Part shown: positions 1 through 64,000 of the stretch, piece by piece | How the letters are laid out: each line of letters opens with the position of its first letter | Position numbering within the stretch: the first letter of the stretch is position 1 | Assembly: GCF_019748365.1 (NCBI RefSeq) | Contig: NZ_JAIEPN010000004.1 | Coordinates: 49,138 to 113,137 of the forward strand | Direction: 5' to 3' | Origin: Novosphingobium sp. | GTDB taxonomy: Bacteria; Pseudomonadota; Alphaproteobacteria; Sphingomonadales; Sphingomonadaceae | Length of the DNA: 64,000 bases | Program-made: the position numbers and the translations under genes | The notes under the pieces: generated by a model | Seen by the model: only the letters and a program-made list of their open reading frames with translations | Databases searched by the model: none | Told to the model about the DNA's origin: nothing

Positions 1-1
1 G

Positions 2-1000
2 ATTTCCAAGCTCGTCACCGCCATCGGCGTGCTGCGGCTGCTCGATGCCGGTGTCCTCGATCTCGATCGCGACGTATCGGACTATCTGCATTGGCAGCTG
101 CGCCATCCGCAGTTTCCGGATCGCCCGATCACGTTGCGGCTGCTGCTCTCGCACCGCTCCGGGCTGACGGACGGCGCGGACTACATCATCCCCCTCGGCG
201 AAACGATCCGCCAGCGCCTCGCCGATCCCCGCGCATGGGATTCGCAGCACGGGCCCGGCGACGACTGGTTCCACTACACCAATCTCAATTTCCCGGTCAT
301 CGCCTCGGTGATGGAGGCGGCGACCGGACAGCGCTTCGACCGGCTGATGCGCGAAGTGGTGCTGGCCCCGCTGGGGCTCTCCGCCTGCTACAACTGGTCC
401 GGTTGTGATGCGGCAGTCGCTGCCAGTGCCGTGGTGCTCTATCGCGCTGACGGCAGTGTCGCCCGCGATGATCTGCGCGGGGTCCTGCCCGCCTGTCCGG
501 TCGTGGTGATGGCGGGCAAACCCTGCGACCTTGATGGCTACGTGCCCGGCTGGAACGGCGCGCTGTTCTCGCCGCAGGGCGGCCTGCGCATTTCCATGAT
601 CGATCTTGCGCGCGTGGGCCAGATGCTCGCGCGCGGCGGACGCGGGTTTCTCTCCCCCGCCAGCTACGCCGCGCTCATCACCCCGGAGTGGCACTTCACC
701 GGCCACAACGGGGTTGGCGAGAATGGCGATCCCGATGGCTTTTTCTGCGCTTATGGCCTCGGGCTCCAGCTGATCGGAAACAAGACGGCCGGCTGCCACG
801 ATGATCCCTTCGGCGATGGCGTCCCCCGCCTCGGCCATCCCGGCGAGGCCTACGCCTTGCGCTCCGGCCTCTGGTTCGATCCCCGGACCGGGCGCGGCAT
901 CGCCTTCTTCACCTCCGCCATTCCGGATGATGCCCCGAAAGGCGCGAGCGCTTTCACTGCGGCCGAGGAGGCGGTGATCGCGCGGGCACGCGGCCGATAA
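2..1000 (+). CDS. Serine hydrolase of the class C beta-lactamase/penicillin-binding-protein family, 5' truncated by window edge
   Basis: The reading frame is already open at base 2 (ISKLVTAIGV...), so the true start lies outside the window and the first Met at base 29 is not the start. ISK right at the edge fits the end of the SxxK nucleophile motif, with the catalytic Ser just off the window. The Tyr motif is visible as YTN (HYTNLNF) and the third motif as HPG (LGHPGEAY). These are the three active-site elements of the beta-lactamase/esterase EstB/DD-peptidase fold. The substrate cannot be told from sequence; most members of this type are esterases or peptidases rather than resistance enzymes. 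Confidence 0.85.
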   Translation: MSKLVTAIGVLRLLDAGVLDLDRDVSDYLHWQLRHPQFPDRPITLRLLLSHRSGLTDGADYIIPLGETIRQRLADPRAWDSQHGPGDDWFHYTNLNFPVIASVMEAATGQRFDRLMREVVLAPLGLSACYNWSGCDAAVAASAVVLYRADGSVARDDLRGVLPACPVVVMAGKPCDLDGYVPGWNGALFSPQGGLRISMIDLARVGQMLARGGRGFLSPASYAALITPEWHFTGHNGVGENGDPDGFFCAYGLGLQLIGNKTAGCHDDPFGDGVPRLGHPGEAYALRSGLWFDPRTGRGIAFFTSAIPDDAPKGASAFTAAEEAVIARARGR

Positions 1001-1069
1001 GCCGGGGATAATCCGGCGCGGAGCCAATAGGGCTTTTCCTTAGGCGGCGCGATCTGCCATGGCGTTCGG

Positions 1070-2875
1070 GTGTTGACGATCGGCTCCGAAACTCTGGACG
1101 ACGCCCAGTCTGCGCCTTTGGCTGCGCTTGCTCGAATATTCGGCTTTGCAAGCTTCCGCGGCGTGCAGGATCAGGTTGTCAGCCGCGTGCTGGCGGGCCA
1201 GTCCACGCTCGCCGTCATGCCCACCGGTGCGGGCAAGTCGCTCACCTACCAGCTTCCCGCAGCGATGCTCCCGGGCACCTGCGTTGTCGTCTCCTCTCTG
1301 ATCGCGCTGATGCACGATCAGCTGCGCGCCGCGAACGCCAATGGCCTTGCCGCCGCCGCGCTCACCAGCGTCGATATGGACCGTGAGCAGACGATCGAGC
1401 GCTTCCGCAATGGCCAGCTCGATCTGCTCTACGTCGCGCCCGAACGCGCCAGCCAGCCGCATTTCCGCGAACTGCTCACCCGCGCGCCCATTGCGCTCTT
1501 CGCGATCGACGAAGCGCATTGCGTCTCCGAATGGGGCCACGATTTCCGCCCCGACTACCGCCTGCTGCGTCCGCTGCTCGATTCCTTCCCGGACGTGCCG
1601 CGCCTTGCCCTCACCGCCACGGCAGACCGGCACACCCGTGCCGATATCCTGGCCCAGCTCGGCATTCCCGATGACGGCCTGATCATCGCCGGGTTCGATC
1701 GGCCCAATATCCGCTACCGCATCACCCCGCGCGACAACGCGCTGCGCCAGTTGAAGGCCCTGCTGGCCGAGCAGCGCGGCCCCGGCATCGTCTATGCGCC
1801 GACCCGCAATGGCGTGGAAAAGCTGGCCGCACAGCTGGCGGAAGGAGGACGCCGCGTGCTCCCCTATCACGCCGGCCTCCCCGCCGATGTGCGCGCCGCC
1901 AATCAGGCCGCGTTTGTCGCTTCGGAAGACATGGTCATGGTCGCCACGGTCGCGTTCGGCATGGGGATCGACAAGCCGGACGTGCGCTTCGTCGCCCACG
2001 CGGGCCTGCCCAAGTCGATCGAGGGCTACTATCAGGAAACCGGCCGCGCCGGCCGCGATGGCGACGATGCCGTGGCGCTCATGCTCTGGGGGGCTGACGA
2101 TTTCGCCCGCGCCCGCATGCGCATCAGCGAAGTCGAGGAGCACCGCCAGCCGAGCGAACGCGCCCGGCTCGATGCCCTCGCCAATCTGGTCGAAACGCCC
2201 ACTTGCCGCCGCGCGGTGCTGCTGCGCCATTTCGGCGAGCATCCCCCCGAAACCTGCGGCAATTGCGACAATTGCCTCCACGCGCCGGGGGTGACGGACG
2301 CGACGCAGCTCGCCCGCAAGCTGCTCTCCGCCGTTTATCGCACCGGGCAGATGTTCGGCCTCGGCTATCTCGAAAAGGTGCTCACCGGTGCCGCTGACGA
2401 ACGCGTGACCGAGCGTGGGCACGATCAGCTCTCGGTCTTCGGCATTGTCCCCGGCGACGAGGCCCCGCTCCTGCGCCCGGTCGCCCGCGCTTTGCAGGCC
2501 CGCGGTACGCTCGTCACCAACGAACACGGCGGCTTCATGCTGGGCGGCGATGCCCGCGCGCTGCTCAAGGGCGAGGGCCGGCTTGATCTCGTCGTCGCGC
2601 CCAAGGCCGAGCGCACCAGCCGCCGCAGGCGCGGCGCAGAGACCGAGCCCAATCCCATCGGTGATCCCTTGTTCGAGGCTCTGCGCGCGCTCCGCCGCGA
2701 ATTGGCGCAGGAGGCCGGGGTCCCGCCCTACGTGATCTTCCACGATTCGGTGCTGCGCGACATGGCCGCGCGGAGGCCGACATCACAGCTCGATCTTGGC
2801 CAGATCGGCGGCGTCGGCGCGCGCAAGCTGGAAGCCTACGGGGATCGTTTCCTTGAGGTGATCCGGCAATTCTGA
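1070..2875 (+). CDS. recQ: ATP-dependent DNA helicase RecQ
   Basis: This 601-aa protein has the full RecQ layout. The SF2 helicase core carries Walker A (PTGAGKS, residues about 51-57), DEAH (about 147-150) and the arginine-finger region YYQETGRAGRDG. A Zn-binding CxxCxxC cluster (CGNCDNC) and RQC region follow, and a C-terminal HRDC domain (LFEALRALRRELAQ) ends the protein. It unwinds DNA 3'-5' in recombination and fork repair. The start is GTG at 1070; the ATG at 1059 is out of frame. A 567-aa antisense ORF over the same span is a shadow. Confidence 0.96.
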   Translation: MLTIGSETLDDAQSAPLAALARIFGFASFRGVQDQVVSRVLAGQSTLAVMPTGAGKSLTYQLPAAMLPGTCVVVSSLIALMHDQLRAANANGLAAAALTSVDMDREQTIERFRNGQLDLLYVAPERASQPHFRELLTRAPIALFAIDEAHCVSEWGHDFRPDYRLLRPLLDSFPDVPRLALTATADRHTRADILAQLGIPDDGLIIAGFDRPNIRYRITPRDNALRQLKALLAEQRGPGIVYAPTRNGVEKLAAQLAEGGRRVLPYHAGLPADVRAANQAAFVASEDMVMVATVAFGMGIDKPDVRFVAHAGLPKSIEGYYQETGRAGRDGDDAVALMLWGADDFARARMRISEVEEHRQPSERARLDALANLVETPTCRRAVLLRHFGEHPPETCGNCDNCLHAPGVTDATQLARKLLSAVYRTGQMFGLGYLEKVLTGAADERVTERGHDQLSVFGIVPGDEAPLLRPVARALQARGTLVTNEHGGFMLGGDARALLKGEGRLDLVVAPKAERTSRRRRGAETEPNPIGDPLFEALRALRRELAQEAGVPPYVIFHDSVLRDMAARRPTSQLDLGQIGGVGARKLEAYGDRFLEVIRQF

Positions 2876-2882
2876 AGGTCAT

Positions 2883-3614
2883 TCAGAACGGCAGGCGCGC
2901 GCCATCCCAGGCAAACAGTCCCCCGCTGTCCGCAGGCGCCAGCCCCTCCAGAACCCTCAGCAGTGCTCCCGCTGAAAAGGCCGGCGTGAACAGCTTTCCC
3001 TCTGCCACTCCGCGCTGGAAGGGCGCGGATAGCCCGGTATCGACCGTGCCCGGATGCAAGGTCACCGCAATCGCTTGCGGGTGCGTCCGCGCCAGTTCCA
3101 GCGCAAGGTTCTTCACCAGCATGTTGAGCGCCGCCTTGCTGGCCCTGTAGGCATGCCAGCCGCCCAGCCGGTTGTCCGCAATCGAACCCACCCGCGCCGA
3201 AAGTGCGGCAAATACCGAGCGTCCGTCCCGCCGCAGCAGTGGCAGCGTGTGCTTCGCTATCAGCGCCGGGCCGATGGTGTTCACCGCAAACAGCTCGGCC
3301 ATCCCCTCCGCGCTCAGCGCGCGGTACGATTTTTCGGGGCCGGCCCCGTCCGCCCGCGTTAGCCGGCCTGTTGCGATCAGCACCATGTCGAGCGGACCAC
3401 CGATGCCGGTGCAGGCAGCGGCAATGCTCGCCTCGTCCTGCAAGTCGAAGGCAAACGGCCGCACCTTGCCCACGCCCGGCGTATCGCCCCGGCGCGATCC
3501 GGCATGGACTTCGGCCACATCGGCGCGCGCGGCCAGGGCTTCCGCCAGTGCGCCGCCAATGCCGCCGGAAGCTCCGAAAACCACACAGCGCAGCGCAGGG
3601 GAAAGATCGTTCAT
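2883..3614 (-). CDS. SDR-family oxidoreductase (short-chain dehydrogenase)
   Basis: This 243-aa Rossmann protein has the N-terminal nucleotide motif GASGGIG (residues 14-20) and the catalytic YxxxK as YRASK. The segment ALSARVGSI supplies the usual upstream Ser. The LHPGTVDTGLSAPF stretch resembles the CsgA/YciK-like clade of SDRs. The substrate is unknown. It converges with recQ (7 bp between stop codons). Confidence 0.88.
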   Translation of the reverse strand: MNDLSPALRCVVFGASGGIGGALAEALAARADVAEVHAGSRRGDTPGVGKVRPFAFDLQDEASIAAACTGIGGPLDMVLIATGRLTRADGAGPEKSYRALSAEGMAELFAVNTIGPALIAKHTLPLLRRDGRSVFAALSARVGSIADNRLGGWHAYRASKAALNMLVKNLALELARTHPQAIAVTLHPGTVDTGLSAPFQRGVAEGKLFTPAFSAGALLRVLEGLAPADSGGLFAWDGARLPF

Positions 3615-3774
3615 GCCGCCCGATTGGGCGCTCGGCCGTCCGCTGTCGAGCAGGTCGGAAGGGCAGTTGCTGTATTATCTTGCCAATACAGCTTGCGAAG
3701 CGGCCTTTGGCACGCCACATTGCCAGTACAAGCGCCCGCCGAATATCGCGGGGGCGGGAGTGAGACGTTACGCC

Positions 3775-4980
3775 ATGGCCAGCAACTCGACCGATACCGT
3801 TTCCCCGATCACCCTGACCCCGCCCGATCCGGTGCCGGTCGTCGCGCCGACGCAGGCGGCCGGTCTCGTGCCGGTCGCGGACGATACCAAGTCGAAGCTC
3901 GAAGCCCGCGCGGAAGCCTTCGTCGCCGATCTCGTCGCGCAGGATGCGGCGAGCCCCGAATTCGGCAAGCGCGTCGATCAGCTGTCCAACATGGGCCGCA
4001 AGGAAATCGCGGCGGCGGCGGGCATGTCGAACCGCTTCCTCGACCGGCCCGTCCGCGCGATGGACAAGGACAGCGGCGTCGGCGCCGATCTCGCCGCGCT
4101 GCGCCGCACGGTGGAGGAGCTCGATCCCGGCCGGCAGGGCAATCTTTCCGCCCCGCGCAAGATCCTCGGCATCATCCCCTTCGGCAACAAGCTGAAGAAC
4201 TACTTCGACAGCTACACATCCTCGCAAGGCCACATCAAGGCGATCCTCGACCGGCTTGCCTCGGGCAAGGACGAGCTCCTGATGGACAATGCCGCGATCG
4301 ACGTGGAGCGCGGCAAGCTGTGGGAAGCCATGGGCAATCTCGAGCAGATGATCCACATCTCCAAGGTGCTCGATCAGAAGCTGGAAGATGCCGCGAACGA
4401 TCTCGACCACACCGATCCCGCCAAGGCCAAGGCGATCCGCGAGACGGCGCTGTTCTACACCCGCCAGCGCACACAGGACCTGCTGACCCAGATGGCCGTC
4501 ACCGTGCAGGGCTACCTCGCGCTCGATCTGGTCAAGAAGAACAACGTCGAGCTGGTGAAGGGCGTCGACCGTGCCGGCACCACCACCGTCGCCGCGCTGC
4601 GCACCGCGGTCACCGTCGCGCAGGCGATGACCAATCAGCGCCTCGTGCTCTCGCAGATCACCGCGCTCAACACGACGACCGCGAACATCATCGATTCCAC
4701 CGGCAAGCTGCTGCGCGAACAGACCGGCAAGATCCACGAAATGGCGGCCTCGTCGACGATCCCGCTGGAAACGCTGCAACGCGCCTTCCAGAACATCTAC
4801 GAGACGATGGACACCATCGACACGTTCAAGCTGAAAGCACTCGATGCGATGAAGCAGACGGTCGATACGCTTTCGGGCGAGGTCGAGAAGTCCAAGGGCT
4901 ATATCGCCCGCGCCGAAGGGCAAGCACAGGCGAAGCTGGAAGGCGGTGCCACTTCGCCGCTGCTGAGCCTGGAGGGCTGA
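3775..4980 (+). CDS. Toxic anion resistance protein, TelA/KlaA family
   Basis: The ORF track extends this frame to 3172, but that region is antisense to the SDR gene. ATG 3775 begins a 401-aa protein that is largely helical and coiled-coil, with the TelA signature region around LRRTVEELDPGR and IIPFGNKLKNYFDSY. TelA proteins are tied genetically to tellurite and membrane-stress resistance; the molecular function is not established. It heads an operon with an XpaC-like gene (7 bp downstream) and a PHA-system gene, matching the common telA-xpaC pairing. Confidence 0.9.
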   Translation: MASNSTDTVSPITLTPPDPVPVVAPTQAAGLVPVADDTKSKLEARAEAFVADLVAQDAASPEFGKRVDQLSNMGRKEIAAAAGMSNRFLDRPVRAMDKDSGVGADLAALRRTVEELDPGRQGNLSAPRKILGIIPFGNKLKNYFDSYTSSQGHIKAILDRLASGKDELLMDNAAIDVERGKLWEAMGNLEQMIHISKVLDQKLEDAANDLDHTDPAKAKAIRETALFYTRQRTQDLLTQMAVTVQGYLALDLVKKNNVELVKGVDRAGTTTVAALRTAVTVAQAMTNQRLVLSQITALNTTTANIIDSTGKLLREQTGKIHEMAASSTIPLETLQRAFQNIYETMDTIDTFKLKALDAMKQTVDTLSGEVEKSKGYIARAEGQAQAKLEGGATSPLLSLEG

Positions 4981-4987
4981 CCCACTC

Positions 4988-5758
4988 ATGGCGGAAAGCG
5001 CGAGCGAGAGCAGCCGCATCCTTGCCGAGGCGCGCGCCAGCCTGCAGCGCCAGCAGGCCGGCGGACGGCGCGTCGGCGGGCGTTCGATCGGGCGGCGCTC
5101 GGCGGAGCTGAAGCGGCTCCACATGGCGCGCAAGGCCGCGCGGATGGCCTTTGCGGTCATGGCGATCCTGCTCGGCGCGCTGGTCACGGGGCTGGCGATC
5201 GATGGCATCGGCTTCACCGGGATTGTCGTGACGTTCCTTGCCGTCGTCGCGGCGCTTGCCGTGCTCGGCACCTACCCCCGCATGAAAGTGCCCGAACTCG
5301 GCATGCTCAATCGCGGCGACGTCCGCTCGATGGTGGCGCGCACTGAGCTCTGGCTCGAAGCCCAGCGCCCGGCGCTCCCCGCGCCTGCCGTGAGCCTCAT
5401 CGATCAGATCGGTGTGCAGCTCGATGGCCTTGGCCTCCAGCTCGAAGGCGTCGATCCCGCCGAACCCGCCGTTTCCGAAGTGCGCAAGCTGGTGGGCGAG
5501 CATTTGCCCGGCATGGTCGAAAGCTATCGCCGCATCCCGGCGAACCTGCGCCGCGAGACCCGCGACGGACGCAGTGCCGATCAGCAGCTGACCGACGGGC
5601 TCGGCAAGATCAGCCAGGAAATCGACGCGGTGACGCGCCAGCTCGCGGCAGGCGATCTCGATGCCCTCGCCGTGCGTGGGCGCTTCCTCGATTACAAATA
5701 CGGGGATGGGCTGGAGCAGGTCGCCCCGCAGCTTGCGGCCCCCAAAGCGGAAAGCTGA
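4988..5758 (+). CDS. XpaC-like membrane protein, partner of TelA
   Basis: This 256-aa protein has an Arg-rich N-terminus, two adjacent transmembrane helices (about residues 55-95: AFAVMAILLGALVTGLAI and GIVVTFLAVVAALAVLG) and a soluble helical C-terminus. Its position directly after telA and its architecture fit the '5-bromo-4-chloroindolyl phosphate hydrolysis' (XpaC) family, whose name reflects an old screen rather than a known reaction. The stop overlaps the next start (TGATG). Confidence 0.65.
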   Translation: MAESASESSRILAEARASLQRQQAGGRRVGGRSIGRRSAELKRLHMARKAARMAFAVMAILLGALVTGLAIDGIGFTGIVVTFLAVVAALAVLGTYPRMKVPELGMLNRGDVRSMVARTELWLEAQRPALPAPAVSLIDQIGVQLDGLGLQLEGVDPAEPAVSEVRKLVGEHLPGMVESYRRIPANLRRETRDGRSADQQLTDGLGKISQEIDAVTRQLAAGDLDALAVRGRFLDYKYGDGLEQVAPQLAAPKAES

Positions 5759-6063
5759 TGCGCGTCTCGATCCCCCACACCCTTGGCAAGGACGAACTGC
5801 GCCGCCGCATCGCCGCGCGGCTGGGGCAGGCGGAAGACAAGGCCAAGGGCATGCTCGGCAGCCTCGCCACGGTCGAGACCAGCTGGGCCGATGAGGACAC
5901 GCTTGCGCTGGTGGTCAGCGCCATGGGCTACACCATCCCGTGCAGCGCCACGATCACCGAAGCTTCGCTCGATTTCGAGGTGGAGATTCCCGCCGGCGCC
6001 GGCTTCGCCCGGCGGATGATCGAGGCTGCGGTGCGCGAAAAGGGCGAGAAACTGGTCGGTTGA
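5758..6063 (+). CDS. Polyhydroxyalkanoic acid system family protein
   Basis: This 101-aa protein (RVSIPHTLGKDELRRRIA... ending EAAVREKGEKLVG) has the SIPH-LG pattern and beta-rich core of the small PHA granule-region family. It is translationally coupled to the upstream XpaC-like gene through TGATG. A role in PHA granules is known only by genomic association. No PHA synthase lies in this window. Confidence 0.7.
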   Translation: MRVSIPHTLGKDELRRRIAARLGQAEDKAKGMLGSLATVETSWADEDTLALVVSAMGYTIPCSATITEASLDFEVEIPAGAGFARRMIEAAVREKGEKLVG

Positions 6064-6073
6064 CCGGCGCGTC

Positions 6074-6439
6074 TCAGGCGAGGCGCGCTTCCATTTCCGC
6101 AATCAGCGCATCAAGCGTGCCGAGGCTGTCGAGCGTCGGCGCGTCGATCAGGACTTCGACTTTGCCGCCGCGTTCGCGCAGGACTGCCGGAAGCGGGACG
6201 CTCTTGTGCGGCGTATCGTCCTTGTGCTGGAACACAACCGGCATTGGCAGCCCCGCCAGCCACTTCCGCCACTTCGGGTCCATCCGCAGCGAGCCGTAAG
6301 TCACCGCGCAGAGGCTGCACGGGTAGGTCGAGGGCGAAAGCGTCTTGTGCAGCGAATCGAGCGCCATCTGCACCAGCCCGCCATTGGCGTTGTAGATGAA
6401 GATCAGGCGGTCCGGTGCAGGCGGGGCGGACGCGTTCAC
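6074..6439 (-). CDS. Small CxxC protein of unknown function, coupled to acyl-AMP ligase
   Basis: This 121-aa protein begins DRLIFIYNANGGLVQMALDSLHK and carries YPCSLCAVTYG, a CxxC that could be redox-active or metal-binding, after a predicted beta-strand as in thioredoxin-like folds. Its start codon overlaps the stop of the fatty-acyl-AMP ligase (4-bp ATGA overlap), so the two are co-translated. I do not recognise a characterised family. Confidence 0.75.
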   Translation of the reverse strand: MNASAPPAPDRLIFIYNANGGLVQMALDSLHKTLSPSTYPCSLCAVTYGSLRMDPKWRKWLAGLPMPVVFQHKDDTPHKSVPLPAVLRERGGKVEVLIDAPTLDSLGTLDALIAEMEARLA

Positions 6440-8193
6440 GCCGCCAGGCTATACGGTTCGATCTCGCCGCTCAGATACTGCTTCTTCGCCTTGGCGCGGC
6501 TCAGCTTGCCCGAGCTGGTGCGCGGCAGCGTGCGCGGGGGCACGAGCTCGATCACGCAGTTCATGCCGGTGATCGCGCGCACCTTCTCGCGGATCGCATC
6601 GCGCAGTTTCACGCGCTCCTCGGGGTCCGAAACGCGGCAGTGGACGAGCACCGCCGGGGTTTCCTCGCCGCTTTCGGTCTCGACCGAGAACGCCGCGATA
6701 TCGCCCTGGTGGAATCCCGGCAGCTGCTCCACCGCCCATTCGATATCCTGCGGCCAGTGGTTCTTGCCGTTGATGATGATCATGTCCTTGGCGCGGCCGA
6801 CGATGAACAGGTAACCCTCTTCGTTGAGGTAGCCCATGTCGCCGGTATCGAGCCAGCCATCAACCATGCAGGCTTCGGTCGCTTCGGGATCGCGGAAATA
6901 GGAGTGCATGACCGAGGTGCCGCGGCACCACACCTTGCCGATATGGTGGTGGGAAAGGGCCTCGCCATGTTCGCCGCGCACTTCGATTTCCATGCCGCGC
7001 ACGGGCACGCCGCAATTGACGATCGCGCGGTAGCGGGCAGGCCGCGAAAGATCGCGCGGGGTGCCGGAAAGGCGCTCTTCCTCGACGAGCTCGACACGGA
7101 TGCCTTCGCCCGGCGGCATCAGCGTGACGGCGAGGGTCGCCTCGGCAAGGCCATAGCTCGGCAGGAAGGCGCTCGCCTTGAAGCCGGCGTCGGCAAAGGC
7201 GTTGACGAAGCTCTGCATCACGTCGGGCCGGATCATGTCCGCCCCGTTGCCCGCCACCCGCCAGCGCGAAAGGTCGAAGCGTTCGGCGACATTGCTCTGG
7301 CTCGAGATGCGGCGGGCGCAGATGTCGTAACCGAAGGTCGGCGAATAGGAGAGCGTGGTGCCCTGGTTGCGGCTGATCAGATCGAGCCACGCCAGCGGGC
7401 GCCGTGCGAAGTCCTCGGTCTTGAGGTAGTCGGCCGAGACCTGGTTGGCGATCAGCGAGAGGAAGCAGCCGACGAGGCCCATGTCATGGTACCACGGCAG
7501 CCAGCTCACCGCGCGGTCGCCGGGCTGGAACTTCATGCCATTGGAATGGCCGGCAAGGTTCGCCAGCAGCGCGCGGTGGGTGACGGCGACGCCGTGGGGG
7601 AAGCGGGTCGAGCCGCTTGAATACTGCAGATAGGAAATCGCGTCCGGGTCGGGCGTCGGCAGCGGCGCGTCCGAAGGCTCGGCGGCGGCTTCGAATTCCT
7701 GCCAGGTCAGCCCCTTGCAGCCGCAGCGCTCTGCCGCTGCAGCGCAGATCGCAGCAATCTCGTCCGGATAGAGCAGCATGGCCGGGTCAGAGCTGGTGAT
7801 CTGCACCGCCAGCTGATCGATGTAGTTTTCCTTGCCGCCGAAGCTGGTCGGCAGCGGCAGCGGCACTGGCCAGGCGCCCGCATACATCGCGCCGCAGAAC
7901 AGGGCGGCGAAATCGGGGCCAGTCTCGGCAATCAGTGCAATGCGGTCGCCCGGCTGGACGCCCATCGCGATCAGCCGCCGCGCGGCGACCAGCGCATCGG
8001 CGCGCAGCTCGGAATAGGGATAGACGTGGGCCAGGTTGCCGCGCGCGTCGTGGAAATTGAGCCCGCAGGCGCCTTCTGCGGCGAAATCGAGCGCCTCGCA
8101 GAAGGTGTTGAAATCGGCAAACCGACGCGGACGCCCGTCATCGTTGGGCGTGGGAACCAGAGCGGCCTTGGTGGCGGCTTCCAGGACAGTCAT
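6436..8193 (-). CDS. Fatty-acyl-AMP ligase (FAAL)
   Basis: This 585-aa adenylating enzyme has the AMP-binding P-loop YLQYSSGSTRFPHGV (about residues 190-205), SYGLAEATL and WLDTGDMGYLNEEGYLFIVGR (A8 region). It has the FAAL-type spread (GADMIRP, LPSYGLAEATLAV) rather than a typical acyl-CoA synthetase. FAALs activate fatty acids as acyl-adenylates for transfer to acyl-carrier proteins in lipid or polyketide assembly. In sphingomonads a similar enzyme sits near sphingolipid genes, but no serine palmitoyltransferase is visible here, so the pathway is inference. Confidence 0.85.
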   Translation of the reverse strand: MTVLEAATKAALVPTPNDDGRPRRFADFNTFCEALDFAAEGACGLNFHDARGNLAHVYPYSELRADALVAARRLIAMGVQPGDRIALIAETGPDFAALFCGAMYAGAWPVPLPLPTSFGGKENYIDQLAVQITSSDPAMLLYPDEIAAICAAAAERCGCKGLTWQEFEAAAEPSDAPLPTPDPDAISYLQYSSGSTRFPHGVAVTHRALLANLAGHSNGMKFQPGDRAVSWLPWYHDMGLVGCFLSLIANQVSADYLKTEDFARRPLAWLDLISRNQGTTLSYSPTFGYDICARRISSQSNVAERFDLSRWRVAGNGADMIRPDVMQSFVNAFADAGFKASAFLPSYGLAEATLAVTLMPPGEGIRVELVEEERLSGTPRDLSRPARYRAIVNCGVPVRGMEIEVRGEHGEALSHHHIGKVWCRGTSVMHSYFRDPEATEACMVDGWLDTGDMGYLNEEGYLFIVGRAKDMIIINGKNHWPQDIEWAVEQLPGFHQGDIAAFSVETESGEETPAVLVHCRVSDPEERVKLRDAIREKVRAITGMNCVIELVPPRTLPRTSSGKLSRAKAKKQYLSGEIEPYSLAA

Positions 8194-8309
8194 GCGTTAC
8201 CCCGTTTATTGGTCTGGTTGATCTTGAAAGGGGCCTTGGCGGCCTGTTCTGTTCCCGCAACACCTTGCGGGATGTTCCCATTTACGCGGGACTGTGGCAC
8301 GAATGAGGC

Positions 8310-8918
8310 ATGTCGCCACGAAACTCCGACACCAGTTTCGCGCGCGGGCCGGGCCGGGCCGGGGGCAGACGGCAGAAAACCCAGCCACCTCCGCTGGATA
8401 AAGCTGCTCTCGATGCGCTGGCACTGACCTATGTTGCGCGATTTGCGACAAGTTCGGGGCGGCTGGCAGACTATCTCAAACGCAAACTGCGCGAGCGCGG
8501 CTGGGCGGAAGAGACCGCTCCGGACGTGGCCGCGGTCGTTTCCCGCATGGCCGAGCGCCGCTACCTCGATGATGCCGCCTTCTCCGCCGCGAAGGGCGAA
8601 AGCCTCAGGCGGCGGGGCTATGGCGCGCGGCGGATCGACGATACGCTCAGCCATGATGGCATTGCCGAGCCCTTGCGCGCCGCCGCGCGCGGCAGCGAGA
8701 CCGAGCGCCGCCATGCCGTCATGGCCTTTGCGCGGCGCAAGCGGTTCTGGCCTTATTCAGGTGAACCCTGTCTTGATCCTGCCCTGCGCCGCAAGCAACT
8801 CGCGGCCTATCTTCGCGCCGGACACGGGCTTGACCACGTACGCCGGGTGATGGATGCGCGGGACCTTGATGAACTCGAAGAATGGGCTGACGAACATGCC
8901 GAAGACGCTTTGGAATAG
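8310..8918 (+). CDS. recX: Regulatory protein RecX
   Basis: This 202-aa protein is built of RecX-type three-helix repeats: LTYVARFATSSGRLADYLKRKLRERG, then RMAERRYLDDAAFSAAKGESLRRRGYGARRI, then a third unit ending at the acidic C-terminus (LDELEEWADEHAEDALE). RecX modulates RecA filaments. The N-terminal about 35 residues are low-complexity and may be overextended. It overlaps the DUF192 gene by about 20 bp. Confidence 0.85.
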   Translation: MSPRNSDTSFARGPGRAGGRRQKTQPPPLDKAALDALALTYVARFATSSGRLADYLKRKLRERGWAEETAPDVAAVVSRMAERRYLDDAAFSAAKGESLRRRGYGARRIDDTLSHDGIAEPLRAAARGSETERRHAVMAFARRKRFWPYSGEPCLDPALRRKQLAAYLRAGHGLDHVRRVMDARDLDELEEWADEHAEDALE

Positions 8919-9411
8919 GGCCGCCGGCCTGGCGCTGGTGATTGCCGCCGTAGGCTGCTCGCCGCTCGGCGCCGGTTCGACCAGCGCGCAGGGTACGGTC
9001 ACCACGGCGCCCGCTGCGCAGTCGGCGGTCCATCCGGTCTCGGGCCTCAAGGTCGTGCCGCTGACTGTCACGACCGCTGGCGGGGCGCATGTGTTCAAGG
9101 TCGAAGTCGCCGCCAGCCCCGCCGAGCAGGAGCGCGGCCTGATGTTCCGCACCACGATGGGTGCGGACGAGGGGATGATCTTCCCGATGGATCCGCCGCG
9201 CCCCGCCGCGTTCTGGATGAAGAACACGGTGATCCCGCTCGACATCATCTTCGTCGGCGCGGACCACAAGGTGCTCAACATCGCTGCGAATGCGGTGCCC
9301 TATGATCTTTCGCCGCTGCCCTCGTTTGGCAATGCGGCGGGCGTGCTGGAGCTCATTGGCGGGCGCGCCGCGCAGATTGGCCTCAAACCGGGCGACACGG
9401 TCAACTGGTAG
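8896..9411 (+). CDS. DUF192 family exported lipoprotein
   Basis: Starting at ATG 8896 (15th codon of the tracked ORF) gives a signal peptide, KTLWNRAAGLALVIAAVGC, with a lipobox-like AVGC. The DUF192 core follows (LMFRTTMGADEGMIFPMDPPRPAAFWMKNT, VIPLDIIFVG, LELIGGRA). The family is small, periplasmic and of unknown function. It overlaps the end of recX. Confidence 0.85.
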   Translation: MPKTLWNRAAGLALVIAAVGCSPLGAGSTSAQGTVTTAPAAQSAVHPVSGLKVVPLTVTTAGGAHVFKVEVAASPAEQERGLMFRTTMGADEGMIFPMDPPRPAAFWMKNTVIPLDIIFVGADHKVLNIAANAVPYDLSPLPSFGNAAGVLELIGGRAAQIGLKPGDTVNW

Positions 9412-9624
9412 GCTTTTGTCCACTAACGCGGAAGGCGGCACCGGCCCGCCGAACCGGGCAATCTCGATATGTTCCCACGCCACGCCGCTACCCTGCGCAA
9501 GGGGCTTTGCTGTGCAGACTATGAAGGCAGGGCCTCAATGCAACCACTTATGCGGACACATCGTGCCGGAACGATGCATCCGCCGCTTGCATGGCCCCCC
9601 TCTGAGACGCTAAGCGCGCATGCC

Positions 9625-10038
9625 ATGAGCATCCTCGGCAAGATCTTCACCTGGTGGGACGGCGCCACTTTCGGCACCATGGTCGACAGCGCGCGCAATG
9701 GCGTGAAAGTCGGCCAGGACGCGCAAGGCAACACCTACTACCGCGCGCGCAAGCCCTATCCGAAGGGCCACCCCTTCGCCGGACGCGAACGGCGCTGGGT
9801 GATCTACAACGGCGCCAATGATGCCAGCCGCGTGCCCGCCGAATGGCACGGCTGGCTCCATGGCAATTTCGATGGCACGCCGGAAAGCAACCTTCCCCCG
9901 GCACGGATCTGGGAAGTGGACTTCACCCCCAACGCCACCGGCACTTCTGCCGCCTATCGCCCGCAGGGCGCGCTTGAGCGCGGCGGCAAGCGGGCCCGGG
10001 CTACGGGCGACTACGAAGCCTGGTCGCCCGAAGGCTGA
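9625..10038 (+). CDS. NDUFA12-like NADH:ubiquinone oxidoreductase accessory subunit
   Basis: ATG 9625 gives 137 aa beginning MSILGKIFTWWDGATFGTMV. It has the NDUFA12 hallmarks GNTYYR, RRWVIYNG, VPAEWHGWLHG and P(P)ARIW. This is the alphaproteobacterial homologue of the mitochondrial complex I 17.2-kDa subunit. Its last codons overlap the next start (TGATG), linking it to the DUF2155 gene. Confidence 0.92.
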   Translation: MSILGKIFTWWDGATFGTMVDSARNGVKVGQDAQGNTYYRARKPYPKGHPFAGRERRWVIYNGANDASRVPAEWHGWLHGNFDGTPESNLPPARIWEVDFTPNATGTSAAYRPQGALERGGKRARATGDYEAWSPEG

Positions 10039-10655
10039 TGCGCCACATCGCACCGCTGCTGCTTGTGCCGGCACTGCTGGCGCTCGGCTCATGCGGCGGC
10101 AACAAGAACGCCGAAGCCCCGCCGCCGAGCGAGGCGACGCAAGGGGCGGGCCCCGCCGCCGATGCGTCCGGCGTGGTCGAAAACGAGTTCGGCACCCCGG
10201 TCAAGGACCGCGTGGCGACACTCGGCTTCCTCAACAAGCGCAACAACATCACCCAGATCGTCCAGCTGAAGACCGGCGAATCGCGCCGCATCGGCAATGC
10301 AATCATCAAGCTCGCCACGTGCGAGCGCACCGCCCCGTGGGAAGATCCGCCCGAGACCGGCGCCTTCGTCCAGCTCTTTGTCGAGGAGCGCGCGACCACC
10401 CGGGAAAAGCTCGCCTGGCACAAGGTCTTCTCGGGCTGGCTCTACAGGAATTCGCCCGCGCTCAATGTGGTCGAGCACCCGGTCTATGACGTCTGGGTCA
10501 AGGACTGCGCGATGAAGTTCCCCGGCGAGGAGGACAGCCCCGCCGCCGCCGCGTCCACCAGCAGCGCGGCAAAGCCCGCCGGCAAGCCGCTTGCGCCCGC
10601 AGCAGCACCCGCCGCGCCGGACGCTGTTCCGGCCGACGATACGCCTCCGGCCTGA
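10038..10655 (+). CDS. DUF2155 domain-containing lipoprotein
   Basis: This 205-aa protein has a lipoprotein signal (LLLVPALLALGSC) and then the DUF2155 core (ATLGFLNKRNNITQIVQLKTGESRRIGNAIIKLATCERTAPWEDPPETGAFVQLF...FSGWLYRNSPALNVVEHPVYDVWVKDC). A Pro/Ala-rich tail follows. The function is unknown, but pairing with the NDUFA12 gene is typical of alphaproteobacteria. The 3' end overlaps aat on the other strand by about 170 bp. Confidence 0.88.
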   Translation: MRHIAPLLLVPALLALGSCGGNKNAEAPPPSEATQGAGPAADASGVVENEFGTPVKDRVATLGFLNKRNNITQIVQLKTGESRRIGNAIIKLATCERTAPWEDPPETGAFVQLFVEERATTREKLAWHKVFSGWLYRNSPALNVVEHPVYDVWVKDCAMKFPGEEDSPAAAASTSSAAKPAGKPLAPAAAPAAPDAVPADDTPPA

Positions 10656-11272
10656 GCGCTGTTGCCTGGCCCCAGTGCGGCCTGCAGCAGATCGAGATAG
10701 CGCGCCTGCGGAATTTCCACCGCGCCCAGCGAGGCAAGGTGCGGCGTGGTGAACTGGCAATCCAGCAGCTGCGCCCCTGCGCGCCGCAGCGCCGCGACCA
10801 GCCACGCCAGCGCGACCTTGGACGCATCGCTCGTGCGGCTGAACATGCTTTCCCCGCAGAACACCCGGTCGAACCCGACCCCATAGAGCCCGCCGACGAG
10901 CACTTCGGTCCCGCCCGGCCCTTCCTGCCAGGTCTCGATCGAATGGGCATGCCCGTGGCGGTGCAGCTCGCGATAGCTTTCGGCGATGCGCAGGCTGATC
11001 CAGCTGTCCTCCGCATCGATGCGCGGCGCGGCACAAGCGTCGATCACCGCGTCGAACGCCTCGTTGCAGGTCACGCGGAAGCGCCCACGGCGCAAGGTGC
11101 GGGCAAGGCTGCGCGACAAGTGGAACCCGTCGAGCGGCAGGATCGCGCGCATGCGCGGCTCCACCCAATAGACATCTGGATCGTCACGGCTGTCCGACAT
11201 CGGAAAAATGCCGGCGCGATAGGCCTGCAGCAAAAGCTCGGGCGGAATGATCGAGGTCTCGTGCCGTGACAT
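10484..11272 (-). CDS. aat: Leucyl/phenylalanyl-tRNA-protein transferase
   Basis: From ATG 11272 (14 codons into the tracked ORF) the 262-aa protein shows the Aat core: PPELLLQAYRAGIFPMSD, WVEPRMRAILPL, SWISLRIAESYRELHRHGHAHSIE, GGLYGVGFDRVFCGESMFS, QFTTPHLASLGAVEI. It adds Leu/Phe to N-terminal Arg/Lys for N-end-rule degradation. The C-terminus carries an Ala/Gly-rich stretch that is antisense to the DUF2155 tail, then ends SLTQTS. A convergent overlap of this size is unusual. Confidence 0.92.
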   Translation of the reverse strand: MSRHETSIIPPELLLQAYRAGIFPMSDSRDDPDVYWVEPRMRAILPLDGFHLSRSLARTLRRGRFRVTCNEAFDAVIDACAAPRIDAEDSWISLRIAESYRELHRHGHAHSIETWQEGPGGTEVLVGGLYGVGFDRVFCGESMFSRTSDASKVALAWLVAALRRAGAQLLDCQFTTPHLASLGAVEIPQARYLDLLQAALGPGNSAQAGGVSSAGTASGAAGAAAGASGLPAGFAALLVDAAAAGLSSSPGNFIAQSLTQTS

Positions 11273-11336
11273 CTTTCCAGCATTGTTCTTTGGTTGCGCT
11301 GGCCGCGTCAACCCACTAAGGGCGCTTCTCCGGCAC

Positions 11337-11412
11337 AGGAGTGTAGCTCAGTTGGTAGAGCATCGGTCTCCAAAACCGAGGGCCGGGGGTTCGAGTCCCT
11401 CCACTCCTGCCA
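11337..11412 (+). tRNA. tRNA-Trp (anticodon CCA)
   Basis: The cloverleaf can be drawn by hand. The acceptor AGGAGTG pairs with CACTCCT, the D-arm contains AGCTCAGTTGGTAGAGC, and the anticodon stem is CGGTCTCCAAAACCG with CCA. The T-arm contains GTTCGAGTC. Discriminator G and an encoded CCA end at 11412. It lies upstream of secE in the usual bacterial order, but is now separated from it by the prophage, whose attL core overlaps the 3' end. Confidence 0.97.
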
Positions 11413-11413
11413 C
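11397..11413. other. attL core (17-bp repeat in tRNA-Trp 3' end)
   Basis: CCCTCCACTCCTGCCAC is identical to bases 52596-52612. It covers the T-arm/acceptor 3' half of tRNA-Trp, so integration leaves the tRNA intact at this end. Confidence 0.92.
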
Positions 11414-11442
11414 TTCGTGGCAAAAAGGCGCCTAATTCAGGC

Positions 11443-11487
11443 GGTTAGGGCTGGGTTAGACAATCAGCGCTTTGGACAGTTAGCCAA
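11443..11487. other. Candidate integrase arm-type sites, attL side
   Basis: Three related words lie between the att core and the integrase stop region: GGTTAGGGCT (11443), GGTTAGACAA (11454-11463) and AGTTAGCCAA (11478-11487). GGTTAGACAA recurs exactly at 52501 and GTTAGCCAA at 52554 on the attR side. This is what arm-binding sites of a tyrosine integrase look like; the assignment is inference. Confidence 0.5.
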
Positions 11488-12561
11488 ATCGAAGGCGATC
11501 ACCGGGGTAATGGCCTGCTCGGCCATGCGCTTTTGCTCCACGGCGGCGGTGTAGGTTGCGACCTGGCGGTCGGTGGTCCAGCCTCCCACCGCCTTCAATT
11601 CCTGATTGCTCGCGCCCGCTTCGGCCGCCCGGCGCGTGATCGCCTTGCGCAGGCCGTGGGCGCTGCAGTGGGGCAGGCCGGCATCGTCGCACCATTTGCG
11701 CATGCGCTGGCCGAGCCCGGCGCGGGTGAAGGGTTTGCCATAATCCGTCACCAGAAAGGTCTCGGTCCCCGTCACCGGCATCGCCTCGATCGCTTCCATG
11801 AGCTGCGGCGCGGCGGGCAGCCAGATGGTCTGCCCGGTGCTGTCCTTCGTCTTCGCCGGCGTCACCTCGATCATGCCGTCCTTCAGGTGCTTGCGCCCGA
11901 AGGTAGAGGCATCGCCCCGGCGCAGCGCGGTCCACAGGAAGATTTCGAGCGCGAGGCGCGGCTTGGTGCCCAGCGGGTGGTGGGCGCGATACTGCGCGAT
12001 CTCTGCCTCGGTCCATGTGTGGAAGCCGCCCTTGGGCACCGCGATCGATTCGGCCTGATCGACCGGGTTGGGCCGCTGCAGGCCAAGCAGCTTGATCGCA
12101 TAGTCGAAGAACGGCTTCATCTCGCCGCGCAGGTTGGCGGCGGCGCTCGGCCCGCCGATCGTGCGGCCCTTGGCATCGGTGCGCTTGGTTGCCGCGCGCA
12201 GCAGCAGGGCCTCGATATGGTCGAACCGGAAGTTCACGATCAGATCGTGCTGCACCTCGGCCACGAACTTTTCGAGGATCAGCCGCGCCGTGCGCGCCGT
12301 CGCCTCGCTCTTCCCGCCGAGGAAAGCCGCCGATGTGTAGTAGCGCGCGGCCACCCAGCCCACCGTTCCATGAGCATAGCGCGGCGCAGGCTCGGCCTTC
12401 GTGTTCGCAGCAAAGGCTGCCAGCTCGGTCTGCCCCTCCGGCGAGTTCGGATGCGCCTTGAAATAGGCCGAGCGCCCGGCATGGCGCCAGCGATAGTGGC
12501 GCTTGCCATGGCGATCGACAAACGAGCTGACGTAGGGCGGGAGCTTTTCTTTACGAGCCAT
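11464..12561 (-). CDS. int: Phage tyrosine integrase
   Basis: ATG 12561 (44th codon of the tracked ORF) starts RKEKLPPYVSSFVDRHGKRHYRWR, a typical N-terminal arm-binding region. The catalytic domain shows Arg I (WTALRRGD), HxxR (SAHGLRKA), a Trp in place of the third His (VGGWTTDRQ) and the Tyr nucleophile (VATYTAAVEQKR). The length is 365 aa. It is transcribed toward attL and ends 51 bp from the att core. It overlaps the upstream 64-aa gene by 11 bp. Confidence 0.93.
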   Translation of the reverse strand: MARKEKLPPYVSSFVDRHGKRHYRWRHAGRSAYFKAHPNSPEGQTELAAFAANTKAEPAPRYAHGTVGWVAARYYTSAAFLGGKSEATARTARLILEKFVAEVQHDLIVNFRFDHIEALLLRAATKRTDAKGRTIGGPSAAANLRGEMKPFFDYAIKLLGLQRPNPVDQAESIAVPKGGFHTWTEAEIAQYRAHHPLGTKPRLALEIFLWTALRRGDASTFGRKHLKDGMIEVTPAKTKDSTGQTIWLPAAPQLMEAIEAMPVTGTETFLVTDYGKPFTRAGLGQRMRKWCDDAGLPHCSAHGLRKAITRRAAEAGASNQELKAVGGWTTDRQVATYTAAVEQKRMAEQAITPVIAFDLANCPKR

Positions 12562-12745
12562 TCGGAAGGAAACGATCGAGCGGGTTGGCGGCGCCCGGTG
12601 CGGGGCCGTCCGATTCGCCGATGATGATCTCGATCCGCTGATTCGCCAAATCCAAGACGATCCGAGCCCGCTGAAATCCGGCTTCGGCAACGGCCTTGCA
12701 GGCGCGCGCCGTCTCGGCCTGCGGGATCATGGCCGGTTTCGTCAT
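12551..12745 (-). CDS. Hypothetical phage protein (64 aa) overlapping int
   Basis: This 64-aa protein reads TKPAMIPQAETARACKAVAEAGFQ, then LDLANQRIEIIIGESD. It is coupled to int (11-bp overlap) and to the upstream 60-aa gene (4-bp overlap). The position suits an excisionase or int regulator, but no helix-turn-helix can be recognised, so the function is unknown. Confidence 0.65.
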   Translation of the reverse strand: MTKPAMIPQAETARACKAVAEAGFQRARIVLDLANQRIEIIIGESDGPAPGAANPLDRFLPNGS

Positions 12746-12924
12746 GGTGCGCTCACCTCGGGCAGCCGCCGCACGGCGTAGCGGCTGACGATGTGGTTCA
12801 CGCCGTCCGCAAACTCGATCTGGATGCTGTTCATCCGGCCCCGCGCGATCACGCGGCAGGGCTGGCCGAAGCGCTCGGGCAGGGTGGCGCGGATCCGCCA
12901 GTAGTGGGTCATGGGCTCCGTCAT
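12742..12924 (-). CDS. Hypothetical small phage protein (60 aa)
   Basis: ATG 12924 overlaps the stop of the methyltransferase gene and gives TEPMTHYWRIRATLPERFGQPCRVIARGRMNSIQIEFADG. It is a small beta-rich basic protein. The pattern (RFGQPCRV...NSIQIEFADG) resembles small conserved phage proteins of unknown role. The tracked start seven codons upstream is less likely because it loses the ATGA-type coupling. Confidence 0.65.
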   Translation of the reverse strand: MTEPMTHYWRIRATLPERFGQPCRVIARGRMNSIQIEFADGVNHIVSRYAVRRLPEVSAP

Positions 12925-13664
12925 GCCGCGCACCGTTCCTCCCACGCCGCGGTGATCCGGCGGACGGCCGTCTCAAAGTGCGCGGGGTTGTGCTCGATGC
13001 CGGTGAAGACCTTGCCGGCGCGGATCGCGGCGACGCCGGTGGAGCCGGTGCCCATGAAGGGATCGCAGACGGTCTCGCCCGCCACGTTGCGCAGGATCTT
13101 GTTCATTAGCGCATCGGGCTTCACCGTCGGGTGATCGAAGGCGGCGGTGCGCACGGTGCCGGTGTGCGTCCAGCGGTGCTTGTCATGGTGCTCGCCCTGC
13201 GGGTGCCAGCCCCGGTTCCAGGCGTGGATGTAGGGCTCCATGTCCGCCAGATAGTTCTTGTTGGCCATCGGCGAGGGGTTCGGCTTGGTCCAGACGCAGA
13301 GCGTGGCGCGGTGGAAGCGCGGGCGCAGATGGGCGAACATGTCGGCCACGATCAGGGCATCGGCATCGCCCCGGTCATCCTCGGCGATTTCGGGGATCAG
13401 ATCGCCGAGCTGGTCCTGGTGGCAGAACACCACCACCGCGCCGCTCCACGCCGGGTTGATGATCGAGCGATCGAAGCCGCGATCGAGCCCTTCTTCCACG
13501 ATGCGATTGGCCCCCTCGCGCGTCTTGCGGAAGGCGCCTCCCCCGGCGTTGTTGAAGGCATAGGGCGGGTCCATCACATCGGCATCCTGCCACCCCAGCG
13601 TGGGCCGGATGCGATAGGCATCGCCGAGGAACAGGCGGTGCGGGCCGATCTCGACGGGCGTCAT
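12921..13664 (-). CDS. Phage DNA methyltransferase (DPPY type, N4/N6 class)
   Basis: From ATG 13664 the 247-aa protein has DPPYAF (motif IV) near the N-terminus, a central variable region and the AdoMet-binding motif DPFMGTGSTGVAAI near the C-terminus. This is the order of the beta-type N4/N6 methylases. TVKPDALMNKILRNV precedes motif I as usual. No cognate endonuclease is adjacent, so it is an orphan phage methylase, probably protecting phage DNA from host restriction. It is coupled to both neighbours by ATGA overlaps. Confidence 0.88.
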   Translation of the reverse strand: MTPVEIGPHRLFLGDAYRIRPTLGWQDADVMDPPYAFNNAGGGAFRKTREGANRIVEEGLDRGFDRSIINPAWSGAVVVFCHQDQLGDLIPEIAEDDRGDADALIVADMFAHLRPRFHRATLCVWTKPNPSPMANKNYLADMEPYIHAWNRGWHPQGEHHDKHRWTHTGTVRTAAFDHPTVKPDALMNKILRNVAGETVCDPFMGTGSTGVAAIRAGKVFTGIEHNPAHFETAVRRITAAWEERCAA

Positions 13665-14227
13665 GCGGCCCTCCACAGGATCGGCTTCTGATCGGGCGCG
13701 ATGCGGTGGGCGCCGCGCGCCATCGGATGCTTGGGGGCGCCGCTCGCGGTCTTTCCCCAGCACCAGAGATCGGGATGCTGTCCCTCGCCGTTCTGAATTT
13801 CATCGATCACGTGGTCGAGCCACTGGCACTCGCGCGCGATCGCGCCCCAGCAGACGAAGACCTGATCGGCCGCCTTTGCCCAGTGCGTCACGCATTCGAG
13901 GTTGCTGTAGTAGAGATCATCGCGCGCGCCCCAGTCGCCGCCATCGATGCCGTCCACCCGGCGATAGACCTCGGCAGGGTCCGAGCTGCGCCACGGGTAG
14001 AGGTTCACCGCGACATAGCCGCCGAAGCCGAACAGCGCGAACCAGGCGTTCCACCAGCGGGTGGTGGGATCGTCCTGCAGGCCGTCTGCGGTCGACGGGT
14101 TGTGGCCGATCACGCAGGCGAGCGGGCCGGGGCCCCACTTGCGGCTGAGCGAATAGCGGCAATCCCCTGCAATGTACGCGCTGCGGTGAATGATCGGGTG
14201 GCCGAAGAGGTCGAGAGGTTCGCTCAT
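13661..14227 (-). CDS. DUF1643 domain-containing protein
   Basis: This 188-aa protein has the DUF1643 pattern: YSLSRKWGPGPLACVIGHNPSTADGLQDDPTTRW, then NLYPWRSSDP, then VFVCWGAIA and C-terminal WCWGKTASGAPKHPM. The family is common in phages and plasmids and its function is unknown. ATGA overlaps on both sides place it in the early operon. Confidence 0.85.
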   Translation of the reverse strand: MSEPLDLFGHPIIHRSAYIAGDCRYSLSRKWGPGPLACVIGHNPSTADGLQDDPTTRWWNAWFALFGFGGYVAVNLYPWRSSDPAEVYRRVDGIDGGDWGARDDLYYSNLECVTHWAKAADQVFVCWGAIARECQWLDHVIDEIQNGEGQHPDLWCWGKTASGAPKHPMARGAHRIAPDQKPILWRAA

Positions 14228-14391
14228 CGCGCCTTCCTCCCATGCTGCGCGCCGCCCTTGAGCGCGAGGCCGAGGGGGGTGAGGCGGATGGCGGGGCGGC
14301 CGCGCGTCTGCACGAACTCGGCGCGGCCTTCGTCGACCAGGCGCTGCATGGCGCGCTGGAGGATGGCTTGGGGGATGAGGGGCTGGTTCAC
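14224..14391 (-). CDS. 55-aa winged-helix-like small protein, absent from ORF track
   Basis: Reading the minus strand from GTG 14391 gives NQPLIPQAILQRAMQRLVDEGRAEFVQTRGRPAIRLTPLGLALKGGAQ and a stop at 14224. The start overlaps the stop of the upstream 81-aa gene (GTGA) and the stop overlaps the DUF1643 start (ATGA), so the coding chain is unbroken. The LQRAMQRLVDEGRAE...RLTPLGLAL pattern resembles the recognition helix and wing of a wHTH regulator. Confidence 0.7.
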   Translation of the reverse strand: MNQPLIPQAILQRAMQRLVDEGRAEFVQTRGRPAIRLTPLGLALKGGAQHGRKAR

Positions 14392-14633
14392 CGCGCGGCC
14401 TCCTGAAACCAGCGCGGCTTATAAAAGCGCGAGGTGAAGGTGTACTCGGTCGCCTCCTCGGAATCGATATCGGTGGCCTCGGGCCAGTTCGCGAGGATCT
14501 CGGCCTCATCATCGGCATAGGCCACGATGATATGATAGCCGTGGCCTACGCCGCTCACCCAATAGGGGTGCTTGATCGGCCAGTTGACCGGGCGCGGATC
14601 TTCGGTGGGCTGCTTGAAGCGACTGCGGATCAT
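14388..14633 (-). CDS. Hypothetical phage protein (81 aa)
   Basis: This 81-aa, aromatic-rich protein contains HPYWVSGVGHGYHIIVAYADDEAEILANWPEATDID. It has the composition of a small folded cytosolic protein. The sequence matches no family I know. It is linked to both neighbours by 4-bp overlaps. Confidence 0.7.
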   Translation of the reverse strand: MIRSRFKQPTEDPRPVNWPIKHPYWVSGVGHGYHIIVAYADDEAEILANWPEATDIDSEEATEYTFTSRFYKPRWFQEAAR

Positions 14634-15466
14634 GCTGGCAATCCCTCAGGTTCGGGCAGTTCAAGCAGCGGGGCATGGCTGAAAGTCCAGCAAAACCGGC
14701 TCTTCCCGTCCGAACAGTTCACGGTCTTGTCGCGGATGAAGCGGGGTGACTGGCACAGCCGCAGTGCGTTCATGAGCGGCGTATCGATCTCGATAGGCAC
14801 GCCGACCTCCGCAAAAACCTTCTGCACCTGCGGCAGGTTGAGCGCGATGAGGTGGTTGCGCCTGCTCTGGTTGAGCTTGATCCCTGCCTCTTCAACCTCG
14901 GTCACCGCGCTCCAGAATTGGGCGAGCAAGCCGGAAACATCGGGCGCGGCGTGGCCGATATCGCGGCCACAACGGGAAATGCCCCAGCTATCGGTGATCT
15001 GGTCAAGCCGTTCGAACAGGCCTGCGCGAAGATTTGGGTCGGTCTCCCGCTTGAGCGCCGTGCCGACGCGCATGAACTCGGCGACTGACAGCGGCCTTTG
15101 CTTGGCAATCCTGAGCGGTCCATGGAAATGCTCGAACACCGCGCGGAAGGCGCGGCGCTGGTAAGCCAAGACGCGCTCGCGAACCCCGGGATCGGTAATC
15201 CGGTCGGGGTGCAAAGTGACCAAGAAGGTATGAAACCCTTCCAGCGTCATGACCACCATGGACTGGGGGCCACCTGCCGAAGGGACCTCCATTATGGAGG
15301 TCCCTTCGGCCATGATCGGGTGGCGCTCGATGCGCTTGCGTTGAGGCTCCCAGTCAAGCCCGATCTGCTTGACCACGGCTGGCATGACGACGCGAATGTT
15401 GTCGCCCTCGCAGACGGTGAGAATGTCGCCATGGGCGAACGGGACGATTTGCAGATTGGTGCTCAT
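14630..15466 (-). CDS. Phage antirepressor-type protein (P22 Ant N-terminal domain)
   Basis: This 278-aa protein has an N-terminal domain matching the P22_AR_N type: IVPFAHGDILTVCEGDNIRVVMPAVVKQIGLDWEPQRKRI, then MVVMTLEGFHTFLVTL and RVLAYQRRAFRAVFEHF. Its C-terminus is variable. Such proteins bind and inhibit phage repressors or control early gene switching. Here it lies in the early operon driven from the Cro-like promoter region. Confidence 0.85.
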   Translation of the reverse strand: MSTNLQIVPFAHGDILTVCEGDNIRVVMPAVVKQIGLDWEPQRKRIERHPIMAEGTSIMEVPSAGGPQSMVVMTLEGFHTFLVTLHPDRITDPGVRERVLAYQRRAFRAVFEHFHGPLRIAKQRPLSVAEFMRVGTALKRETDPNLRAGLFERLDQITDSWGISRCGRDIGHAAPDVSGLLAQFWSAVTEVEEAGIKLNQSRRNHLIALNLPQVQKVFAEVGVPIEIDTPLMNALRLCQSPRFIRDKTVNCSDGKSRFCWTFSHAPLLELPEPEGLPA

Positions 15467-15738
15467 GCGGATTTCCTCTTGCCGGGGAATTGGACCTGCA
15501 TCTCGTCCATCACGCGCTGGCCGTGTCGCGCGAAGCTGGCGAAGATGGGGGCGACGGTGCTGGGGGTGATTTCCGCCGCATCCTGATCGGGCGGCGTGTC
15601 CATGATCAGGCCCAAGGCTTCGATCGCGGCGAACAGGTCGCGCAGTTCGAGCTTGGCGTCTTCAGAGACGGCAAAATGGGTGTTCTTGGCGGGATCGAAC
15701 AGGCGAGTGACGTTCTCGCCAAAAGCGGGGTCGCTCAT
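15463..15738 (-). CDS. Hypothetical phage protein (91 aa) behind a structured leader
   Basis: ATG 15738 is preceded on the minus strand by AGGA at a good ribosome-binding distance and gives a 91-aa acidic protein (SDPAFGENVTRLFDPAKNTHFAVSEDAKLELRDLFAAIEALG). The tracked ORF runs back to 15999 through a leader full of inverted repeats, which I treat as non-coding. The function is unknown. Confidence 0.75.
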   Translation of the reverse strand: MSDPAFGENVTRLFDPAKNTHFAVSEDAKLELRDLFAAIEALGLIMDTPPDQDAAEITPSTVAPIFASFARHGQRVMDEMQVQFPGKRKSA

Positions 15739-15995
15739 GGTCGTGGTCCTTTTGTCTGGACCCGGCCCACAGCTTCTAACCTGGTGGCCGGGGAACGCCG
15801 GGTTAGAAGACCGGTGGACCACGCGGGGCCGGCGTTCCTTGCGGAACCCCGACGCCCCCGACCATAGAAAAACGCGCCCGGAATCATCCAGCGGCGCGCC
15901 TTGTCGGCGTGATCCATTGCGGCTTCTAACCCGCGCCACCGCCGTATCTGCGGTGACGGGGCGAAAGCTGCTCCGGGTTTCGCCGAATGTCAAGA
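15739..15995 (-). other. Structured leader/intergenic region with GGTTAGAAG inverted repeat
   Basis: On the minus strand the leader of the 91-aa gene contains CTTCTAACC/GGTTAGAAG arms (15773-15781 and 15801-15809) around a GC-rich loop, plus a third CTTCTAACC at 15923-15931. A 60-aa ORF (15735-15917) runs through the structure. Its content (GAFFYGRGRRGSARNAGPAW) recalls the leader peptides/RNAs of P4-like immunity regions, but this is only a visual likeness. Confidence 0.45.
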
Positions 15996-16361
15996 TCACT
16001 GGATCTGCCCTTTCGCGGCGAGGCAGCCACGGCTCCAGTCGCTATCGCGGACAAGGGAGGGCAGGAGTTCCACGCCGGCCGCATGGTTGGCCTGAAACTC
16101 GGCCATGGCAGCCGGTTCGTAATCGTAGGAGTGATCGTTCGGCGCGGCGATGACGCGCGGGGCTTCATCATGTGCGAAGTAGGCAACGGTCAGCGGATGG
16201 AAGCACTTCTGGCAATCATCGCCAAGTATCCACGGGTTGGGATAGTTGCCGTGGTGGTCGACGCCATCGTGCAGCGCCTTGTTCCAGCTATCGATGCCGG
16301 GCTCGTTGCAAAGCGGGCATAGCCAGCGGGTGAATTGATCGAAGGTGGTGTTGTCGCTCAT
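15996..16361 (-). CDS. Hypothetical phage protein with CxxC pairs (121 aa)
   Basis: ATG 16361 gives 121 aa with two Cys pairs, CPLC and CQKC, separated by a His-rich stretch (ALHDGVDHHGNYPNP). This arrangement suggests a Zn-binding domain in the N-terminal half. The upstream portion of the tracked ORF is out of frame with the preceding 71-aa gene. The function is unknown. Confidence 0.7.
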   Translation of the reverse strand: MSDNTTFDQFTRWLCPLCNEPGIDSWNKALHDGVDHHGNYPNPWILGDDCQKCFHPLTVAYFAHDEAPRVIAAPNDHSYDYEPAAMAEFQANHAAGVELLPSLVRDSDWSRGCLAAKGQIQ

Positions 16362-16362
16362 G

Positions 16363-16578
16363 TCAGTTTCCCTGTTGGCGGGGGGAGAGGGACTGCAGGC
16401 GCGCGATTTCGCGGCGTGCGGCTTGCAGTTCGTGGGTGAGGGAGCGGACCTGCCGCTCGGCCACCTCGCGCTCGCGGATGGCAACCTCGCGCTCGTGCCG
16501 CGCGGCGCGGAGCTGGCCCTCCTGCGTGGCGATGCGCTTGATGGCCTTCAGGTAATCGGTGGGTGGCTTGTTGCTCAC
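16363..16578 (-). CDS. Small coiled-coil phage protein (71 aa)
   Basis: This 71-aa protein is nearly all heptad-like helix (ATQEGQLRAARHEREVAIREREVAERQVRSLTHELQAARREIARLQSL). Its start overlaps the ASCH gene stop by 4 bp and it ends 1 bp before the CxxC gene start. The function is unknown; the helix suggests oligomerisation. Confidence 0.7.
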   Translation of the reverse strand: MSNKPPTDYLKAIKRIATQEGQLRAARHEREVAIREREVAERQVRSLTHELQAARREIARLQSLSPRQQGN

Positions 16579-17081
16579 GGCACCACCCTTTCCGGCTCGG
16601 GCCAGTTCCAGAGGCCCTGCGCGCCGCGCATGGGGATGGGGGTTGGCCAGGCTTCGATTTCGAGCATGGGCCAGCCCCAGTTGGCGTGTTCGTCGCGGTC
16701 GGAATCGTTCGCGCGGGGGACGCCGAATTCCTCGGCGATCTCGCTGCCGAGACGGGGTTCGCCCACCACGGCGGTGCCGATGCCGCAGGCCATGGGCATC
16801 CGATCGCCGCTGAAAAGCGCATCAGCCAGGATTGGCAACGCCTTCTCCGTGATCAGGCAGGTTTCGCGCGCGGCCAGATCGATGTCATCACTAGCGCCTC
16901 GGTAGTAATGGACGTGCAGCAGATCGCGCGTTTCGAGAAAATCGATCTTGCGCGCGGCCGCGTGGATCACGATGCGCTGGCCGATCAGCGCGCGCGGCGG
17001 GCGCCAGCCCCGGAACTCATAGGGCTTGGCGCCAGCGATGATCAGGCTGGCCCACGGCTGCCAGATGGTGAGGGCCTTCAT
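16575..17081 (-). CDS. ASCH domain protein
   Basis: From ATG 17081 the 168-aa protein begins KALTIWQPWASLIIAGAKPYEFRGWRPP, the ASCH signature (PUA-like RNA/nucleoside-binding fold). An RIVIHAAARK strand follows. The domain is frequent in phage early regions and is thought to bind RNA or modified nucleotides. It is coupled to both neighbours by ATGA overlaps. Confidence 0.85.
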   Translation of the reverse strand: MKALTIWQPWASLIIAGAKPYEFRGWRPPRALIGQRIVIHAAARKIDFLETRDLLHVHYYRGASDDIDLAARETCLITEKALPILADALFSGDRMPMACGIGTAVVGEPRLGSEIAEEFGVPRANDSDRDEHANWGWPMLEIEAWPTPIPMRGAQGLWNWPEPERVVP

Positions 17082-17539
17082 GCCGCACCGCCTTCCTGCG
17101 CTTTGATCGCATGGACCAAAGCCCACCCAGCGCGGGTGAGGCGAACGTATCCACTATATGGATGCAGTAAACCGAGGCCGGTGCCCGGGCGGGTCGGGTC
17201 TTCGCCTTTCCGATGAGTGCCGAGCCGCTTGTAGGCCAGATACGCTGAGCGCGACCGCGGCCAGAACATGCCGCCACTGCAATACTTGAGCTGCGGCGCG
17301 CACGCGTCACCCCTTTCGACAGCTGCCCGTTCGGCCCTCGCCACAGCCAGAATGAGCGCTGTTTCATCATCGGTGAGGCGAGGCTCATTAAAGCCGGTAT
17401 CAAGGCGTGCGCACTGCACGGCCCGAACAACATCAGCGCTAAAGTGGAACTTCAGGGCGACCTTGATTTCCGGGTTGCTCTTGCCCTTGAGCGATAGCTT
17501 GAGGGCCTCATGGGCGATGGCGAGATAGTCGTTTCTCAT
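17078..17539 (-). CDS. Hypothetical phage early protein (153 aa)
   Basis: This 153-aa protein has a helical N-terminus (ALKLSLKGKSNPEIKVALKFHFSADVVRAVQCARL) that could be a helix-turn-helix, and a C-terminal wing-like segment (SGYVRLTRAGWALVHAIKAQ). It is possibly a DNA-binding regulator but not a recognised family. It sits between the ASCH gene and a 183-aa unknown with ATGA overlaps. Confidence 0.7.
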   Translation of the reverse strand: MRNDYLAIAHEALKLSLKGKSNPEIKVALKFHFSADVVRAVQCARLDTGFNEPRLTDDETALILAVARAERAAVERGDACAPQLKYCSGGMFWPRSRSAYLAYKRLGTHRKGEDPTRPGTGLGLLHPYSGYVRLTRAGWALVHAIKAQEGGAA

Positions 17540-18087
17540 TCCGCACCGCCTTCCCGAAGCCGCTTGGCCTCGGCGTTGTGAAGCTCGACCGCGAGCATGA
17601 ACTGGCTCTCGGGCAGGGCGCGTAGCAGCGCTTCGTCGGGCTCAAAGCCATCATTGGCGAAGCGTGGCAGGCGCAGGAACGTCCGCCGCTCGGGGAACTC
17701 GGTGCGAAGGTCGGTCGGGAAGTAGATGCGCCCGCCGTCAATCGCCCATTCCTTCGGGTTGTAGCCGTAGGCAGAGGCCAGCTCGTGCGACTGGGGGGCG
17801 CAGGGCAGGGCGGCGATGCGCGCGGCAAGTTCCTTGCCGATCTTGCTGCCCTTGCGCGGGCGCGCCTCGATCCTTTCGCGGTCCCTGCCGACTTCGCGCC
17901 ACCCGGTCGGAAGCGTGCCAAAGAACAAGCTCTGCACGCCGCCGTTGTGGCCGGGGCGGAAGCTGACGCCGCCGATCTCAATGACGAAAGCCCACTGGGC
18001 CTCTCGCGCTGCATCGATGCGGGCGTAGTAATCATCGGCCAGCTCGTGCGCGCCGATGATCTCATAAGTGGTGACGTAGACGGACAT
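17536..18087 (-). CDS. Hypothetical phage protein (183 aa)
   Basis: This 183-aa soluble protein contains SVYVTTYEIIGAHELADDYYARIDAAREAQWAFVIEIGGVSFRPGHNGGVQSLFFG. No motif known to me is present. The upstream sequence on the minus strand has GAAAGGACC before the start, a usable ribosome-binding site. A 22-bp gap separates it from the upstream gene, so this may be a separate translational unit. Confidence 0.7.
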   Translation of the reverse strand: MSVYVTTYEIIGAHELADDYYARIDAAREAQWAFVIEIGGVSFRPGHNGGVQSLFFGTLPTGWREVGRDRERIEARPRKGSKIGKELAARIAALPCAPQSHELASAYGYNPKEWAIDGGRIYFPTDLRTEFPERRTFLRLPRFANDGFEPDEALLRALPESQFMLAVELHNAEAKRLREGGAE

Positions 18088-18109
18088 TTGGCGGGTCCTT
18101 TCGTGGTGG

Positions 18110-18361
18110 TCAGTCGAAGAGCATCCAGGGCGGTGGTGGCTGGCCCTCGGGTGCGGGTGGCGGGGGTGGTGGCGGTTGGCAGGGGCGCCCGTTCATCTTC
18201 GCCTGCAGGCGGGCGTTGCTCGCTTCCCAGCGGGCGCGGGCTTCGCGGCGGGCGAGTTCCTGCGCCGCCTCTGCCGGGGTGCAGCGCAGTTCGAGGGCGA
18301 GGGTGAAGGCGGCGCGGTGCTGGCGCCAGCGCTCGGCCGGGGAGAGGCGCTCACGCGACAT
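18110..18361 (-). CDS. Small helical phage protein with proline-rich tail (83 aa)
   Basis: ATG 18361 gives 83 aa: an Arg/Ala-rich helix (ERWRQHRAAFTLALELRCTPAEAAQELARREARARWEAS) followed by a proline-rich tail (CQPPPPPPPAPEG). It overlaps the upstream 78-aa gene. The function is unknown. Confidence 0.6.
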   Translation of the reverse strand: MSRERLSPAERWRQHRAAFTLALELRCTPAEAAQELARREARARWEASNARLQAKMNGRPCQPPPPPPPAPEGQPPPPWMLFD

Positions 18362-18587
18362 GACGCCTTGGCCCCGGAAGAGCCTGCTGCGCGGCGAGCC
18401 GGGCAAGGTGCTGCTCTGCCTCGCGCTGCTGCGCGCGCCAGACGCGGTGGTAGAGCCGCTGTTCGAGGTTATCGAGCTCGGCCGCTTCGGCATCGGTCAG
18501 CACGCGCCGGGCATTCAGCTCGTAAAGTTCCCGGCGGCGCGCATCCTGCACGTGGTTGGGGATCTGGCGCTTCACGATTGCCACCAT
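18351..18587 (-). CDS. Small charged helical phage protein (78 aa)
   Basis: ATG 18587 gives 78 aa (VAIVKRQIPNHVQDARRRELYELNARRVLTDAEAAELDNLEQRLYHRVWRAQQREAEQHLARLAAQQ). It is strongly amphipathic helix. It overlaps the gene on each side (11 bp downstream, 16 bp upstream), consistent with a compact early operon. The function is unknown. Confidence 0.6.
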   Translation of the reverse strand: MVAIVKRQIPNHVQDARRRELYELNARRVLTDAEAAELDNLEQRLYHRVWRAQQREAEQHLARLAAQQALPGPRRHVA

Positions 18588-18694
18588 GCGCAAAGGCCGG
18601 TGACGAGCGCGGTGAGCAGCATCAGGCCGAGGTAGACCGCGATGAAGCGCAGGCGGTGCGGGCGCGGTTCGGGTTCGAGGGGGATCAGAGCCAT
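18572..18694 (-). CDS. 40-aa single-span membrane protein, absent from ORF track as such
   Basis: From ATG 18694: ALIPLEPEPRPHRLRFIAVYLGLMLLTALVTGLCAWWQS. It has one clear transmembrane helix with a basic cytosolic flank. It overlaps the 37-aa membrane protein gene upstream by 10 bp. Two tiny membrane proteins in tandem inside the early operon suggest host-membrane targeting or exclusion, but this is speculation. Confidence 0.55.
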   Translation of the reverse strand: MALIPLEPEPRPHRLRFIAVYLGLMLLTALVTGLCAWWQS

Positions 18695-18798
18695 GGGCAG
18701 GTCTCCAGAAGCGGGCACTGCGCCACGCCGGCGATGATCCGCTCGGCAAAGTGCAGCACGGTGAGGGTGAGGAGGGCGAAGAGGAGCTTGGCGCTCAT
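18685..18798 (-). CDS. 37-aa membrane-associated protein, absent from ORF track as such
   Basis: From ATG 18798: SAKLLFALLTLTVLHFAERIIAGVAQCPLLETCPWL. It is a short hydrophobic helix with two Cys near the C-terminus. Its start overlaps the stop of the 165-aa gene (ATGA). The function is unknown. Confidence 0.55.
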   Translation of the reverse strand: MSAKLLFALLTLTVLHFAERIIAGVAQCPLLETCPWL

Positions 18799-19292
18799 GC
18801 CGCTGCCGCCTTCTGCGGGGCCGCATCCGCGCGCAGCAGGCGCGAGAGGCGGGCGAGGCGGTGCACCTTGGGTGCGCCATGCTCGGTGCGCTGCAGGTGC
18901 CAGAGGAGGGCGCCGAGGCGCTCCTGCTGATCGATCAGCTCGGGGCTGCGGCGGCGGCGCGCTTCGGCCTCCACGCGTTCGAGCGAAAGCTCGATCGCGG
19001 CGCGCCGGGCGGTGAGGGTGTGCGGCGGCGGCAGTTCGCCGTCTCCCCGCACGATCCAGCGCCATTCGGCCACGATCAGGCGCCAGGCGGCGATATCTGC
19101 CTCGGCAGCGTCGCTGGCGATGCGGCCGCTGCGTATCCACTCCGGATAGGCCTGCTCGCGCCGGGTAAGGCTTTCCTCGGCCTGGCATAGCAGCGCGGCA
19201 TAGTTCCACGCCCATGCCGGCGCGGCAGGCCAGATATCGAGCGCGGCGGGATCGCCGAACACGAGCACCTCGGGGACGGGTTTGAGCTTCAT
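18795..19292 (-). CDS. Hypothetical phage protein (165 aa)
   Basis: ATG 19292 gives 165 aa rich in Trp and Arg (DIWPAAPAWAWNYAALLCQAEESLTRREQAYPEW, IVAEWRWIVRGDGELPPPHTLTARRAAIELSLERVEAEARRRR). It is mostly helical and soluble. The role is unknown. It is coupled by ATGA overlaps to the 81-aa gene upstream and the 37-aa gene downstream. Confidence 0.65.
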   Translation of the reverse strand: MKLKPVPEVLVFGDPAALDIWPAAPAWAWNYAALLCQAEESLTRREQAYPEWIRSGRIASDAAEADIAAWRLIVAEWRWIVRGDGELPPPHTLTARRAAIELSLERVEAEARRRRSPELIDQQERLGALLWHLQRTEHGAPKVHRLARLSRLLRADAAPQKAAAA

Positions 19293-19534
19293 GGCCGGGC
19301 TTCCCTCGCCTCGGCCAGCGCCAACACGAAGGCGCGGTTGTTGCGGTGCGCCTCGGCCCGGTTGAGCCGTTCGATGACCACCGGGTTCTCCTCGCACTCG
19401 AACTCGCCGCGATTGCGCTCGGCAAGCGCTTCGTGGCGCATGACAACGGCCATGGTGCGGTGCTGGCGATAGGGCCAGCAGGCCGGGGCGGCAGTAGGCC
19501 CGGCGGGGCGCGGGATATCGATCACCCAGCCCAT
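19289..19534 (-). CDS. Hypothetical phage protein (81 aa)
   Basis: From ATG 19534 an 81-aa protein (GWVIDIPRPAGPTAAPACWPYRQHRTMAVVMRHEALAERNRGEFECEENPVVIERLNRAEAHRNNRAFVLALAEA). The stop of the upstream zinc-ribbon-like gene overlaps its start by 1 bp. The function is unknown. Confidence 0.6.
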   Translation of the reverse strand: MGWVIDIPRPAGPTAAPACWPYRQHRTMAVVMRHEALAERNRGEFECEENPVVIERLNRAEAHRNNRAFVLALAEAREARP

Positions 19535-19746
19535 CACGCGGCCGCCTTGCTGCGATTGCGGCGGGGGTGCCCGCCGGAAAGCATGGTGCGCGTGGGGATG
19601 CCGAGCCGGGTGCAATCGGCGCACCAGACGGTGCCCTGCCGCTGGGTCCAGCCCACCGGAAGCTGGCCATCGGCGCTGTTGTGGATCTGGCCACAACCAC
19701 ATTCGAAGCTGGGAAGGATCAGGCGCGTTTTGGGAGGCAGTCGCAT
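19534..19746 (-). CDS. Small zinc-ribbon-like protein (70 aa)
   Basis: This 70-aa protein has CGCG and CADC pairs (FECGCGQIHNSADG and VWCADCTRLGIPT) spaced about 25 residues apart, which is the geometry of a Zn ribbon, and a basic C-terminus (GGHPRRNRSKAAA). It lies directly downstream of the primase-helicase gene (14 bp), so an accessory replication role is possible but unproven. Confidence 0.65.
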   Translation of the reverse strand: MRLPPKTRLILPSFECGCGQIHNSADGQLPVGWTQRQGTVWCADCTRLGIPTRTMLSGGHPRRNRSKAAA

Positions 19747-19760
19747 CGATATGCTCCTCT

Positions 19761-22478
19761 TCAGATCACGGGGTTTTCGGAGAGCGGGCGCTGGAAGACC
19801 CAGCAGTGGAAGAACTTGCCGCTGGGGCTGTTGACCGACTTCTGGCCGACGAATTTCCGCGCCTTGCTCGCCTTCAGGTGGCGGCGCAGATCGTCCTCAC
19901 TCGGCGGGTTCTGGCCGTGGGCGCGGCAGCGTTCGAAGAACTGCGGCAGGTTGACCGCGATCTCGCTCTCGGCCTTGCGGCTGTTGTTGAGCGGGCGGGC
20001 GGTATCGTCCGCCTCGATCTCGGTCAGGTAATCGAAGATGTGCCAGAACTTCTCGACCACCGGGTGTTCGCTGGAGGAAACGAGCTGGCGCTGCCTGGTC
20101 ATCTCGGCGATGAATTCGAGGCCGGCACGGTGCAGCCCCTCGCTCATCGGCAGGATGCAGCGCATGGCGGTGAGCGCGGCGGCGAGCTGGGCGTGGTTGC
20201 GCAGCAGGCGCACGTTGTTGACGCCGGTGGCGCGCTGCAGCTCATCAACGTAGCGCGGGTAGCATTCGCGCCAGATCTTCAGGAACTCGCCCTCGCGCCG
20301 CAGCAGGTGCACGATGAAGCCGGAAAGGTCCTCCACCGGCCAACGCTCCAGCTTTTCCGCCGCTGCCTTGGTTTCCGGGCTGAAGCGGGCCTTGTCGAAA
20401 TGCAGGCCCATGATGCGTTCGAGCACCGCCGGGGTGGCCATGACGGGATCGTTCTGGGCAATGATGATCGCGCCGCGAAACAGCGGCTCGAACGTTTCCA
20501 TGCCGCCGTTCTTCACGCCGCGGCTGCGGGTGGCGCGGCCGTTGTAGAGGCTCTTGAGCTCCTCCCATTCAAACCGCCTGGAATGCGGCGCGCTGTCGCT
20601 GCGGTCGCCCTCGATGAGGACAACGGGGAGGTTGGAAACCTTGCCGAGGTTGCGCGCGATCGCGGCGGCGGTGGCCTTGGTGGGGTCGAAGCCTTCGTAA
20701 TTCTCGCGCCCCGCCGTCTTCCACAGGAATTCCAGCAAGGTCGATTTGCCGGTGCCGGGCAGGCCGGACATTTCGAGGAAGCCGAGGCTCTTGGTCTCAT
20801 GCCGGATCTGTTCGGCAAACAGGCTCATCGCCCAGAAGGCGGTGGTGACGAGGCCGTTCTCGCCAAAGGCATCGATCACCACCGGGAACCAGTCGGTCGG
20901 CACCTTCTGGCTGTCGTATTCGATATCGAGCAGCCGCTCGGTGGTGGCGAGCTTCAGCGAGCAATCGCCGAAATCGAAGAAATCCTCTTCGTTGAGGTCA
21001 TGGACCCGGCCCCGGCGCACCGCGATATCGCCGAGCACATAGACCTCGCGCGCGCGGTCATATCCGGTGAACTCCAGCGTCTCGACCGTCTTGATGCGGC
21101 GGGTCTGCGCTTCCAGCAGCCGGTCAAGCTGCTCGCCCGTCCCGCGCCAGACCGCGCCCGAGGCGACCGAAATCAGGCGCTTCTTGAATTCGGCGCTGGC
21201 GGCCATGCTGCCGCCCGAAAAGCCTGCCTTCACCGCCGGCTTGTCGACCGGGAAATCGATGCGCAGGTAGTAGAGCGATTCCTCGGTCGCGGGGTTGCGC
21301 TGGAAATAGAGCGTGCGGAAGCTGGCGTTGCAGATCCGGGTGATCGCGCCAGCCTGCTCGGCGGCTTCCTGCCGGACTTCCTTGGGATCGCGGTCCGCCC
21401 AATCCGGGTTTTCCATCAATTCCTTGTAGGTATCGGCGATCTTCTTCGGGCTGAATTCGGCCCAGTACATCTCGTTATTGAAGGTGAGCGGGAAGCTGGT
21501 GCGCTCCCGCTGCTGCCACATCATCCACGCCTTCTCGAAGGCATCCTCGGCGATCAGCACCGCGCCGTTCTGGCGGTATTCCTCAAGGTGCTTGGCGGTC
21601 AGCCGCTCGCGCACCAGCAGGTTGTTCCAGTCGAGCTTGTCGTCCTCCCCTTCCGGCCGGGGCTGCGCGGCGGTGGCTTCCCAGCCTTCATCGCGCGCGC
21701 GCTTGACGTATTTGCGGGTGTATTCCGTGCCCGCCTTGCCGATATCGAACGCGAAGACCAGGCGGGGCTGGTGCGTGGGGTTTGGCCCGTTGGCAATCGC
21801 CTTGCGCAGGGCATCGAGCGCATGTTCGGGATAGTTGTTGACCGACATCGCAGAAACGGCCGCGAGGCCCTTCTCGTGCAGATCGGCGTGGCCGAAGGCC
21901 TGCACCAGCGCGGAAGCGTCGAAAATCCCTTCCGCGATCCAGATTTCCCTGGCCTGGGCAAGGTCCTCGATCGTGTGCGCGGGGTGCTGCCACCACTGGC
22001 CCTTGTAGCTTTTGCCCCAGGCGAAATGGGCTTTCTTCTCGAACCGGCCGGGCTGATCGATCAGGCGTTCCCAGTGGCTGCCGCCGGGAAGGGGAAAGCG
22101 CACCGTCGCGCTGGTGATATTGCGCTGGCGATCGACGTAGGTTTCCTGCGTGTAGCACCCGCGCAGCAGCCGCAGATCGAGGCCGCGCGCGTGGCTGAGA
22201 TAGGCATCGGCGGCAGCGTGGGGGTTCGTCTCGGTCTGCTGGTGGCGGTTCGACCAGTTGTCGAAAATCTCCGGGTAAAGGTCGCGGACTTCGCCTTCCC
22301 ATCCGCAGCGGTTCTGCCGCCCGCAGCGCAGCACCCACGGGCTCTTGGCCGAGGTATAGAGCTCGCGCTTGCTGCACTGGGGGCACTTGCCCTTCTGCAG
22401 CCAATCGCCCTCCTCCGCGTCGAACCTGAAGTCGCGCTTGATGTTGGTGAGGACTTCCTGGCGGATATCATCGCGCAT
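19761..22478 (-). CDS. Bifunctional primase-helicase (zinc ribbon, Toprim, P-loop ATPase)
   Basis: This is the largest early protein, 905 aa. It has an N-terminal Zn ribbon (C32, C35, C52, C58 in KCPQCSK...RCGRQNRCGW) and a Toprim-type primase domain with the Glu around 183 (IWIAEGIFDAS) and the Asp around 245 (VFAFDIGKAG). A long linker leads to a helicase-like ATPase with Walker A SGLPGTGKST (571-580) and a Walker B-like VVLIEGD (619-625). This is the logic of P4 alpha-type replication proteins, which prime and unwind phage DNA. It replaces the rolling-circle gpA expected in a P2 relative. Confidence 0.85.
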   Translation of the reverse strand: MRDDIRQEVLTNIKRDFRFDAEEGDWLQKGKCPQCSKRELYTSAKSPWVLRCGRQNRCGWEGEVRDLYPEIFDNWSNRHQQTETNPHAAADAYLSHARGLDLRLLRGCYTQETYVDRQRNITSATVRFPLPGGSHWERLIDQPGRFEKKAHFAWGKSYKGQWWQHPAHTIEDLAQAREIWIAEGIFDASALVQAFGHADLHEKGLAAVSAMSVNNYPEHALDALRKAIANGPNPTHQPRLVFAFDIGKAGTEYTRKYVKRARDEGWEATAAQPRPEGEDDKLDWNNLLVRERLTAKHLEEYRQNGAVLIAEDAFEKAWMMWQQRERTSFPLTFNNEMYWAEFSPKKIADTYKELMENPDWADRDPKEVRQEAAEQAGAITRICNASFRTLYFQRNPATEESLYYLRIDFPVDKPAVKAGFSGGSMAASAEFKKRLISVASGAVWRGTGEQLDRLLEAQTRRIKTVETLEFTGYDRAREVYVLGDIAVRRGRVHDLNEEDFFDFGDCSLKLATTERLLDIEYDSQKVPTDWFPVVIDAFGENGLVTTAFWAMSLFAEQIRHETKSLGFLEMSGLPGTGKSTLLEFLWKTAGRENYEGFDPTKATAAAIARNLGKVSNLPVVLIEGDRSDSAPHSRRFEWEELKSLYNGRATRSRGVKNGGMETFEPLFRGAIIIAQNDPVMATPAVLERIMGLHFDKARFSPETKAAAEKLERWPVEDLSGFIVHLLRREGEFLKIWRECYPRYVDELQRATGVNNVRLLRNHAQLAAALTAMRCILPMSEGLHRAGLEFIAEMTRQRQLVSSSEHPVVEKFWHIFDYLTEIEADDTARPLNNSRKAESEIAVNLPQFFERCRAHGQNPPSEDDLRRHLKASKARKFVGQKSVNSPSGKFFHCWVFQRPLSENPVI

Positions 22479-22601
22479 GAAAAACGGGGGCTTTCAGAAA
22501 GGCGGCGGGCATGGAGAGGGCGTCGCCGGAAGCGGGGTCCAGCGGGCGGGCAGGGTTGGCGGGGCTTGATTGGGAGGCGGGCCGGGGATCAGCCCCAGAA
22601 A

Positions 22602-22970
22602 TCAGGGGGGCGGCTCGTAAGGCGGGCTTGGCGCGAAGAGCTCGGGCTGCGCGGGATCAACCGGGCGCAGCATTTCGAGCACTTCCTGCCGGGTGGGGAC
22701 GCGCAGGGGCAGATCGACCTTGGGGTTCGGAATCGCGCTGGGGGTCAGGCCCCAGTCATAGTGCTCGCTGGCGCGCCATGCGTGGCCGCAAAACAGGTTT
22801 GAGCACTGATAGTAGATCTCGCGGTGCGTCGGCGTGATCTCGCGGCTCGTGCGGCGGCGGCCGACGCAGCCGCAATGCGGGCAGCGCAGCGCGCCGGATT
22901 TTCCGGGCTGATCGGAAATGTCAGCCGGGGTGTGCTCGGCGGGGATGAGGGCTTCGGCTGCCATGGTCAT
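22602..22970 (-). CDS. ogr: Ogr/Delta-type phage late transcription activator
   Basis: ATG 22970 gives 122 aa with the Ogr zinc finger LRCPHCGCVGRRRTSREITPTHREIYYQCSNLFCGHAW (Cys 30, 33, 56, 61), near-identical in pattern to P2 Ogr. Longer N- and C-terminal extensions make it larger than the roughly 72-aa P2 protein. Ogr proteins recruit RNA polymerase to phage late promoters. Three matching dyads (33526, 36790, 47339) sit in front of the late operons. It is coupled by a 4-bp overlap to the upstream CII-like gene. Confidence 0.9.
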   Translation of the reverse strand: MTMAAEALIPAEHTPADISDQPGKSGALRCPHCGCVGRRRTSREITPTHREIYYQCSNLFCGHAWRASEHYDWGLTPSAIPNPKVDLPLRVPTRQEVLEMLRPVDPAQPELFAPSPPYEPPP

Positions 22971-23419
22971 GCTTCCCCCACTTCGTGACGATCGAGCGCG
23001 GCAATGCCGTCCGTCAGGGCCTCGATCGCTTCCTCGGCCTCGCGGCGGGCGGCGCGGCGCTTCGCCGGGTCGCGGCAAGTCGCCGCTTCGATCAGGGCGC
23101 TGATCGCCTCTCCGCTTTCGCGCGCAGCATTGGCGGCGGCGAAGGCGAGATCGGCAGAGGTGCCATCGCGCGCGGCGAGTTCAAGCTGGGTGGTGAAGAC
23201 GCGGTGGAACGGGCCATGGTCCCCGCCGGCGGCGATGAAGGCGCCATCGAGCCGCAGCGCATCGATGATCGAAATCTCGCTGTCCGCATCGGGATCGGAC
23301 CACATGCGCACGAGCCGCTCGCTGCGGCCCACCAGCATGGCGCACTTGTCCCACCCGATGCGCGCCGCAATCACGGTGAGCGCGCGGTGGAAAGTGAGGG
23401 GCTCGCGGCGCTTGGTCAT
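22967..23419 (-). CDS. CII-like phage regulatory protein (CP76-type)
   Basis: From ATG 23419, 150 aa: TFHRALTVIAARIGWDKCAMLVGRSERLVRMWSDPDADSEISIIDALRLDGAFIAAGGDHGPFHRVF. This has the helix-turn-helix and C-terminal helical order of the phage CII/CP76 regulators. It lies between the Cro-like gene and the Ogr-like gene, with ATGA overlaps on both sides, in the first operon read from the early promoter. Confidence 0.7.
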   Translation of the reverse strand: MTKRREPLTFHRALTVIAARIGWDKCAMLVGRSERLVRMWSDPDADSEISIIDALRLDGAFIAAGGDHGPFHRVFTTQLELAARDGTSADLAFAAANAARESGEAISALIEAATCRDPAKRRAARREAEEAIEALTDGIAALDRHEVGEA

Positions 23420-23715
23420 GCTGCGCGGCCCTGCAAATCGCTGTTCCGATTGAAAGAGACGCGTTCGCCGCCCCGGTCTACGCCGTGCCATGCCGGGGGT
23501 GCAGCGGGCACCTCCACCGGATAGAGATCAGGACGCAGCAGATGCCGGGAAACACCATAGAGCTGTTCGCAGAGCAGCACCTTCTCACCGGGCAGGGTGC
23601 CGAGCCCCCTCATCCAGCGCGAGACGCTGGCTTGGGAAACCTTGATCCTGTCGGCCAGCGGAACCTGGCCACCGGCGCGCTTGGCGCATTCGGAAAGGGC
23701 ATCGGCGGGTGTCAT
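23416..23715 (-). CDS. Cro-like helix-turn-helix regulator (YdaS-like)
   Basis: From ATG 23715, 99 aa. The HTH is ALSECAKRAGGQVPLADRIKVSQASVSRWMRGLGTLPGEKVLLCEQLYGVS, which fits a YdaS/Cro-type repressor. It is divergent from the CI-type gene across an 85-bp operator region. A consensus promoter places the predicted transcription start at or next to the ATG (see promoter entry), so translation may be leaderless. Confidence 0.8.
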   Translation of the reverse strand: MTPADALSECAKRAGGQVPLADRIKVSQASVSRWMRGLGTLPGEKVLLCEQLYGVSRHLLRPDLYPVEVPAAPPAWHGVDRGGERVSFNRNSDLQGRAA

Positions 23716-23765
23716 GCATGGGTTAATATGCACAAACGCATGACGCGTCAAGCGCAAACGCATGA
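23713..23765 (-). promoter_or_regulatory. Early promoter and operator region between Cro-like and CI-like genes
   Basis: On the minus strand -35 TTGACG (23751-23746) and -10 TATTAA (23728-23723) are exactly 17 bp apart, a strong sigma70 promoter reading into the Cro-like gene at 23715. Two direct repeats CAAACGCATGA (23733-23743 and 23755-23765, 22 bp apart) and a perfect palindrome TGACGCGTCA (23741-23750) overlap or flank it. These are probable operators for the CI- and Cro-type proteins. Confidence 0.7.
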
Positions 23766-23800
23766 ACCATGCTGTAGGGGCGGTCGGTAGAACGGAGGCG

Positions 23801-24619
23801 ATGGTGAAGCTTCGCTCGATCACGGCCGTTCGCCTGCAGGAACGCATGGACGAGATAGGCGTCTCGCAGGATCAGCTTGCGGCTGCCATCGGCTGCACGC
23901 AGGCCACGATCAGCCGAATATTGACCGGCGCGTCCCAGAATTCGCGGTGGCTGCCCAAGATCGCAGTCAACCTTGCGGTCAATCTCAACTGGCTGATGGG
24001 GGTGACCGATCAGAAGATCGACATGGTCGACGTCGATGGCGAGCAGATCAGCGAGGATACGCTGGCCGCGATGCGCGCCGGCGTGATCGCGAACCGGCTG
24101 CAGCGGCCCGAGCAGCTCGGATCAGGAGCGGGCATCGAGGACAAGCGCCTCGGATTTCGTGGTTTCCCAAGCGAGGAGACGTTTGATCCCGCAGCGCAGG
24201 CTGCGGAGCTGGGCATGGTTGCCGTGCGCGAACTGAATCTCGCCTTCGGCATGGGCGCTACGTTCCTTGATGTGCCGGTGACCGAGCAGGTGCGCTATTT
24301 CCCGCGCGAATGGCTGCGCCAGTTTACCAAGGCCGCGCCGGAGCATCTGGCATGGGTGCAGGGCGTGGGCGATTCGATGGCGCCGACGCTGCTGGACAGC
24401 GATACGCTGCTGCTCGACCTTTCGAAGAAATCGCTCAGCATGTCCGATCAGATCTGGGCGCTCGCCTATTGCGGGCTCGGGATGGTCAAGCGGCTGCGGC
24501 CAACGCCGGACGGCGGCTTGCGGCTCCTGTCAGACAATCCCGCGGTGCCCGAAGAGACCTCGCACGATGGTGAGGTGCAACTGATCGGCCGGGTGGTGGC
24601 GTTCACGCGGAAACTGTGA
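23801..24619 (+). CDS. CI-type phage repressor with S24 (LexA-like) peptidase domain
   Basis: ATG 23801 or GTG 23804 is chosen over the tracked ATG 23762 because GGAGG lies at 23794-23798. The 272-aa protein has an N-terminal HTH (RMDEIGVSQDQLAAAIGCTQATISRILTG) and a C-terminal S24 domain with the Ser in VGDSMAPTL and the Lys in GLGMVKRL. Both catalytic residues are present, so RecA-stimulated self-cleavage and SOS induction are plausible. It heads a plus-strand operon that continues into the cargo genes. Confidence 0.9.
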   Translation: MVKLRSITAVRLQERMDEIGVSQDQLAAAIGCTQATISRILTGASQNSRWLPKIAVNLAVNLNWLMGVTDQKIDMVDVDGEQISEDTLAAMRAGVIANRLQRPEQLGSGAGIEDKRLGFRGFPSEETFDPAAQAAELGMVAVRELNLAFGMGATFLDVPVTEQVRYFPREWLRQFTKAAPEHLAWVQGVGDSMAPTLLDSDTLLLDLSKKSLSMSDQIWALAYCGLGMVKRLRPTPDGGLRLLSDNPAVPEETSHDGEVQLIGRVVAFTRKL

Positions 24620-24626
24620 GGGTATC

Positions 24627-24974
24627 GTGATTATCCTAGTCGCTGCGCTAGCAACGTCGCCACTGGATAGCTGCATAGCAGCGGTGCGAACTGATTTGTC
24701 CAACGCCATGATGGCATGCGCCGCCCCGAAACCTGAACTCGTGCCGGGAGCCGATCCGACAGACCCGTCTAGCTATCGCGCACGAGAAGACCTTTCGCAG
24801 GCTTGTGCCGATGCGATGCGGGCGGGGGAAATGGCTGGCAGGTTTGGGCCGCGGCTGCCCTCGACCGCCCGGGAGGGGTTTATTCGCCAGTTCGAGCAGA
24901 AACTCGCCCTGTGCCGAAATCCTGACTTAACGAAGGCTGTCCCAGTTCTGAAAACCACTAATCTGTGGGATTGA
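24627..24974 (+). CDS. Hypothetical exported protein (115 aa), first cargo gene
   Basis: The start is GTG 24627, 7 bp after the repressor stop. The protein begins IILVAALATSPLDSCIAAVRTDLSNAMMACAAPKPELVPG, which reads as a short signal-like hydrophobic segment, and it has several Cys. A Phe/Glu-rich helix follows. No family is recognised. It is the first of five plus-strand genes behind the repressor, so it is likely transcribed in the lysogen. Confidence 0.65.
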   Translation: MIILVAALATSPLDSCIAAVRTDLSNAMMACAAPKPELVPGADPTDPSSYRAREDLSQACADAMRAGEMAGRFGPRLPSTAREGFIRQFEQKLALCRNPDLTKAVPVLKTTNLWD

Positions 24975-25006
24975 ATAGATGAGCAGCCAATTGCCAAGGG
25001 GGACGA

Positions 25007-25744
25007 ATGGCTGGTTTTCTTGATCGCCTCGCCGCTGCCGTCGCGGGCAAGGCCGTGCCGGTGCCCATGCCCGCATGGGTGCAGCCGAGCGTGCCGGACG
25101 TCGAGGAAATCATCGCGGCCAAGGAGCGCGATGCCAGCTCGAGCTATGCCGGGTTCATCCGCTACACCGATGCCGATGGGGTGATGACCGCGCGGCGCAT
25201 CGTGTGCCGATCGATCACGGGCTATGGACGGCCCGAGACTGTCACCGCCTGGTGCTGCGAGCGCAAGGCAATGCGGTCCTTCAAGATCGAGCGGATCAGC
25301 GAACTAGTCTGCCTTGAAACCGGCGAGGTGCTGGATCCGGCGGGGCATTTCGATCAGCTTTGGATGCACGGCGCGCTGAAGGTGGCTGACAAGGCGCTCA
25401 ACGATTTCGGTCGGGTTCTGGCCTTCATGGCGCGCTGCGATGGCTCGGTGCACCCGCTGGAGGCAGACAGCATCGAGCATTCGCTGGAACGCTACATCGT
25501 CCGGTTTGGCGGCGATGATCGCATGCTGGGAAGTGCGCTGGCGAACATCGGCAAGATCGCGCCCGATGGCGATGATCTGGTCATCTCGCTCGGGCGGCTT
25601 GTCCGCCATGCCGAAGCACGCAAGCTTGCCCGCCTCCTGCTCGATTGTGTGGGCGAGGTGACCGCTGCCGATGGCCGCTATGCGCCGAGCGAGATCGAAT
25701 GGGCCGAGGTGGTGACCGAGGGCCTGAAGGAAACGGCACGGTGA
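25007..25744 (+). CDS. WYL-like/TerB-like two-domain protein
   Basis: This 245-aa protein has two parts. Residues about 45-115 (FIRYTDADGVMTARRIVCRSITGYGRPETVTAWCCERKAMRSFKIERISELVCLETGEVL) have the Sm-like WYL pattern, including the RKAMRSFKIERI ligand strand. The C-terminal half (FMARCDGSVHPLEADSIEHSL...EARKLARLLLDCVGEVTAADGRYAPSEIEWAEVV) looks like a TerB-type helical domain with conserved acidic residues. WYL domains sense nucleotides or nucleic acid; TerB is linked to phage inhibition and stress. It is a likely lysogenic-conversion or defence gene. Confidence 0.65.
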   Translation: MAGFLDRLAAAVAGKAVPVPMPAWVQPSVPDVEEIIAAKERDASSSYAGFIRYTDADGVMTARRIVCRSITGYGRPETVTAWCCERKAMRSFKIERISELVCLETGEVLDPAGHFDQLWMHGALKVADKALNDFGRVLAFMARCDGSVHPLEADSIEHSLERYIVRFGGDDRMLGSALANIGKIAPDGDDLVISLGRLVRHAEARKLARLLLDCVGEVTAADGRYAPSEIEWAEVVTEGLKETAR

Positions 25745-25772
25745 GCCGCGCGGCTCATGCCTGAGGGAAATC

Positions 25773-26291
25773 ATGCGCAAAGTTCTGATCGTACTCGCAG
25801 CCGTGGTGCTGGTGGTTGGCCTGTGGTTCTATGCCTCGCCCAGTCTGGCGCTCAACGGGCTGAAGGAAGCCGCGCTTGCCGGTGATCGCGATGCGTTGGA
25901 GCAAAAGGTCGATTTCCCCTCGGTCCGCGATTCGCTGAAGAGCCAGTTCAAGGCGAAGATGGTTGCCGAGATGGCCAAGGACGAAAACGCCGAGAACGGC
26001 TTTGCGACGCTCGGCATGATGATCGGCTTTGCCATGGTCGACCAGATGATCGACGGCATTGTCAGCCCCGATGGCATGAAGGCGATGATCAGGAACGGGC
26101 GCTTCACCAAACCGGGCGAGGCCGGTGCCGAACCGGCCAAGCCGACAGAGTGGATCATCGAGCGCGACGGCCTCGACAAGTTCAGGGCACGGCCCAAAGG
26201 CGAGCCTGCCGACAAGGTGCCGATGCTGGTGTTCAAGCGCGATGGCTTGGGCTGGCGGCTGAAGTCGATCGATCTTGTGGAAGGATCCTGA
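25773..26291 (+). CDS. DUF2939-like membrane-anchored protein (172 aa)
   Basis: This protein starts with one transmembrane helix (VLIVLAAVVLVVGLWFYASPSLALNGLKEAALAGDRDALEQKVDFPSVRDSLKSQF), which is the typical opening of DUF2939 proteins. A periplasmic domain ends GLGWRLKSIDLVEGS. It is probably anchored in the inner membrane. It lies 28 bp after the WYL/TerB gene and 1 bp before the next gene, so all are one transcript. Confidence 0.75.
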   Translation: MRKVLIVLAAVVLVVGLWFYASPSLALNGLKEAALAGDRDALEQKVDFPSVRDSLKSQFKAKMVAEMAKDENAENGFATLGMMIGFAMVDQMIDGIVSPDGMKAMIRNGRFTKPGEAGAEPAKPTEWIIERDGLDKFRARPKGEPADKVPMLVFKRDGLGWRLKSIDLVEGS

Positions 26292-26292
26292 G

Positions 26293-26535
26293 ATGCATCG
26301 CCGCATGTTCCTCGCCGGGCTGTTGGCACTCGCGGCGAGTGGGGCCCCGGTGGATGCGCTGGCCGGAAGCAAACCCAAGCGCCGCCGGCGGATTCGCGGG
26401 ATGAGCGGGGGCGCAGGCGCGCGCGGCACCGCAGATGATGGGAAGTGCCCCTGCAACGGGGGCAAGGTCTGCGTGGGGCCGCGCGGCGGGCGCTATTGCA
26501 TCACGAGCAGCGGCGGAAAGAGGTACGGGGTTTAG
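26293..26535 (+). CDS. Small exported basic protein with GPRGGRY motif (80 aa)
   Basis: ATG 26293 gives a signal peptide (HRRMFLAGLLALAASGAPVDALAG), a basic linker (KPKRRRRIRG) and a Cys-rich end (CPCNGGKVCVGPRGGRYCITSSGGKRYGV). The GPRGGRY plus GKRY pattern resembles the small basic adaptor module seen at the ends of phage and virus nucleases and structural proteins. No catalytic domain is present. It could coat DNA or the cell envelope; this is inference. Confidence 0.65.
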   Translation: MHRRMFLAGLLALAASGAPVDALAGSKPKRRRRIRGMSGGAGARGTADDGKCPCNGGKVCVGPRGGRYCITSSGGKRYGV

Positions 26536-26608
26536 CGCATGACGGCGGTAACGCGCCTCCGGTTTGCCTGTGATGAGGCGGCTCTACCTTGTCGCAGGAG
26601 TCGAGCCC

Positions 26609-26731
26609 ATGCCCTGGAATATCATCCCCAAGATCGTTGAGTTGTTCGTTCGCGCCGAGAAGCCGGGCCACGCGCTGGCTGCCCTCCTCATCATCATGAT
26701 CAGCGTGACAGCGATGTATGCCTTGCGTTGA
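26609..26731 (+). CDS. 40-aa single-span membrane protein, absent from ORF track
   Basis: ATG 26609 has AGGAG 8 bp upstream. The product reads PWNIIPKIVELFVRAEKPGHALAALLIIMISVTAMYALR and stops at 26731: one amphipathic helix and one transmembrane helix. It closes the cargo cassette and converges with gene D (stop at 26734). The size and shape recall holin-like or toxin-like small membrane peptides, but no function can be assigned. Confidence 0.6.
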   Translation: MPWNIIPKIVELFVRAEKPGHALAALLIIMISVTAMYALR

Positions 26732-26733
26732 CG

Positions 26734-27765
26734 CTAAATCGCCACTTCCATCGACACCCGCGTCTTCAGGCCGCTGCCGTCCATCGTGTGTTCGGCGCTG
26801 GCGATCTGCCAGCCTTGCGCATCGATGTGGGGGCGGAAGCCCACCGCCGCGATTCGCGTGCCGGGGGTGAGCAGGGGGTTGCCCCATGCGAGCGAGGCTT
26901 CCAGCGTGGCGCTGGCGCGCTGCAGGCGGCTTGTTTCAGACCGGGCGGCGGTCCGCGCATCTTCCTCGCTGGCGTAGATGCCCTTCAGTCGTTTCTTGCG
27001 CTCGCCGCCGGTGGCGACGGTCTTGCGCTTTCCGGCCTCGGGATCGTGCCACTGGGCTTCGGCGCCGTCCTGATCCTTGTCGCGGCTCGCGCGGCGCCAG
27101 CTCACGCTCTCGCACGCGCTGCGGGTGAGGGTGGCGGCGGGCATGGCCTTGCCGGTGGCGGTGGTGGCGGCGCTGCGCGGGGCGAAGATGAGCGCGCCGC
27201 CCTTGACCGTGGCGGTGGCATCGTGAAGCCGCCCGAGATCGCGCAGAAACTGCATGTCAGACTTGTTGTGCTGTTCGGCCACGCCCACCGCGCGGCCTGC
27301 CAGATCGGGATGGCAGCGCGGGGTAAGCGCATTGTCCCCCGCGAGCTTGCCGATCACCGCGCCCACCGTCTCACCCACCCAGGTGCGCGTCTTGCGGGTG
27401 CGGAAGGTGCCTTTCATGTCCGCGCTGCGGGCCGTGATGGTGACGGTATCGGGCGGGCCTTCCCAGCTCACTTCGTCCACCGTGAAGCTGCCCTTCTCGA
27501 CCAGCCCCACGGCCACCGGCGTGCCGCGATCCCAGCCCAGCGCCACGGTGATCGTCGCGCCCTGTGGCGGCGGAGCGAACAGGCCATCGGAATCGTCGAC
27601 CGCGATCTCCAGTTCGTCCGCCTCCTCGCCCAGCTTCTCCGAAAGGCGCAGCGAGCGCAGACGCGGGGCATAGGCGGCGGTGAGGTCCTGCCCGTCCAGC
27701 GTCACCCGCCACGCGGCACGGGGCTGCACATAGGCGGCGGTGAGGTCCGGCAGGCTGGCCATCAA
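26734..27765 (-). CDS. D: Phage late control protein D (tail, P2 gpD)
   Basis: This 343-aa protein has the gpD pattern: LRSLRLSEKLGEEADELEIAVDDSDGLFAPPPQGATITVALGW, AEQHNKSDMQFLRDLGRLHDATATVKGGALIFAP. gpD forms the baseplate hub and spike collar of P2-type tails, structurally like T4 gp27. It is the last gene of the V-to-D operon and overlaps gene U by 4 bp. Confidence 0.93.
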   Translation of the reverse strand: MMASLPDLTAAYVQPRAAWRVTLDGQDLTAAYAPRLRSLRLSEKLGEEADELEIAVDDSDGLFAPPPQGATITVALGWDRGTPVAVGLVEKGSFTVDEVSWEGPPDTVTITARSADMKGTFRTRKTRTWVGETVGAVIGKLAGDNALTPRCHPDLAGRAVGVAEQHNKSDMQFLRDLGRLHDATATVKGGALIFAPRSAATTATGKAMPAATLTRSACESVSWRRASRDKDQDGAEAQWHDPEAGKRKTVATGGERKKRLKGIYASEEDARTAARSETSRLQRASATLEASLAWGNPLLTPGTRIAAVGFRPHIDAQGWQIASAEHTMDGSGLKTRVSMEVAI

Positions 27766-28136
27766 TCCACCCGGCTGAGTTCAAGCGTGAAATCGGTTCG
27801 CCGCGCCTCGCCGCGATCGAGCAGGTTGCCCCGGTCTTCGGTGAGCCGCTCGATCGTGAAGGTGCCGATCACATAGCCGTTGCCATCGACCAGCGGCCAC
27901 GCCTCCCCCTCTGCCGCCATCTGGGCAAGGGTTTCCAGCGCGTAGTAGCTGCCCACCAGTTCGGGCACGAGCGTGCCGGAAAGTGTGATGCGGTCCTCCC
28001 CCGGCCCGGCAAACTGCGCCGCCGGCCGCGCGCCGAAACGATCGGTACGCGGGTGCCGCCAATCGCGCTCGCGCCGGATCTGCTCGAACAGCGTGGTATC
28101 GGTTTCGAAGACGAAGAGGCCAAGGGCAGCGAGCAT
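27762..28136 (-). CDS. U: Phage tail protein U (P2 gpU)
   Basis: ATG 28136 gives 124 aa starting LAALGLFVFETDTTLFEQIRRERDWRHPRTDRFGARPAAQFAGPGEDRITLSGTLVPEL, typical gpU. gpU forms part of the tail terminator/tail tube end. The 455-aa tracked ORF in the same frame extends upstream inside gene T and is not real. Confidence 0.93.
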   Translation of the reverse strand: MLAALGLFVFETDTTLFEQIRRERDWRHPRTDRFGARPAAQFAGPGEDRITLSGTLVPELVGSYYALETLAQMAAEGEAWPLVDGNGYVIGTFTIERLTEDRGNLLDRGEARRTDFTLELSRVD

Positions 28137-30352
28137 CAGTAATCGTCCTGAAAGCTGGAGCGGCGGGCACTGGCGGCGCGCTTGTCGAGCAGGCGGGCGA
28201 CACGTTCGGCGAGGGCCTGCGCATCCTCGCCGGGCTGCTGCACGATCGTGATGTTGATCGTATTGCCGCCGCGCGCGGCCACGCCGCTGCCTGCGCTGGC
28301 AGGGGCGGCGAAGGATGGTACGGCGAGGGAAAGCGCCCCGGCCCCGGCCACCGCGCTGGCCATGCGGCCCATCGAGCGGAGCGGCGCACCGCTGCCGCCA
28401 TCGATGCCCGCGGCGAGACCCGCTGTCAGATGCCCGCCCATCGCCATGAAAACGCGCGAGGGGGACTTGATCCCGAAGAAGGCCTTGAAGGCGTTGATGC
28501 CGTTGCGTGCGACCTCCAGCAGGCGGTTTCGCAGGCCGAAGGGATCGATGGCGGAGAGCAGGCCGCTCATCATCATCCGGCCAAGGTTCGAGAGCCATGC
28601 CGGGGCGCCCGCGAGGGTGTTCTGCACCCATTGCCACCCGGCGAAGAAGGTGGCGCGGATCTGGCCCCAGTTCGCATAGACCAGGTACGTCAGCCCGGCG
28701 AGCGCGGCGCCGATCGCGACGATGGCGAGGACCATCGGGTTTGCCAGCAGCATCAGCCCGGCCTGCATGATCCCGCGCGCCATGAACAGCGCCGCCACGC
28801 GCAGCACGCCGAAGGCCTGCGCGACTTGCGGGAACACGGCGGCGAGCGAGCCCAGCGCGCGCCATTTCATCACCACGCCCCAGAGCGTGGAGAACGGCCC
28901 CAGCACCGAGCCCAGCACATATTGCAGCGCGCCGAAGCCGATGCGCGCGGCGATGAGCCCGCCGAGGAGCGAGGTGAGCGCGCTGGCTGCCCGAGGGTTG
29001 GCCTGCGCCCAGCGGCTGACAGCGCCGATCACGCTGTTGACCGTGCCGAGGAACTGCGTGGCGGCGGGCAGCACCGTGGTGCCGAGCGTGATGGCGAGCT
29101 GGCTGGCGCTGCCGGTGAAGGCCTTCCATGCGATGCTGGCATCCTGCGCCTCGCGCTGGCGGAACGCCGCATCGACGGTGCCGGCGGAGCCGGTGCTGAT
29201 CTGGTCGCGGATCCTGCGATAATCGCCCATGTCGAGGATGAGCTGGCGCAGCGCGCCCTGGGCCTGCATGTCCTCGAACGCGAAGGACAGGCGGGAAAGG
29301 TCGCCGCCGGTGGCGCGCTGCGTGATCTCGGCAATCGCCTCCAGCGGGGTCTTCCCCTCGGCATAGGCGCGCTTCAGGGCATTCGGGAGGTCTACCCCGA
29401 AGTTCTTGCGGAAGGCGTCCGCCGTGCCCTTGCTGTTGATCTTCGCCAGCAGGTTCTGGACGTTGTTGGCAGCCGTCGCGGAATCGCCGGTGCCGCGCCG
29501 GGCGATCTGCAGCGCGGCGGAAAGATCGGCCACCGCGCTCACGCCCTGCTGCCCCAGCGCGCGGGCCTGCGCGGTGAGCGCGGGGAAATACTGCGCCATG
29601 TCGCGCACTTCGAAGGCGCCTGCCTTGCCCGCTGCCGCCATCACATCGAGCGCGCGCGCCGTCTCGCCGATGGGAACCTTCAGGTTGTTGAGGTTCGAGA
29701 AGGCGGCGTTGGCACCATCGGCGATATCGACCTTGAACGCGGTGCCGAGCCGCCCGATCGGGCCGATGAGCGCCACGGCCTGCCGGGGATCGAGGCCCAT
29801 GCCGGCGAGCACATCGACACCGCCGCGCAGATCCTCGGGGAGCTGGTGCGCGGCCTCGGCAGCGGCAAGGATGTTACGCGCCATCTGCGCGGTCTGCGCG
29901 TTGGTGAGGTCCGCCTTCTGCTGGATATCGACCAGACCGCTGCTGAAATCGAACGCGGCGCGGGTGGCGAGCACGAAGGGCGCGGCGAGCGAAGCGCCGC
30001 CCACCACGTTAGAGGTGCCGCTCGAGCGGAGGGCCTGCCCGCGCGCGGCGATGCGGGCGCTATCCGCATCGATCACGTTGATGCGCTTTTGCCGCTCGAT
30101 CTGGGCATTCACGCGCGCGAGGGCATCGGCAAGGGCGCGCTGCCGCTCGATCAGCGGGGTGATGTTGCCGGTGGCCTTCTCCAGCTCGCGGTCAAGCCCG
30201 GCCAGCTCGCCCTTCAGCTTCTTCGCCTCGGCAAACATCGGGCGCAGGGCCTGGCTGCCGCTGCGGCCAAGGCCGATGATGTTGCGCAGCGCGCCCGAGA
30301 GCCGATCCTGCCCGATGAAGGAAACGATCAGGGAAAGCTTGTTGTCGGCCAC
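28136..30352 (-). CDS. T: Phage tail tape measure protein (P2 gpT)
   Basis: This 738-aa protein starts at GTG 30352. It has long helical and coiled regions (ARGQALRSSGTS, IEKATGNITPLIERQRALADALARVNAQIERQ) and hydrophobic mid-segments (LLANPMVLAIVAIGAALAGLTYLVYANW). The C-terminal Ala/Gly-rich region is followed by NTINITIVQQPGEDAQALAERV. Its length sets tail length. It lies directly after the frameshifted E/E' chaperone genes, the invariant position of tape measure genes. Confidence 0.95.
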   Translation of the reverse strand: MADNKLSLIVSFIGQDRLSGALRNIIGLGRSGSQALRPMFAEAKKLKGELAGLDRELEKATGNITPLIERQRALADALARVNAQIERQKRINVIDADSARIAARGQALRSSGTSNVVGGASLAAPFVLATRAAFDFSSGLVDIQQKADLTNAQTAQMARNILAAAEAAHQLPEDLRGGVDVLAGMGLDPRQAVALIGPIGRLGTAFKVDIADGANAAFSNLNNLKVPIGETARALDVMAAAGKAGAFEVRDMAQYFPALTAQARALGQQGVSAVADLSAALQIARRGTGDSATAANNVQNLLAKINSKGTADAFRKNFGVDLPNALKRAYAEGKTPLEAIAEITQRATGGDLSRLSFAFEDMQAQGALRQLILDMGDYRRIRDQISTGSAGTVDAAFRQREAQDASIAWKAFTGSASQLAITLGTTVLPAATQFLGTVNSVIGAVSRWAQANPRAASALTSLLGGLIAARIGFGALQYVLGSVLGPFSTLWGVVMKWRALGSLAAVFPQVAQAFGVLRVAALFMARGIMQAGLMLLANPMVLAIVAIGAALAGLTYLVYANWGQIRATFFAGWQWVQNTLAGAPAWLSNLGRMMMSGLLSAIDPFGLRNRLLEVARNGINAFKAFFGIKSPSRVFMAMGGHLTAGLAAGIDGGSGAPLRSMGRMASAVAGAGALSLAVPSFAAPASAGSGVAARGGNTINITIVQQPGEDAQALAERVARLLDKRAASARRSSFQDDY

Positions 30353-30356
30353 CGGG

Positions 30357-30482
30357 CTACTCCGTTCGGTGCATCTTGTTCCAGCGGTCGACGGCGAGGC
30401 CCCGCCACATGATCAGATCCTCCAGATTCAGCGCGGCCAGTTCGGACAAGGGCCAGTGAAAGATGGCGGCGATATCGGCCAT
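30357..30482 (-). CDS. E': GpE-family tail assembly protein (frameshift partner E'), absent from ORF track
   Basis: From ATG 30482 the minus strand encodes 41 aa: ADIAAIFHWPLSELAALNLEDLIMWRGLAVDRWNKMHRTE, which matches the P2 GpE family (HWP...EL..W). Its start overlaps the stop of the upstream chaperone gene. The frame is also entered by -1 slippage in the T8 run of that gene, producing a longer fusion, the P2 E+E' arrangement. Confidence 0.85.
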   Translation of the reverse strand: MADIAAIFHWPLSELAALNLEDLIMWRGLAVDRWNKMHRTE

Positions 30483-30829
30483 CAGTCCTTCGACACTGAT
30501 CCCCCCATCACTTCCTCGACCATCCGTTTCTGGGCCTTGCTCATAAAAAAAAGCGAGATCGTCCCTGCCGCTTCAGCGATGTCCTCCGCTTCGAGCTGGC
30601 TGGCTTCGTGCGCGGTGATGATGGGCATCGAAATGCGCGGCAGCAGCGTGATCACCGAAACCACATCCCCGGCCATGAGGCTCTGGATATTGAGGCCGCG
30701 CAGCTCGCCGCCCTTGGGTTTGCGGAGGGTGAGCTGGGCGATCGGACCGCCTTCGCGCTGGATCGGATACTCCAGCGTCAGGGTATGGAACTGGTTCGAA
30801 GGGGGTGCGGGGGGCGTGGTTTCAGTCAT
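30482..30829 (-). CDS. E: Phage tail assembly chaperone (P2 gpE-type) with -1 frameshift site
   Basis: ATG 30829 gives 115 aa (NQFHTLTLEYPIQREGGPIAQLTLRKPKGGELRGLNIQSLMAGDVVSVITLLPRISMPI). On the minus strand codons CTT TTT TTT near the end carry a T8 slippery run. Slipping back one base there gives an open frame running about 20 codons and then straight into the GpE frame without a stop. A fusion is expected at some percent of translation events, as for P2 E/E' and lambda G/GT. Confidence 0.88.
   Translation of the reverse strand: MTETTPPAPPSNQFHTLTLEYPIQREGGPIAQLTLRKPKGGELRGLNIQSLMAGDVVSVITLLPRISMPIITAHEASQLEAEDIAEAAGTISLFFMSKAQKRMVEEVMGGSVSKD
30545..30552 (-). promoter_or_regulatory. T8 programmed -1 frameshift slippery site
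   Basis: On the minus strand TTTTTTTT occurs in frame as CTT TTT TTT ATG. A -1 shift leads into an open frame joined to GpE. P2 uses a T7G run at the equivalent place. The run is conspicuous in a sequence that is otherwise GC-rich with almost no homopolymer T. Confidence 0.75.
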
Positions 30830-30862
30830 GGCAGCGGGCCTTTCGTTTGCGGCGGGCCGGGT

Positions 30863-30899
30863 GTTCCTACCGGTGTGCCCGCCAGCCACCGGTAGGAAC
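30863..30899. other. 12-bp perfect inverted repeat between tail tube and chaperone genes
   Basis: GTTCCTACCGGT (30863-30874) and ACCGGTAGGAAC (30888-30899) flank a 13-nt loop in the 74-bp gap after gene FII. No T-run follows on either strand, so it is more likely an mRNA-stabilising or attenuating hairpin than a terminator. Confidence 0.6.
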
Positions 30900-30903
30900 T
30901 CTG

Positions 30904-31413
30904 TCAGGCGCCGATGGCGGCGCGGATCTCGGCGTAGCGATCGACGCCGAAGACCACGTAGATGCCGTTGACGAGATCGACCTCGACCCACTCCACGCCA
31001 TCGACGGTGAGCTTGTAGTAGCTGCAGCCGAGCTTGTACTTGTGCTGGGTGTTGTCGCCCGACTTCGCGTTGCCCCAGTCCACTTCCTTCCAGCGGCCAA
31101 GGCAGGCGATTTCCACCGCCTGGACCGTGCCGGTCTGATCATTCTGGAAGGCGCCGGCGAAGCGGGTGAGCGCGGCATCGATGGCGGGGGCGCCGAACTG
31201 GGCAAGCACGCCCGCGATCAGGCCGGCCATCGTGATGCCGAGCTCGATCTTGTCGAGCCCCATGTCGATATCGACGGGGCCGATCATGCCGCCGCCGCGA
31301 TATTCCTCGACCTTGAGCATGAGCTTGGGGAGTTCGACTTCCTCGATCTCGCCCAGATAGCCGCTGCCATCGATGTAGAAATTGAGGTTCTTGAGCTTGG
31401 AGGGGAAACCCAT
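30904..31413 (-). CDS. FII: Phage major tail tube protein (P2 gpFII)
   Basis: This 169-aa protein begins GFPSKLKNLNFYIDGSGYLGEIEEVELPKLMLKVEEYRGGGMIGPVDIDMGLDKIELGITMAG, the gpFII signature. It forms the inner tube of the contractile tail. It lies 24 bp after the sheath gene and is followed by a large hairpin before the chaperone gene, which may help tube output exceed chaperone output. Confidence 0.96.
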   Translation of the reverse strand: MGFPSKLKNLNFYIDGSGYLGEIEEVELPKLMLKVEEYRGGGMIGPVDIDMGLDKIELGITMAGLIAGVLAQFGAPAIDAALTRFAGAFQNDQTGTVQAVEIACLGRWKEVDWGNAKSGDNTQHKYKLGCSYYKLTVDGVEWVEVDLVNGIYVVFGVDRYAEIRAAIGA

Positions 31414-31437
31414 GGCGTGTTCTCCGGGTGAGGGGGC

Positions 31438-32550
31438 TTAGGCGGCGACCTGCTGGGCGAGCGTCGCGTAGTAGCGATCGGTGATCCGCTGGTTGAGTTC
31501 GAGCCCTTCGAGCGGCGCGGCGGGGGTGAAATCGTAATCGATCACCAGCTTGCCTGCGGCGAGATCGGTGGGGCTGTTGAGCGCAGGATCATACCAGGCG
31601 CGGGCGCCGATCAGACGGCCCTGGCTCACCAGCTTGCGCAGGCGGGCGTTGATCGTCTCGACGATATCGCGCACGAGCCGCGCGGTCATCGGCTTGTCCA
31701 CCGCCCATGCGAGGCCATAGGCGATCTCATCCGCGATGACCTGGCTGGTGCGGGTGGCCGATTCGAAGGCGAACAGCGGCTCGGCCGAGCGGGTGCGGTT
31801 GCCCCAGAAGCGGAAGCCGCCGCTGAAGCGCACCAGCGTTGTGACGCCGGCGGTGTTGAGCAGGGCCGCATCGGTGCTCTCGCTCTGGAAATCGAAGCTG
31901 ACGTCTTCCGAAATGCCCGTCACGCCGCCGACCGGCACGTTCGAGAGGGTCTTGTGCCAGCCCTGCGCCTCATCGATCTGGGCGCGCAGGCCGAGCGCGC
32001 GGGCGACGGCATCGCCTGCAAAGGTGCCGGTGAAGTTCGGCCAGATGAGCATCAGCTCGCGGTCGCCGAAGTCTCCGGCATAGTCCGTCACGGCGGCGAC
32101 GTTGGCGCCGATCGCGGCGGCATAGACCATGCCGCGCAGCTTCTTGGCCACAGTGACGAGGTGCGCGGTGACCGCAGCGGTATCGAGGCCGGGGGCACCG
32201 ATGATGCGCGGGCGCACGCCGATCTGGGTTTCGGCGGAAAGCAGGAGATCAGCACCGGCGTTGACGAGGTCTGCCTGGTCTGCCGGATCCGCATCGGCGG
32301 CGACGCGCACCAGCACGATCACCGGGCTGGCCTGATCGGCGATGGCCGCGAGCGCGGCGGGCAGCGTGCCGGTGGTGCCGATATCGGCCAGCGCGGCGCG
32401 CACATCGGTGATCAGCACGCGGCTATCGAGCGGGAACGCATCGCCATCGGCGAGCGGGGCGGTGCCGATCAGGCCAATGACGGCCGTCGAGGCAGCGGCG
32501 ATGGCGCGGGTGCCTTCGGTGAGGATGTTGGTCTTGATGCCGTGCAGCAT
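31438..32550 (-). CDS. FI: Phage tail sheath protein (P2 gpFI)
   Basis: This 370-aa protein has AVIGLIGTAPLADGDAFPLDSRVLITDVRAALADIG, RVAADADPADQADLVNAGADLLLSAETQIGVRPRIIGAPGLD, and C-terminal GLELNQRITDRYYATLAQQVAA, all standard for contractile-tail sheath subunits. It confirms a myovirus tail. No late activator dyad is found directly in front of it, so it should be read through from V-W. Confidence 0.96.
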   Translation of the reverse strand: MLHGIKTNILTEGTRAIAAASTAVIGLIGTAPLADGDAFPLDSRVLITDVRAALADIGTTGTLPAALAAIADQASPVIVLVRVAADADPADQADLVNAGADLLLSAETQIGVRPRIIGAPGLDTAAVTAHLVTVAKKLRGMVYAAAIGANVAAVTDYAGDFGDRELMLIWPNFTGTFAGDAVARALGLRAQIDEAQGWHKTLSNVPVGGVTGISEDVSFDFQSESTDAALLNTAGVTTLVRFSGGFRFWGNRTRSAEPLFAFESATRTSQVIADEIAYGLAWAVDKPMTARLVRDIVETINARLRKLVSQGRLIGARAWYDPALNSPTDLAAGKLVIDYDFTPAAPLEGLELNQRITDRYYATLAQQVAA

Positions 32551-32562
32551 GACGGGCTCCTG

Positions 32563-32934
32563 TCAGGTGGCGAGAAGGTTCGGGGTGAGCGGGATGGTGA
32601 GCCGGGTGAGGGCATTGGCGGCCTGATCGACGCGGGCGCCGATGATGGTGACGGTGAGCTGCCCGGCAGCGAGCGCGCCGCCGAGCTCCACCTTGCGCAC
32701 GCTGATGCGCGGCTCCCACCGGGCGAGCGCCATGGCGATGGCGACCGAGGCGAGCAGGCGCGTGGTGCGGGTGAGCGGGCGATCGATCAGTTCGGGCAGC
32801 AGGCAGCCATAATCGCGGCGCATGGGCCGGGTGCCAAGCGGCGTGGAAATGATATCGGCGATCGACTGGGCGAGGTGTTCATCGCCCGAGAGCACCGCGC
32901 CGGTGCTGCGATTCATGCCAGTCAAGCTGGTCAT
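32563..32934 (-). CDS. W: Baseplate protein W (P2 gpW, T4 gp25-like lysozyme fold)
   Basis: This 123-aa protein carries the gp25-like signature: MNRSTGAVLSGDEHLAQSIADIISTPLGTRPMRRDYGCLLPELID. It forms part of the wedge of the baseplate. Overlaps gene V by 4 bp. Confidence 0.93.
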   Translation of the reverse strand: MTSLTGMNRSTGAVLSGDEHLAQSIADIISTPLGTRPMRRDYGCLLPELIDRPLTRTTRLLASVAIAMALARWEPRISVRKVELGGALAAGQLTVTIIGARVDQAANALTRLTIPLTPNLLAT

Positions 32935-33482
32935 GACGGTGCCCCGGTCTGGCTGCTGCCAGCCTGCACGCCGCCGTGGGTGTGGTTCTTGAGGCTCTTG
33001 CCGCTGGCAATCACATCGTCGGACGCGGTGAGGCGCCCGGTGAGGGTGATATCGCCTTCGATGGCAATGCCGGCGGTGGCCTTGATCGCCATCGTGGCAC
33101 CGGCGGGCAGGATCAGGGCGAGCGCGTGGCCTTCCGGATTGTAGGAGAGGACCGCGCCGTCCGCGAAGGTGATCATTTCGGTGCGGGTGGTGTTCGCGGG
33201 CGGATTGTCCGCATTCGCCAGACCGCGCAGGGCGACGGCGATGCCGAGCTGGCCGCCGGGGCAGAGGAGGACGACTTCCTCGCCCACGCTGGGCGGCGAC
33301 CAGGTGCGGGTCTGCCCCGCGCGGCCTTCGACCCAGCGGATGGGGCCGGTGACGGCCTCGCCGCTCGCGCCATCCTCATCAATCGTGACAGTGCAGCGCG
33401 CGGCGGCGAGATCGACCGAGGCGATCCGGCCAAAGCGGATCAGCTCGTCAGGATCGCTGGGGGTGGATTCGGGGCTGCGCAT
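32931..33482 (-). CDS. V: Baseplate assembly/spike protein V (P2 gpV)
   Basis: Start ATG 33482 is preferred over the tracked 33545 because the late-activator dyad (33526-33552) would otherwise be coding; it yields 183 aa. The OB-fold N-terminus (ELIRFGRIASVDLAAARCTVTIDEDGASGEAVTGPIRWVEGRAGQTRTWSPPSVGEEVVLLCPGG) is followed by a beta-helix and the NHTHGGV tip motif that binds a metal in P2 gpV. It is the membrane-puncturing spike. Confidence 0.92.
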   Translation of the reverse strand: MRSPESTPSDPDELIRFGRIASVDLAAARCTVTIDEDGASGEAVTGPIRWVEGRAGQTRTWSPPSVGEEVVLLCPGGQLGIAVALRGLANADNPPANTTRTEMITFADGAVLSYNPEGHALALILPAGATMAIKATAGIAIEGDITLTGRLTASDDVIASGKSLKNHTHGGVQAGSSQTGAPS

Positions 33483-33525
33483 GGGGCGCACAAAGACCGA
33501 GCGCGGCGCTGCGCGCCACCCGCGC

Positions 33526-33552
33526 GCGTTGTGCCCCTGATCCACACAACGC
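33526..33552. promoter_or_regulatory. Late activator dyad A (GCGTTGTG-N11-CACAACGC) upstream of gene V
   Basis: Perfect 8-bp arms at 33526-33533 and 33545-33552. The centre is about 57 bp upstream of the gene V start. It is the same word as at 36790 and 47339 and the probable Ogr-like protein binding site. Confidence 0.75.
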
Positions 33553-33554
33553 TG

Positions 33555-33758
33555 TCAGCCAGTGATGAGGCCCATATCGATCTTGTAGGCGACGCCGCTT
33601 GCCACTTCCTCGACGCGCTCTGCAGTGGCGGCAGCGTCGTAATTCCCCGCATCGTCAAGGCAGGCGTTGACGGGGCGGCGGTGCCGCACGCCGCCGTGGT
33701 TGAACGTGACGGGGACGGTGCGGGTCTCTGCGTTGAACCTGCCGATGGTGGTCTTCAT
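33555..33758 (-). CDS. Hypothetical small phage tail-region protein (67 aa)
   Basis: This 67-aa protein reads KTTIGRFNAETRTVPVTFNHGGVRHRRPVNACLDDAGNYDAAATAERVEEVASGVAYKIDMGLITG. It is 15 bp downstream of the fibre gene in the same operon. It is beta-rich and small with no recognised domain. It may be a fibre-associated chaperone or structural cap, but nothing in the sequence proves it. Confidence 0.75.
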   Translation of the reverse strand: MKTTIGRFNAETRTVPVTFNHGGVRHRRPVNACLDDAGNYDAAATAERVEEVASGVAYKIDMGLITG

Positions 33759-33773
33759 GGGTGACGATCCTTG

Positions 33774-35201
33774 TCAGTTGCCGAGAGCGAAGATGGTGAC
33801 GGTGGAAGGTACGCCGCCGCCGTTGTTGCCATAGACGAAGCCGCCATCCTGATTGGCGCCGTTGAGATAGGCCGAATAGGAGCCGCTGAAGTTGAGGCCC
33901 TGCCGCCCGCCGGGCACCGCGCCCAGCAGCGCGTTGGGGAAGGGCTTGGGCCAGGTGAAGGCCGAGGCACCGCCGGCGGTGCAGGCAACGTTGCGCCACT
34001 GGAAGATGATGTCCGGTCCGAACAGGGCGTGCGCAAGCTGGATGTAGCCGCTGGCGCCAATGCTGGCCTCGGTGACGCGCAGGAACTGGCTGGCATGGAG
34101 GCCATCGAGCAGATCGGCATCAAGGCCCGATCCCGAACCATCGACGCCGAGCAGGCGGGCGAGGATCGCCGCGCCGGTGGTGAGGGCATCGACATAGCTT
34201 TTGCGAGCGGCGTGGCCGGTGGCGGTGGGATCGCCCGGCAGGGTGAGCGCGCCGGTCATCGTATCGCCCGCCCTGTTGACGGGGGTATAGCCGAGCCGGG
34301 CGGGGATGTTGGTGAAGAAGCTGCTGTCCTGCCCATCGAGCAGATCGGCATCGAGGCCGGAGCCCGCGCCATCGTTGCCGCCATGCCAGAGGGGCGCCTC
34401 GCTGCTGCCGATGCCGAGCAGCAGGCGGTTCAGGCTGCGATCGAAGGTGAGGTAATCGTTGGTATCGAAATTGATCGTCACGCGGGTGCCGGAACCGGCC
34501 GCCCAGAAGTTCGGCAGATTGAAGCCGAGCGTCCCGGTCATCGCGTCGCCCGCCTTGTTGAGCGGGGTATAGCCGAGGCGCGCGGGGATATTGGCGTACC
34601 ATGCGCCCTGCTGGCCATCGAGCAGATCGGCATCAAGGCCCGAACCGGCGCCATCGCGGGCGAGGAGGAGCGGCAGCAGCGCGGCGGCGAGCGCGGCGGG
34701 GGTGACGGCCCGCGCGGCATCGGCCCCGGCCTGCGCTTCGGCATTGGTCGCGATCTCGATCAGGCCCTTGCGGGCGGTGGTCGCGTCGGGATCGGTGAAG
34801 TTCGTCGCGCCGAATGCCAGCGATGCGGCGCTGATATCGGCGAAGACGCAATCGATGGCGATCAGCGCCGCGCTTTCCGCCGTCTTGATCAGGATCGGAT
34901 CGGCCTGCCCGTAGATCGCGAAGAGCGTGCCATCATCAAGGTAGAGCGCGAAGGACCGCAGCGAGTAGGCCGCGTTGCTATCGTCCAGCATGGAAACGTG
35001 GATGATGTCGTCCGCCGTGCTGGTGCCGCCCACGGTGGTGATGCGGCGCAGCTCGCCCGCGAGCGCGGTGAGGCCGGGGACCGGCGCGACGGCCGTGGCC
35101 GAAAGCCCCGCTTCGGTGATGGTGACCGCATCGGTGCCGGTCTGCTGGGCGTTGAGCAGCGCGGCGCGGCCAGCCTCGGTGATGATCAGGTTGAGCGACA
35201 T
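33774..35201 (-). CDS. Phage tail fibre protein (P2 gpH-like) with repeated LDADLLDG units
   Basis: This 475-aa protein has the N-terminal fibre domain of P2 relatives (SLNLIITEAGRAALLNAQQTGTDAVTITEAGLSATA, LRRITTVGGTSTADDIIHVSMLDDS). Three copies of GSGLDADLLDG follow, two of them with IPARLGYTP(L/V)N(K/R)AGD(A/T)MTG. A C-terminal tip of the gpH/Gp37 type ends IFALGN. The repeats form a fibrous shaft. Receptor binding is expected at the C-terminus. Confidence 0.9.
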   Translation of the reverse strand: MSLNLIITEAGRAALLNAQQTGTDAVTITEAGLSATAVAPVPGLTALAGELRRITTVGGTSTADDIIHVSMLDDSNAAYSLRSFALYLDDGTLFAIYGQADPILIKTAESAALIAIDCVFADISAASLAFGATNFTDPDATTARKGLIEIATNAEAQAGADAARAVTPAALAAALLPLLLARDGAGSGLDADLLDGQQGAWYANIPARLGYTPLNKAGDAMTGTLGFNLPNFWAAGSGTRVTINFDTNDYLTFDRSLNRLLLGIGSSEAPLWHGGNDGAGSGLDADLLDGQDSSFFTNIPARLGYTPVNRAGDTMTGALTLPGDPTATGHAARKSYVDALTTGAAILARLLGVDGSGSGLDADLLDGLHASQFLRVTEASIGASGYIQLAHALFGPDIIFQWRNVACTAGGASAFTWPKPFPNALLGAVPGGRQGLNFSGSYSAYLNGANQDGGFVYGNNGGGVPSTVTIFALGN

Positions 35202-35202
35202 G

Positions 35203-35841
35203 TCAGGCTCCGAGAGTGAGGATTTCGCCGGAAAGCGAGAGCGGCATCCCGCGCAGGGTCAGTGCGTTGTCAGGCGGGGGTGATGCGTCTGCGGGGCTGG
35301 CAAGGGCGAGGCGGGCATAAGTGACCGGGCGCGAGACGGCGCGCAGGCCCACGCCGCCCTGCGCGCGCTGCGCCAGCGTGAAGGTGAAATGGCTGCGCAG
35401 CGGCTTGGTCGCGGTGATTTCGCTGATCACGGCATCGACCAGCGAAGCCGCCGGGGCGCCCGTGCCATCGCCGGGCAGTGAAAGGATCACATCGAAGGTG
35501 TGCGGGGTGCCGGGGGGCGAGGTCTGCCACCATTCGCGCAGCGCGAGGTTGCCGCCGAATGCGGTGATCACGCGGCGCACCGAATCGAACGTGCCCTTGC
35601 GCCGCTGCACCGCGATGGCCTGCGCCACGCGGGCGCGGCGCGTCGCTTCGGGCCATGCCGGGTCCCATTCGTCGATCGAGAGCGCCCAGGCGAGCCATGG
35701 CAGCAAGTCCGCCGGGCAATCCTGCGCCGACCACAGCGTGCGCAGCGGCGAGCCTATGTCACCAAGCCGCTGGGCGGCGAGGAGATCGGTCGCCAGCTCC
35801 AGCGCGGTGCTGTTCGGGGGCAGGATGGGCGGTGAAGGCAT
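35203..35841 (-). CDS. I: Phage tail protein I (P2 gpI)
   Basis: This 212-aa protein has LELATDLLAAQRLGDIGSPLRTLWSAQDCPADLLPWLAWALSIDEWDPAWPEATRRARVAQAIAVQRRKGTFDSVRRVI, the classic gpI core. It joins the baseplate wedge to the fibres. It lies just downstream of the broken gene J and 1 bp from the fibre gene. Confidence 0.95.
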   Translation of the reverse strand: MPSPPILPPNSTALELATDLLAAQRLGDIGSPLRTLWSAQDCPADLLPWLAWALSIDEWDPAWPEATRRARVAQAIAVQRRKGTFDSVRRVITAFGGNLALREWWQTSPPGTPHTFDVILSLPGDGTGAPAASLVDAVISEITATKPLRSHFTFTLAQRAQGGVGLRAVSRPVTYARLALASPADASPPPDNALTLRGMPLSLSGEILTLGA

Positions 35842-35844
35842 CGA

Positions 35845-36746
35845 TCAGGACGCCGTGCCGCCATCGGCGAGCGTGATGCCGGTGCAGATGGCCACCTGCA
35901 GCGCGGTGGGTTCGAGATCGGCGGCAGGCTCGGCCAGTTCGACGTTCTGGACGCCATTGGCGAAGAGCGCGGCGATCACCCCGGCGCGGGTGACCGAGCG
36001 GCCAAGGCGGCGCGAGACGGCGAGGTAATCGTCAAGCGCGGCCTGCGCAGCGGCGAGCACCACGGCCTTGTCCGGCCCGGCGCGATAGGTGATCGTCGCA
36101 TCGACCGTGAATTCCAGCAGCTCGGCCGCAGCAACGTTGACCAGATCGGTGAGCGGGGGACGGTGGAAGCATTGAGCGCGGCGGCAACGGTATCGAGCAG
36201 GCCTGCGGACGGGGTGCCATCGCCGCTGCGGGCCAGCACGGTGACGACAACCTCGCCCGGCGCGGGGCTGGTGGCGCTGGCATCGGCCACATCGCCCGAG
36301 GCATTGAGGGCGTGGAAGATGTAGGCGCCGGCCGGACCCGCCACCGAATAGCCTTCGGGCGCGAGCACCACGCGGCGGCGGAAATCATCATCGGATTCCA
36401 GCACGGCGGGGGTGCCGGCTTCGGGATCGGCGGGGGTGATGACGTATCGCTCGACCTGAAACAGCGCGCCCAGCGCATCGAGATCGGCGCCGCGCGCATA
36501 GGCGACCATGACCGCGCGGGCCGCGTCGTTCACCCGCTGGCGCAGGATCATCTCGCGGTAGGCGCCGACTTCGCAGAGCTTGACGATGGGATCGCTTTCC
36601 ACCGCCGCGTCGAAGGCGGGGAACTTGGCCTGAAAATCCGCGATCCACGCCGCGCGCAGGGTTTCGAAGTCCAGCGCCTCGATCACATCGGGTGCGGGCA
36701 GACGGCTGAGATCGACCCCGGTGAAACTGTCTGTGCTGCTTGCCAT
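35845..36746 (-). pseudogene. J: Baseplate wedge protein J (P2 gpJ), split by an apparent 1-nt frameshift
   Basis: The N-terminal part (ASSTDSFTGVDLSRLPAPDVIEALDFETLRAAWIADFQAKFPAFDAAVESDPIVKLCEVGAYREMILRQRVNDAARAV) is excellent gpJ for about 195 residues. The frame is then lost near a G5/C5 run at 36155-36159. Another frame continues the family sequence (PLTDLVNVAAAELLEF, then VLAAAQAALDDYLAVSRRLGRSVTRAGVIAALFANGVQNVEL) to a stop at 35845. One missing base explains both parts; together they give about 300 aa, the normal length. It is a real mutation or a sequencing error. Confidence 0.85.
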
Positions 36747-36789
36747 GGCGGCTGTTTCCGCCGGGGGAGGCCCGCGCGCCTAGTCGCGC

Positions 36790-36816
36790 GCGTTGTGCGG
36801 GGCAGGGCCACAACGC
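36790..36816. promoter_or_regulatory. Late activator dyad B between divergent gene J and plus-strand fibre gene
   Basis: GCGTTGTG (36790-36797) and CACAACGC (36809-36816) with an 11-bp spacer, identical arms to dyad A. The centre is 57 bp upstream of the J start (36746) and 94 bp upstream of the fibre start (36897). It can serve both divergent operons. Confidence 0.75.
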
Positions 36817-36896
36817 CGCACGGTGGCGGGGGCAGCCGCAGGGCGGCGATGCAGGGGCGCAACGCCGCCCGACGCGCGGCTCATCAGGAGCATGCC

Positions 36897-39230
36897 TTGC
36901 CAAAACCCGTCGAAAACCTGACCGGCGCGGATGCGACGGCCTTCCAGCAAGCGCTTACCCCGTTCGTGAGCGCGATCGTCGATAACGAGGACATCCCCGC
37001 AATCACTGCGGCGGTCGCGCAGGCCGAGGCGGCTGCTGCGAATGTGAACAACGGGGTAGCGGCAGCGGCAGACAGCGCCAACACGGCAAGCCTTGCCGCC
37101 TCGGCCATGCTCGGCATCAACCGCGTCTTCACCACCACCGCGCTCGGTATCGCAGGGACGACGAACGGGCAGGGCTTCGTGGTGATCCCGGCGACGGGCG
37201 CGACCTCGGCAATCCACTACTACAACCAGTCCGGCGTGGCGGCAGCCAGCGGGTTCCAGTTCGCGAGCGAGGCCACCCGCATCGCGTTCAACGTGATCAT
37301 CACCACGAGCGTCACGAACAGCGGCAACGCCTATTCGGCAACTGCGGCGGGGCTTGGCACGCTCGCGGCGGGCCAGCGCGTCAAGATCGTGCCCTCGGCC
37401 ACCAATACCGGCGTTGTGACCCTCGCGCTCAATGGCGGATCGGCGCGCACCGTGGCCGATGCCAAGGGGCAAGCCCTGCAGGCGGGCACGTTCGAGGCGG
37501 GGCAGGATTACGAGCTGGTTTACACCGGCACGCAGTGGCGGCTGCATTGGGCCATCCGGCAGCAATTCTTCGAAGTCACGGCGCGCAGCCGGCTGTTCCT
37601 CGGCACTGCCGGTCTCGTCTCGCTTTCGGCCAGTGCCAATGGCGAGCTGATCGTCACGAGTTCGCTGAACGGCGTTGCCACCGAACTCGCCCGTTTCGAC
37701 TTTGCGACGGGTTTCCTGCGTGTCGTCAACGGGCTGCGCATTGGCGCCACGGCGGGTTCTGGGGTCGATGTCTACTGGCGGAACAACCCGCAGCCGTTCA
37801 TCCCCGGATTGGCCAACTCGGACGCTCTTGGCGAGACGGCGGCGTTCACGCAGTCCATCGAGCGGCCCGATGACAGCGATCCGGTCATGATCGGCTCGAC
37901 CAAGCCATACTGCGTTACCGCATTCGATCTCGGCCGCACGATCATGGTGACGGCCGCCGGCGCGACGATTGACCTGCAGAAATGGACCGATGGGCAGTCG
38001 ATCAAGATTGCGACCAGCGCGGCCTGCACGCTCTATTCCGGGCCGGACAAGACCTGGTTCGGGCAAAGCTCGACCAACCGCAACATGGCGCTGCCGGCGA
38101 ACAGCATCGTCACGGTGACGCGGGTGGGAACCGTGCTGTTTTACGAGACGGCGGCCGGCATCACCTTCAACGCCGCTGCGCAGGCCGCGCGCGACATTTC
38201 CATCGCCGCGATCGGGCAGTCGCTCGCCGCCTATTTCATCGAGCACGCGGGGGTGGGCGGCTATCAGGCGCAGCAGGCGCTGCTCGCCGGATCGAGCGCA
38301 GCGTGGCCTGCTGCGGGATGGGACGCCTCCCGTTCCTCGATCTGGCCGATCAATGCGGCCCTCGGCGCTTCCGCGCTGCTCGAGGCGAACAATCCCTCGA
38401 ACTTCTGGTGGACGACTGCGGGCGGGCCGGGACCGCGCGCGACCGAGGCAGTGACCAAGATCAATGAGGCGGTGGCGCTGGGCCAGCCCATGCCCGCGCT
38501 GCTGCACTGGGTGCAGGGAGAGGGAGATCGCGCTGGCCTGGCGGCGGGCACAACCACCTTTACCCAGTATCGCAACGCGCAGGTCGCCCTCTTCAACTGG
38601 CTGCGGTCCCAGCTTTCGCGGCCCAATCTGCCGATCGTGATCTCGCCGCTCGGCGCGGACGATACCAACGCCATCGCGCGCGGTGCCTACATCGCCATCC
38701 GCGAGGCGCAGGTCTGGGTCTGCGGGCAGCTTTCGAACGTGAGCCTCGCGCCCGAGAAGTACGACTTGCCCCGCAAGTACACAGACGTCCACCTGACCTA
38801 CAAGGGGACCGGCATGATGGGCGCGCGGCTTGCGCTGGCAGCCGGGAACATCCTGAGCGGGCAGAACAACAACCTTGGCCCGGCGATCCAGAGCTTCGTC
38901 GGCGGTTCATTCACGCACACGATCACGTTCAGCGGAACCGCGCAGCCGGATCGCCCCGGCGCCAGCACGAACCCCGGCCAGCCCCCCGTTGGCTTCGTTC
39001 TGCGCTCTCCGGGCGATCCGGTAACGGCGACCTACTACACGATCCCGAGCTACGGCTATGCATGGTCGACCAATGGCAACGGCAACCCCGTTCTGACGCT
39101 GACCACGCTTGAGGACGCAACCGGGTGCGTCCTCGCCTACCCCGGCACCTCGCTTCAGGACGTCCGCACCCGCCGCATCGTGCGCGGGCTCTTTTCGCCG
39201 TTCCTGCCGCTTCGCACGTGGGGAGGGTAA
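36897..39230 (+). CDS. Tail fibre/receptor-binding protein with SGNH (sialate-O-acetylesterase-like) domain
   Basis: Start TTG 36897 has AGGAG 6 bp upstream; the tracked start at 36312 is antisense to J. The 777-aa protein begins with an oligomerising helical region, then beta-rich fibre. The catalytic region starts AIGQSLAAYF (block I Ser) and has HWVQGEGD (the QGE oxyanion motif) and DVHLTYKGTGMMGARLA (Asp/His). This is the SASA/CE6-type SGNH esterase pattern. It probably removes O-acetyl groups from cell-surface polysaccharide during adsorption. It is co-transcribed with the endolysin. Confidence 0.75.
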   Translation: MPKPVENLTGADATAFQQALTPFVSAIVDNEDIPAITAAVAQAEAAAANVNNGVAAAADSANTASLAASAMLGINRVFTTTALGIAGTTNGQGFVVIPATGATSAIHYYNQSGVAAASGFQFASEATRIAFNVIITTSVTNSGNAYSATAAGLGTLAAGQRVKIVPSATNTGVVTLALNGGSARTVADAKGQALQAGTFEAGQDYELVYTGTQWRLHWAIRQQFFEVTARSRLFLGTAGLVSLSASANGELIVTSSLNGVATELARFDFATGFLRVVNGLRIGATAGSGVDVYWRNNPQPFIPGLANSDALGETAAFTQSIERPDDSDPVMIGSTKPYCVTAFDLGRTIMVTAAGATIDLQKWTDGQSIKIATSAACTLYSGPDKTWFGQSSTNRNMALPANSIVTVTRVGTVLFYETAAGITFNAAAQAARDISIAAIGQSLAAYFIEHAGVGGYQAQQALLAGSSAAWPAAGWDASRSSIWPINAALGASALLEANNPSNFWWTTAGGPGPRATEAVTKINEAVALGQPMPALLHWVQGEGDRAGLAAGTTTFTQYRNAQVALFNWLRSQLSRPNLPIVISPLGADDTNAIARGAYIAIREAQVWVCGQLSNVSLAPEKYDLPRKYTDVHLTYKGTGMMGARLALAAGNILSGQNNNLGPAIQSFVGGSFTHTITFSGTAQPDRPGASTNPGQPPVGFVLRSPGDPVTATYYTIPSYGYAWSTNGNGNPVLTLTTLEDATGCVLAYPGTSLQDVRTRRIVRGLFSPFLPLRTWGG

Positions 39231-39235
39231 GCGCC

Positions 39236-39724
39236 ATGGCACCCGAACCACGCTGGCTCACCATCGCGCGCGGCCATATCGGCGTGCGCGAGATTCCGGG
39301 GCCGCGCCATAGCCCGACCATCATGGGCTGGCTGCGCAGGCTCGGCTCGTGGATCAAGGATGACGAGGCAGCCTGGTGCGGCACGTTCGTGGCCGCCGTG
39401 ATGCAGGAAGCGGGGCTGCCAGTGCCGAAGTATCACATGCGCGCGCGGGCATGGGCGGACTGGGGCGCGAACCTGCGCGAGAGCGTGGTGGCGCCGGGCG
39501 CGGTGCTGGTCTTCGCGCGCGAGGGCGGCGGGCACGTGGGCTTTTACGTGGGCGAGGATCCCGCAGCCTATCATGTGCTGGGCGGCAATCAGGGCAATGC
39601 CGTTTCCATCGTGCGGATCTCCAAGGCGCGCTGCATCGCCATCCGCTGGCCGCGCGGCGAGCCGGTGCTGGGGCGCCCGGTGCTGCTGGCGGCGAGCGGC
39701 GAAACTTCGAAAAACGAGGCGTGA
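39236..39724 (+). CDS. Phage endolysin, TIGR02594-type (NlpC/P60/CHAP-like cysteine peptidase)
   Basis: ATG 39236 gives 162 aa: PRWLTIARGHIGVREIPGPRHSPTIMGWLRRLG, then the nucleophile in AWCGTFVAAVMQEAGLP, His in GGHVGFYVGE and Asn in GGNQGN. These are the Cys-His-Asn triad and order of the TIGR02594 cell-wall hydrolases. It lies 5 bp behind the esterase fibre gene, displaced from the lysis cluster (holin-like genes are at 43 kb). Confidence 0.85.
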   Translation: MAPEPRWLTIARGHIGVREIPGPRHSPTIMGWLRRLGSWIKDDEAAWCGTFVAAVMQEAGLPVPKYHMRARAWADWGANLRESVVAPGAVLVFAREGGGHVGFYVGEDPAAYHVLGGNQGNAVSIVRISKARCIAIRWPRGEPVLGRPVLLAASGETSKNEA

Positions 39725-39736
39725 AAAGGACTTCGC

Positions 39737-41356
39737 ATGACTGAGGCTGTAAAGCTCAATGAAGGCACCGGCGGCGCGAGCATCGTCGTCGACGAATTGG
39801 AAACGCTCAACGGCGAGCCTGTTCCTTCCGAGACGACGCCGCCTACCGGTCCGGTTGTCCAGCGCATGAAGGTCGGCTTCGGCCCGGATGGCGCGCTGAG
39901 AGACGTGGATGCCGACAACCCGCTGCCGATTGCGGGCGCTGTCACCATCTCGGGCGTGGCGACGGCAAGTAAGCAGGACACGGGCAACTCCATCCTCGAC
40001 GCGATCCTGGCCGCGCTGCAGAGCACCCTGGGCATCGGCGGTGCCGTCACGGTCTCCAATCTTCCAGCGACACAGCCGGTGAGCGGGCCCTTGACCAATG
40101 CAGAGCTTCGCGCCTCTGCCGTGCCGGTTTCGGGAACGGTCGACGTTTCAGGCTCGGTCGCTGTCACCGGCACTTTCTGGCAAGCCACCCAGCCAATCAG
40201 CGCAGCAAGCCTTCCTTTGCCCACGGGCGCAGCGACAGCCGCATTGCAGACCACGGGCAACGCCACGCTGACAAGCATCCTGACGGCTCTCGGCTCTCCG
40301 CTGCAGGCAGGCGGATCGGTAAGCATCGCGGGTACGGTGGATGTCTCGGCCGCAAGCCTGCCCCTGCCCACCGGTGCGGCCACGGCGGCCAATCAGACGA
40401 CCGGCAACACCTCGCTCGCCAACCTCGATACGGACGTGGGCGCGATCGACGCCACTCCCGCTGCGGCGGACGGCACCGGCAATTACAGCCTCGTGGCGGC
40501 GGCCAAGCGCGCGCTGCTCAACTGGGCCAACCTGCTTGCGATCCTGCCATCCTCGCTTGGCCAGAAGACGATGGCGGGCAGCTTGTCGGTTGCGCTGGCG
40601 AGCGATCAGTCTGTCGTTCCCGTCGCGCTGCCCAACATGACGCCGTTCACTTACAACGGTTCAGGCCCCATCCCGATCAATACCGACTTGATCGTGGTCG
40701 ATTGCCGAGGTTTTGCGGCGGTGTCGATCCACTGTGTTTCCATGGGCACAAGCGGCGTCGCCACCTTCGCGTGGTCGAATGACGCCACGAACTATTCAAG
40801 TGGCAACGTAATCGCTTCGAGCGGCAATCCCGCTGGTTCAATCAATGCCGCAGGTTTGTTCAACACGCCGGTTTTTGCCCGCTACCTTCGGGTCCGGCTC
40901 ACCACCGCAACAACCGGCGGGACCACGACGTTTGCGGTCCATGGGATGGTGCAGCCGGGCAACCTGCCAACCATTAACCAGCAAGTCTTGCTTACGTCAG
41001 GCAGCTTCACCTTTGGCAACCTTGTCCGCGTCAACGGCTTCACCGACAGCAGCACACCACTCAGCAGCGCGGGCGTTTTCACCGGCACAGGCCGCGTCAC
41101 GACCAACGCTAACTATCCATGGTTTTGCGCAAGGGCTTTTGCCGATCAGGCGGGCACGCTGTTTATCGAATGTTCGGTGGACAGCGGCACCACGTATCGC
41201 GTTGCAGACAGCATTGCCTTGGCAGCCGGCGAAACCAAGAGCCTTGCCGTTCGAGCAACCGGCGCTGCGGGCACGGCCACGCTCTACCGCGTGCGCTATG
41301 TCAACGGCGGCAGCGCGCAGGGCGCGTTCCAGCTCAGTTCCATGTTCCACGCGTGA
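39737..41356 (+). CDS. Phage structural/adhesin-like protein with LPLPTGAAT repeats
   Basis: This 539-aa protein is rich in Thr, Ser, Gly and Ala. It carries two near-identical blocks (AASLPLPTGAATAALQTTGN and AASLPLPTGAATAANQTTGN), several VSGTVDVSGSV-type beta repeats and a beta-rich C-terminal half (TFAWSNDATNYSSGNVIAS, YLRVRLTTATTGGTTTFAVHG). This is the composition of a virion decoration, tail needle or adhesin protein. It is not a gene of canonical P2. Confidence 0.7.
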   Translation: MTEAVKLNEGTGGASIVVDELETLNGEPVPSETTPPTGPVVQRMKVGFGPDGALRDVDADNPLPIAGAVTISGVATASKQDTGNSILDAILAALQSTLGIGGAVTVSNLPATQPVSGPLTNAELRASAVPVSGTVDVSGSVAVTGTFWQATQPISAASLPLPTGAATAALQTTGNATLTSILTALGSPLQAGGSVSIAGTVDVSAASLPLPTGAATAANQTTGNTSLANLDTDVGAIDATPAAADGTGNYSLVAAAKRALLNWANLLAILPSSLGQKTMAGSLSVALASDQSVVPVALPNMTPFTYNGSGPIPINTDLIVVDCRGFAAVSIHCVSMGTSGVATFAWSNDATNYSSGNVIASSGNPAGSINAAGLFNTPVFARYLRVRLTTATTGGTTTFAVHGMVQPGNLPTINQQVLLTSGSFTFGNLVRVNGFTDSSTPLSSAGVFTGTGRVTTNANYPWFCARAFADQAGTLFIECSVDSGTTYRVADSIALAAGETKSLAVRATGAAGTATLYRVRYVNGGSAQGAFQLSSMFHA

Positions 41357-41364
41357 GGCCCGCC

Positions 41365-41523
41365 ATGTCCAAGCCCCCGACCTGCAATCCGAACATCGCG
41401 CACATAACCGCAGAGGATGGCACTGTATTTCAGGTGCTCAACGAAGCGGGCGACGACTACGACGAAGCTGCCACGCGCGCCGAATACGAGGCATGGCTGG
41501 CAGAGCAGGACGGCGGCGCATGA
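41365..41523 (+). CDS. Small acidic phage protein (52 aa)
   Basis: From ATG 41365: SKPPTCNPNIAHITAEDGTVFQVLNEAGDDYDEAATRAEYEAWLAEQDGGA. Its stop overlaps the next start (ATGA). It is co-transcribed with the adhesin-like gene; function unknown. Confidence 0.6.
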   Translation: MSKPPTCNPNIAHITAEDGTVFQVLNEAGDDYDEAATRAEYEAWLAEQDGGA

Positions 41524-41720
41524 GCCTGCTGACGCTGTTTCAGCTCAATCTGGTCGCGGTGAGCGTGCCGGTGACGGTGTTGCCCCAGCATGCCTACACC
41601 GCGACAGGCCGGGAGCGCGCCAGCACGGCGACACCGCGTCAACGCGCGGACAAGGCAAAAAGGCGCAATCGCAGTTTTGCCGCTACCAGTCGTCGCCGCG
41701 CTTTCACTGCAGGACATTGA
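41520..41720 (+). CDS. Small basic phage protein with N-terminal hydrophobic segment (66 aa)
   Basis: From ATG 41520 a 66-aa protein: SLLTLFQLNLVAVSVPVTVLPQHAYTATGRERASTATPRQRADKAKRRNRSFAATSRRRAFTAGH. The N-terminus is hydrophobic, the rest very basic. Coupled by ATGA to the 52-aa gene. The function is unknown; a lysis or DNA-binding role are both possible. Confidence 0.55.
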   Translation: MSLLTLFQLNLVAVSVPVTVLPQHAYTATGRERASTATPRQRADKAKRRNRSFAATSRRRAFTAGH

Positions 41721-41723
41721 GAT

Positions 41724-41996
41724 ATGAGCATCACATTGCAGAACATGCTCCCGGGTGCAGATATCCGCTATTCGCTGGACATGACGCCGATGCTGCCGGA
41801 GGGCGCAACCTTGACAGCAGCGGCGATCACGATGCGGCTTGGCGAAGATCGCGCGAGGGTGACGGCGAGCGTCCAGGGCACGAAAGCGATCGTGCGCGTG
41901 GAAGCTCGCGAGCTCGGTCCGGTGTCGTTCGATGTGATCGGCGTATTCAGCGACGGCCAGAAGGATGGCGAAACGATCCGCGTCCAGATCGTTTGA
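41724..41996 (+). CDS. Hypothetical small beta-sandwich-like phage protein (90 aa)
   Basis: This 90-aa protein (SITLQNMLPGADIRYSLDMTPMLPEGATLTAAAITMRLGEDRARVTASVQGTKAIVRVEARELGPVSFDVIGVFSDG) has the alternating strand pattern of an immunoglobulin-like fold. It is last in the plus-strand late module and converges on gene S 13 bp away. The function is unknown. Confidence 0.65.
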   Translation: MSITLQNMLPGADIRYSLDMTPMLPEGATLTAAAITMRLGEDRARVTASVQGTKAIVRVEARELGPVSFDVIGVFSDGQKDGETIRVQIV

Positions 41997-42009
41997 CGAA
42001 AATCGCCAC

Positions 42010-42486
42010 TCAGCGCGCCAGCCAGTCGGCCACTTCCTTGTCGATCGCCTCCAAGTCCGCCGGGGCGAAGCCGAGCAGGGGGCGGGCGGGATAGCGCACC
42101 TTGATCGAGTTCGGGATCTTCGGATCGACCGGGGCGGTGAGGCCATAGTGGTGGATCTCGGCGGTGCCGGCCACCAGCGGGCGGAACGCTACCTCGATCT
42201 CATCCGGCCGGGCGAAGGCGCGCAGGTTTCGGGCGAGGCTGGCCTTGGGGAACATGCGGCCCCGGCGCTTGCGCAGACGGCCGCGCCTGTCTCGCTTCGA
42301 TTTGCGCGGTTCCATGGGGGCGCCATCGGGCGTCACGTTGTCGCGGATGCGGGCGGCGTTGGCATCGCGCAGGGCCTTGCCGATCTTGCGGGTGAGGCCG
42401 ATCCGCTCACCCGGTTCCAGCTTCTGCAGCACGCCGCCGAGCCAGGGGGCGAGGGCGTCCAGGCTGTCCGCCTGCGTTTCGCTCAT
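42010..42486 (-). CDS. S: Tail completion protein S (P2 gpS, phage virion morphogenesis family)
   Basis: This 158-aa protein has LEPGERIGLTRKIGKALRDANAARIRDNVTPDGAPMEPRKSKRDRRGRLRKRRGRMFPKAS, the gpS pattern. It is needed for joining or finishing the tail. It overlaps gene R by 4 bp. Confidence 0.9.
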   Translation of the reverse strand: MSETQADSLDALAPWLGGVLQKLEPGERIGLTRKIGKALRDANAARIRDNVTPDGAPMEPRKSKRDRRGRLRKRRGRMFPKASLARNLRAFARPDEIEVAFRPLVAGTAEIHHYGLTAPVDPKIPNSIKVRYPARPLLGFAPADLEAIDKEVADWLAR

Positions 42487-42965
42487 GATTCGGGGAGGGG
42501 CGCGAGCTGCTGGCCGTCATGCCAGATCGAGAGGACCGGGCCGGGGCGCGTGGGCTCGCCATCGGGATCGATGGGGACGGGCTGCGCGATGGGGGTGAGG
42601 TGCCACTGCCCTTCGCCCTGCGGCGCCGCGGCGACGCATTCATCGAGGGTGAGCACGATCTGCACATCGAAGGTCTTGTCGTCGAGGATATCGACTTCGA
42701 ACGGGAAGCCGTTCTGCCCGCCGGGGGCGAGCACCTCGGGCTGCTGCTGCCGCAGCCATTCGGTGACGGCGAAGAAGGGGACGGCGGGATCGCCTGCGAA
42801 TTCCTTGAGCAGAACGGTGAGTTGGTATTCCCACGCGAAGCCGTGCGCGCCGAGCCGGCTGCGGACGCGGCCTTTCTCGATCCACATCGCCAGCGCATCG
42901 GGATTGCGCCCCAGTTCGGGCATCAGCGCCACCAGCATGGCGCGCAGCGAGGCGGGCTTTTTCAT
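42483..42965 (-). CDS. R: Tail completion protein R (P2 gpR)
   Basis: This 160-aa protein starts KKPASLRAMLVALMPELGRNPDALAMWIEKGRVRSRLGAHGFAWEYQLTVLLKEFAGDP, as in gpR. Head-proximal tail end protein. It lies next to S, as in P2, and overlaps the 48-aa gene upstream. Confidence 0.92.
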   Translation of the reverse strand: MKKPASLRAMLVALMPELGRNPDALAMWIEKGRVRSRLGAHGFAWEYQLTVLLKEFAGDPAVPFFAVTEWLRQQQPEVLAPGGQNGFPFEVDILDDKTFDVQIVLTLDECVAAAPQGEGQWHLTPIAQPVPIDPDGEPTRPGPVLSIWHDGQQLAPLPES

Positions 42966-43108
42966 TCGCCCGGTTCGGCCTGGTCGACCGGCTGCGGCGC
43001 GTGCTGGCCCGAGAGCAGGTGCCAGTGCGACTGGAAGGCGACGCCGAGCGCGGTGGCGGCGCTGAGGCCGCTGACGATCGAGATCAGCGCGAGGATGAAA
43101 TCACCCAT
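42962..43108 (-). CDS. Small membrane protein (48 aa) in the lysis position
   Basis: ATG 43108 gives GDFILALISIVSGLSAATALGVAFQSHWHLLSGQHAPQPVDQAEPGE, one transmembrane helix followed by a polar tail. It overlaps the upstream 123-aa membrane gene by 8 bp. In P2 this position holds lysis genes (Y, K, lysB, lysC), so a holin or spanin-type role is likely but unproven. Confidence 0.6.
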   Translation of the reverse strand: MGDFILALISIVSGLSAATALGVAFQSHWHLLSGQHAPQPVDQAEPGE

Positions 43109-43472
43109 TGCTTGTGTCCTGCGATAGCCCGATGCGGCGCTTGAACAGGAAGGCGGCGCCATCGAGCAGAAGGGGGAAGCCGACGAAGCCCTGCGCCATG
43201 GCGAGGAGCACGGCGGCGACCGGGTTGAGGTGATAGTAGCTCACCAGCACAACCGAGGCGGTGGCGAAGGCGGGAAGGGCCGAAAGCTCTGCAATCGCGA
43301 TGTAGCGGCGGCGGCGCACCCAGTGGACCGCGAGCGCGGGATCGGTGGGCGCATCGGCGCTATCGCCATAGAGCTTGAGGCCAAGCTTGGCGACCACGAT
43401 GGTGGTGCTGGCGAAGAGGCTGGCCATCCACCAGAACAGGAATTCCAGCCAATCGTCAAAGTCGCTGCCCAT
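43101..43472 (-). CDS. Putative holin (multi-span membrane protein)
   Basis: This 123-aa protein has three hydrophobic segments: WLEFLFWWMASLFASTTIVVAKLGL, YIAIAELSALPAFATASVVLVSYY and PVAAVLLAMAQGFVGFPLLLDGAAFLF. Charged linkers (HWVRRRRY, KRRIG) separate and end them. It is between tail genes X and R, where P2 carries its holin gene Y. A holin call rests on context and topology only. Confidence 0.6.
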   Translation of the reverse strand: MGSDFDDWLEFLFWWMASLFASTTIVVAKLGLKLYGDSADAPTDPALAVHWVRRRRYIAIAELSALPAFATASVVLVSYYHLNPVAAVLLAMAQGFVGFPLLLDGAAFLFKRRIGLSQDTSNG

Positions 43473-43473
43473 A

Positions 43474-43707
43474 TCAATCCCACAGGTTCACGGTTTCGAG
43501 GGTGCTGGAGGTGGCGGCCTGCGGCGGGTCTGGCAGAAGCACGGTTGTGCCTTCCGCGATCACAGTGCCCAGTTCGGCGATGCTGGCCCCGCCGTTACGA
43601 TTGAGCTCGAACGCGGCCTCGACCACGCCGCCGGCGGTGGTGCCGAGCTCGCGCCAGCAGATGAGATCCAGCGTATCGCCCTCGCGCGCGGGTGCGGTGA
43701 TCGTCAT
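43474..43707 (-). CDS. X: Tail protein X (P2 gpX)
   Basis: From ATG 43707 a 77-aa protein with the gpX pattern: EGDTLDLICWRELGTTAGGVVEAAFELNRNGGASIAELGTVIAEGTTVLLPDPP. LysM-like; attaches to tail structures. Overlaps gene L by 1 bp. Confidence 0.9.
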   Translation of the reverse strand: MTITAPAREGDTLDLICWRELGTTAGGVVEAAFELNRNGGASIAELGTVIAEGTTVLLPDPPQAATSSTLETVNLWD

Positions 43708-44180
43708 CAGATCAGCTCCACGGTGCAGCGCGGGGTGCCGATCAGATCGCGGATGGCCTGCGTGCAGAGGCGGCGATAATCGGCGGCGGTGAGGCGTTCG
43801 TCTTCGGCCACGGTCTGGCCGTGGGCGGTGGCGCTCATGTCGCGGTGAAGGTCCGCCAGCTCGGCGGCCGCGGCGAAGCGGACGGCGCGGGTGAAGAGGA
43901 GGACGCCGCGCGGCTTGCCGCCGAGGGTGCGGTCGGGCTGGAATTCGGCCAGGGCGGTGATCCCTTCGCCCTCGCGCGCGGCGCGCCAATCGGCCAGTTC
44001 GCCATCGACGGTGAGGAGGCCGCCCTCGATCGCGGCGATGAGTCGGGCGTGGGGCACGGTATCGCCCAGGCGCAGCTCATCGCGCATGGCGTTCACATCG
44101 ATGGACGGCCAGAAGCCATCGCCCGCGACCTCGGCATTCTCGGGCGATGCGGAGGGCGGAGGGACGGTGACGAAGGACAT
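43707..44180 (-). CDS. L: Head completion/stabilisation protein L (P2 gpL)
   Basis: This 157-aa protein has FWPSIDVNAMRDELRLGDTVPHARLIAAIEGGLLTVDGELADWRAA...DERLTAADYRRLCTQAIRDLIGTPRCTVELI, the gpL signature. It forms the head-tail connector ring. It is in the P2 order between M and X. Confidence 0.92.
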   Translation of the reverse strand: MSFVTVPPPSASPENAEVAGDGFWPSIDVNAMRDELRLGDTVPHARLIAAIEGGLLTVDGELADWRAAREGEGITALAEFQPDRTLGGKPRGVLLFTRAVRFAAAAELADLHRDMSATAHGQTVAEDERLTAADYRRLCTQAIRDLIGTPRCTVELI

Positions 44181-44272
44181 CGGGCTCGGTTCCTAACGGG
44201 GGGTGAGGGTTAGGGCCTTGCGGCTGCTGCCTCCGGCCCTGCCCGCCCCCCGGCGCGGGTGGCGCAGCTTGT

Positions 44273-45013
44273 TCAACTCGGTTCGGCAGGCGCGAGCTTG
44301 CCGAGATCGCGGGTGAGGGCCTCGATCAGCTTCTTGACGCCCACCGCCTTGTTGAGGCCGAGCGCAGCCTGCAGGTGGGTGAGGGCGGCTTCGATCAGCG
44401 CGCGCTTGCCGCCGGCGACGGCGCTTTCCGCTTCGGGATCGAAGGCTTCGGCGCGGGCGTGGAAGGCGAGGCCGAGTGCCTTTTCCAGCTTGGCGCGCAC
44501 CTGATCGTGCATGTCTGCATCGGCGACCAGCGCGGCGACGGCCTGCAGCGTTTCGAGATCCACCTGCGGCGGGGACTTGAGCCCGGCCTCGGCGAATTCC
44601 TCGGCGATCAGGGTGGCAGGCTTGCGCACGTAGCGTTCGGGCAGCGCCAGGCCGTGCTGCAGCACGTGGGCGGCGAGGCGCAGGGCATAGGACCAATCGG
44701 CAACGTCGATCGCCCAGATCAGCATGGTGGTGACGATCTCATCCTGCGCGGCGGTTTCGGCAGAGAGCGCGCCTTCGACCCACGGGCGGTAGCGATCGAT
44801 CATGCCGCGCTTGGCTTCGATCTTGCGCTCGACGCTTTCGATATTGCGCAGTTCGTTGAGATCGATGCCCAGCGCGGCGAGGAGGAGCTGGTATTCGGTG
44901 GCGACGGGGCCATCGACAGGCATGGCAGGCGCGCCGCTGGCGGCCTCTGCCGTGCCCGAGGCGAGGCTGGCGAGGACGCGCTGGCGGTGGGCGAGGGCGG
45001 GGCTGAAAGACAT
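44273..45013 (-). CDS. M: Terminase small subunit/endonuclease M (P2 gpM)
   Basis: ATG 45013 (47th codon of the tracked ORF) yields 246 aa: SFSPALAHRQRVLASLASG, LLAALGIDLNELRNIESVERKIEAKRGMIDRYRPWVEGAL, IWAIDVADWSYALRLAAHVLQHGLALPERYVRKPATLIAEEFAE. This is the gpM core, which cuts cos DNA with gpP. It is longer than P2 gpM by a charged N-terminal extension. Confidence 0.92.
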   Translation of the reverse strand: MSFSPALAHRQRVLASLASGTAEAASGAPAMPVDGPVATEYQLLLAALGIDLNELRNIESVERKIEAKRGMIDRYRPWVEGALSAETAAQDEIVTTMLIWAIDVADWSYALRLAAHVLQHGLALPERYVRKPATLIAEEFAEAGLKSPPQVDLETLQAVAALVADADMHDQVRAKLEKALGLAFHARAEAFDPEAESAVAGGKRALIEAALTHLQAALGLNKAVGVKKLIEALTRDLGKLAPAEPS

Positions 45014-45169
45014 GGGCGCGGGTTCCTGCTGGGGGGTGGGCACGCTATCCGGCGCTTGCCCGACCGGTTTGGTTATGCGGCATCCGCCACCCTCCCCGGC
45101 CTCTGTCTGGGCTCTTGCGGTCCCGGCCCGAATGCCAGAAACCGCCGTCAAAGCCTCTCGGGTTGTCCC

Positions 45170-46297
45170 TTAGACCGGGCGAGCCGGGGCGGCGCCGATG
45201 ACGATGTTCTCGACCAGCGCGACCAGTTCGTAATCCTCGACCACGTAGTCTTCGTTGACGCTCTCGTAGTTGGCGATCCGGTTGTATTCCGGTTCGTCCT
45301 TCAGGTAGCGGCGGCGGGTGCCCTCCTGATAGTAGATCGAGAGGTTCTTGAGCGTGGTGATCAGGATTGCATTGGCCGGGAAGAACGGCACCGTCACAGC
45401 CTGAAGACCGCCGATCGTTTTGTTGGAGCGGATGATGCGATCCGTCGCTTCAACTTCGGTAGCCGTCGCGCCGGTGGTCTGTGCGATGGTGAAGTACTTG
45501 TCATCGACCAGATCGCTGCCAATGATCACCACCAGATCGGTGCGATTGCGGTGCCATTCGGGCAGGAGGCGCTTGGCATCGAGCACGAGGGCATCGAGCG
45601 AGCTGTAGTCCGCGGCGGCCGTAGTCGAATGACCGGGCTGCGCGGAAGTCGCGTTGGGATCGAACAGCACCACGCCGGGCTTGACGTAGATCGCGCGCAG
45701 AGCGGCGTTGTTCGTGCCATTGGTGCGGACGGTGAGCGCGCCATCGTTCATCACCTGAGCGGGGGCGCGATCGCGGATCTTCTTGAGCCAACCGATGTTG
45801 ACATCCTGCAGCAGCGGGTTGGCGACGCGATCGGTGGTGGCGGCGGCGGAAGTGCCGTTCCAACCGATCATGATGCGGTCGCGCGCCTGCTGGCGCAGGA
45901 TTTCATCGCGCAGCAGCGTCTCGAATTCCGGACGGTGGCGCCAGGCATCGAGCAGGCCGTAAGCCATCGCCCAATCGAAATCGGTCTTGCGGCAGAAATA
46001 GGTGTTGGTTTCCGCGCTGCCGGTCGGATCGGCCGGATTGCGCCGCGCGCCGCCCGAGGTGTCCGTCCGGCCCGCCATGCTGCGGGTGGTGCCGAGGCCG
46101 AGGGTCTGCTCGGTCTGATCGACGACCGGAGTGACGTTGATCATGTTCAGGAATTCGGACGATTCGCGCATCTTGACTTCGAGGCGCTGCTCGACCGCCG
46201 GATCGACCGAGAACTTGGTGGTGGCATCCTCGACGCCGTTGAGCAGCGCGATCTGGCTGACGTAGGCGTTGAAGCGGAGCCGGGTTTCGTTGCGCAT
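45170..46297 (-). CDS. N: Major capsid protein N (P2 gpN)
   Basis: This 375-aa protein starts NETRLRFNAYVSQIALLNGVEDATTKFSVDPAVEQRLEVKMRESSEFLNMINVTPVVDQTEQTLGLGTTRSMAGRTDT, typical of P2-family capsid proteins of the HK97 fold. In P2 it is processed by gpO. It sits between M and O as expected. Confidence 0.96.
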   Translation of the reverse strand: MRNETRLRFNAYVSQIALLNGVEDATTKFSVDPAVEQRLEVKMRESSEFLNMINVTPVVDQTEQTLGLGTTRSMAGRTDTSGGARRNPADPTGSAETNTYFCRKTDFDWAMAYGLLDAWRHRPEFETLLRDEILRQQARDRIMIGWNGTSAAATTDRVANPLLQDVNIGWLKKIRDRAPAQVMNDGALTVRTNGTNNAALRAIYVKPGVVLFDPNATSAQPGHSTTAAADYSSLDALVLDAKRLLPEWHRNRTDLVVIIGSDLVDDKYFTIAQTTGATATEVEATDRIIRSNKTIGGLQAVTVPFFPANAILITTLKNLSIYYQEGTRRRYLKDEPEYNRIANYESVNEDYVVEDYELVALVENIVIGAAPARPV

Positions 46298-46363
46298 TGT
46301 CTCTTCCTTGGTGCGGGTGGCGCGGGGCTTTGGCGGATCGGCGGGAGCGTTTGAGGGGCGGGA

Positions 46364-47242
46364 TCAGCAGTCGGTCTTGATCGTGTCCGGTGCGCCGCCG
46401 GTGGCGGGGGCGCGCTGCTGGAACTTGTTGGCGGGGGTATTTTCGAGCAGCTCGCGGAAGGTCTTCACTTCGGCCTCCAGCGCGGCGGTGCGGGCCTGAC
46501 TGGCTTCGGTGAAGGCCTTTACGGTGCTGGCCATCTCGGTCATCACCGCGCCGATCTGGGCGAAGGCGGCAGCGGTGGCCGCTTCACCTTCGGGTGCCGC
46601 CGCCGGTGGGGAGGGGGGCGCCGGCGGCGACTTCGGTTCGGCAGGCTTGCCGGAAAGGCTGTCCACGAAAGCGCTGATCTTGGCGAAGAGGCCGGTGGTC
46701 GGATCGGCGGGCGGGGTTTCCTCGGCGAGTTCGATCATCACTTCCTCGGCGGCGGTGAAGAGGTTCGCCTTGTCCTGCTTGCGGTGGGCGAGGGGGTTGT
46801 TCTCCCCCTGCGAGGCGGCGAACTGCAGCATTTCGGTGCCGAGGCTGGCCGGGCTGTCCGTGACGGCGAGGCCGACCAGGTAGGCCTTGCCGGTGCCGGC
46901 GAAATTGGGCGCGATCTCGACCGAAGAATAGAGCTTCTGGCCCTTCTTGTTCATCGCGATCAGGGGATCGAGGGCATCCACCTCGGCGAAGAGGGCGAGA
47001 AGCTTCTTGGGCTTGCCGCCCACATTCAACTCGACGGTATCGGTCTTGAGGCTGAGCACATCGCCATAGGCCTGGAACGGGCCATCGGCGGTGATCCCGC
47101 GCACATGTTCGAGGTTGACCCGCGCGGCATAGGTTTCGCGGTTGTAGGTCTCGGCCGCGTCGAGCAGCCACTGGCGGTCGATCGCGCGGCCATCGGTGGT
47201 GGCGCCTTCGACTGCGACGCGGAAGAAACGGGTCTTGGCCAT
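46364..47242 (-). CDS. O: Capsid scaffolding protein/protease O (P2 gpO)
   Basis: This 292-aa protein has an N-terminal serine-protease region (KTRFFRVAVEGATTDGRAIDRQWLLDAAETYNRETYAARVNLEHVRGITADGPFQAYGDVLSLKTD, then VGLAVTDSPASLGTE) and a C-terminal helical scaffold with a Pro-rich hinge (KSPPAPPSPPAAAPEGE). It drives capsid assembly and maturation cleavage. It is divergent from gene P across dyad C. Confidence 0.94.
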   Translation of the reverse strand: MAKTRFFRVAVEGATTDGRAIDRQWLLDAAETYNRETYAARVNLEHVRGITADGPFQAYGDVLSLKTDTVELNVGGKPKKLLALFAEVDALDPLIAMNKKGQKLYSSVEIAPNFAGTGKAYLVGLAVTDSPASLGTEMLQFAASQGENNPLAHRKQDKANLFTAAEEVMIELAEETPPADPTTGLFAKISAFVDSLSGKPAEPKSPPAPPSPPAAAPEGEAATAAAFAQIGAVMTEMASTVKAFTEASQARTAALEAEVKTFRELLENTPANKFQQRAPATGGAPDTIKTDC

Positions 47243-47338
47243 CGGTATGCTCCGGTTCGGGTGTGGCTGGCTGGTGGCGGATCAGCCGGGCCGGACGGGT
47301 GCAAAAGGCATTCGGCGCGGCAACCTTGCAACGCGGGC

Positions 47339-47365
47339 GCGTTGTGAGGGCAGGGGTCACAACAG
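47339..47365. promoter_or_regulatory. Late activator dyad C between divergent genes O and P
   Basis: GCGTTGTG (47339-47346) with CACAACAG (47358-47365), 11-bp spacer. The right arm matches dyads A and B at six of eight bases. The centre is 59 bp upstream of the gene P start (47411), close to the 57 bp seen for V and J, and 110 bp from O. Confidence 0.72.
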
Positions 47366-47410
47366 GGCGACATGGGCCGCGCGGGCGGCGCGGGCATAGC
47401 GTGCCGCCGC

Positions 47411-49318
47411 ATGGAGCTGCCGCCCGACAACGATAATCCCCTGCCCGAGGAGGACGACGCGCCCGAGGCCGATGCGGCAGCGGGCGGTCTTGCCGCGCCG
47501 GTCGTTTCGCTGCCGGCGGTGGTGGCGAAGCGGCTGCAGGCCCGCTCGCTCTACTGGCGGGGCTGGTCGATCACCCAGATCGCGGACGAGCTGGCCATCC
47601 CCTACACCACGGTGGCGAGCTGGAAGGTGCGGCATGGCTGGGACAAGGCGAGCCCGGTGGAGCGCGCGGAGGAATGCCTCTGGGTCCGCTACAGCCAGCT
47701 CATCGCGAAGGAGAAGAAGACCGGGCACGACTTCAAGGAGATCGACCTCCTCGGGCGGCAGTTCGAGCGGTTTGCCCGGCAGCGCAAGTATGAGGGCGAG
47801 GGCGGGAACGAGGCGGACCTAAACCCGAAGCGCAGCAACGGGGCCAAGGCGGCGAACGCCAAGAAGGACGCCGAAAAGAACCTGATCACGCCGGACATGA
47901 CCGCGCTGCTGCGCGCGGACATGGAGGCAAACCTCTTCGGCCATCAGGAAGACTGGCTGAATACCACCAGCCTGCGCACGCGCATGATCGTGAAGAGCCG
48001 CCAGATCGGCGCGACCTGGTACTTCGCGCGCGAGCGCCTGCTGGTGGCGCTGGAGACCGGCAAGAACCAGATCTTCCTTTCGGCGAGCCGGGCGCAGGCC
48101 AACATCTTCCGCGCCTACATCGTGCAGTGGGTGCAGAAGGTTTGCGGCGTCACCCTGAAGGGCGACCCGATCGTCATCCAGCGCGGGGTGATCGAGGGCG
48201 AGGATATCGGCAGCAAGGTGCTGGAGCCGGTCGAGCTTTACTTCCTCGGCACCAATTACCGCACCGCGCAGGGTTATCACGGCGACGTGATCATTGACGA
48301 ATGTTTCTGGATCTACGGGTTCGAGGAGCTGTTCAAGGTCGCCGCCGCGATGGCGACGCACAAGATCTACACGCGCACCCTGTTCTCGACGCCCAGCACT
48401 CTGGCGCACGAAGCCTATGCGATGTGGAGCGGTGACCGGTTCAACCGGCGCCGCGCCAAGGCGGACAAGGTGCGGATCGACCTTTCGCACGATGCCCTCA
48501 AGAACGGCGCGATGGGGCCGGACGGGATCTGGCGCCAGATCGTCAACCTGTTCGATGCGATCGCCAAGGGTTTCGACCTGGTCGACGCCGAGGAGCTGCA
48601 GCGCGAGTATTCGGTCGACGAATTCGACAACCTGTTCCGCTGCATCTTCCTCGATGACAGCCAGTCGATGTTCCCGTTCGAAGTCATGCGGCGCTGCATG
48701 GTCGATAGCTGGGAGGTGTGGCGCGATTTCCAGCCCTATGCGCAGCGGCCCTATGCCGGCGAGGTGTGGCTGGGGTACGATCCGAACGCGAGCGAGAGCG
48801 CGACCGGGGACGACGCCGCGCTGGTGGCGCTGGCGGCGCCCACCAAGCCCGGCGGCAAGTTCCGCGTGCTGGAAAAGCAGCGGCTGAAGGGCCTGCAGTT
48901 CGATGCGCAGGCGGACGCGATCAAGGCCATGACGGCCAAGTACAACGTGACGCGGATCGCGATCGACACCACCGGCGCGGGCAAGGCCGTCCACCAGCTC
49001 GTGGCCAAGTGGTTCCCGACGGCCGAGGCGATCCACTATTCGCCGCTGGTGAAGAGCCAGATGGTGCTGAAGGCCAAGAACGTGATCACGGCCGGGCGGC
49101 TCGAATTCGATGCCGGTTGGCTGGATGTGATGGCCAGCTTCATGGCGATCCGGCCCGAGATCACCAAGCAGGGCATCACTTATACCGCAGGCCGCGCCGG
49201 GGGCGTGGGCCATGCCGATCTTGCCTGGGCGATCATGCACGCCCTCTATTTCGAACCGCTCGATGCATCGGATCCGGGCGGTGGTTCCACGCTGGAGATT
49301 TTCGATGGCGAATCCTGA
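47411..49318 (+). CDS. P: Terminase large subunit P (P2 gpP, ATPase/nuclease)
   Basis: ATG 47411 gives 635 aa: an N-terminal HTH (LYWRGWSITQIADELAIPYTTVASWKVRHGW), then an ATPase with the adenine/Walker A region MIVKSRQIGATWYFARE, Walker B DVIIDECFW and a nuclease domain (WLGYDPNASESATGDDAALVALA, RIAIDTTGAGKAVHQLV, GGVGHADLAWAIMHALYFEP). It packages DNA into proheads. The portal gene overlaps its end by 14 bp. Confidence 0.95.
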   Translation: MELPPDNDNPLPEEDDAPEADAAAGGLAAPVVSLPAVVAKRLQARSLYWRGWSITQIADELAIPYTTVASWKVRHGWDKASPVERAEECLWVRYSQLIAKEKKTGHDFKEIDLLGRQFERFARQRKYEGEGGNEADLNPKRSNGAKAANAKKDAEKNLITPDMTALLRADMEANLFGHQEDWLNTTSLRTRMIVKSRQIGATWYFARERLLVALETGKNQIFLSASRAQANIFRAYIVQWVQKVCGVTLKGDPIVIQRGVIEGEDIGSKVLEPVELYFLGTNYRTAQGYHGDVIIDECFWIYGFEELFKVAAAMATHKIYTRTLFSTPSTLAHEAYAMWSGDRFNRRRAKADKVRIDLSHDALKNGAMGPDGIWRQIVNLFDAIAKGFDLVDAEELQREYSVDEFDNLFRCIFLDDSQSMFPFEVMRRCMVDSWEVWRDFQPYAQRPYAGEVWLGYDPNASESATGDDAALVALAAPTKPGGKFRVLEKQRLKGLQFDAQADAIKAMTAKYNVTRIAIDTTGAGKAVHQLVAKWFPTAEAIHYSPLVKSQMVLKAKNVITAGRLEFDAGWLDVMASFMAIRPEITKQGITYTAGRAGGVGHADLAWAIMHALYFEPLDASDPGGGSTLEIFDGES

Positions 49319-50336
49319 GACCCTTCCGGCCCCTTCGGGCGTTTCCGCGTTTGCCTTTGGCGATGCGGTGAGCGTGCTCGATCGGCGCGAGCTGTTCGAC
49401 ATGTTCGAGGTGGCGCACAACGGGCGCTGGTATGAGCCGCCGATCAATCCGGCAGGCCTCGGCCGGGCCTATCGCATGGCGCCGCACCACCAGAGCCCGA
49501 TCCTGCTGAAGCGGAACATGCTGGTGGCTTCGTTCGTGCCGAGCCGCTGGCTGAGCAAGGCCGATTTTTCGCGCTGGGCGCTGGACTGGATCATCTTCGG
49601 CAACGCCTATCTGGAAAGCGTGCCCAACCTGGCCGGACGCCCCGCGATGCTGCGGCCTTCACCGGCGGCATGGACGCGCGTGGGCGTGAAGCCGGACACC
49701 TTCTGGTTTGCCCCGCGCACCTATAATTCGGCGGACGCGACACAGTTTGCACCCGGCACCGTGCACCACATGGCCGAGCCCGATCCGATGCAGGAAATCT
49801 ATGGCATGCCCGAATATCTGAGCGCGCTGCAGAGCGGCCTGCTCAACGAGAGCGCCACCCTGTTTCGCCGCAAGTTCTACATCAACGGCAGCCATGCCGG
49901 GTACATCCTCTATGTGGGCGAGGAGAGCTTTTCCGAGAAGGACAGCGAGGCGCTGCGCAAGGCCATGCGCGAATCGAAGGGTCCGGGGAATTTCCGCAAC
50001 TTCTTCCTGCACATCCCCAAGGGCAAGCCGGAGGGGGTGAAGATCCTGCCGATCGGCGAGGTGGGTGCGAAGGACAACTTCCTCGATATCAAGAACGTGA
50101 CGGCGGAGGATATGCTGGCCGCGCACCGCACGCCGCCGCAGCTTTGCGGCATCGTGCCCAAGAACACCGGCGGCTTTGGCAACGTGGTGGATGCCGCGCG
50201 CACGTTCTACCATCTCGAAATCGTGCCCATTCAAGACCGCATGCTGGAAGTGAACGACTGGCTGGGGCTCCCCGCGATCGCCTTTCAGGAGCCGGATTTT
50301 GCGAGGCTGGTGGCGGCGCCGGCGTCGAACCCCTGA
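49305..50336 (+). CDS. Q: Portal protein Q (P2 gpQ, PBSX-type)
   Basis: ATG 49305 gives 343 aa: FEVAHNGRWYEPPINPAGLGRAYRMAPHHQSPILLKRNMLVASFVPSRWLSKADFSRWALDWIIFGNAYLE and HIPKGKPEGVKILPIGEVGAKDNFLDIKNVTAEDMLAAHRTPPQLCGIVP, the portal signature of P2 and PBSX. It is the last head gene on plus. Confidence 0.95.
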   Translation: MANPETLPAPSGVSAFAFGDAVSVLDRRELFDMFEVAHNGRWYEPPINPAGLGRAYRMAPHHQSPILLKRNMLVASFVPSRWLSKADFSRWALDWIIFGNAYLESVPNLAGRPAMLRPSPAAWTRVGVKPDTFWFAPRTYNSADATQFAPGTVHHMAEPDPMQEIYGMPEYLSALQSGLLNESATLFRRKFYINGSHAGYILYVGEESFSEKDSEALRKAMRESKGPGNFRNFFLHIPKGKPEGVKILPIGEVGAKDNFLDIKNVTAEDMLAAHRTPPQLCGIVPKNTGGFGNVVDAARTFYHLEIVPIQDRMLEVNDWLGLPAIAFQEPDFARLVAAPASNP

Positions 50337-50494
50337 TTTCACGAGTTCCCCCGTGAAAGCGGGGGCCAGGCTGTTAGCGCAGCCCAAGCCGGCGGACTGG
50401 ACTCCGCCACGAACCGATCGAGCTCGAATCGATCCGTCCCGCTCCCCGGCCGGGGATGGAACGGATGCGGAACAAATGAAGCGGAGTCCAGTCC
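50337..50494. other. Palindrome-rich intergenic segment between portal and Dam methylase
   Basis: TTTCACG/CGTGAAA (50337-50343, 50352-50358) and CCCCCG/CGGGGG (50348-50353, 50360-50365) are mutually exclusive hairpins just after the portal stop. A 14-bp perfect inverted repeat, GGACTGGACTCCGC (50394-50407) with its complement (50481-50494), follows, with a CCCCGGCCGGGG palindrome inside it. The right arm contains the GGAG used as ribosome-binding site of the methylase. Confidence 0.7.
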
Positions 50495-50496
50495 CC

Positions 50497-51315
50497 ATGA
50501 TGATCGAAAATGATGCAATCGAAGCCCTGCAGCCGGTGGCGCCGGTGCGGCCGCTGGCGCCCTACATCGGCGGCAAGCGCAACCTCGCCAAGCGGGTGGT
50601 GGCCCGCATCAACGCCTTGCCGCACGAGACTTATGCCGAGCCCTTTGTGGGCATGGGCGGGGTTTTCTTCCGGCGCGACCGGCGCCCGGCGGGGGAAGTG
50701 ATCAACGACTGGTCGGAGGACGTTTCGACGTTCTTCCGGGTGGTGCAGCGGCATTACGTGCCGTTCATGGAAATGCTGCGCTGGCAGATCACGAGCCGCG
50801 CGGGGTTCGAGAAGCTGCTGCGGCAGGATCCGGCAAGCCTCACCGATCTGGAGCGATCGGCGCGGTTCCTTTACCTGCAGAAGCTGGCCTTCGGCGGGAG
50901 GGTGCGGGGGCGGACGTTCGGCGTGGTGCATGGCGCGCCTGCGCGGTTCGATGTGACCAAGGTGGGGCCGATGATCGAGGCGGCGCACGAGCGGCTTGCC
51001 GGCGTGATCATCGAGCGGCTGCCGTGGGCCGAGTTCATCGCGCGCTATGATCGGCCGGGCACGCTGTTCTACCTCGATCCGCCCTACTACGGGTGCGAGC
51101 GCGACTATGGCGAAGGGATGTTCACCCGCGAGGAGTTCGCCGCCATGGCGGAGCTGCTGCGGGGCGTGAAGGGGCGCTTCCTGCTCTCGCTCAATGACCA
51201 CCCGGATGTGCGCGAGATCTTCGCGGGGTTCCGCTTCGAGGAAGAGGCGGTGCGCTACACGCTGGCGGGAATGGCGAACAGCAAGGTGGTAGGCGAGGTG
51301 ATCATCTCGAACTAG
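50497..51315 (+). CDS. DNA adenine methyltransferase, D12/Dam class
   Basis: Start ATG 50497 follows GGAG at 50483-50486; the tracked start lies upstream in the palindrome region. The 272-aa protein has APYIGGKRNLAKRV, AEPFVGMGGVFF (AdoMet motif), a target-recognition region (FLYLQKLAFGGRVRGRTFGV) and DPPYYGCERDYGE. This order is alpha-class Dam. It is likely a phage self-methylase protecting DNA. It is the second methylase of the prophage, and of a different class from the one at 13 kb. Confidence 0.9.
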   Translation: MMIENDAIEALQPVAPVRPLAPYIGGKRNLAKRVVARINALPHETYAEPFVGMGGVFFRRDRRPAGEVINDWSEDVSTFFRVVQRHYVPFMEMLRWQITSRAGFEKLLRQDPASLTDLERSARFLYLQKLAFGGRVRGRTFGVVHGAPARFDVTKVGPMIEAAHERLAGVIIERLPWAEFIARYDRPGTLFYLDPPYYGCERDYGEGMFTREEFAAMAELLRGVKGRFLLSLNDHPDVREIFAGFRFEEEAVRYTLAGMANSKVVGEVIISN

Positions 51316-51686
51316 CGCCAGCGGCGGGCGAGGCCGCGGCTGATGAGGTAGCGGCCCGCATCGACGCCATTGACCCAGATCCGCGCGAGCGTGCGGCCAT
51401 AGCGATCGGTGCCGGTGCGTTTCAGCTTCACCGGGCCATGCGCGAGGAAGAGGGCGAGTGCGTCTCGGGCGCGCTCGCCCTTCGTGTAATCGCACCAGGG
51501 CGGGTTGCGGCTGCCTTCAAGGCGGCGCGCGGCGGCGGGGCTGCAACGCTGGGAGCGGAACAGCTCGGGCGCGTCGATATCCTCGATCCGGATGCGCTCG
51601 CCGCTGCAGAGGCGGACGGTGTCGCCATCATGCACGCGGGCGATGCAGACGGGCGCGGCGGCGAGCGAGAGGGCGAGGAGGAGCAC
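51312..51686 (-). CDS. Exported thermonuclease (SNase-like) protein
   Basis: GTG 51686 (5 bp after the stop of the upstream gene) gives 124 aa with a signal peptide (LLLALSLAAAPVC) and the SNase core: ARVHDGDTVRLC, RIRIEDIDAPELF, LKRTGTDRYGRTLARIWVNGVDAGRYLISRGLARRW. It would be a periplasmic or secreted nuclease, a common late-region accessory gene in alphaproteobacterial prophages. It converges with the Dam gene by a 4-bp overlap. Confidence 0.85.
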   Translation of the reverse strand: MLLLALSLAAAPVCIARVHDGDTVRLCSGERIRIEDIDAPELFRSQRCSPAAARRLEGSRNPPWCDYTKGERARDALALFLAHGPVKLKRTGTDRYGRTLARIWVNGVDAGRYLISRGLARRWR

Positions 51687-51691
51687 GGGGC

Positions 51692-51880
51692 CTAGCGCTT
51701 TCGTTCGAGCTGGTAGAGCGCGGGGAGGACTTCGCGCTCGATGAGCTGGCGCATGTCGAGGAAGGCGACGAAAGCGCGGGGATTGAGGTGGGTGCCGTGC
51801 TCGCACCGCCCGGCTTCGGGGAAGTCGCGGAGCTGGTCGTAGAGGCCCTTCAGGCGATCGTGCAGCGAGGTGTCGTCCAT
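51692..51880 (-). CDS. Hypothetical small phage protein (62 aa)
   Basis: This 62-aa protein reads DDTSLHDRLKGLYDQLRDFPEAGRCEHGTHLNPRAFVAFLDMRQLIEREVLPALYQLERKR. It is helical and soluble, upstream of the SNase gene in the same transcript. The function is unknown. Confidence 0.65.
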   Translation of the reverse strand: MDDTSLHDRLKGLYDQLRDFPEAGRCEHGTHLNPRAFVAFLDMRQLIEREVLPALYQLERKR

Positions 51881-51963
51881 GGGGGCGATATGGGCGCTGC
51901 GGGGGTCGCTGTCAGCCCCAACGGCGGCAGGATGGCTGGCTGGGCGCGATAGGCCGCGCGAGG

Positions 51964-51975
51964 CCCCGCCTCGCC
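51964..51975 (-). other. Candidate cos site (P2-like cohesive-end motif)
   Basis: On the minus strand GGCGAGGCGGGG (51975 to 51964) equals the first 12 bases of the 19-nt P2 cohesive end as I remember it, in the P2 orientation relative to gene Q. It lies in an inverted repeat CGAGGC-GGG-GCCTCG. It depends on memory of the P2 sequence and on a 12-base GC-rich match, so it is tentative. Confidence 0.4.
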
Positions 51976-52166
51976 CCCGCGCGCCGCGCTTGCCCCCACA
52001 CCTCGCCCGCGCGCTTCAGGTGCTGGAACTACGCAGTCCCAGGCTGATCGATGCGGTAGATTTGCTGATTAAGTGGGAGGTTTGGCCAAGCGCGAATTGA
52101 CGCGTGTTGTCTCTCGCTTCTTAACACAGCCAACGACTTGGGGGAATAGGGGGAGGTCGGGAAACG

Positions 52167-52409
52167 CCTCACATTCCTCACATGCCAAATTATGGGCACT
52201 CAAACCCGCAGAAATCTGCCGTTTCTTATGTGATGACTAGAACATCACCTCACCTCACATTGCTCCTCACCTTTCTCAAGAATGGCGGATTTCCGCGCTT
52301 TTTCATTCCTCACATGTGATGATCGATAAACCTCACATGATGATGAATAGGTGAGGCAGTTTGTGAGGCTCCAAACCCGCAGAAATCAGCCAATGTGATG
52401 AATGTGAGG
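52167..52409. repeat. Iteron array CCTCACAT/ATGTGAGG (candidate phage replication origin)
   Basis: CCTCACAT occurs at 52167, 52176, 52253, 52308 and 52331 (start positions), ATGTGAGG at 52402, with near-copies at 52248, 52265, 52350 and 52361. A second element, GGC(A/G/T)GATTTC(T/C)GCG, occurs in three copies (about 52204-52220, 52283-52296 and 52374-52391) in both orientations. The array is AT-rich compared with its surroundings. P4 alpha-type primase-helicases bind iterons at ori and crr. Confidence 0.6.
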
Positions 52410-52500
52410 AGCTTCCCGATACCCCCCTGCACCTTTGGCGCGGAGGTACGCATGCGCATAAGCAAGAGAATGCCTCGGCATCTCTCATCGGCCATCGGAA

Positions 52501-52562
52501 GGTTAGACAAGCGGATCGGGAAGTGGCGGGATTGCGTAGGTCAGGCTTGGTCGGTTAGCCAA
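52501..52562. other. Candidate integrase arm-type sites, attR side
   Basis: GGTTAGACAA at 52501-52510 equals the attL-side word at 11454; GGTTAGCCAA at 52553-52562 is the near-copy of 11478. Both lie within 100 bp of the attR core. Confidence 0.5.
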
Positions 52563-52595
52563 CGTAAGTGTCGGAGACCAAAGGGGATGCGCAGA

Positions 52596-52612
52596 CCCTC
52601 CACTCCTGCCAC
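52596..52612. other. attR core (17-bp repeat)
   Basis: CCCTCCACTCCTGCCAC identical to 11397-11413. Sequence on either side differs, so the repeat is exactly 17 bp. It marks the right end of the prophage. The residual tRNA-Trp fragment here has no acceptor 5' half. Confidence 0.92.
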
Positions 52613-52720
52613 GTTCCGCTGAGGAACGCTGCGCCGTTTCCCACTTTCGTGAGTTTGCCGTGGCCTGCGCCGCCTGCATGGTGCGGCGGCAAGCCACCCC
52701 TCCTGCCGAAAGCCCCAGCC

Positions 52721-53767
52721 ATGACCGTCAAAGCCTATGCCGCCGAGGCCGCCGACAAGCCGCTCGGGCCTTTCGCCATCGAACGCCGGGAAGCCGGCCC
52801 CAACGACGTGGTGATCGAGATCGCCTATTGCGGCGTCTGCCATTCGGACCTGCACACCGTGCGCAGCGAATGGGGCGGCACGCTCTACCCTTGCGTTCCG
52901 GGGCACGAAATCGTCGGCACGGTCAGCGCGGTCGGCAGCGCCGTCACCCGATTCGCGGCTGGTGACACAGTCGGCGTCGGCTGCATCGTCGATAGCTGCC
53001 GCACCTGCGCCGCCTGCGGTGAGGGGTTGGAGCAGTTCTGCGCCAGCGGGATGACCGGCACCTACAATTCCCCCACCCCCGATGCGCCCGGCCATACGCT
53101 GGGCGGCTATTCCGAGCGGATCGTCGTCGATCAGGCCTATGTCCTCGCCATCCGCCACCCGAAGGAACAGCTCGCCGCCGTCGCGCCGCTGCTCTGCGCC
53201 GGGATCACCACCTGGTCGCCGCTGCGCCACTGGCAGGCGGGTCCGGGCAAGCGCGTCGGCGTCGTCGGCATCGGCGGGCTCGGCCATATGGGCATCAAGC
53301 TCGCCCGCGCGCTCGGCGCCGAAGTGACCGGCTTCACCACCAATCCCGCCAAGGCGCAGGCCATCCACGATCTCGGCGCGCATCATGTCGTCGTCTCGAC
53401 CGACAAGGCCGCGATGAAGGCCGCGCGCGAGAGCCTCGATCTCATCATCAACACTGTCTCGCACAGCCACGATCTCGATCCCTTCCTCCTCACCCTGAAG
53501 CGCGACGGGACGATGGTCATGGTCGGCGGCCCCGAAAAGCCGCACCCGATGCCCACGCTGTTCCATTTCCTCACGCGCCGCCGCAGCCTGGCCGGCTCGT
53601 TGATCGGCGGCATCGCGGAGACGCAGGAAATGCTCGATTTCTGCGCGGAGCACGGCGTCGTCTCCGATATCGAACTGATTCGCATGGAGGAAATCGAGGC
53701 CGCCTATGCGCGCATGCTGAAGAGCGACGTGCGCTATCGCTTCGTGATCGATACGGCGACGATCTAG
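52721..53767 (+). CDS. Zinc-dependent NAD(P) alcohol dehydrogenase
   Basis: ATG 52721 gives 348 aa. The catalytic Zn motif GVCHSDLHT (Cys/His), PGHEIVGTVSAVG and structural Zn cysteines (DSCRTCAACGEGLEQFC) are visible. The Rossmann motif is VVGIGGLGHMGIKLA. LIINTVSHSHDLDPFLLTLKRDGTMVMVGGPEKPHP is typical of the YahK/cinnamyl-alcohol dehydrogenase subgroup, which reduces broad aldehydes. It is immediately beyond attR, so it is chromosomal. Confidence 0.92.
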   Translation: MTVKAYAAEAADKPLGPFAIERREAGPNDVVIEIAYCGVCHSDLHTVRSEWGGTLYPCVPGHEIVGTVSAVGSAVTRFAAGDTVGVGCIVDSCRTCAACGEGLEQFCASGMTGTYNSPTPDAPGHTLGGYSERIVVDQAYVLAIRHPKEQLAAVAPLLCAGITTWSPLRHWQAGPGKRVGVVGIGGLGHMGIKLARALGAEVTGFTTNPAKAQAIHDLGAHHVVVSTDKAAMKAARESLDLIINTVSHSHDLDPFLLTLKRDGTMVMVGGPEKPHPMPTLFHFLTRRRSLAGSLIGGIAETQEMLDFCAEHGVVSDIELIRMEEIEAAYARMLKSDVRYRFVIDTATI

Positions 53768-53970
53768 CCGCGTCCTGCGGTTGCCCGGGCCGGACACGAA
53801 CAAGGCTCCGCCCATGCTCTTGCCAAATTCCGGCCTTGCGCCTAAATGCGTGGCTCTTCCGACATCGGAAACTTCACCTGCCCCTCCCGGACCTGTCCGG
53901 GGCGGCGATGAGGCCTAGGCGGAAGCCGTGAAGGCGCCCCTCCCGGCGCAAGCGAGAGCAGGACGACGTG

Positions 53971-54165
53971 ATGGCAAAGTTGAGCCCCGGTGAATTCATC
54001 AATCAGGTCCGCGCCGAAGCGCGCAAGGTGATCTGGCCGACCCGCGCCGAGACGACCACGACCGCCATCTTCGTCGGCATCATGATGCTCATCCTCGCGG
54101 TGTTCTTCCTCGGCATCGATTCGATTTTCAGCCTGATCGTGCGCTCGCTGCTGTCGCTGGCCTGA
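53971..54165 (+). CDS. secE: Preprotein translocase subunit SecE
   Basis: Start ATG 53971 (GTG 53968 directly precedes it). The 64-aa protein reads AKLSPGEFINQVRAEARKVIWPTRAETTTTAIFVGIMMLILAVFFLGIDSIFSLIVRSLLSLA: a conserved cytosolic part with RKVIWPTRAET and one membrane helix. It stabilises SecY. It precedes nusG, the standard order. Confidence 0.97.
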   Translation: MAKLSPGEFINQVRAEARKVIWPTRAETTTTAIFVGIMMLILAVFFLGIDSIFSLIVRSLLSLA

Positions 54166-54207
54166 TCTTCGGCGCCTGATCACACGACCCAATTCAAGGA
54201 CTGCCCC

Positions 54208-54744
54208 ATGGCCCGCTGGTACATCATCCACGCTTATTCCGGCTTCGAGAACAAGGTGAAGGAAGCGATCCTTTCCGAAGCCGAACGCATCGGCCTCTCG
54301 CAGCTGGTCGAAGCGGTCGAAGTGCCGACCGAAACCGTGACCGAAGTGAAGCGCGGCAAGAAGGTCCAGGTCGAGCGCAAGTTCATGCCGGGCTACGTCC
54401 TCGCCAAGCTGGCGATGAACGACGATATCTACCACCTTGTGAAGAACACCCCCAAGGTCACCGGGTTCCTCGGCAACAACAACAAGCCGCAGCCGATTTC
54501 CGACAAGGAAGCCGCCCGCTACTTCGGCGCGCGCGAAGCTGCCGCCGCCGAACCGCGCAAGCAGGTGCTGGTGGATTACGAGATCGGCGATTCGGTCAAG
54601 GTCAACGCCGGCCCGTTCGCCTCGTTCAACGGCACGGTGGAAGAACTCGATTTCGAGAAGCAGCGCGTCAAGGTCGCCGTCTCGATCTTCGGCCGCGCCA
54701 CGCCGGTGGAACTGAGCTTCGAGGAAGTCGAACTGGTGAAGTGA
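54208..54744 (+). CDS. nusG: Transcription termination/antitermination factor NusG
   Basis: This 178-aa protein has the NGN domain (ARWYIIHAYSGFENKVKEAI, VERKFMPGYVLAKLAMNDDIYHLVKNTPKVTGFLG) and a C-terminal KOW domain (GDSVKVNAGPFASFNGTVEELDFEKQRVKVAVSIFGRATPVELSFEEVELVK). It links RNA polymerase to Rho and ribosomes. It lies 42 bp after secE in one operon. Confidence 0.98.
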   Translation: MARWYIIHAYSGFENKVKEAILSEAERIGLSQLVEAVEVPTETVTEVKRGKKVQVERKFMPGYVLAKLAMNDDIYHLVKNTPKVTGFLGNNNKPQPISDKEAARYFGAREAAAAEPRKQVLVDYEIGDSVKVNAGPFASFNGTVEELDFEKQRVKVAVSIFGRATPVELSFEEVELVK

Positions 54745-54749
54745 GGGGT

Positions 54750-54765
54750 GGGGGCAGCTGCCCCC
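54750..54765. terminator. Perfect 16-bp palindrome after nusG
   Basis: GGGGGCAGCTGCCCCC begins 5 bp after the nusG stop. It folds into a strong hairpin, but only CGCTTCAA follows, not a T-run, so it may be a weak or Rho-assisted end, or an mRNA 3' stabiliser. Confidence 0.5.
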
Positions 54766-54768
54766 GCT

Positions 54769-55002
54769 TCAACTTGGCGACCAGCCGCCGATTTCCTCAT
54801 CGTTCAGCGGCTCGTCGAACGAACCGGCCAACGCGATCCGCCCTTTGAGCGCGCCAAACTGGCGTTGCCCGCGCGGGGTGATCGGCACCAGCCGAACCGC
54901 CGGGATGTCGTCCCGAGCAATCACCACCACTTCATGTGCGAGGGCCTCGTCGATTAGACGAGACAGGTTGGCTGCGGCTTCAGGAACCGAGTAAAGCGTC
55001 AT
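54769..55002 (-). CDS. Phd/YefM-type antitoxin, apparently orphan
   Basis: This 77-aa protein reads LYSVPEAAANLSRLIDEALAHEVVVIARDDIPAVRLVPITPRGQRQFGALKGRIALAGSFDEPLNDEEIGGW, a classic Phd/YefM N-terminal DNA-binding fold plus the C-terminal arm that neutralises a VapC/PIN-type toxin. The expected toxin ORF should follow downstream on the minus strand, but there the sequence goes directly into nusG. It is an orphan left by a decayed pair, or a solitary regulator. Confidence 0.82.
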   Translation of the reverse strand: MTLYSVPEAAANLSRLIDEALAHEVVVIARDDIPAVRLVPITPRGQRQFGALKGRIALAGSFDEPLNDEEIGGWSPS

Positions 55003-55370
55003 GGACTGCTCCTTGGCCAGCCATCATCTCAGCGTGCGCCAGGCGCTTCACGAGTCATCCCCAAACCGGAAGTTCCGTTCCGCGACATGGCCGAGCCTTA
55101 GCTCGTCAGGAACATGAAGCCCGCATAATGAGTGAAGTTCAGGTATTCTGGGCAATACATCGCTGAGTGATCGATGAAGCCGGTCTGTATTGCGATGCCA
55201 CTTTACCAAATCCGGATAATCCGTGCCACCGCAGGAGCCCGAATTAGGGTTCACATAAGCTGTCGCTGTTATCCGCAAACCCTAAGTAAGCTGTCACCAT
55301 AACTCCAGGCGATTTCGCCAATGGATGCGAATTTAAGGGACGTGTATGATTAGAAATCATTTGGCATTAC
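55003..55370. other. Intergenic segment without a supportable gene
   Basis: The only tracked ORF is 55048-55278 on minus (76 aa, YVNPNSGSCGGTDYPDLVKWHRNTDRLHRSLSD), which has no match I can recall and no convincing ribosome-binding site. Base composition is lower in GC than the flanking nusG. TAAGCTGTC occurs twice (55256 and 55286 regions). It may be a decayed insertion. Confidence 0.5.
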
Positions 55371-56144
55371 TTATATCGCTTCACCGAGAAGGAATATCTT
55401 CTGCTCAGTGGATGTTCCAAATCTTATATCAAGAGACTTAAATACGATTTCTTGCTCAGAAAGATTTGATTGTCCCTTTGGAGGCTCTTGGCAATCTTCG
55501 CCTATGGCCTTAAACTTAATGTGATCTCCGATGGAAACATCTCCTTCGGGGAAAACAAACTTCTCTCCGGTTTGTTCATCTTTGAACTCAGGGGCAATAA
55601 TGAAAGTCGCAACAACTGAATTTTTTTCCGATCTCACAAGGCAATGCGCAGTTGCCAGCCACGTTCTCTGCTGGCGTCCTGCTGGAACAGGATCTGGAAT
55701 AACCTCATTAGTTCCAATTTGCTGTGTCTTTGGCTGACTCAGGGACAAGTCCGCGAACATTATGACCGGATTACCGTCTAATGCGAAAAACACCCACCCC
55801 CGACCAACAATGCGCGAAAGTACAGCCTCGTCCTTCTTCGCAAGTATTTCCCCGGCAGTGACAGTGCATACAGGACAAGATGCCTTTGTGACGAGACTTC
55901 CCACCCCCTCATAAAACTTATCTTTATCAAGTGTAACTGCGCCAGCGACGGTTTTGATAGTCGCTGGGATAGGGTTTAGGCTGTCTACTGTATTTTGTCC
56001 GATTCGTATTTCTGGAATATAATCTTTAGGCTTGCTCGGAAGGGTGATCTTGGGACCCTTTATTTTAATTCTCCATCCAGCATTTGCAGCAGAGGAAGAA
56101 ATAAAAAGCGCCCCAATCAACAAAGAAGCAAATATGCGCTTCAT
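55371..56144 (-). CDS. Hypothetical exported protein, AT-rich (probable transfer)
   Basis: This 257-aa protein starts with a clear signal peptide (KRIFASLLIGALFISSSAANAGW). The mature part is beta-rich (IKIKGPKITLPSKPKDYIPEIRIGQNTVDSLNPIP, KASCPVCTVTAGEIL, FVFPEGDVSIGDHIKFKAIGEDCQ). Codon use is strongly AT-shifted compared with every neighbour, which points to horizontal acquisition. No family is recognised. It sits between the antitoxin remnant and the repeats, in the nusG-rplK gap. Confidence 0.75.
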   Translation of the reverse strand: MKRIFASLLIGALFISSSAANAGWRIKIKGPKITLPSKPKDYIPEIRIGQNTVDSLNPIPATIKTVAGAVTLDKDKFYEGVGSLVTKASCPVCTVTAGEILAKKDEAVLSRIVGRGWVFFALDGNPVIMFADLSLSQPKTQQIGTNEVIPDPVPAGRQQRTWLATAHCLVRSEKNSVVATFIIAPEFKDEQTGEKFVFPEGDVSIGDHIKFKAIGEDCQEPPKGQSNLSEQEIVFKSLDIRFGTSTEQKIFLLGEAI

Positions 56145-56785
56145 TTGGTCACCCTCCTATCTTACCGAATCTTTATAGCGCTTCATATTTTTGCCGTCAA
56201 TCGGCGCAAATAGTGCTTTGCTAAATATTTGGATTACGGTGACACTTTACTAAATCCCCAAACCCATCCACCACCCGCACCTCTTAGCTAACCTCGGCAA
56301 GTCAGGCTGAGCAAGCCTGCTTCCTCAAGTCCTTTAGTGCAGCGCTGCGCCCTTGCCCTCCTCCCCATTTGTGCGTGCCGCAAGAATGGGGAGGATTGTC
56401 GCCTTGTTGCTCTGGATTGCTTCGCTCCGCTCGCAATGACGAAGGGTGAAGGACTGACGAAGAGTTTGAAAATTCGCGGGAAAAGTATGGGGATGCAAGG
56501 TTGGTAACCCTTGCCCGCCGGAGGCCATCACCGCCCCTCTGCCCTCGCCGAAGCCGCAGCGCAGGCGCCATTTTCCTACTTCGCCCGAATCTGCGATAAG
56601 GTGCCTCGCGCTCCGGCGCGGCTCTTTCTGATCGTCAGCCAGCCCGGAAAATGCGCGCGCAAAGCGTGTCCGGTTGTCGCCTTGGGCAAAAGCGCAATCA
56701 TATCAAGGAAATACAGGAAAAATTTGTAGGTGACACTGGTGTAACTTGTGTCACCCTGGATCTGTCCCGCAATGGGCCGCCCCCT
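56145..56785. repeat. Intergenic palindromic repeats (REP-like) in the nusG-rplK gap
   Basis: No gene is supported. CCTCCCCATT (56360-56369) and AATGGGGAGG (56385-56394) form a 10-bp stem. CTCTGGATTGCTTCGCTCCGC with TCGCAATGACG (56410-56441) is the widespread alphaproteobacterial palindrome whose spurious translations read CERSEAIQ. GGTGACAC/GTGTCACC (56729-56736, 56748-56755) is a third dyad. The ORFs over these are repeat artefacts. Confidence 0.8.
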
Positions 56786-59581
56786 TCACGGCTTGATCCC
56801 ATAATGCGCGTAGAAATGCCCCACATCCGGGAACACCGTCTTCGCCGCCTTGCTCAGCGCCGCTGCCTTGGCCTTGTCGCCCATACGGTCTGCCACGATT
56901 GAAGCCATGAACAGCGATGCCGTTTGCTCCGGCTCCGCTGCCAGCGCGGCTTCGTAGTCCGCCATAGCTTCCTTCAGGCGGCCGGCGCGGAAGTGCACCA
57001 GCGCGCGGCTGTCCATGTACATGGCCGGATCGGAATCGAGCTCGATCGCCTTGTTGCAATCGCTGAGCGCGGTATCGAGCGCGGTGTTGCGAAGGCCCAG
57101 ATACCAGCAGCGCGCATTGCGCAGCTTGGCGGATGAGCCGCGCTTCTCGAGCGCCTCGTCGAGCATCGCCAGCGCCTCGTCATGCCGGTCGGCCTGTTCC
57201 AGCCGGTCGACTTTCTCGAGGAAGTTCGAAAGCCCGTCGTCGGTGGTGATGTCGAGGTCGGTCGGCAGCAGCTCCAGCCCTTCGTCGATCTTGCCCGCCT
57301 CGATCAGATCATGGGCAAGGCTGCTGCGCGCATCGGCATTGCCCTGTTCGAGGTCATAGGCCGCTTGCGTATCGGCCAGCGAACCCGCGCGGTTGCCCAG
57401 CTTGGAGCGCAAGGAAGACCGCTTGAGATGGCGATCCGCCGAGGCATCGAGCGCGATGGCGCGGGTATAGTCGGCTTCGGCGGCGGCCCAGTTGAACAGG
57501 GTCCGCTCGAACCAGGCGCGGTCGGTCAGGCGGGTCGCGTCGTCGGGCTTGTCGGCAATGCGCGCGTCGAAAATCGCGCGGACCTTGGCCAGCGCCGGGC
57601 TGCCCTTGCGCCGCGCCACATCGTCCCACCACTTCGGGTAGGAGGGATCGAGCGAGAGGCGCGCGGTGCGCTCCATCGCATCGGAAATCGCCTTGGCGGT
57701 GCTGCTCGCCTTGTCGGGCGCGATCTCGGCCCCGCTTTCGCGTGAGACGATCTCTTCGGAAAGCGTGCCCCCCGCCAGCGTCAGGCGGCGCTGCCAGTTC
57801 GCGGCGGGCAGGTCGAGGCTGCCGGGATCGCCGCCGCTCAGCGTCACGCCCTTGCCCGCATCGGGCAGGATCCAAGACGTGCGCAGCCGCGCGTGCCACG
57901 GCTCGCTGATCAGCGCCGGGATCGCGCGCCAAGCCGCCCGGTCGCGCGGGGCATCGTAGCTGATCTTGAGGCCCGGCGGCACGGCGAGCGCATAGTGCCC
58001 GTCGCGGTACTTCCAGTCCGGATAGGCGATGCCGTCGAAGTCCAGCGTCCACACGCCGGCCTCGGCATCCCAGGTCGAGCGCGGTTTGCCGACGAAGGTG
58101 TTGCCGACCCAACTGGTGGCGGCCTTCTCGGCAAAGCTCGTCAGTTTCTCGTCATAACTCGGGCCCGGATCGACTTTGTAGGCCGCCGCATAAGAGCCGT
58201 TGTAGCGCAGCGTCAGATGATAAGGCGTCGCGAGGTGCGGCCCGGCGGTCATGTCGTAGGACAGGTTCGCGTCGATATCGGGCCGGGCATGCGCGCGCAG
58301 CGGCAGGGCAAACAGCGCGGGCTTGCTGCCCTCGATCGTCCCGCCCATCGGCAAGACCCAGCCGTAGCGCGGCACGTCGCGGATATCGGCAAGGCGCGAG
58401 CCCAGCATCGTGCCGTCGAGCCAGAAGTCCTCCTCGCCCACTTTGGCGTGCACGAAGACATGGTCGAACGCGAGCGCGGCGGGCACCAGATCGGGCACTG
58501 CATCGCCGCGCTTGCTGTTTGCCATCACCGGCTCTGCCTTGATCCCCAGCCGATCGAGCACGGCGAGCAGCAGCAGCGTCTTCGCCTTGCAATCGCCATA
58601 GCGCTTGGCCCAGGTATCGGTGGGGGCTTGCGGCACATAGTTGCCATTGCCCATCGCGATCAGCTCGTAGCGCACCTCGTCCTGCACCAGCCGCAGCGCA
58701 TCGGCCATGCGGGTGACCGGATCGGGCGTGCGCGCGGCAATCGCATCGACCCGCGCGGCAAGGTCCGAGCCCGCCGGGATCGTGTCCTTCACCGCATAGA
58801 GCGGCGCCATGACCTTGGCGACGGCCGCCCAGTCGGGGAAGCTGGTGAACTGCAGCAGGGGCAGAGGCGTGAACCGGCTCGGCGCGTTCTTGGCCGCATC
58901 AGGCAGTTTGGCGACGGGGAGCGGCACCACGATCTCGGTCCATGTGCCGTCGATGGGTTTCGCCACCGGCGTAACCCCCGGGGCGAGCGATTTCACCGTC
59001 AGCGGGCTGGCCGTCTTCCACACCAGCCGCGCGCGGCCGAAGCCGACCTTGAGCGGTGCGGGCAGCAGCACGAGGCCATCCTGCACATGCCCCGCCAGTG
59101 CGGTGTCGCGCTCGGAAATGCTGAACACCATGCGCAGCACATCGCCCACGCGCAGGCCTTCGATGTGCTTCACCGCCGTGAGCTGGCCATCGACCATCAA
59201 CCGTTCGAGCCCCGCTTCGCGCCGGATCACCGTGATGCCCTCGCCTTTGCCGAGCGCATCGATCACCTGATCACCGCGGATGATCTCCAGTTTGTGCAGC
59301 GTGAGGTCGCCGTGGTCGGGCTGCCAGCCGAGCGTGAGCGTGCCCATTTGCTGCAGCGCCTCGGGGCTTGAGGCTTGGCGCATGGTGTCGATGTAGACCG
59401 TTGTCGTGTCGCCATCGACCTGCACCTGCTCGTCGAAGCGCACCGCGCTGTCGGCCTTGACCACGGGCGGGGCCGGGGTGACCCATGTCGGCACCGGGCC
59501 AACGAGCACCTTGTCTCCGGCGTGGACCGCCGTGCTGGCGAGCGCGGAAAGAACGACTGCGCCGAAAAGTTTTTTGTGCAA
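56786..59581 (-). CDS. DUF3857/transglutaminase-like/TPR exported protein
   Basis: The start is uncertain; TTG 59581 puts a signal peptide first (HKKLFGAVVLSALASTAVHAG) and gives 931 aa. An N-terminal DUF3857 domain is followed by a transglutaminase-like core with Cys in RYGDCKAKTLLLLAVLDRLG, His in FDHVFVHA and Asp in WLDGT. The C-terminal half has TPR-type repeats (LFNWAAAEADYTRAIALDASADRHLKRS, LGLRNTALDTALSDCNKAIELDSDPAMYMDSRALVHFRAG). It is periplasmic. Substrate unknown. It separates nusG from rplK here. Confidence 0.85.
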   Translation of the reverse strand: MHKKLFGAVVLSALASTAVHAGDKVLVGPVPTWVTPAPPVVKADSAVRFDEQVQVDGDTTTVYIDTMRQASSPEALQQMGTLTLGWQPDHGDLTLHKLEIIRGDQVIDALGKGEGITVIRREAGLERLMVDGQLTAVKHIEGLRVGDVLRMVFSISERDTALAGHVQDGLVLLPAPLKVGFGRARLVWKTASPLTVKSLAPGVTPVAKPIDGTWTEIVVPLPVAKLPDAAKNAPSRFTPLPLLQFTSFPDWAAVAKVMAPLYAVKDTIPAGSDLAARVDAIAARTPDPVTRMADALRLVQDEVRYELIAMGNGNYVPQAPTDTWAKRYGDCKAKTLLLLAVLDRLGIKAEPVMANSKRGDAVPDLVPAALAFDHVFVHAKVGEEDFWLDGTMLGSRLADIRDVPRYGWVLPMGGTIEGSKPALFALPLRAHARPDIDANLSYDMTAGPHLATPYHLTLRYNGSYAAAYKVDPGPSYDEKLTSFAEKAATSWVGNTFVGKPRSTWDAEAGVWTLDFDGIAYPDWKYRDGHYALAVPPGLKISYDAPRDRAAWRAIPALISEPWHARLRTSWILPDAGKGVTLSGGDPGSLDLPAANWQRRLTLAGGTLSEEIVSRESGAEIAPDKASSTAKAISDAMERTARLSLDPSYPKWWDDVARRKGSPALAKVRAIFDARIADKPDDATRLTDRAWFERTLFNWAAAEADYTRAIALDASADRHLKRSSLRSKLGNRAGSLADTQAAYDLEQGNADARSSLAHDLIEAGKIDEGLELLPTDLDITTDDGLSNFLEKVDRLEQADRHDEALAMLDEALEKRGSSAKLRNARCWYLGLRNTALDTALSDCNKAIELDSDPAMYMDSRALVHFRAGRLKEAMADYEAALAAEPEQTASLFMASIVADRMGDKAKAAALSKAAKTVFPDVGHFYAHYGIKP

Positions 59582-59847
59582 GGGAGGCCCCGAAAGATCG
59601 ATCAACACCCAAGGGATAACCGAACACCGCGAAAGCGCAACGACTGGTCGCACCGAATTGGCCGCTGCACTGCGCGCCTTCGCACCATTGCCAAACCGGT
59701 GTTCCCCCGCTATGCGCCCCCACTTCCGGTGGGGCCTGCGCCTCGCCTGATTCCATGCGGGAGGGTGCCTCGGCATCCGTCTGACCGCTCACTCTGCGGG
59801 GTCGCCAATTCCTTTGGCGCCTCCAACAGGACGAAAGGAGGCCCCTC

Positions 59848-60276
59848 GTGGCCAAGAAGATTGATGGTTACATCAAGCTGCAGGTTGCAGCCGGTGAAGC
59901 GAAGCCCTCGCCGCCGATCGGGCCCGCGCTCGGTCAGCGCGGTGTCAACATCATGGGTTTCTGCAAGGAATTCAACGCCGCCACCCAGGAGATCGAAAAG
60001 GGCACTCCGCTGCCCACGATCATCACGGTCTATTCGGACAAGTCGTTCACCTTCGTGACGAAGACGCCGCCGGCCACCTTCCTCATCAAGAAGGTGCTGG
60101 GCCTCAAGTCGGGCTCGAAGGAGCCCGGCAAGGTCTCGGCGGGCAAGATCACCCGCGCGCAGCTCGCCGAAGTCGCCGCGATGAAGATGAAGGATCTGAA
60201 CGCCAACGACGAAGACGCCGCGATCAAGATCATCGAAGGCTCGGCGCGCGCCATGGGCCTGCAGGTGGAGGGCTGA
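59848..60276 (+). CDS. rplK: 50S ribosomal protein L11
   Basis: This 142-aa protein has [83 protein letters not shown], textbook L11. AAAGGAGG lies just before the GTG start. It is the first gene of the L11-L1 operon. Confidence 0.99.
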
Positions 60277-60280
60277 TCCG

Positions 60281-60979
60281 ATGAAGACGACCAAGAACAA
60301 GAAGGCCCTCGCGGAAAAGCTGGGCGACAACCAGAAGCTCTACAAGGTTGATGAGGCGATCCAGCTCCTCAAGGACCTCAAGCGCACCAAGTTCGACGAG
60401 ACCATCGAAGTCGCGCTGAACCTCGGCGTCGATCCGCGCCACGCCGACCAGATGGTCCGCGGCATGGTCACGCTGCCTTCGGGCACCGGCAAGGACGTCA
60501 AGGTCGCCGTGTTCGCGCGCGGTGACAAGGCTGAAGCCGCGCTCGCCGCCGGCGCTGACCGCGTCGGTGCGGAAGACCTGCTCGAGGACATGCAGAACGG
60601 CAACCTCGACTATGGCCGCGTGATCGCGACGCCCGACATGATGGGCATCGTCGGCCGCCTCGGCAAGGTGCTGGGCCCCAAGGGCCTGATGCCGAACCCG
60701 AAGCTCGGCACCGTCACCCCGAACGTTGCTGACGCGGTCAAGGCTGCCAAGGCCGGCCAGATCGAGTTCCGCGTCGAAAAGGCGGGCATCATCCACGGCG
60801 GCATCGGCAAGATGAGCTTCTCGAACGAGGCGCTGCGCGCCAACTTCGATGCCTTCGTCGATGCGATCGTCAAGGCGAAGCCCGCCGGCGCCAAGGGCAA
60901 GTACCTGCGCAAGGTCGGTCTGTCCTCGTCGATGGGCCCCGGCCTCAAGGTCGATGTGGCGGAAGTCCACGGCGGCTGA
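60281..60979 (+). CDS. rplA: 50S ribosomal protein L1
   Basis: This 232-aa protein is complete L1: [101 protein letters not shown]. It represses its own operon by binding the leader mRNA. It lies 4 bp after rplK. Confidence 0.99.
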
Positions 60980-61001
60980 TTTACAGCTTTGCTGACATAC
61001 G

Positions 61002-61034
61002 AAAGGCCGGGAGGGGAAACCTTCCCGGCCTTTT
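61002..61034 (+). terminator. Rho-independent terminator after rplA
   Basis: AAAGGCCGGGA pairs with TCCCGGCCTTT around GGGGAAACCT, followed by T at the end (CCTTTT). It is 23 bp after the rplA stop, and just before the convergent epimerase gene, so it may act on both sides. Confidence 0.85.
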
Positions 61035-61039
61035 GCGTT

Positions 61040-61993
61040 TCAGCGGCCTTGGACCAGCGGCGAGGTATACGCCGGGTCGTGCGCGAACGGCAGCGATGCG
61101 CCGGTCCGAAGCGCTTCCAGCACGGCCGCAAAGTCCGTCTGCGCGCGCCAGCCCAGCTCGCGTTCGGCTAGCGCCGGATCATAGACCCGCCCCAGGCTTC
61201 TCGGCATTTCCCAGCCGCGCGCTGCAAACAGCGCGTCGGCGTGAGGAAACCGCTCCCGGATGATCGCCGCAGCATCAGCCTTCAACGCCGCTGCATCCTC
61301 CCGCACAAATGGTGTCGGCGCGCTCACCAGATAGAGCCCGAAACCCAGCTCCGGCGCTTTCTCGAGCGCCCTGACATGCGCCGCGGCCGCGTCCTCCACC
61401 GTCAGCCGCCGGTGCAGCAATTCGATCGCCTTCAAGTTCTCGCCGGAAGGCCGCTTGTGCGTATCGTCATCCTCGGGAAAGAACCGCGATGTCCGCAGCA
61501 CCACGCAAGCCAGCCCGTGCTCTGCCGCGTAAAGCCGGCACAAACCTTCCGCCGCCAGCTTGGTCACACCATAGATATTGCGGGGTGCGAGCGGCCCGGT
61601 CTGCTCGTCGAGCCAAACCGCCTCGGGTGCGTTTTCGCGCCTGATCGCCTCGCTGATCATCAGCGATGTGGTGGAGGTCATCACAAAGCGGTCGTGCCCC
61701 GCCGCCTTTGCTGCCTCGAGCAGGTTGAGCGTGCCGGTCACGTTCACATCGATGAAGGTCTGCGCCGGATAGCGCGCGATATCGGGCTTGTGCAGCGCCG
61801 CTGCGTGCACCACCGCGTCGATCCCCAGACCCATCGCCCGGTCGACCACCGCGCGGCTGGCGATCGTGCCCACGACATGCGTTTCCGGGCCGGGCGCCGC
61901 ATCAAGACCCGTCACCGTATGCCCTGCCGCGCGCAGAGCCGGGGCGAGAAAACGGCCGAGCCAGCCGGAGGAGCCGGTCAGAAGAACGCGCAT
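61040..61993 (-). CDS. NAD-dependent epimerase/dehydratase-like SDR protein
   Basis: ATG 61993 gives 317 aa. The NAD motif is [10 protein letters not shown] (residues about 7-16) with [19 protein letters not shown] and YGVTKLAAE (YxxxK). It is the extended-SDR fold of sugar-nucleotide epimerases and related reductases. Its start overlaps the stop of the upstream lipoprotein gene (ATGA). Confidence 0.9.
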
Positions 61994-62538
61994 CAGGAAG
62001 TCCCCTTGGCCAGATTGGCCCGCGTATAGCACTCCGTCACGAAGCTGATCCCGCGTCCGTCGCTGAGCCGCAGCACGGCCTTGTGCGAGAGCACCGTCCC
62101 TGCCGGGCACTCCGCCGCTCTCCCCCGTCGGCTCTCAAGCCGTTCGCGATGGAAACCCAGCGGCCGCACCACTGTGCCGAACGGCGTGCGCGTTGTCTCC
62201 AGTGTGGTGTTCATGGCCGGGGTCAATCGCGCCGGCACGTACCAATTCTTTGCATCGGACAGCACGGCATCACCGCAGCGTAGGCGCACATGGCGATAGG
62301 CCAGCGGCTCCTCGGGCCCGACGCCGAGCGCCGTGCGGATGGCGGGCGAGGCGGCTTCCCGTTCGCTGCGATCACTCTCCGCTTGGACTACTGCCGGCGC
62401 GGCGATTCCACGCGTGGCACACCATTGCTGCAATGCCGCCGTGGCACTGTCATTGGTGGCGAGCGTGCGTTCGAAACGGGAGAGCGTGGGGGAGCAGGCG
62501 GTCAGTGCCAGCCCCAGCCCGATCAGCACCAGCACCAT
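61993..62538 (-). CDS. Lipoprotein with chorismate-lyase-like pattern (181 aa)
   Basis: ATG 62538 gives a lipoprotein signal (VLVLIGLGLALTAC). The body has AKNWYVPARLTPAMNTTLETTRTPFGTVVRPLGFHRERLES, which recalls the UbiC/chorismate-lyase-like fold (WYVP...L...TPFG). A lipid-anchored version would not be a standard UbiC, so the function is uncertain. It is coupled with the epimerase gene. Confidence 0.65.
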   Translation of the reverse strand: MVLVLIGLGLALTACSPTLSRFERTLATNDSATAALQQWCATRGIAAPAVVQAESDRSEREAASPAIRTALGVGPEEPLAYRHVRLRCGDAVLSDAKNWYVPARLTPAMNTTLETTRTPFGTVVRPLGFHRERLESRRGRAAECPAGTVLSHKAVLRLSDGRGISFVTECYTRANLAKGTS

Positions 62539-62585
62539 CCCGCGCGACACGAACGGGATATGGGATGGTGTGCGGGGCAGGAGGC

Positions 62586-63347
62586 TCAAATGCCCCCCGG
62601 CACGGCCTCGCGGCCCAGTGCGGTCAGTCCCTCCACCAGAACCCCGGACACAGCATCCAGCACCGCCTGATCGGTCGAACGGATCACGAAATTCGCGCCC
62701 ACCTTGCCCTCGCGGAAGAAGGGATAGCTGCCGATCTGGCACCCATCGTGCGCCTTTTCGGTCTCGCGCAGCAGGTCCGCCACTTCGCTTTCCGCCACCC
62801 AGCAACCGACCGTCGTCGAAAGCAGCGGAGCGCCGCCCTCCAGCGTCCCGGTAAGGCCATCGAGCATTTGGGCAGTGATTCCCGGCACGCCCGCCATCAG
62901 GAACACGTTGCCGACCTGGATCCCCGGCGCGCCCGAAAGCCGGTTGGGGATGAGGTCCGCGCCTTCCGGCACCCGCGCCATGCGCAGCCGAGCCGGATTG
63001 ATGCCGCCGCGCGTCTCGTAATAGCGCGTCAGCATCGCCTCGGCCTCCGGATGAATCACCACCGGCACGCCCAGCGCCTCGGCCACCGCGTCCACCGTGA
63101 TGTCATCATGCGTCGGCCCGATGCCGCCCGTGGTGAAGAGATAGTCATTGCGCGCCCGCAGCGCGTTCACCGCCTCGATGATCGCGGCCATATCATCCGG
63201 CACCACGCGCACTTCGCGCAGGCGAATGCCCTGCACCCCCAGCCACGTCGCGACTTGCGCGATGTTCTTGTCATGCGTGCGGCCGGAAAGAATCTCATCG
63301 CCCACGACGATGAGTGCGGCGGTCCAGATGCGGGAGGTTTGGGTCAT
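62586..63347 (-). CDS. CinA/MoaB-type molybdopterin-binding domain protein
   Basis: This 253-aa protein has the MoCF-like core: TAALIVVGDEILSGRTHDKNIAQVATWLGVQGIRLREVRVVPDDMAAIIEAVNALRARNDYLFTTGGIGPTHDDITVDAVAEALGVPVVIHPEAE. It corresponds to the N-terminal domain of CinA without the amidohydrolase domain. Stand-alone versions are common in alphaproteobacteria. Confidence 0.9.
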   Translation of the reverse strand: MTQTSRIWTAALIVVGDEILSGRTHDKNIAQVATWLGVQGIRLREVRVVPDDMAAIIEAVNALRARNDYLFTTGGIGPTHDDITVDAVAEALGVPVVIHPEAEAMLTRYYETRGGINPARLRMARVPEGADLIPNRLSGAPGIQVGNVFLMAGVPGITAQMLDGLTGTLEGGAPLLSTTVGCWVAESEVADLLRETEKAHDGCQIGSYPFFREGKVGANFVIRSTDQAVLDAVSGVLVEGLTALGREAVPGGI

Positions 63348-63533
63348 GCGCGCAGCGATAGCGCAAACCGGGTGCGGCGCAATGGGGCTTTCGCGCAGGG
63401 TGGAGTTGATGGTCTGTCAGTCGAGGCTTGGGCGGGAAGAGACCCTCAAAATGGACGTAAAAGCTCATGTGAGGACATTGCAACCAAAGGCGTGTTGATT
63501 GAAAATACCGACCACCCCGTGGAGTCGTCAATC

Positions 63534-63980
63534 ATGCCCGTACCTGCTGTGCTTCAAGGCGCTTCCTACGCTCATGTCTGGACTGGTCAGCTTGATGTCA
63601 CAGGTAAGTCAGTCGGTGGACAGGCTCCCGTCAAAGAGCGTAACTTCATTACTTATATTGAGGTGCGCGAACAGGGCGCTCACGATCCCGAGATCAGGTC
63701 ACTGTGGCAGGAAATCATCAGGCAAAACCCTGGTTCGCCAGCACCAAGGCCAATGCATGAAGGGCGTGTCAATCCGCGCAATGCTCCAGCGACACGGTTG
63801 ACCTACTATCAGACGCATGGCCAGATGGCAGCTTCAATGGCCTCACAAGAATTGACGAGAAAATGGGATCAAAATCGAACTAACAATACTGTCTTTACCA
63901 GAGGTATGGCCCATCAACTTACGCAGCTGAGAACACCGGGAATAAAAGGGGCCACGGATCGGCCGGTAGCACCGGATTAA
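63534..63980 (+). CDS. Hypothetical protein of unknown family (148 aa)
   Basis: ATG 63534 follows GGAG (63521-63524). The protein (PVPAVLQGASYAHVWTGQLDVTGKSVGGQAPVKERNFITYIEVREQGAHDPEIRSLWQEIIRQNPGSPAPRPMHEGR...NRTNNTVFTRGMAHQLTQLRTPG) is not recognised. GC content is well below the chromosomal norm, a sign of transfer. The longer tracked ORF back to 62193 is antisense to the neighbours. Confidence 0.65.
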   Translation: MPVPAVLQGASYAHVWTGQLDVTGKSVGGQAPVKERNFITYIEVREQGAHDPEIRSLWQEIIRQNPGSPAPRPMHEGRVNPRNAPATRLTYYQTHGQMAASMASQELTRKWDQNRTNNTVFTRGMAHQLTQLRTPGIKGATDRPVAPD

Positions 63981-64000
63981 AAATGGGCCAGTCCTGCTAG

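Follow-up and report, generated by a model that had tools for sequence, protein, structure and literature searches.

The window, the whole stretch of 64,000 nucleotides analysed here, lies on a contig of 113 kb in a genome of 4.5 Mb whose sampled relatives are Sphingomonas-like and contains a P2-like prophage of 41.2 kb (about 11397-52612), which is inserted in tRNA-Trp and bounded by a 17-bp direct repeat (Table 1). In the control region, ogr, a CP76-like gene and a Cro/YdaS-like gene lie on the minus strand and the S24-type CI repressor gene on the plus strand. The late operon of the prophage is on the minus strand and extends as far as gene D, and further plus-strand ORFs are located in the tail region (36849-41996) and at the terminase (47411-49318). 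Five ORFs follow CI on its own strand in the order anticipated by the original prediction, all of them being present at 24627-26731, and the block ends 2 bp before the convergent gene D. The genes had also been described as running against all neighbouring lytic genes, which holds for the neighbours on both sides, encoded on the minus strand, but not for the tail-region ORFs and the terminase, which are on the plus strand.

Table 1. Features of the prophage and of the interval between CI and D (window coordinates; L numbers designate the loci compared)
Feature	Position	Strand	Evidence
Attachment-site core, tRNA-Trp 3' end (tRNA 11337-11412, ARAGORN)	11397..11413	+	Perfect 17-bp direct repeat CCCTCCACTCCTGCCAC
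Integrase-like gene	11464-12690		Beside tRNA-Trp attachment core
Ogr/Delta zinc finger late activator	22602..22970	-	Pfam 9.4e-14
Cro / YdaS-like regulator, divergent from CI	23416..23700	-	Pfam YdaS_toxin 5e-9; PHROG transcriptional repressor
CI-type repressor, HTH + S24 peptidase	23804..24619	+	Pfam Peptidase_S24 2.3e-13, HTH_3; PHROG 4; GDSM, MVKR motifs
Exchangeable slot, CI stop to D stop	24623..26732	.	Alignment with L205 DNA breaks off at 24622 and is back at 26733; 91 slots surveyed
115-aa probable exported protein, four Cys, GTG start	24627..24974	+	Homologues in matching slot of other prophages; aligned conserved Cys, C-terminal TTNLWD
WYL/TerB protein, 245 aa: HTH-less WYL (about 45-105) and TerB-like all-helical domain (about 125-240)	25007..25744	+	Profiles, model
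DUF2939 protein, 172 aa, N-terminal membrane/export helix	25773..26291	+	Pfam 1.8e-25; PADLOC PDC-S55 3.2e-42
GPRGGRY protein, 80 aa, exported, basic, C-terminal GPRGGRY	26293..26535	+	phrog_2459 4e-9; homologues of 56-58% identity in the L120 and L128 slots
Tiny single-TM protein, 40 aa from ATG (55 aa from upstream TTG)	26609..26731	+	No homologue found
Right slot border: late gene D (tail / late control protein)	26734..27762	-	PHROG 52 tail protein 1.6e-107; homologues annotated 'late control D'
Second attachment-site repeat	52596..52612	+	Perfect 17-bp copy of 11397..11413

A purine-rich stretch was observed 5' of each of the five ORFs. The 115-aa ORF had a poor codon-use score and is regarded as a real gene because homologues exist in other prophages. 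NCBIfam returned no name for the cassette genes except for a weak match of the 80-aa protein. The DUF2939 protein was aligned along its full length with the PADLOC model PDC-S55, a phage-defence candidate (residues 1-168 on model positions 1-178 of 182, E=3.2e-42); its predicted structure had a pLDDT of 80, and the structure search returned weak NTF2-like matches only, which were set aside. No mention of DUF2939 was found in the literature searched. The GPRGGRY protein and the Excalibur proteins of related slots apparently have a basic exported leader in common, followed by different C-terminal modules (window 26293-26535, L181:10566-10883 and L205:8716-8994).

Since the genes are arranged head to tail on the CI strand and the terminator scan revealed no terminator-like site on the plus strand, read-through from the CI promoter is expected. 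A sigma-70-like promoter was not found, but the sigma-70 consensus is not very informative for this group of hosts. In the lysogen, the five genes would be transcribed together with CI from the repressor promoter; judging from their export and membrane features and their position, they may have a role in superinfection exclusion.

The interval between CI and D in related prophages

The closest relative found, the prophage at L205, encodes a D protein 80% and a CI repressor 85% identical to those of the window. The two DNA sequences are 80-86% identical up to position 24622 and again from 26733, and the intervening 2.1 kb of the window has no counterpart in L205, where two different small genes and none of the five occur. 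The edges of the five-gene block match this homology break within a few bases, which argues that the block is not a product of chance. At L213 CI and D are 6 bp apart, and the slot can therefore be empty.

To compare this interval across relatives, a survey anchored on D was carried out. It covered 66 viral contigs together with 30 D matches, the latter coming from 22 of the 150 relative genomes, and CI, Cro and D were located in each locus. This procedure yielded 91 CI-to-D slots, or 85 after removal of obvious duplicates, some near-identical slots remaining. The surveyed loci have the order ogr-CP76-Cro / CI-cargo-D, and CI and D flank all 91 slots, whose size ranges from 6 bp to 7.8 kb. The slot ORFs of 50 aa or more (258 in total, 203 of them on the CI strand) fell into 162 families including 135 singletons, as compared with 516 ORFs in 105 families in the flanks of the same loci. 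The borders of the slot are thus constant and its contents turn over as whole blocks.

The families recurring in the slots were WYL/TerB (19), HIRAN (17), the 115-aa protein (8), DUF2939 (8), an SNase-like exported protein (8) and an exported Excalibur protein (5). Relatives of the GPRGGRY protein were detected in L120 and L128 and, at weaker similarity, in L147 and L175, and no homologue of the 40-aa membrane ORF was found anywhere else in the 91-slot survey. Searches of viral contigs with the single DUF2939, GPRGGRY and 115-aa proteins gave no matches because one-protein patterns find close kin only; homologues of all three were later found in whole genomes and in the D-anchored survey. The HIRAN protein (Pfam 5e-11) stands first behind CI in 16 of its 17 slots, at a distance of 20-33 bp from the CI stop in nearly every case (L151:11667-12083, L158, L159, L160, L165, L179-L190 and others), and mutual exclusion between WYL/TerB and HIRAN was not significant (p=0.10).

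The common strand, short gaps and constant borders of the five genes could be taken as the marks of one dedicated defence system, in which a WYL/TerB sensor and membrane effectors work only as a set. The WYL/TerB gene adjoins genes for membrane proteins, and its product carries a fused N-terminal membrane part in L061 and L064. However, the exact five-gene set occurs nowhere else among the 91 slots. The 115-aa and DUF2939 genes recur as a pair in L119 and the GPRGGRY and DUF2939 genes in L120; DUF2939, 115-aa and GPRGGRY genes are found without WYL/TerB in L119, L120, L122, L123 and L128, and WYL/TerB is found without the other window cargo in nearly all its slots, as in L059, where it is accompanied by one unrelated small ORF. 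A single system of this kind is therefore very improbable, and the fixed five-gene arrangement was rejected, as its members turn up elsewhere only one or two at a time.

Recognised anti-phage systems occupy the CI-D slot in related prophages. We found a type IIG restriction enzyme in L149 (4e-261), IetS at L141:9233-12747 (5e-245; the upstream 308-aa neighbour matches no PADLOC model), DRT4/6 reverse transcriptases directly downstream of WYL/TerB at L068:5192-6964 and L071:5637-7214 (7e-170), 'beta' in L173 (5e-86), the PDC-M66A/B pair in L188, an ImmA-like protein matching capP/RmrA in L142 and a caspase-like protein in L122. In the Halomonas phage vB_HboP_4908 (L239, PQ368759.1) an Eco29kI endonuclease and its methylase are located at 8039-9891, between D and a LexA-type repressor. 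PADLOC matches were also obtained in the flanking control (methylases, PDC-M41B, PDC-M30B); the difference in defence content between slots and flanks is qualitative and no statistical enrichment is claimed.

Since other members of the group fill the slot with known anti-phage systems, the five genes are probably involved in host-cell protection. We consider it likely that they represent the current content of an exchangeable cargo slot between CI and D, expressed in the lysogen and probably directed against phages. The cargo would then protect the lysogen, and hence the prophage, from other phages by lysogenic conversion or superinfection exclusion. Of the repressor-linked defence or superinfection-exclusion module originally proposed, the position and the defence character, the latter indicated by the related slots and by PDC-S55, were supported. 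The idea that the five genes form one module was not, since the set is unique among the 91 slots, its members recur singly or in pairs and L205 has none of them. A search for the WYL/TerB protein and its neighbours in other genomes, suggested at the outset, showed that the contexts of the homologues are not random: all but one of the five genes have counterparts in the CI-D slot elsewhere.

The same genes might instead bring about a lysogenic conversion unrelated to phages, the exported, membrane and stress proteins aiding the host under envelope or DNA stress. Several slots hold non-defence genes, among them the apparently metabolic slot of L014, where a glycoside hydrolase-like exported protein (about 393 aa) and a LacI-type regulator lie side by side (6655-7836 and 7999-9036). 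DUF2939 and WYL/TerB also have chromosomal or island relatives (L125, L127, L037-L042), and TerB families are tied to stress resistance. However, the recurrence of known anti-phage systems in the CI-D slot and the status of DUF2939 as a PADLOC defence candidate speak against this explanation, which we regard as possible but rather unlikely. Returning to an anti-phage cargo, the DUF2939, 115-aa, GPRGGRY and tiny TM proteins might act at the envelope independently of WYL/TerB, a proposal much less certain than the protective role of the cargo as a whole.

The WYL/TerB protein

Both domains of the WYL/TerB protein scored below the Pfam gathering thresholds when the single sequence was used (E=0.0076 for WYL and 0.0035 for TerB), and both were confirmed by profiles against solved structures (PafBC, 2e-6, and PG_1108, 2e-4). 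The AlphaFold model, with a mean pLDDT of 93 and a pTM of 0.89, consists of a small beta-barrel and, C-terminal to it, a helical bundle. The barrel had BrxR, PafBC, ssDNA-bound CapW and DriD as structural neighbours and the bundle matched PG1108 (2h5n, TM 0.56 by target). No N-terminal HTH was detected by Pfam or in the model, where one short helix and a loop precede the barrel, and the protein by itself is therefore no BrxR/PafBC-type transcription factor.

Single-stranded DNA is bound by DriD, CapW and PafBC, and defence systems accompany BrxR and CapW. The window protein has the WYL fold of BrxR, CapW, PafBC and DriD as well as their conserved arginine positions, but differs from them in having neither the N-terminal HTH nor the WCX domain, TerB following instead. 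A full-length alignment of 30 WYL/TerB sequences showed Y53, R63, C83, F92, D145, E152, D222 and E229 to be invariant. The arginines R93 and R96 of the consensus FRxDR occur in 28 of the 30 rows each, the window protein having K93 and R96, and align with R201 and R204 of PafC, the conserved WYL pair of PafBC. Loss of this pair in both subunits of PafBC abolishes ssDNA binding, and single-subunit mutants revealed that the PafB pair is needed for binding and the PafC pair is dispensable (PMC11804915). With the stress-related Ter systems the protein has in common the all-helical TerB fold and the conserved acidic residues D145, E152, D222 and E229. It differs from those systems in its genetic linkage, the partner being a phage repressor or, for the chromosomal copies, recN and nrdB, and no match to terC/terD/terZ-type genes was found among the neighbouring window genes scanned. 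A single sentence of Makarova et al. 2014 (PMC4012209) mentions WYL-TerB fusions. WYL/TerB or WYL alone also occurs fused behind N-terminal TM segments, at L061:7305-8732, L064:3572-4717 (WYL/TerB) and L025:9754-10614.

In the P2-like slots the WYL/TerB gene is always on the CI strand, being the first ORF in 12 of 19 slots and the second in 6. In other prophages it lies directly behind CI in L019 (with a gap of 2 bp), L017, L065 and L074, and it faces CI in L026. The annotated phages searched for WYL/TerB gave no match. Chromosomal WYL/TerB genes directly follow recN in L037, L039 and L041 (in the last case as recN - WYL/TerB - ligA with overlapping ends); in L040 and L042 they lie behind nrdB, and in L085 and L088 they are divergent from alaS. 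These neighbours make up a setting of DNA repair and dNTP metabolism. LexA boxes of the GTTC-N7-GTTC type were not found near WYL/TerB, either in the window or near its chromosomal kin.

The WYL/TerB protein had at first been described as being of a nucleotide-sensing type, which is plausible; the best-supported ligand for the WYL fold is ssDNA. A putative role in ssDNA or DNA-damage sensing is preferred because of the chromosomal recN, nrdB and alaS contexts and the linkage to CI, and the conserved arginine pair also suggests such a sensor. The WYL domain might sense ssDNA or a related nucleic-acid signal arising from phage replication or DNA damage and the TerB domain might relay the signal, both steps being much less certain than the transcription of the cargo with CI.

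The linkage to CI could also mean that WYL/TerB is a partner of the repressor, tuning prophage induction as a sensor of ssDNA or DNA damage, and that the remaining slot genes are unrelated cargo. The constant strand and leading position of the gene, its place directly behind CI in the four other prophages and its kin at recN, nrdB and alaS are all in line with this explanation, as is the HIRAN protein, another DNA-binding domain, coming first in 16 of 17 other slots. However, L205, with its 85% identical CI, and most slots lack WYL/TerB, which is therefore not obligatory for CI, and the first place behind CI may simply be the best for expression in the lysogen. We thus regard a dedicated CI partner as unlikely and retain the interpretation of WYL/TerB as one component of an exchangeable cargo.

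On a broader and more tentative level, the HTH-less WYL/TerB proteins could be ssDNA or DNA-damage sensors coupled to damage control both in hosts, through recN, nrdB and alaS, and in prophages, through CI. In the prophages they would join the sensing of damage or foreign replication to lysogeny or defence, a role possibly filled by HIRAN in other prophages of the group. The HTH-less WYL family is linked in its gene contexts to prophage repressors and to host DNA-repair operons.

Comparison with known exclusion genes and hotspots

Lambda rex, P2 old/tin and P22 sie, the classical exclusion genes of lysogens, are non-essential, are expressed in the lysogen and block other phages. No sequence match between these genes and the cargo was found in the libraries searched. 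The CI-D interval of P2-like prophages is a place to look for anti-phage genes, since dozens of these slots hold uncharacterised genes beside recognised systems. DUF2939 (PDC-S55), the 115-aa four-cysteine protein and WYL/TerB represent concrete, small and testable candidates.

Anti-phage hotspots have been described in P2-like phages of E. coli between gpA and gpQ, in P4-like satellites and in P2-related Vibrio phages from cI to the integrase (Rousset et al. 2022, PMC9122126). The slot analysed here resembles them in being a small locus (about 1-5 kb) between two conserved phage genes, with high turnover and a mixture of known and unknown defence genes, and shares with the Vibrio hotspot its start at the cI repressor. 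Conserved flanks, turnover and known systems in homologous loci were all observed for the window slot. It differs from the E. coli P2 hotspot in lying between CI and D instead of gpA and gpQ, and from all these hotspots in its different gene families and in where it occurs, namely in prophages of Sphingomonadales and in at least one phage of Halomonas. No description of the CI-D slot with its gene families was found in the literature searched. The interval between CI and D thus appears to be a new position for a hotspot of anti-phage and lysogenic-conversion genes whose kind is itself already known.

Follow-up and report, generated by a model that had tools for sequence, protein, structure and literature searches.

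The gene at positions 36897 to 39230 on the plus strand of a 64,000-nucleotide stretch of a Novosphingobium sp. contig (hereafter the window) encodes a tail fibre or receptor-binding protein of 777 residues with a fused SGNH (SASA) esterase domain, translated from a TTG start. The protein is probably the receptor-binding fibre of a P2-like prophage, with a CE6/CE20-type SGNH domain that de-acetylates an O-acetylated surface polysaccharide. Homology, gene neighbourhood and published precedent all point to the de-acetylation of such a glycan as its likely role.

The reading frame is open throughout, an AGGAG sequence lies upstream of the TTG start, and a TTG occurs at the equivalent point in a syntenic prophage from a genome of the same genus (L055). 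Third codon positions have a GC of 0.84 in the sense direction, like those of the neighbouring phage genes, and the long antisense ORF of the fibre gene lacks this codon-position pattern. The gene proposed in an earlier note on this DNA is therefore real and open, with a start codon matched in the syntenic prophage. Full-length homologues of the fibre were absent from INPHARED, IMG/VR and a first GTDB scan, and among 401 genomes of the family the sole full-length match was the window itself. Loci L006-L010 were left out of the comparisons because of in-frame stops.

The protein would comprise a putative N-terminal anchor, a beta-rich shaft, an SGNH esterase domain (CE6/CE20, Pfam SASA) and a C-terminal beta-sandwich. 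The presumed virion anchor corresponds to residues 1-38 (36897-37010), which share 53% identity with the N-terminus of the protein occupying the same slot in L055. A fibre beta-domain (residues 144-216, 37326-37544) is 53% identical to a domain of a protein in L003, from another member of the family, that is assigned to tail fibres by PHROG and Pfam. The Pfam SASA match (PF03629, E=8e-8, 32.6 bits vs a curated cut-off of 24.8) covers residues 517-648 (38445-38840), within a whole SGNH domain that AlphaFold2 (AF2) models and Foldseek place at about residues 432-658, and the PHROG tail-fibre family phrog_4201 weakly matches the same stretch (4.6e-5). The C-terminal beta-sandwich (about residues 665-777, 38889-39227), also seen in the AF2 model, is common in alignment to L013, L040 and L042. 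All of these segments are read on the plus strand.

Four sequence blocks, also on the plus strand, carry the predicted active site: block I, GQS (residues 440-442, 38214-38222), with Ser442 as the predicted nucleophile; block II, ALGAS (38358-38372), with Gly490 as the predicted oxyanion residue; block III, WVQGEGD (residues 538-544, 38508-38528), in which Gln540 replaces the Asn of SGNH enzymes, as in CE6/CE20; and block V, TDVHL (residues 629-633, 38781-38795), in which His632 is preceded by Asp630 at -2 (DxH spacing). Ser442, Gly490, Gln540 and His632 occur in SASA block order and align with the relatives. The fibre contains three GQS triplets (residues 366, 389 and 440), and only Ser442 aligns with a catalytic serine. 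None of 200,000 shuffles contained the ordered motif set, and across the whole window no second stop-to-stop ORF with 150 or more residues did either. The aligned residues, a SASA match above the Pfam cut-off and the shuffles bear out the earlier reading of GQS, WVQGEGD and DVH as a series in SASA-type order.

Structure prediction is consistent with this assignment. The AF2 model of residues 422-777 reached a pLDDT of 60 and a pTM of 0.61, and that of the SGNH domain alone a pLDDT of 67 and a pTM of 0.70; in both, an alternating beta-alpha SGNH topology was obtained, with confidence moderate overall and low in the loops flanking the active site, and in both block I ends strand 1, block III follows strand 3 and block V precedes the last helix. 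In Foldseek searches, the best PDB matches of the longer model were the CE20 enzyme XAC1771 (6.5e-9), CE20 II, SIAE and At4g34215 (CE6), and among its viral matches were the PP99 tail spike, the adhesion protein of ViI and numerous SGNH proteins of phages. The SGNH-only model matched At4g34215 and the phage N4 tail (9yf5), among others; the matches to CE20/CE6 had a Foldseek probability of 1.00. A PDB profile search returned 1zmb, 2apj, 9ega and 9h4u. The fibre domain is thus predicted, with moderate confidence, to adopt the SGNH alpha/beta fold.

The catalytic set carries a caveat because block V reads DxH rather than DxxH. Asp630 lies at -2 from His632 (D-V-H) and Thr629 occupies -3, so the classical DxxH spacing of the SGNH triad is absent; the set proposed in the earlier note accordingly stands for Ser442, Gly490, Gln540 and His632 and departs from the canonical pattern in the position of the block V Asp. 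Asp is found at -3 in 11 relatives (L005, L013, L014, L015, L016, L017, L020, L021, L022, L030 and L040), and position -2 is occupied by Asn in the viral contig L042 and by Asp in the SIAE-like L027. In CE20 enzymes, block V is DxH, sometimes with Asn, a water molecule bridges the Asp or Asn and the His, and SIAE has been described as a Ser-His dyad (PMC12313940). On this basis, the window protein, which shares the spacing with CE20 and SIAE, may either act in a CE20-like manner, through a triad mediated by water, or be impaired, and the Asp at -2 may alter the charge relay. DxH in block V and Gln in block III are both CE20-like motifs, and these two motifs and the ranking of fold matches lead us to infer a CE20-type site, with no insertion of the size of an ancillary beta-sandwich seen within the SGNH domain in the alignment.

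The same displacement of Asp630 from the canonical DxxH position feeds the main alternative, namely that the domain keeps the SGNH fold but has little or no catalytic activity, its sole function in the fibre being to bind glycans. Dead versions do exist among related fibres, since the coliphage relatives alia and KMB37 have lost the nucleophile (GQD), one of them being annotated as an esterase all the same. We nevertheless consider this explanation unlikely, as Ser442, Gly490, Gln540 and His632 are all retained, as a bridging water lets CE20 enzymes function with DxH, and as SIAE is reported to work as a Ser-His dyad (PMC12313940). The GQD fibres in question, from Justusliebigvirus coliphages, are related to this domain and lie at 2427-5246 of L061 and 1927-4746 of L062; the annotation concerned is that of a tail carbohydrate esterase.

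Relatives of the SGNH domain at about 26-29% identity were found in L005, L013, L040 and L042, the last being a viral contig with an integrase. Two non-phage relatives sit in polysaccharide biosynthesis or O-acetylation clusters: L005 adjoins Alg14-like, glycosyltransferase-28 and hexapeptide-transferase genes, and L013 is flanked by a gene read as an AlgI-like MBOAT gene and by one for an ALGX acetyltransferase (E=1.5e-57). This cluster (L013/L033) is of the alginate type and comes from an alphaproteobacterial MAG: at 6730-13540 of L033, a SASA protein is encoded among outer-membrane porin-like, ALGX and AlgI-like genes. At a greater distance, SGNH fibres of the phrog_4201 type were found in several genomes of the order (16 of 301, a tally that includes cellular-looking proteins). 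It would be very surprising if the virion-borne domain acted on a target other than O-acetylated polysaccharide, for instance acylated peptidoglycan or lipid: the SGNH superfamily covers a broad chemistry and the neighbouring CHAP enzyme acts on peptidoglycan, but the nearest profiles and folds are those of carbohydrate O-acetylesterases and the relatives are located in glycan O-acetylation clusters.

The prophage itself spans about 41 kb (41.2 kb; 11397-52612) and is bounded on both sides by a 17-nt repeat of a tRNA-Trp 3' end (11397-11413 and 52596-52612), the two copies of which are likely attL and attR. An integrase gene lies inside it (11464-12690, minus strand), and the window holds a P2-like gene set coding for capsid N, scaffold O, tail completion S, sheath, V, I and J, with the terminase and portal genes on the plus strand. 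A D12-class adenine DNA methyltransferase gene (50299-51315, plus strand) adjoins the portal gene within the prophage. The capsid is 72% identical to that of the P2-like Microcystis phage Mae-JY29 (L057, PP438421.1), which might in reality infect an alphaproteobacterium associated with Microcystis. Plasmid matches were short and mixed.

Downstream of the fibre gene, a co-oriented gene that begins 5 nt past its stop codon (39236-39724, plus strand) encodes a CHAP / NlpC-like peptidoglycan hydrolase of 162 residues, of the endolysin or tail-lysozyme type. A 539-residue protein of no confident family, presumably tail-associated, is encoded next on the same strand (39737-41356), and a 90-residue ORF at the end of the fibre module (41724-41996, plus strand) weakly matches the fibre-tail adaptor Gp77, below the cut-off. 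Searches found no strong inverted-repeat pair bounding the module as in an invertible fibre cassette, and a promoter and terminator scan gave nothing above chance. Divergent from the fibre gene, the baseplate J gene (35976-36746, minus strand) is frameshifted in its C-terminal third, in a CCCCC run near 36160. Since the relative in L055 keeps an intact 311-residue frame, either the draft sequence contains an error at this point, or the J copy has decayed and the prophage would be defective and unable to assemble.

The structural-gene neighbourhood and the shared fibre domains mark the product as a probable phage receptor-binding fibre, and Pfam, PHROG and neighbourhood together support the earlier description of a fibre-type protein with a fused SASA/SGNH esterase domain, encoded beside a CHAP gene in a phage. 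The structural genes checked are 66-92% identical between this prophage and that of L055 and their order is kept, whereas what the two share at the fibre slot is limited to the first 38 residues (53%) and the CHAP gene (77%). The L055 fibre has another SGNH protein as its body, with a Lipase_GDSL_2 match (E=2e-6) that falls slightly short of the cut-off. An anchor that is kept while the body changes is what one would expect if a receptor-binding protein had exchanged its specificity module, and both bodies are SGNH esterase-like. The same pattern bears on the proposal that the prophage carries an active esterase that works outside the virion, as cargo that would trim polysaccharide of the host or of its surroundings. 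Such an enzyme would fit the chromosomal polysaccharide loci of the non-phage relatives, the position of the module on the strand opposite the J-I-H tail operon and the presence of a separate tail-fibre H gene (33774-35201). It is nonetheless improbable in view of the conserved N-terminus and swapped body, of the domain shared with a tail-fibre protein and the PHROG tail-fibre match, and of the N-terminus of the fibre, where no secretion signal is evident by eye. A location on the virion is what gene order suggests for the fibre.

A broader scenario, which we put forward tentatively and hold to be rather doubtful, is that some phage fibres adopted a CE20-like site (DxH, or NxH in L042), water-mediated or working as a dyad, instead of a DxxH triad, and that temperate P2-like phages of this genus swap SGNH esterase classes behind one conserved anchor, following changes in host polysaccharide O-acetylation.

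For the preferred reading, that of a de-acetylating receptor-binding fibre, phage G7C and its gp63.1 provide the analogy for a proposed course of events. The fibre would dock on an O-acetylated surface polysaccharide and remove acetyl groups, leaving the polysaccharide chain uncut; de-acetylation would allow the virion to track along the cell or to settle there, after which the CHAP enzyme and the contractile tail would act. We infer catalysis, acetyl specificity and the identity of the glycan, for which a sphingan would be speculation and the earlier note's naming of sphingan or LPS is a guess. With five Acyl_transf_3 genes in the host, O-acetylated host glycans are possible; this is compatible but unspecific, such genes being also common in controls (10 of 14 genomes).

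De-acetylating SGNH fibres are already established elsewhere, and the window fibre would therefore be a divergent example of a known strategy. The SGNH fibre gp63.1 of phage G7C de-acetylates O-antigen without chain cleavage (PMC10743462, PMC13123978), gp66 of phage Possum de-acetylates a surface glycan with NMR evidence (PMC9569702), a de-acetylating SGNH fibre is likewise reported for PP99 (PMC6989608), and the SGNH fibres 164_08 and 174_38 of Klebsiella pneumoniae prophages have esterase activity on pNPA (PMC13123978). Polysaccharide de-acetylation by fibres has so far been demonstrated mainly in phages of enterobacteria, and the window fibre would add a P2-like prophage from an environmental alphaproteobacterium. 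The near-isogenic prophage pair, with two SGNH bodies on one anchor, would be useful for testing host-range determinants, and the DxH block V offers a cheap test for CE20-type catalysis on virions.

As is described for the esterase tailspike gp63.1 of Escherichia phage G7C, an SGNH domain is fused into a receptor-binding protein; G7C is an N4-like podophage, whereas the window holds a prophage with a P2-like contractile tail. The Klebsiella fibres 164_08 and 174_38 also belong to temperate phages and bear the SGNH domain near the C-terminus, but come from other hosts (PMC13123978). Four PDB structures matched the SGNH-only model at E <= 0.001, and the N4 tail (9YF5 chain LA; E=5.6e-4, TMq 0.59) was the single one from a phage; it differs in being a podophage chain of 1181 residues with 17% identity. 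The phrog_4201 tail-fibre proteins (L014, L015 and L016) share the GQS...QGE arrangement and a C-terminal beta-sandwich on fibre shafts, but their block V is spaced DxxH and the profile match is the weak one given above. Among cellular enzymes, the CE6-like At4g34215 (2APJ) and 1ZMB share a W.QGE.D block and a REAQ motif with the window domain, match by profile and provide the best single-sequence PDB match (E=0.017); 2APJ differs by its DxxH block V and by having no fibre parts. The CE20 enzymes (XAC1771/XacXaeA, Fl8CE20_II, PpCE20_II and SIAE), the best PDB fold matches for the window domain, resemble it in the Gln of block III, the DxH of block V and the succession of an SGNH domain and a C-terminal beta domain, and are set apart from this phage-borne protein by an identity of 15-23% and by the ancillary-domain insertion, which is not seen in the window domain.
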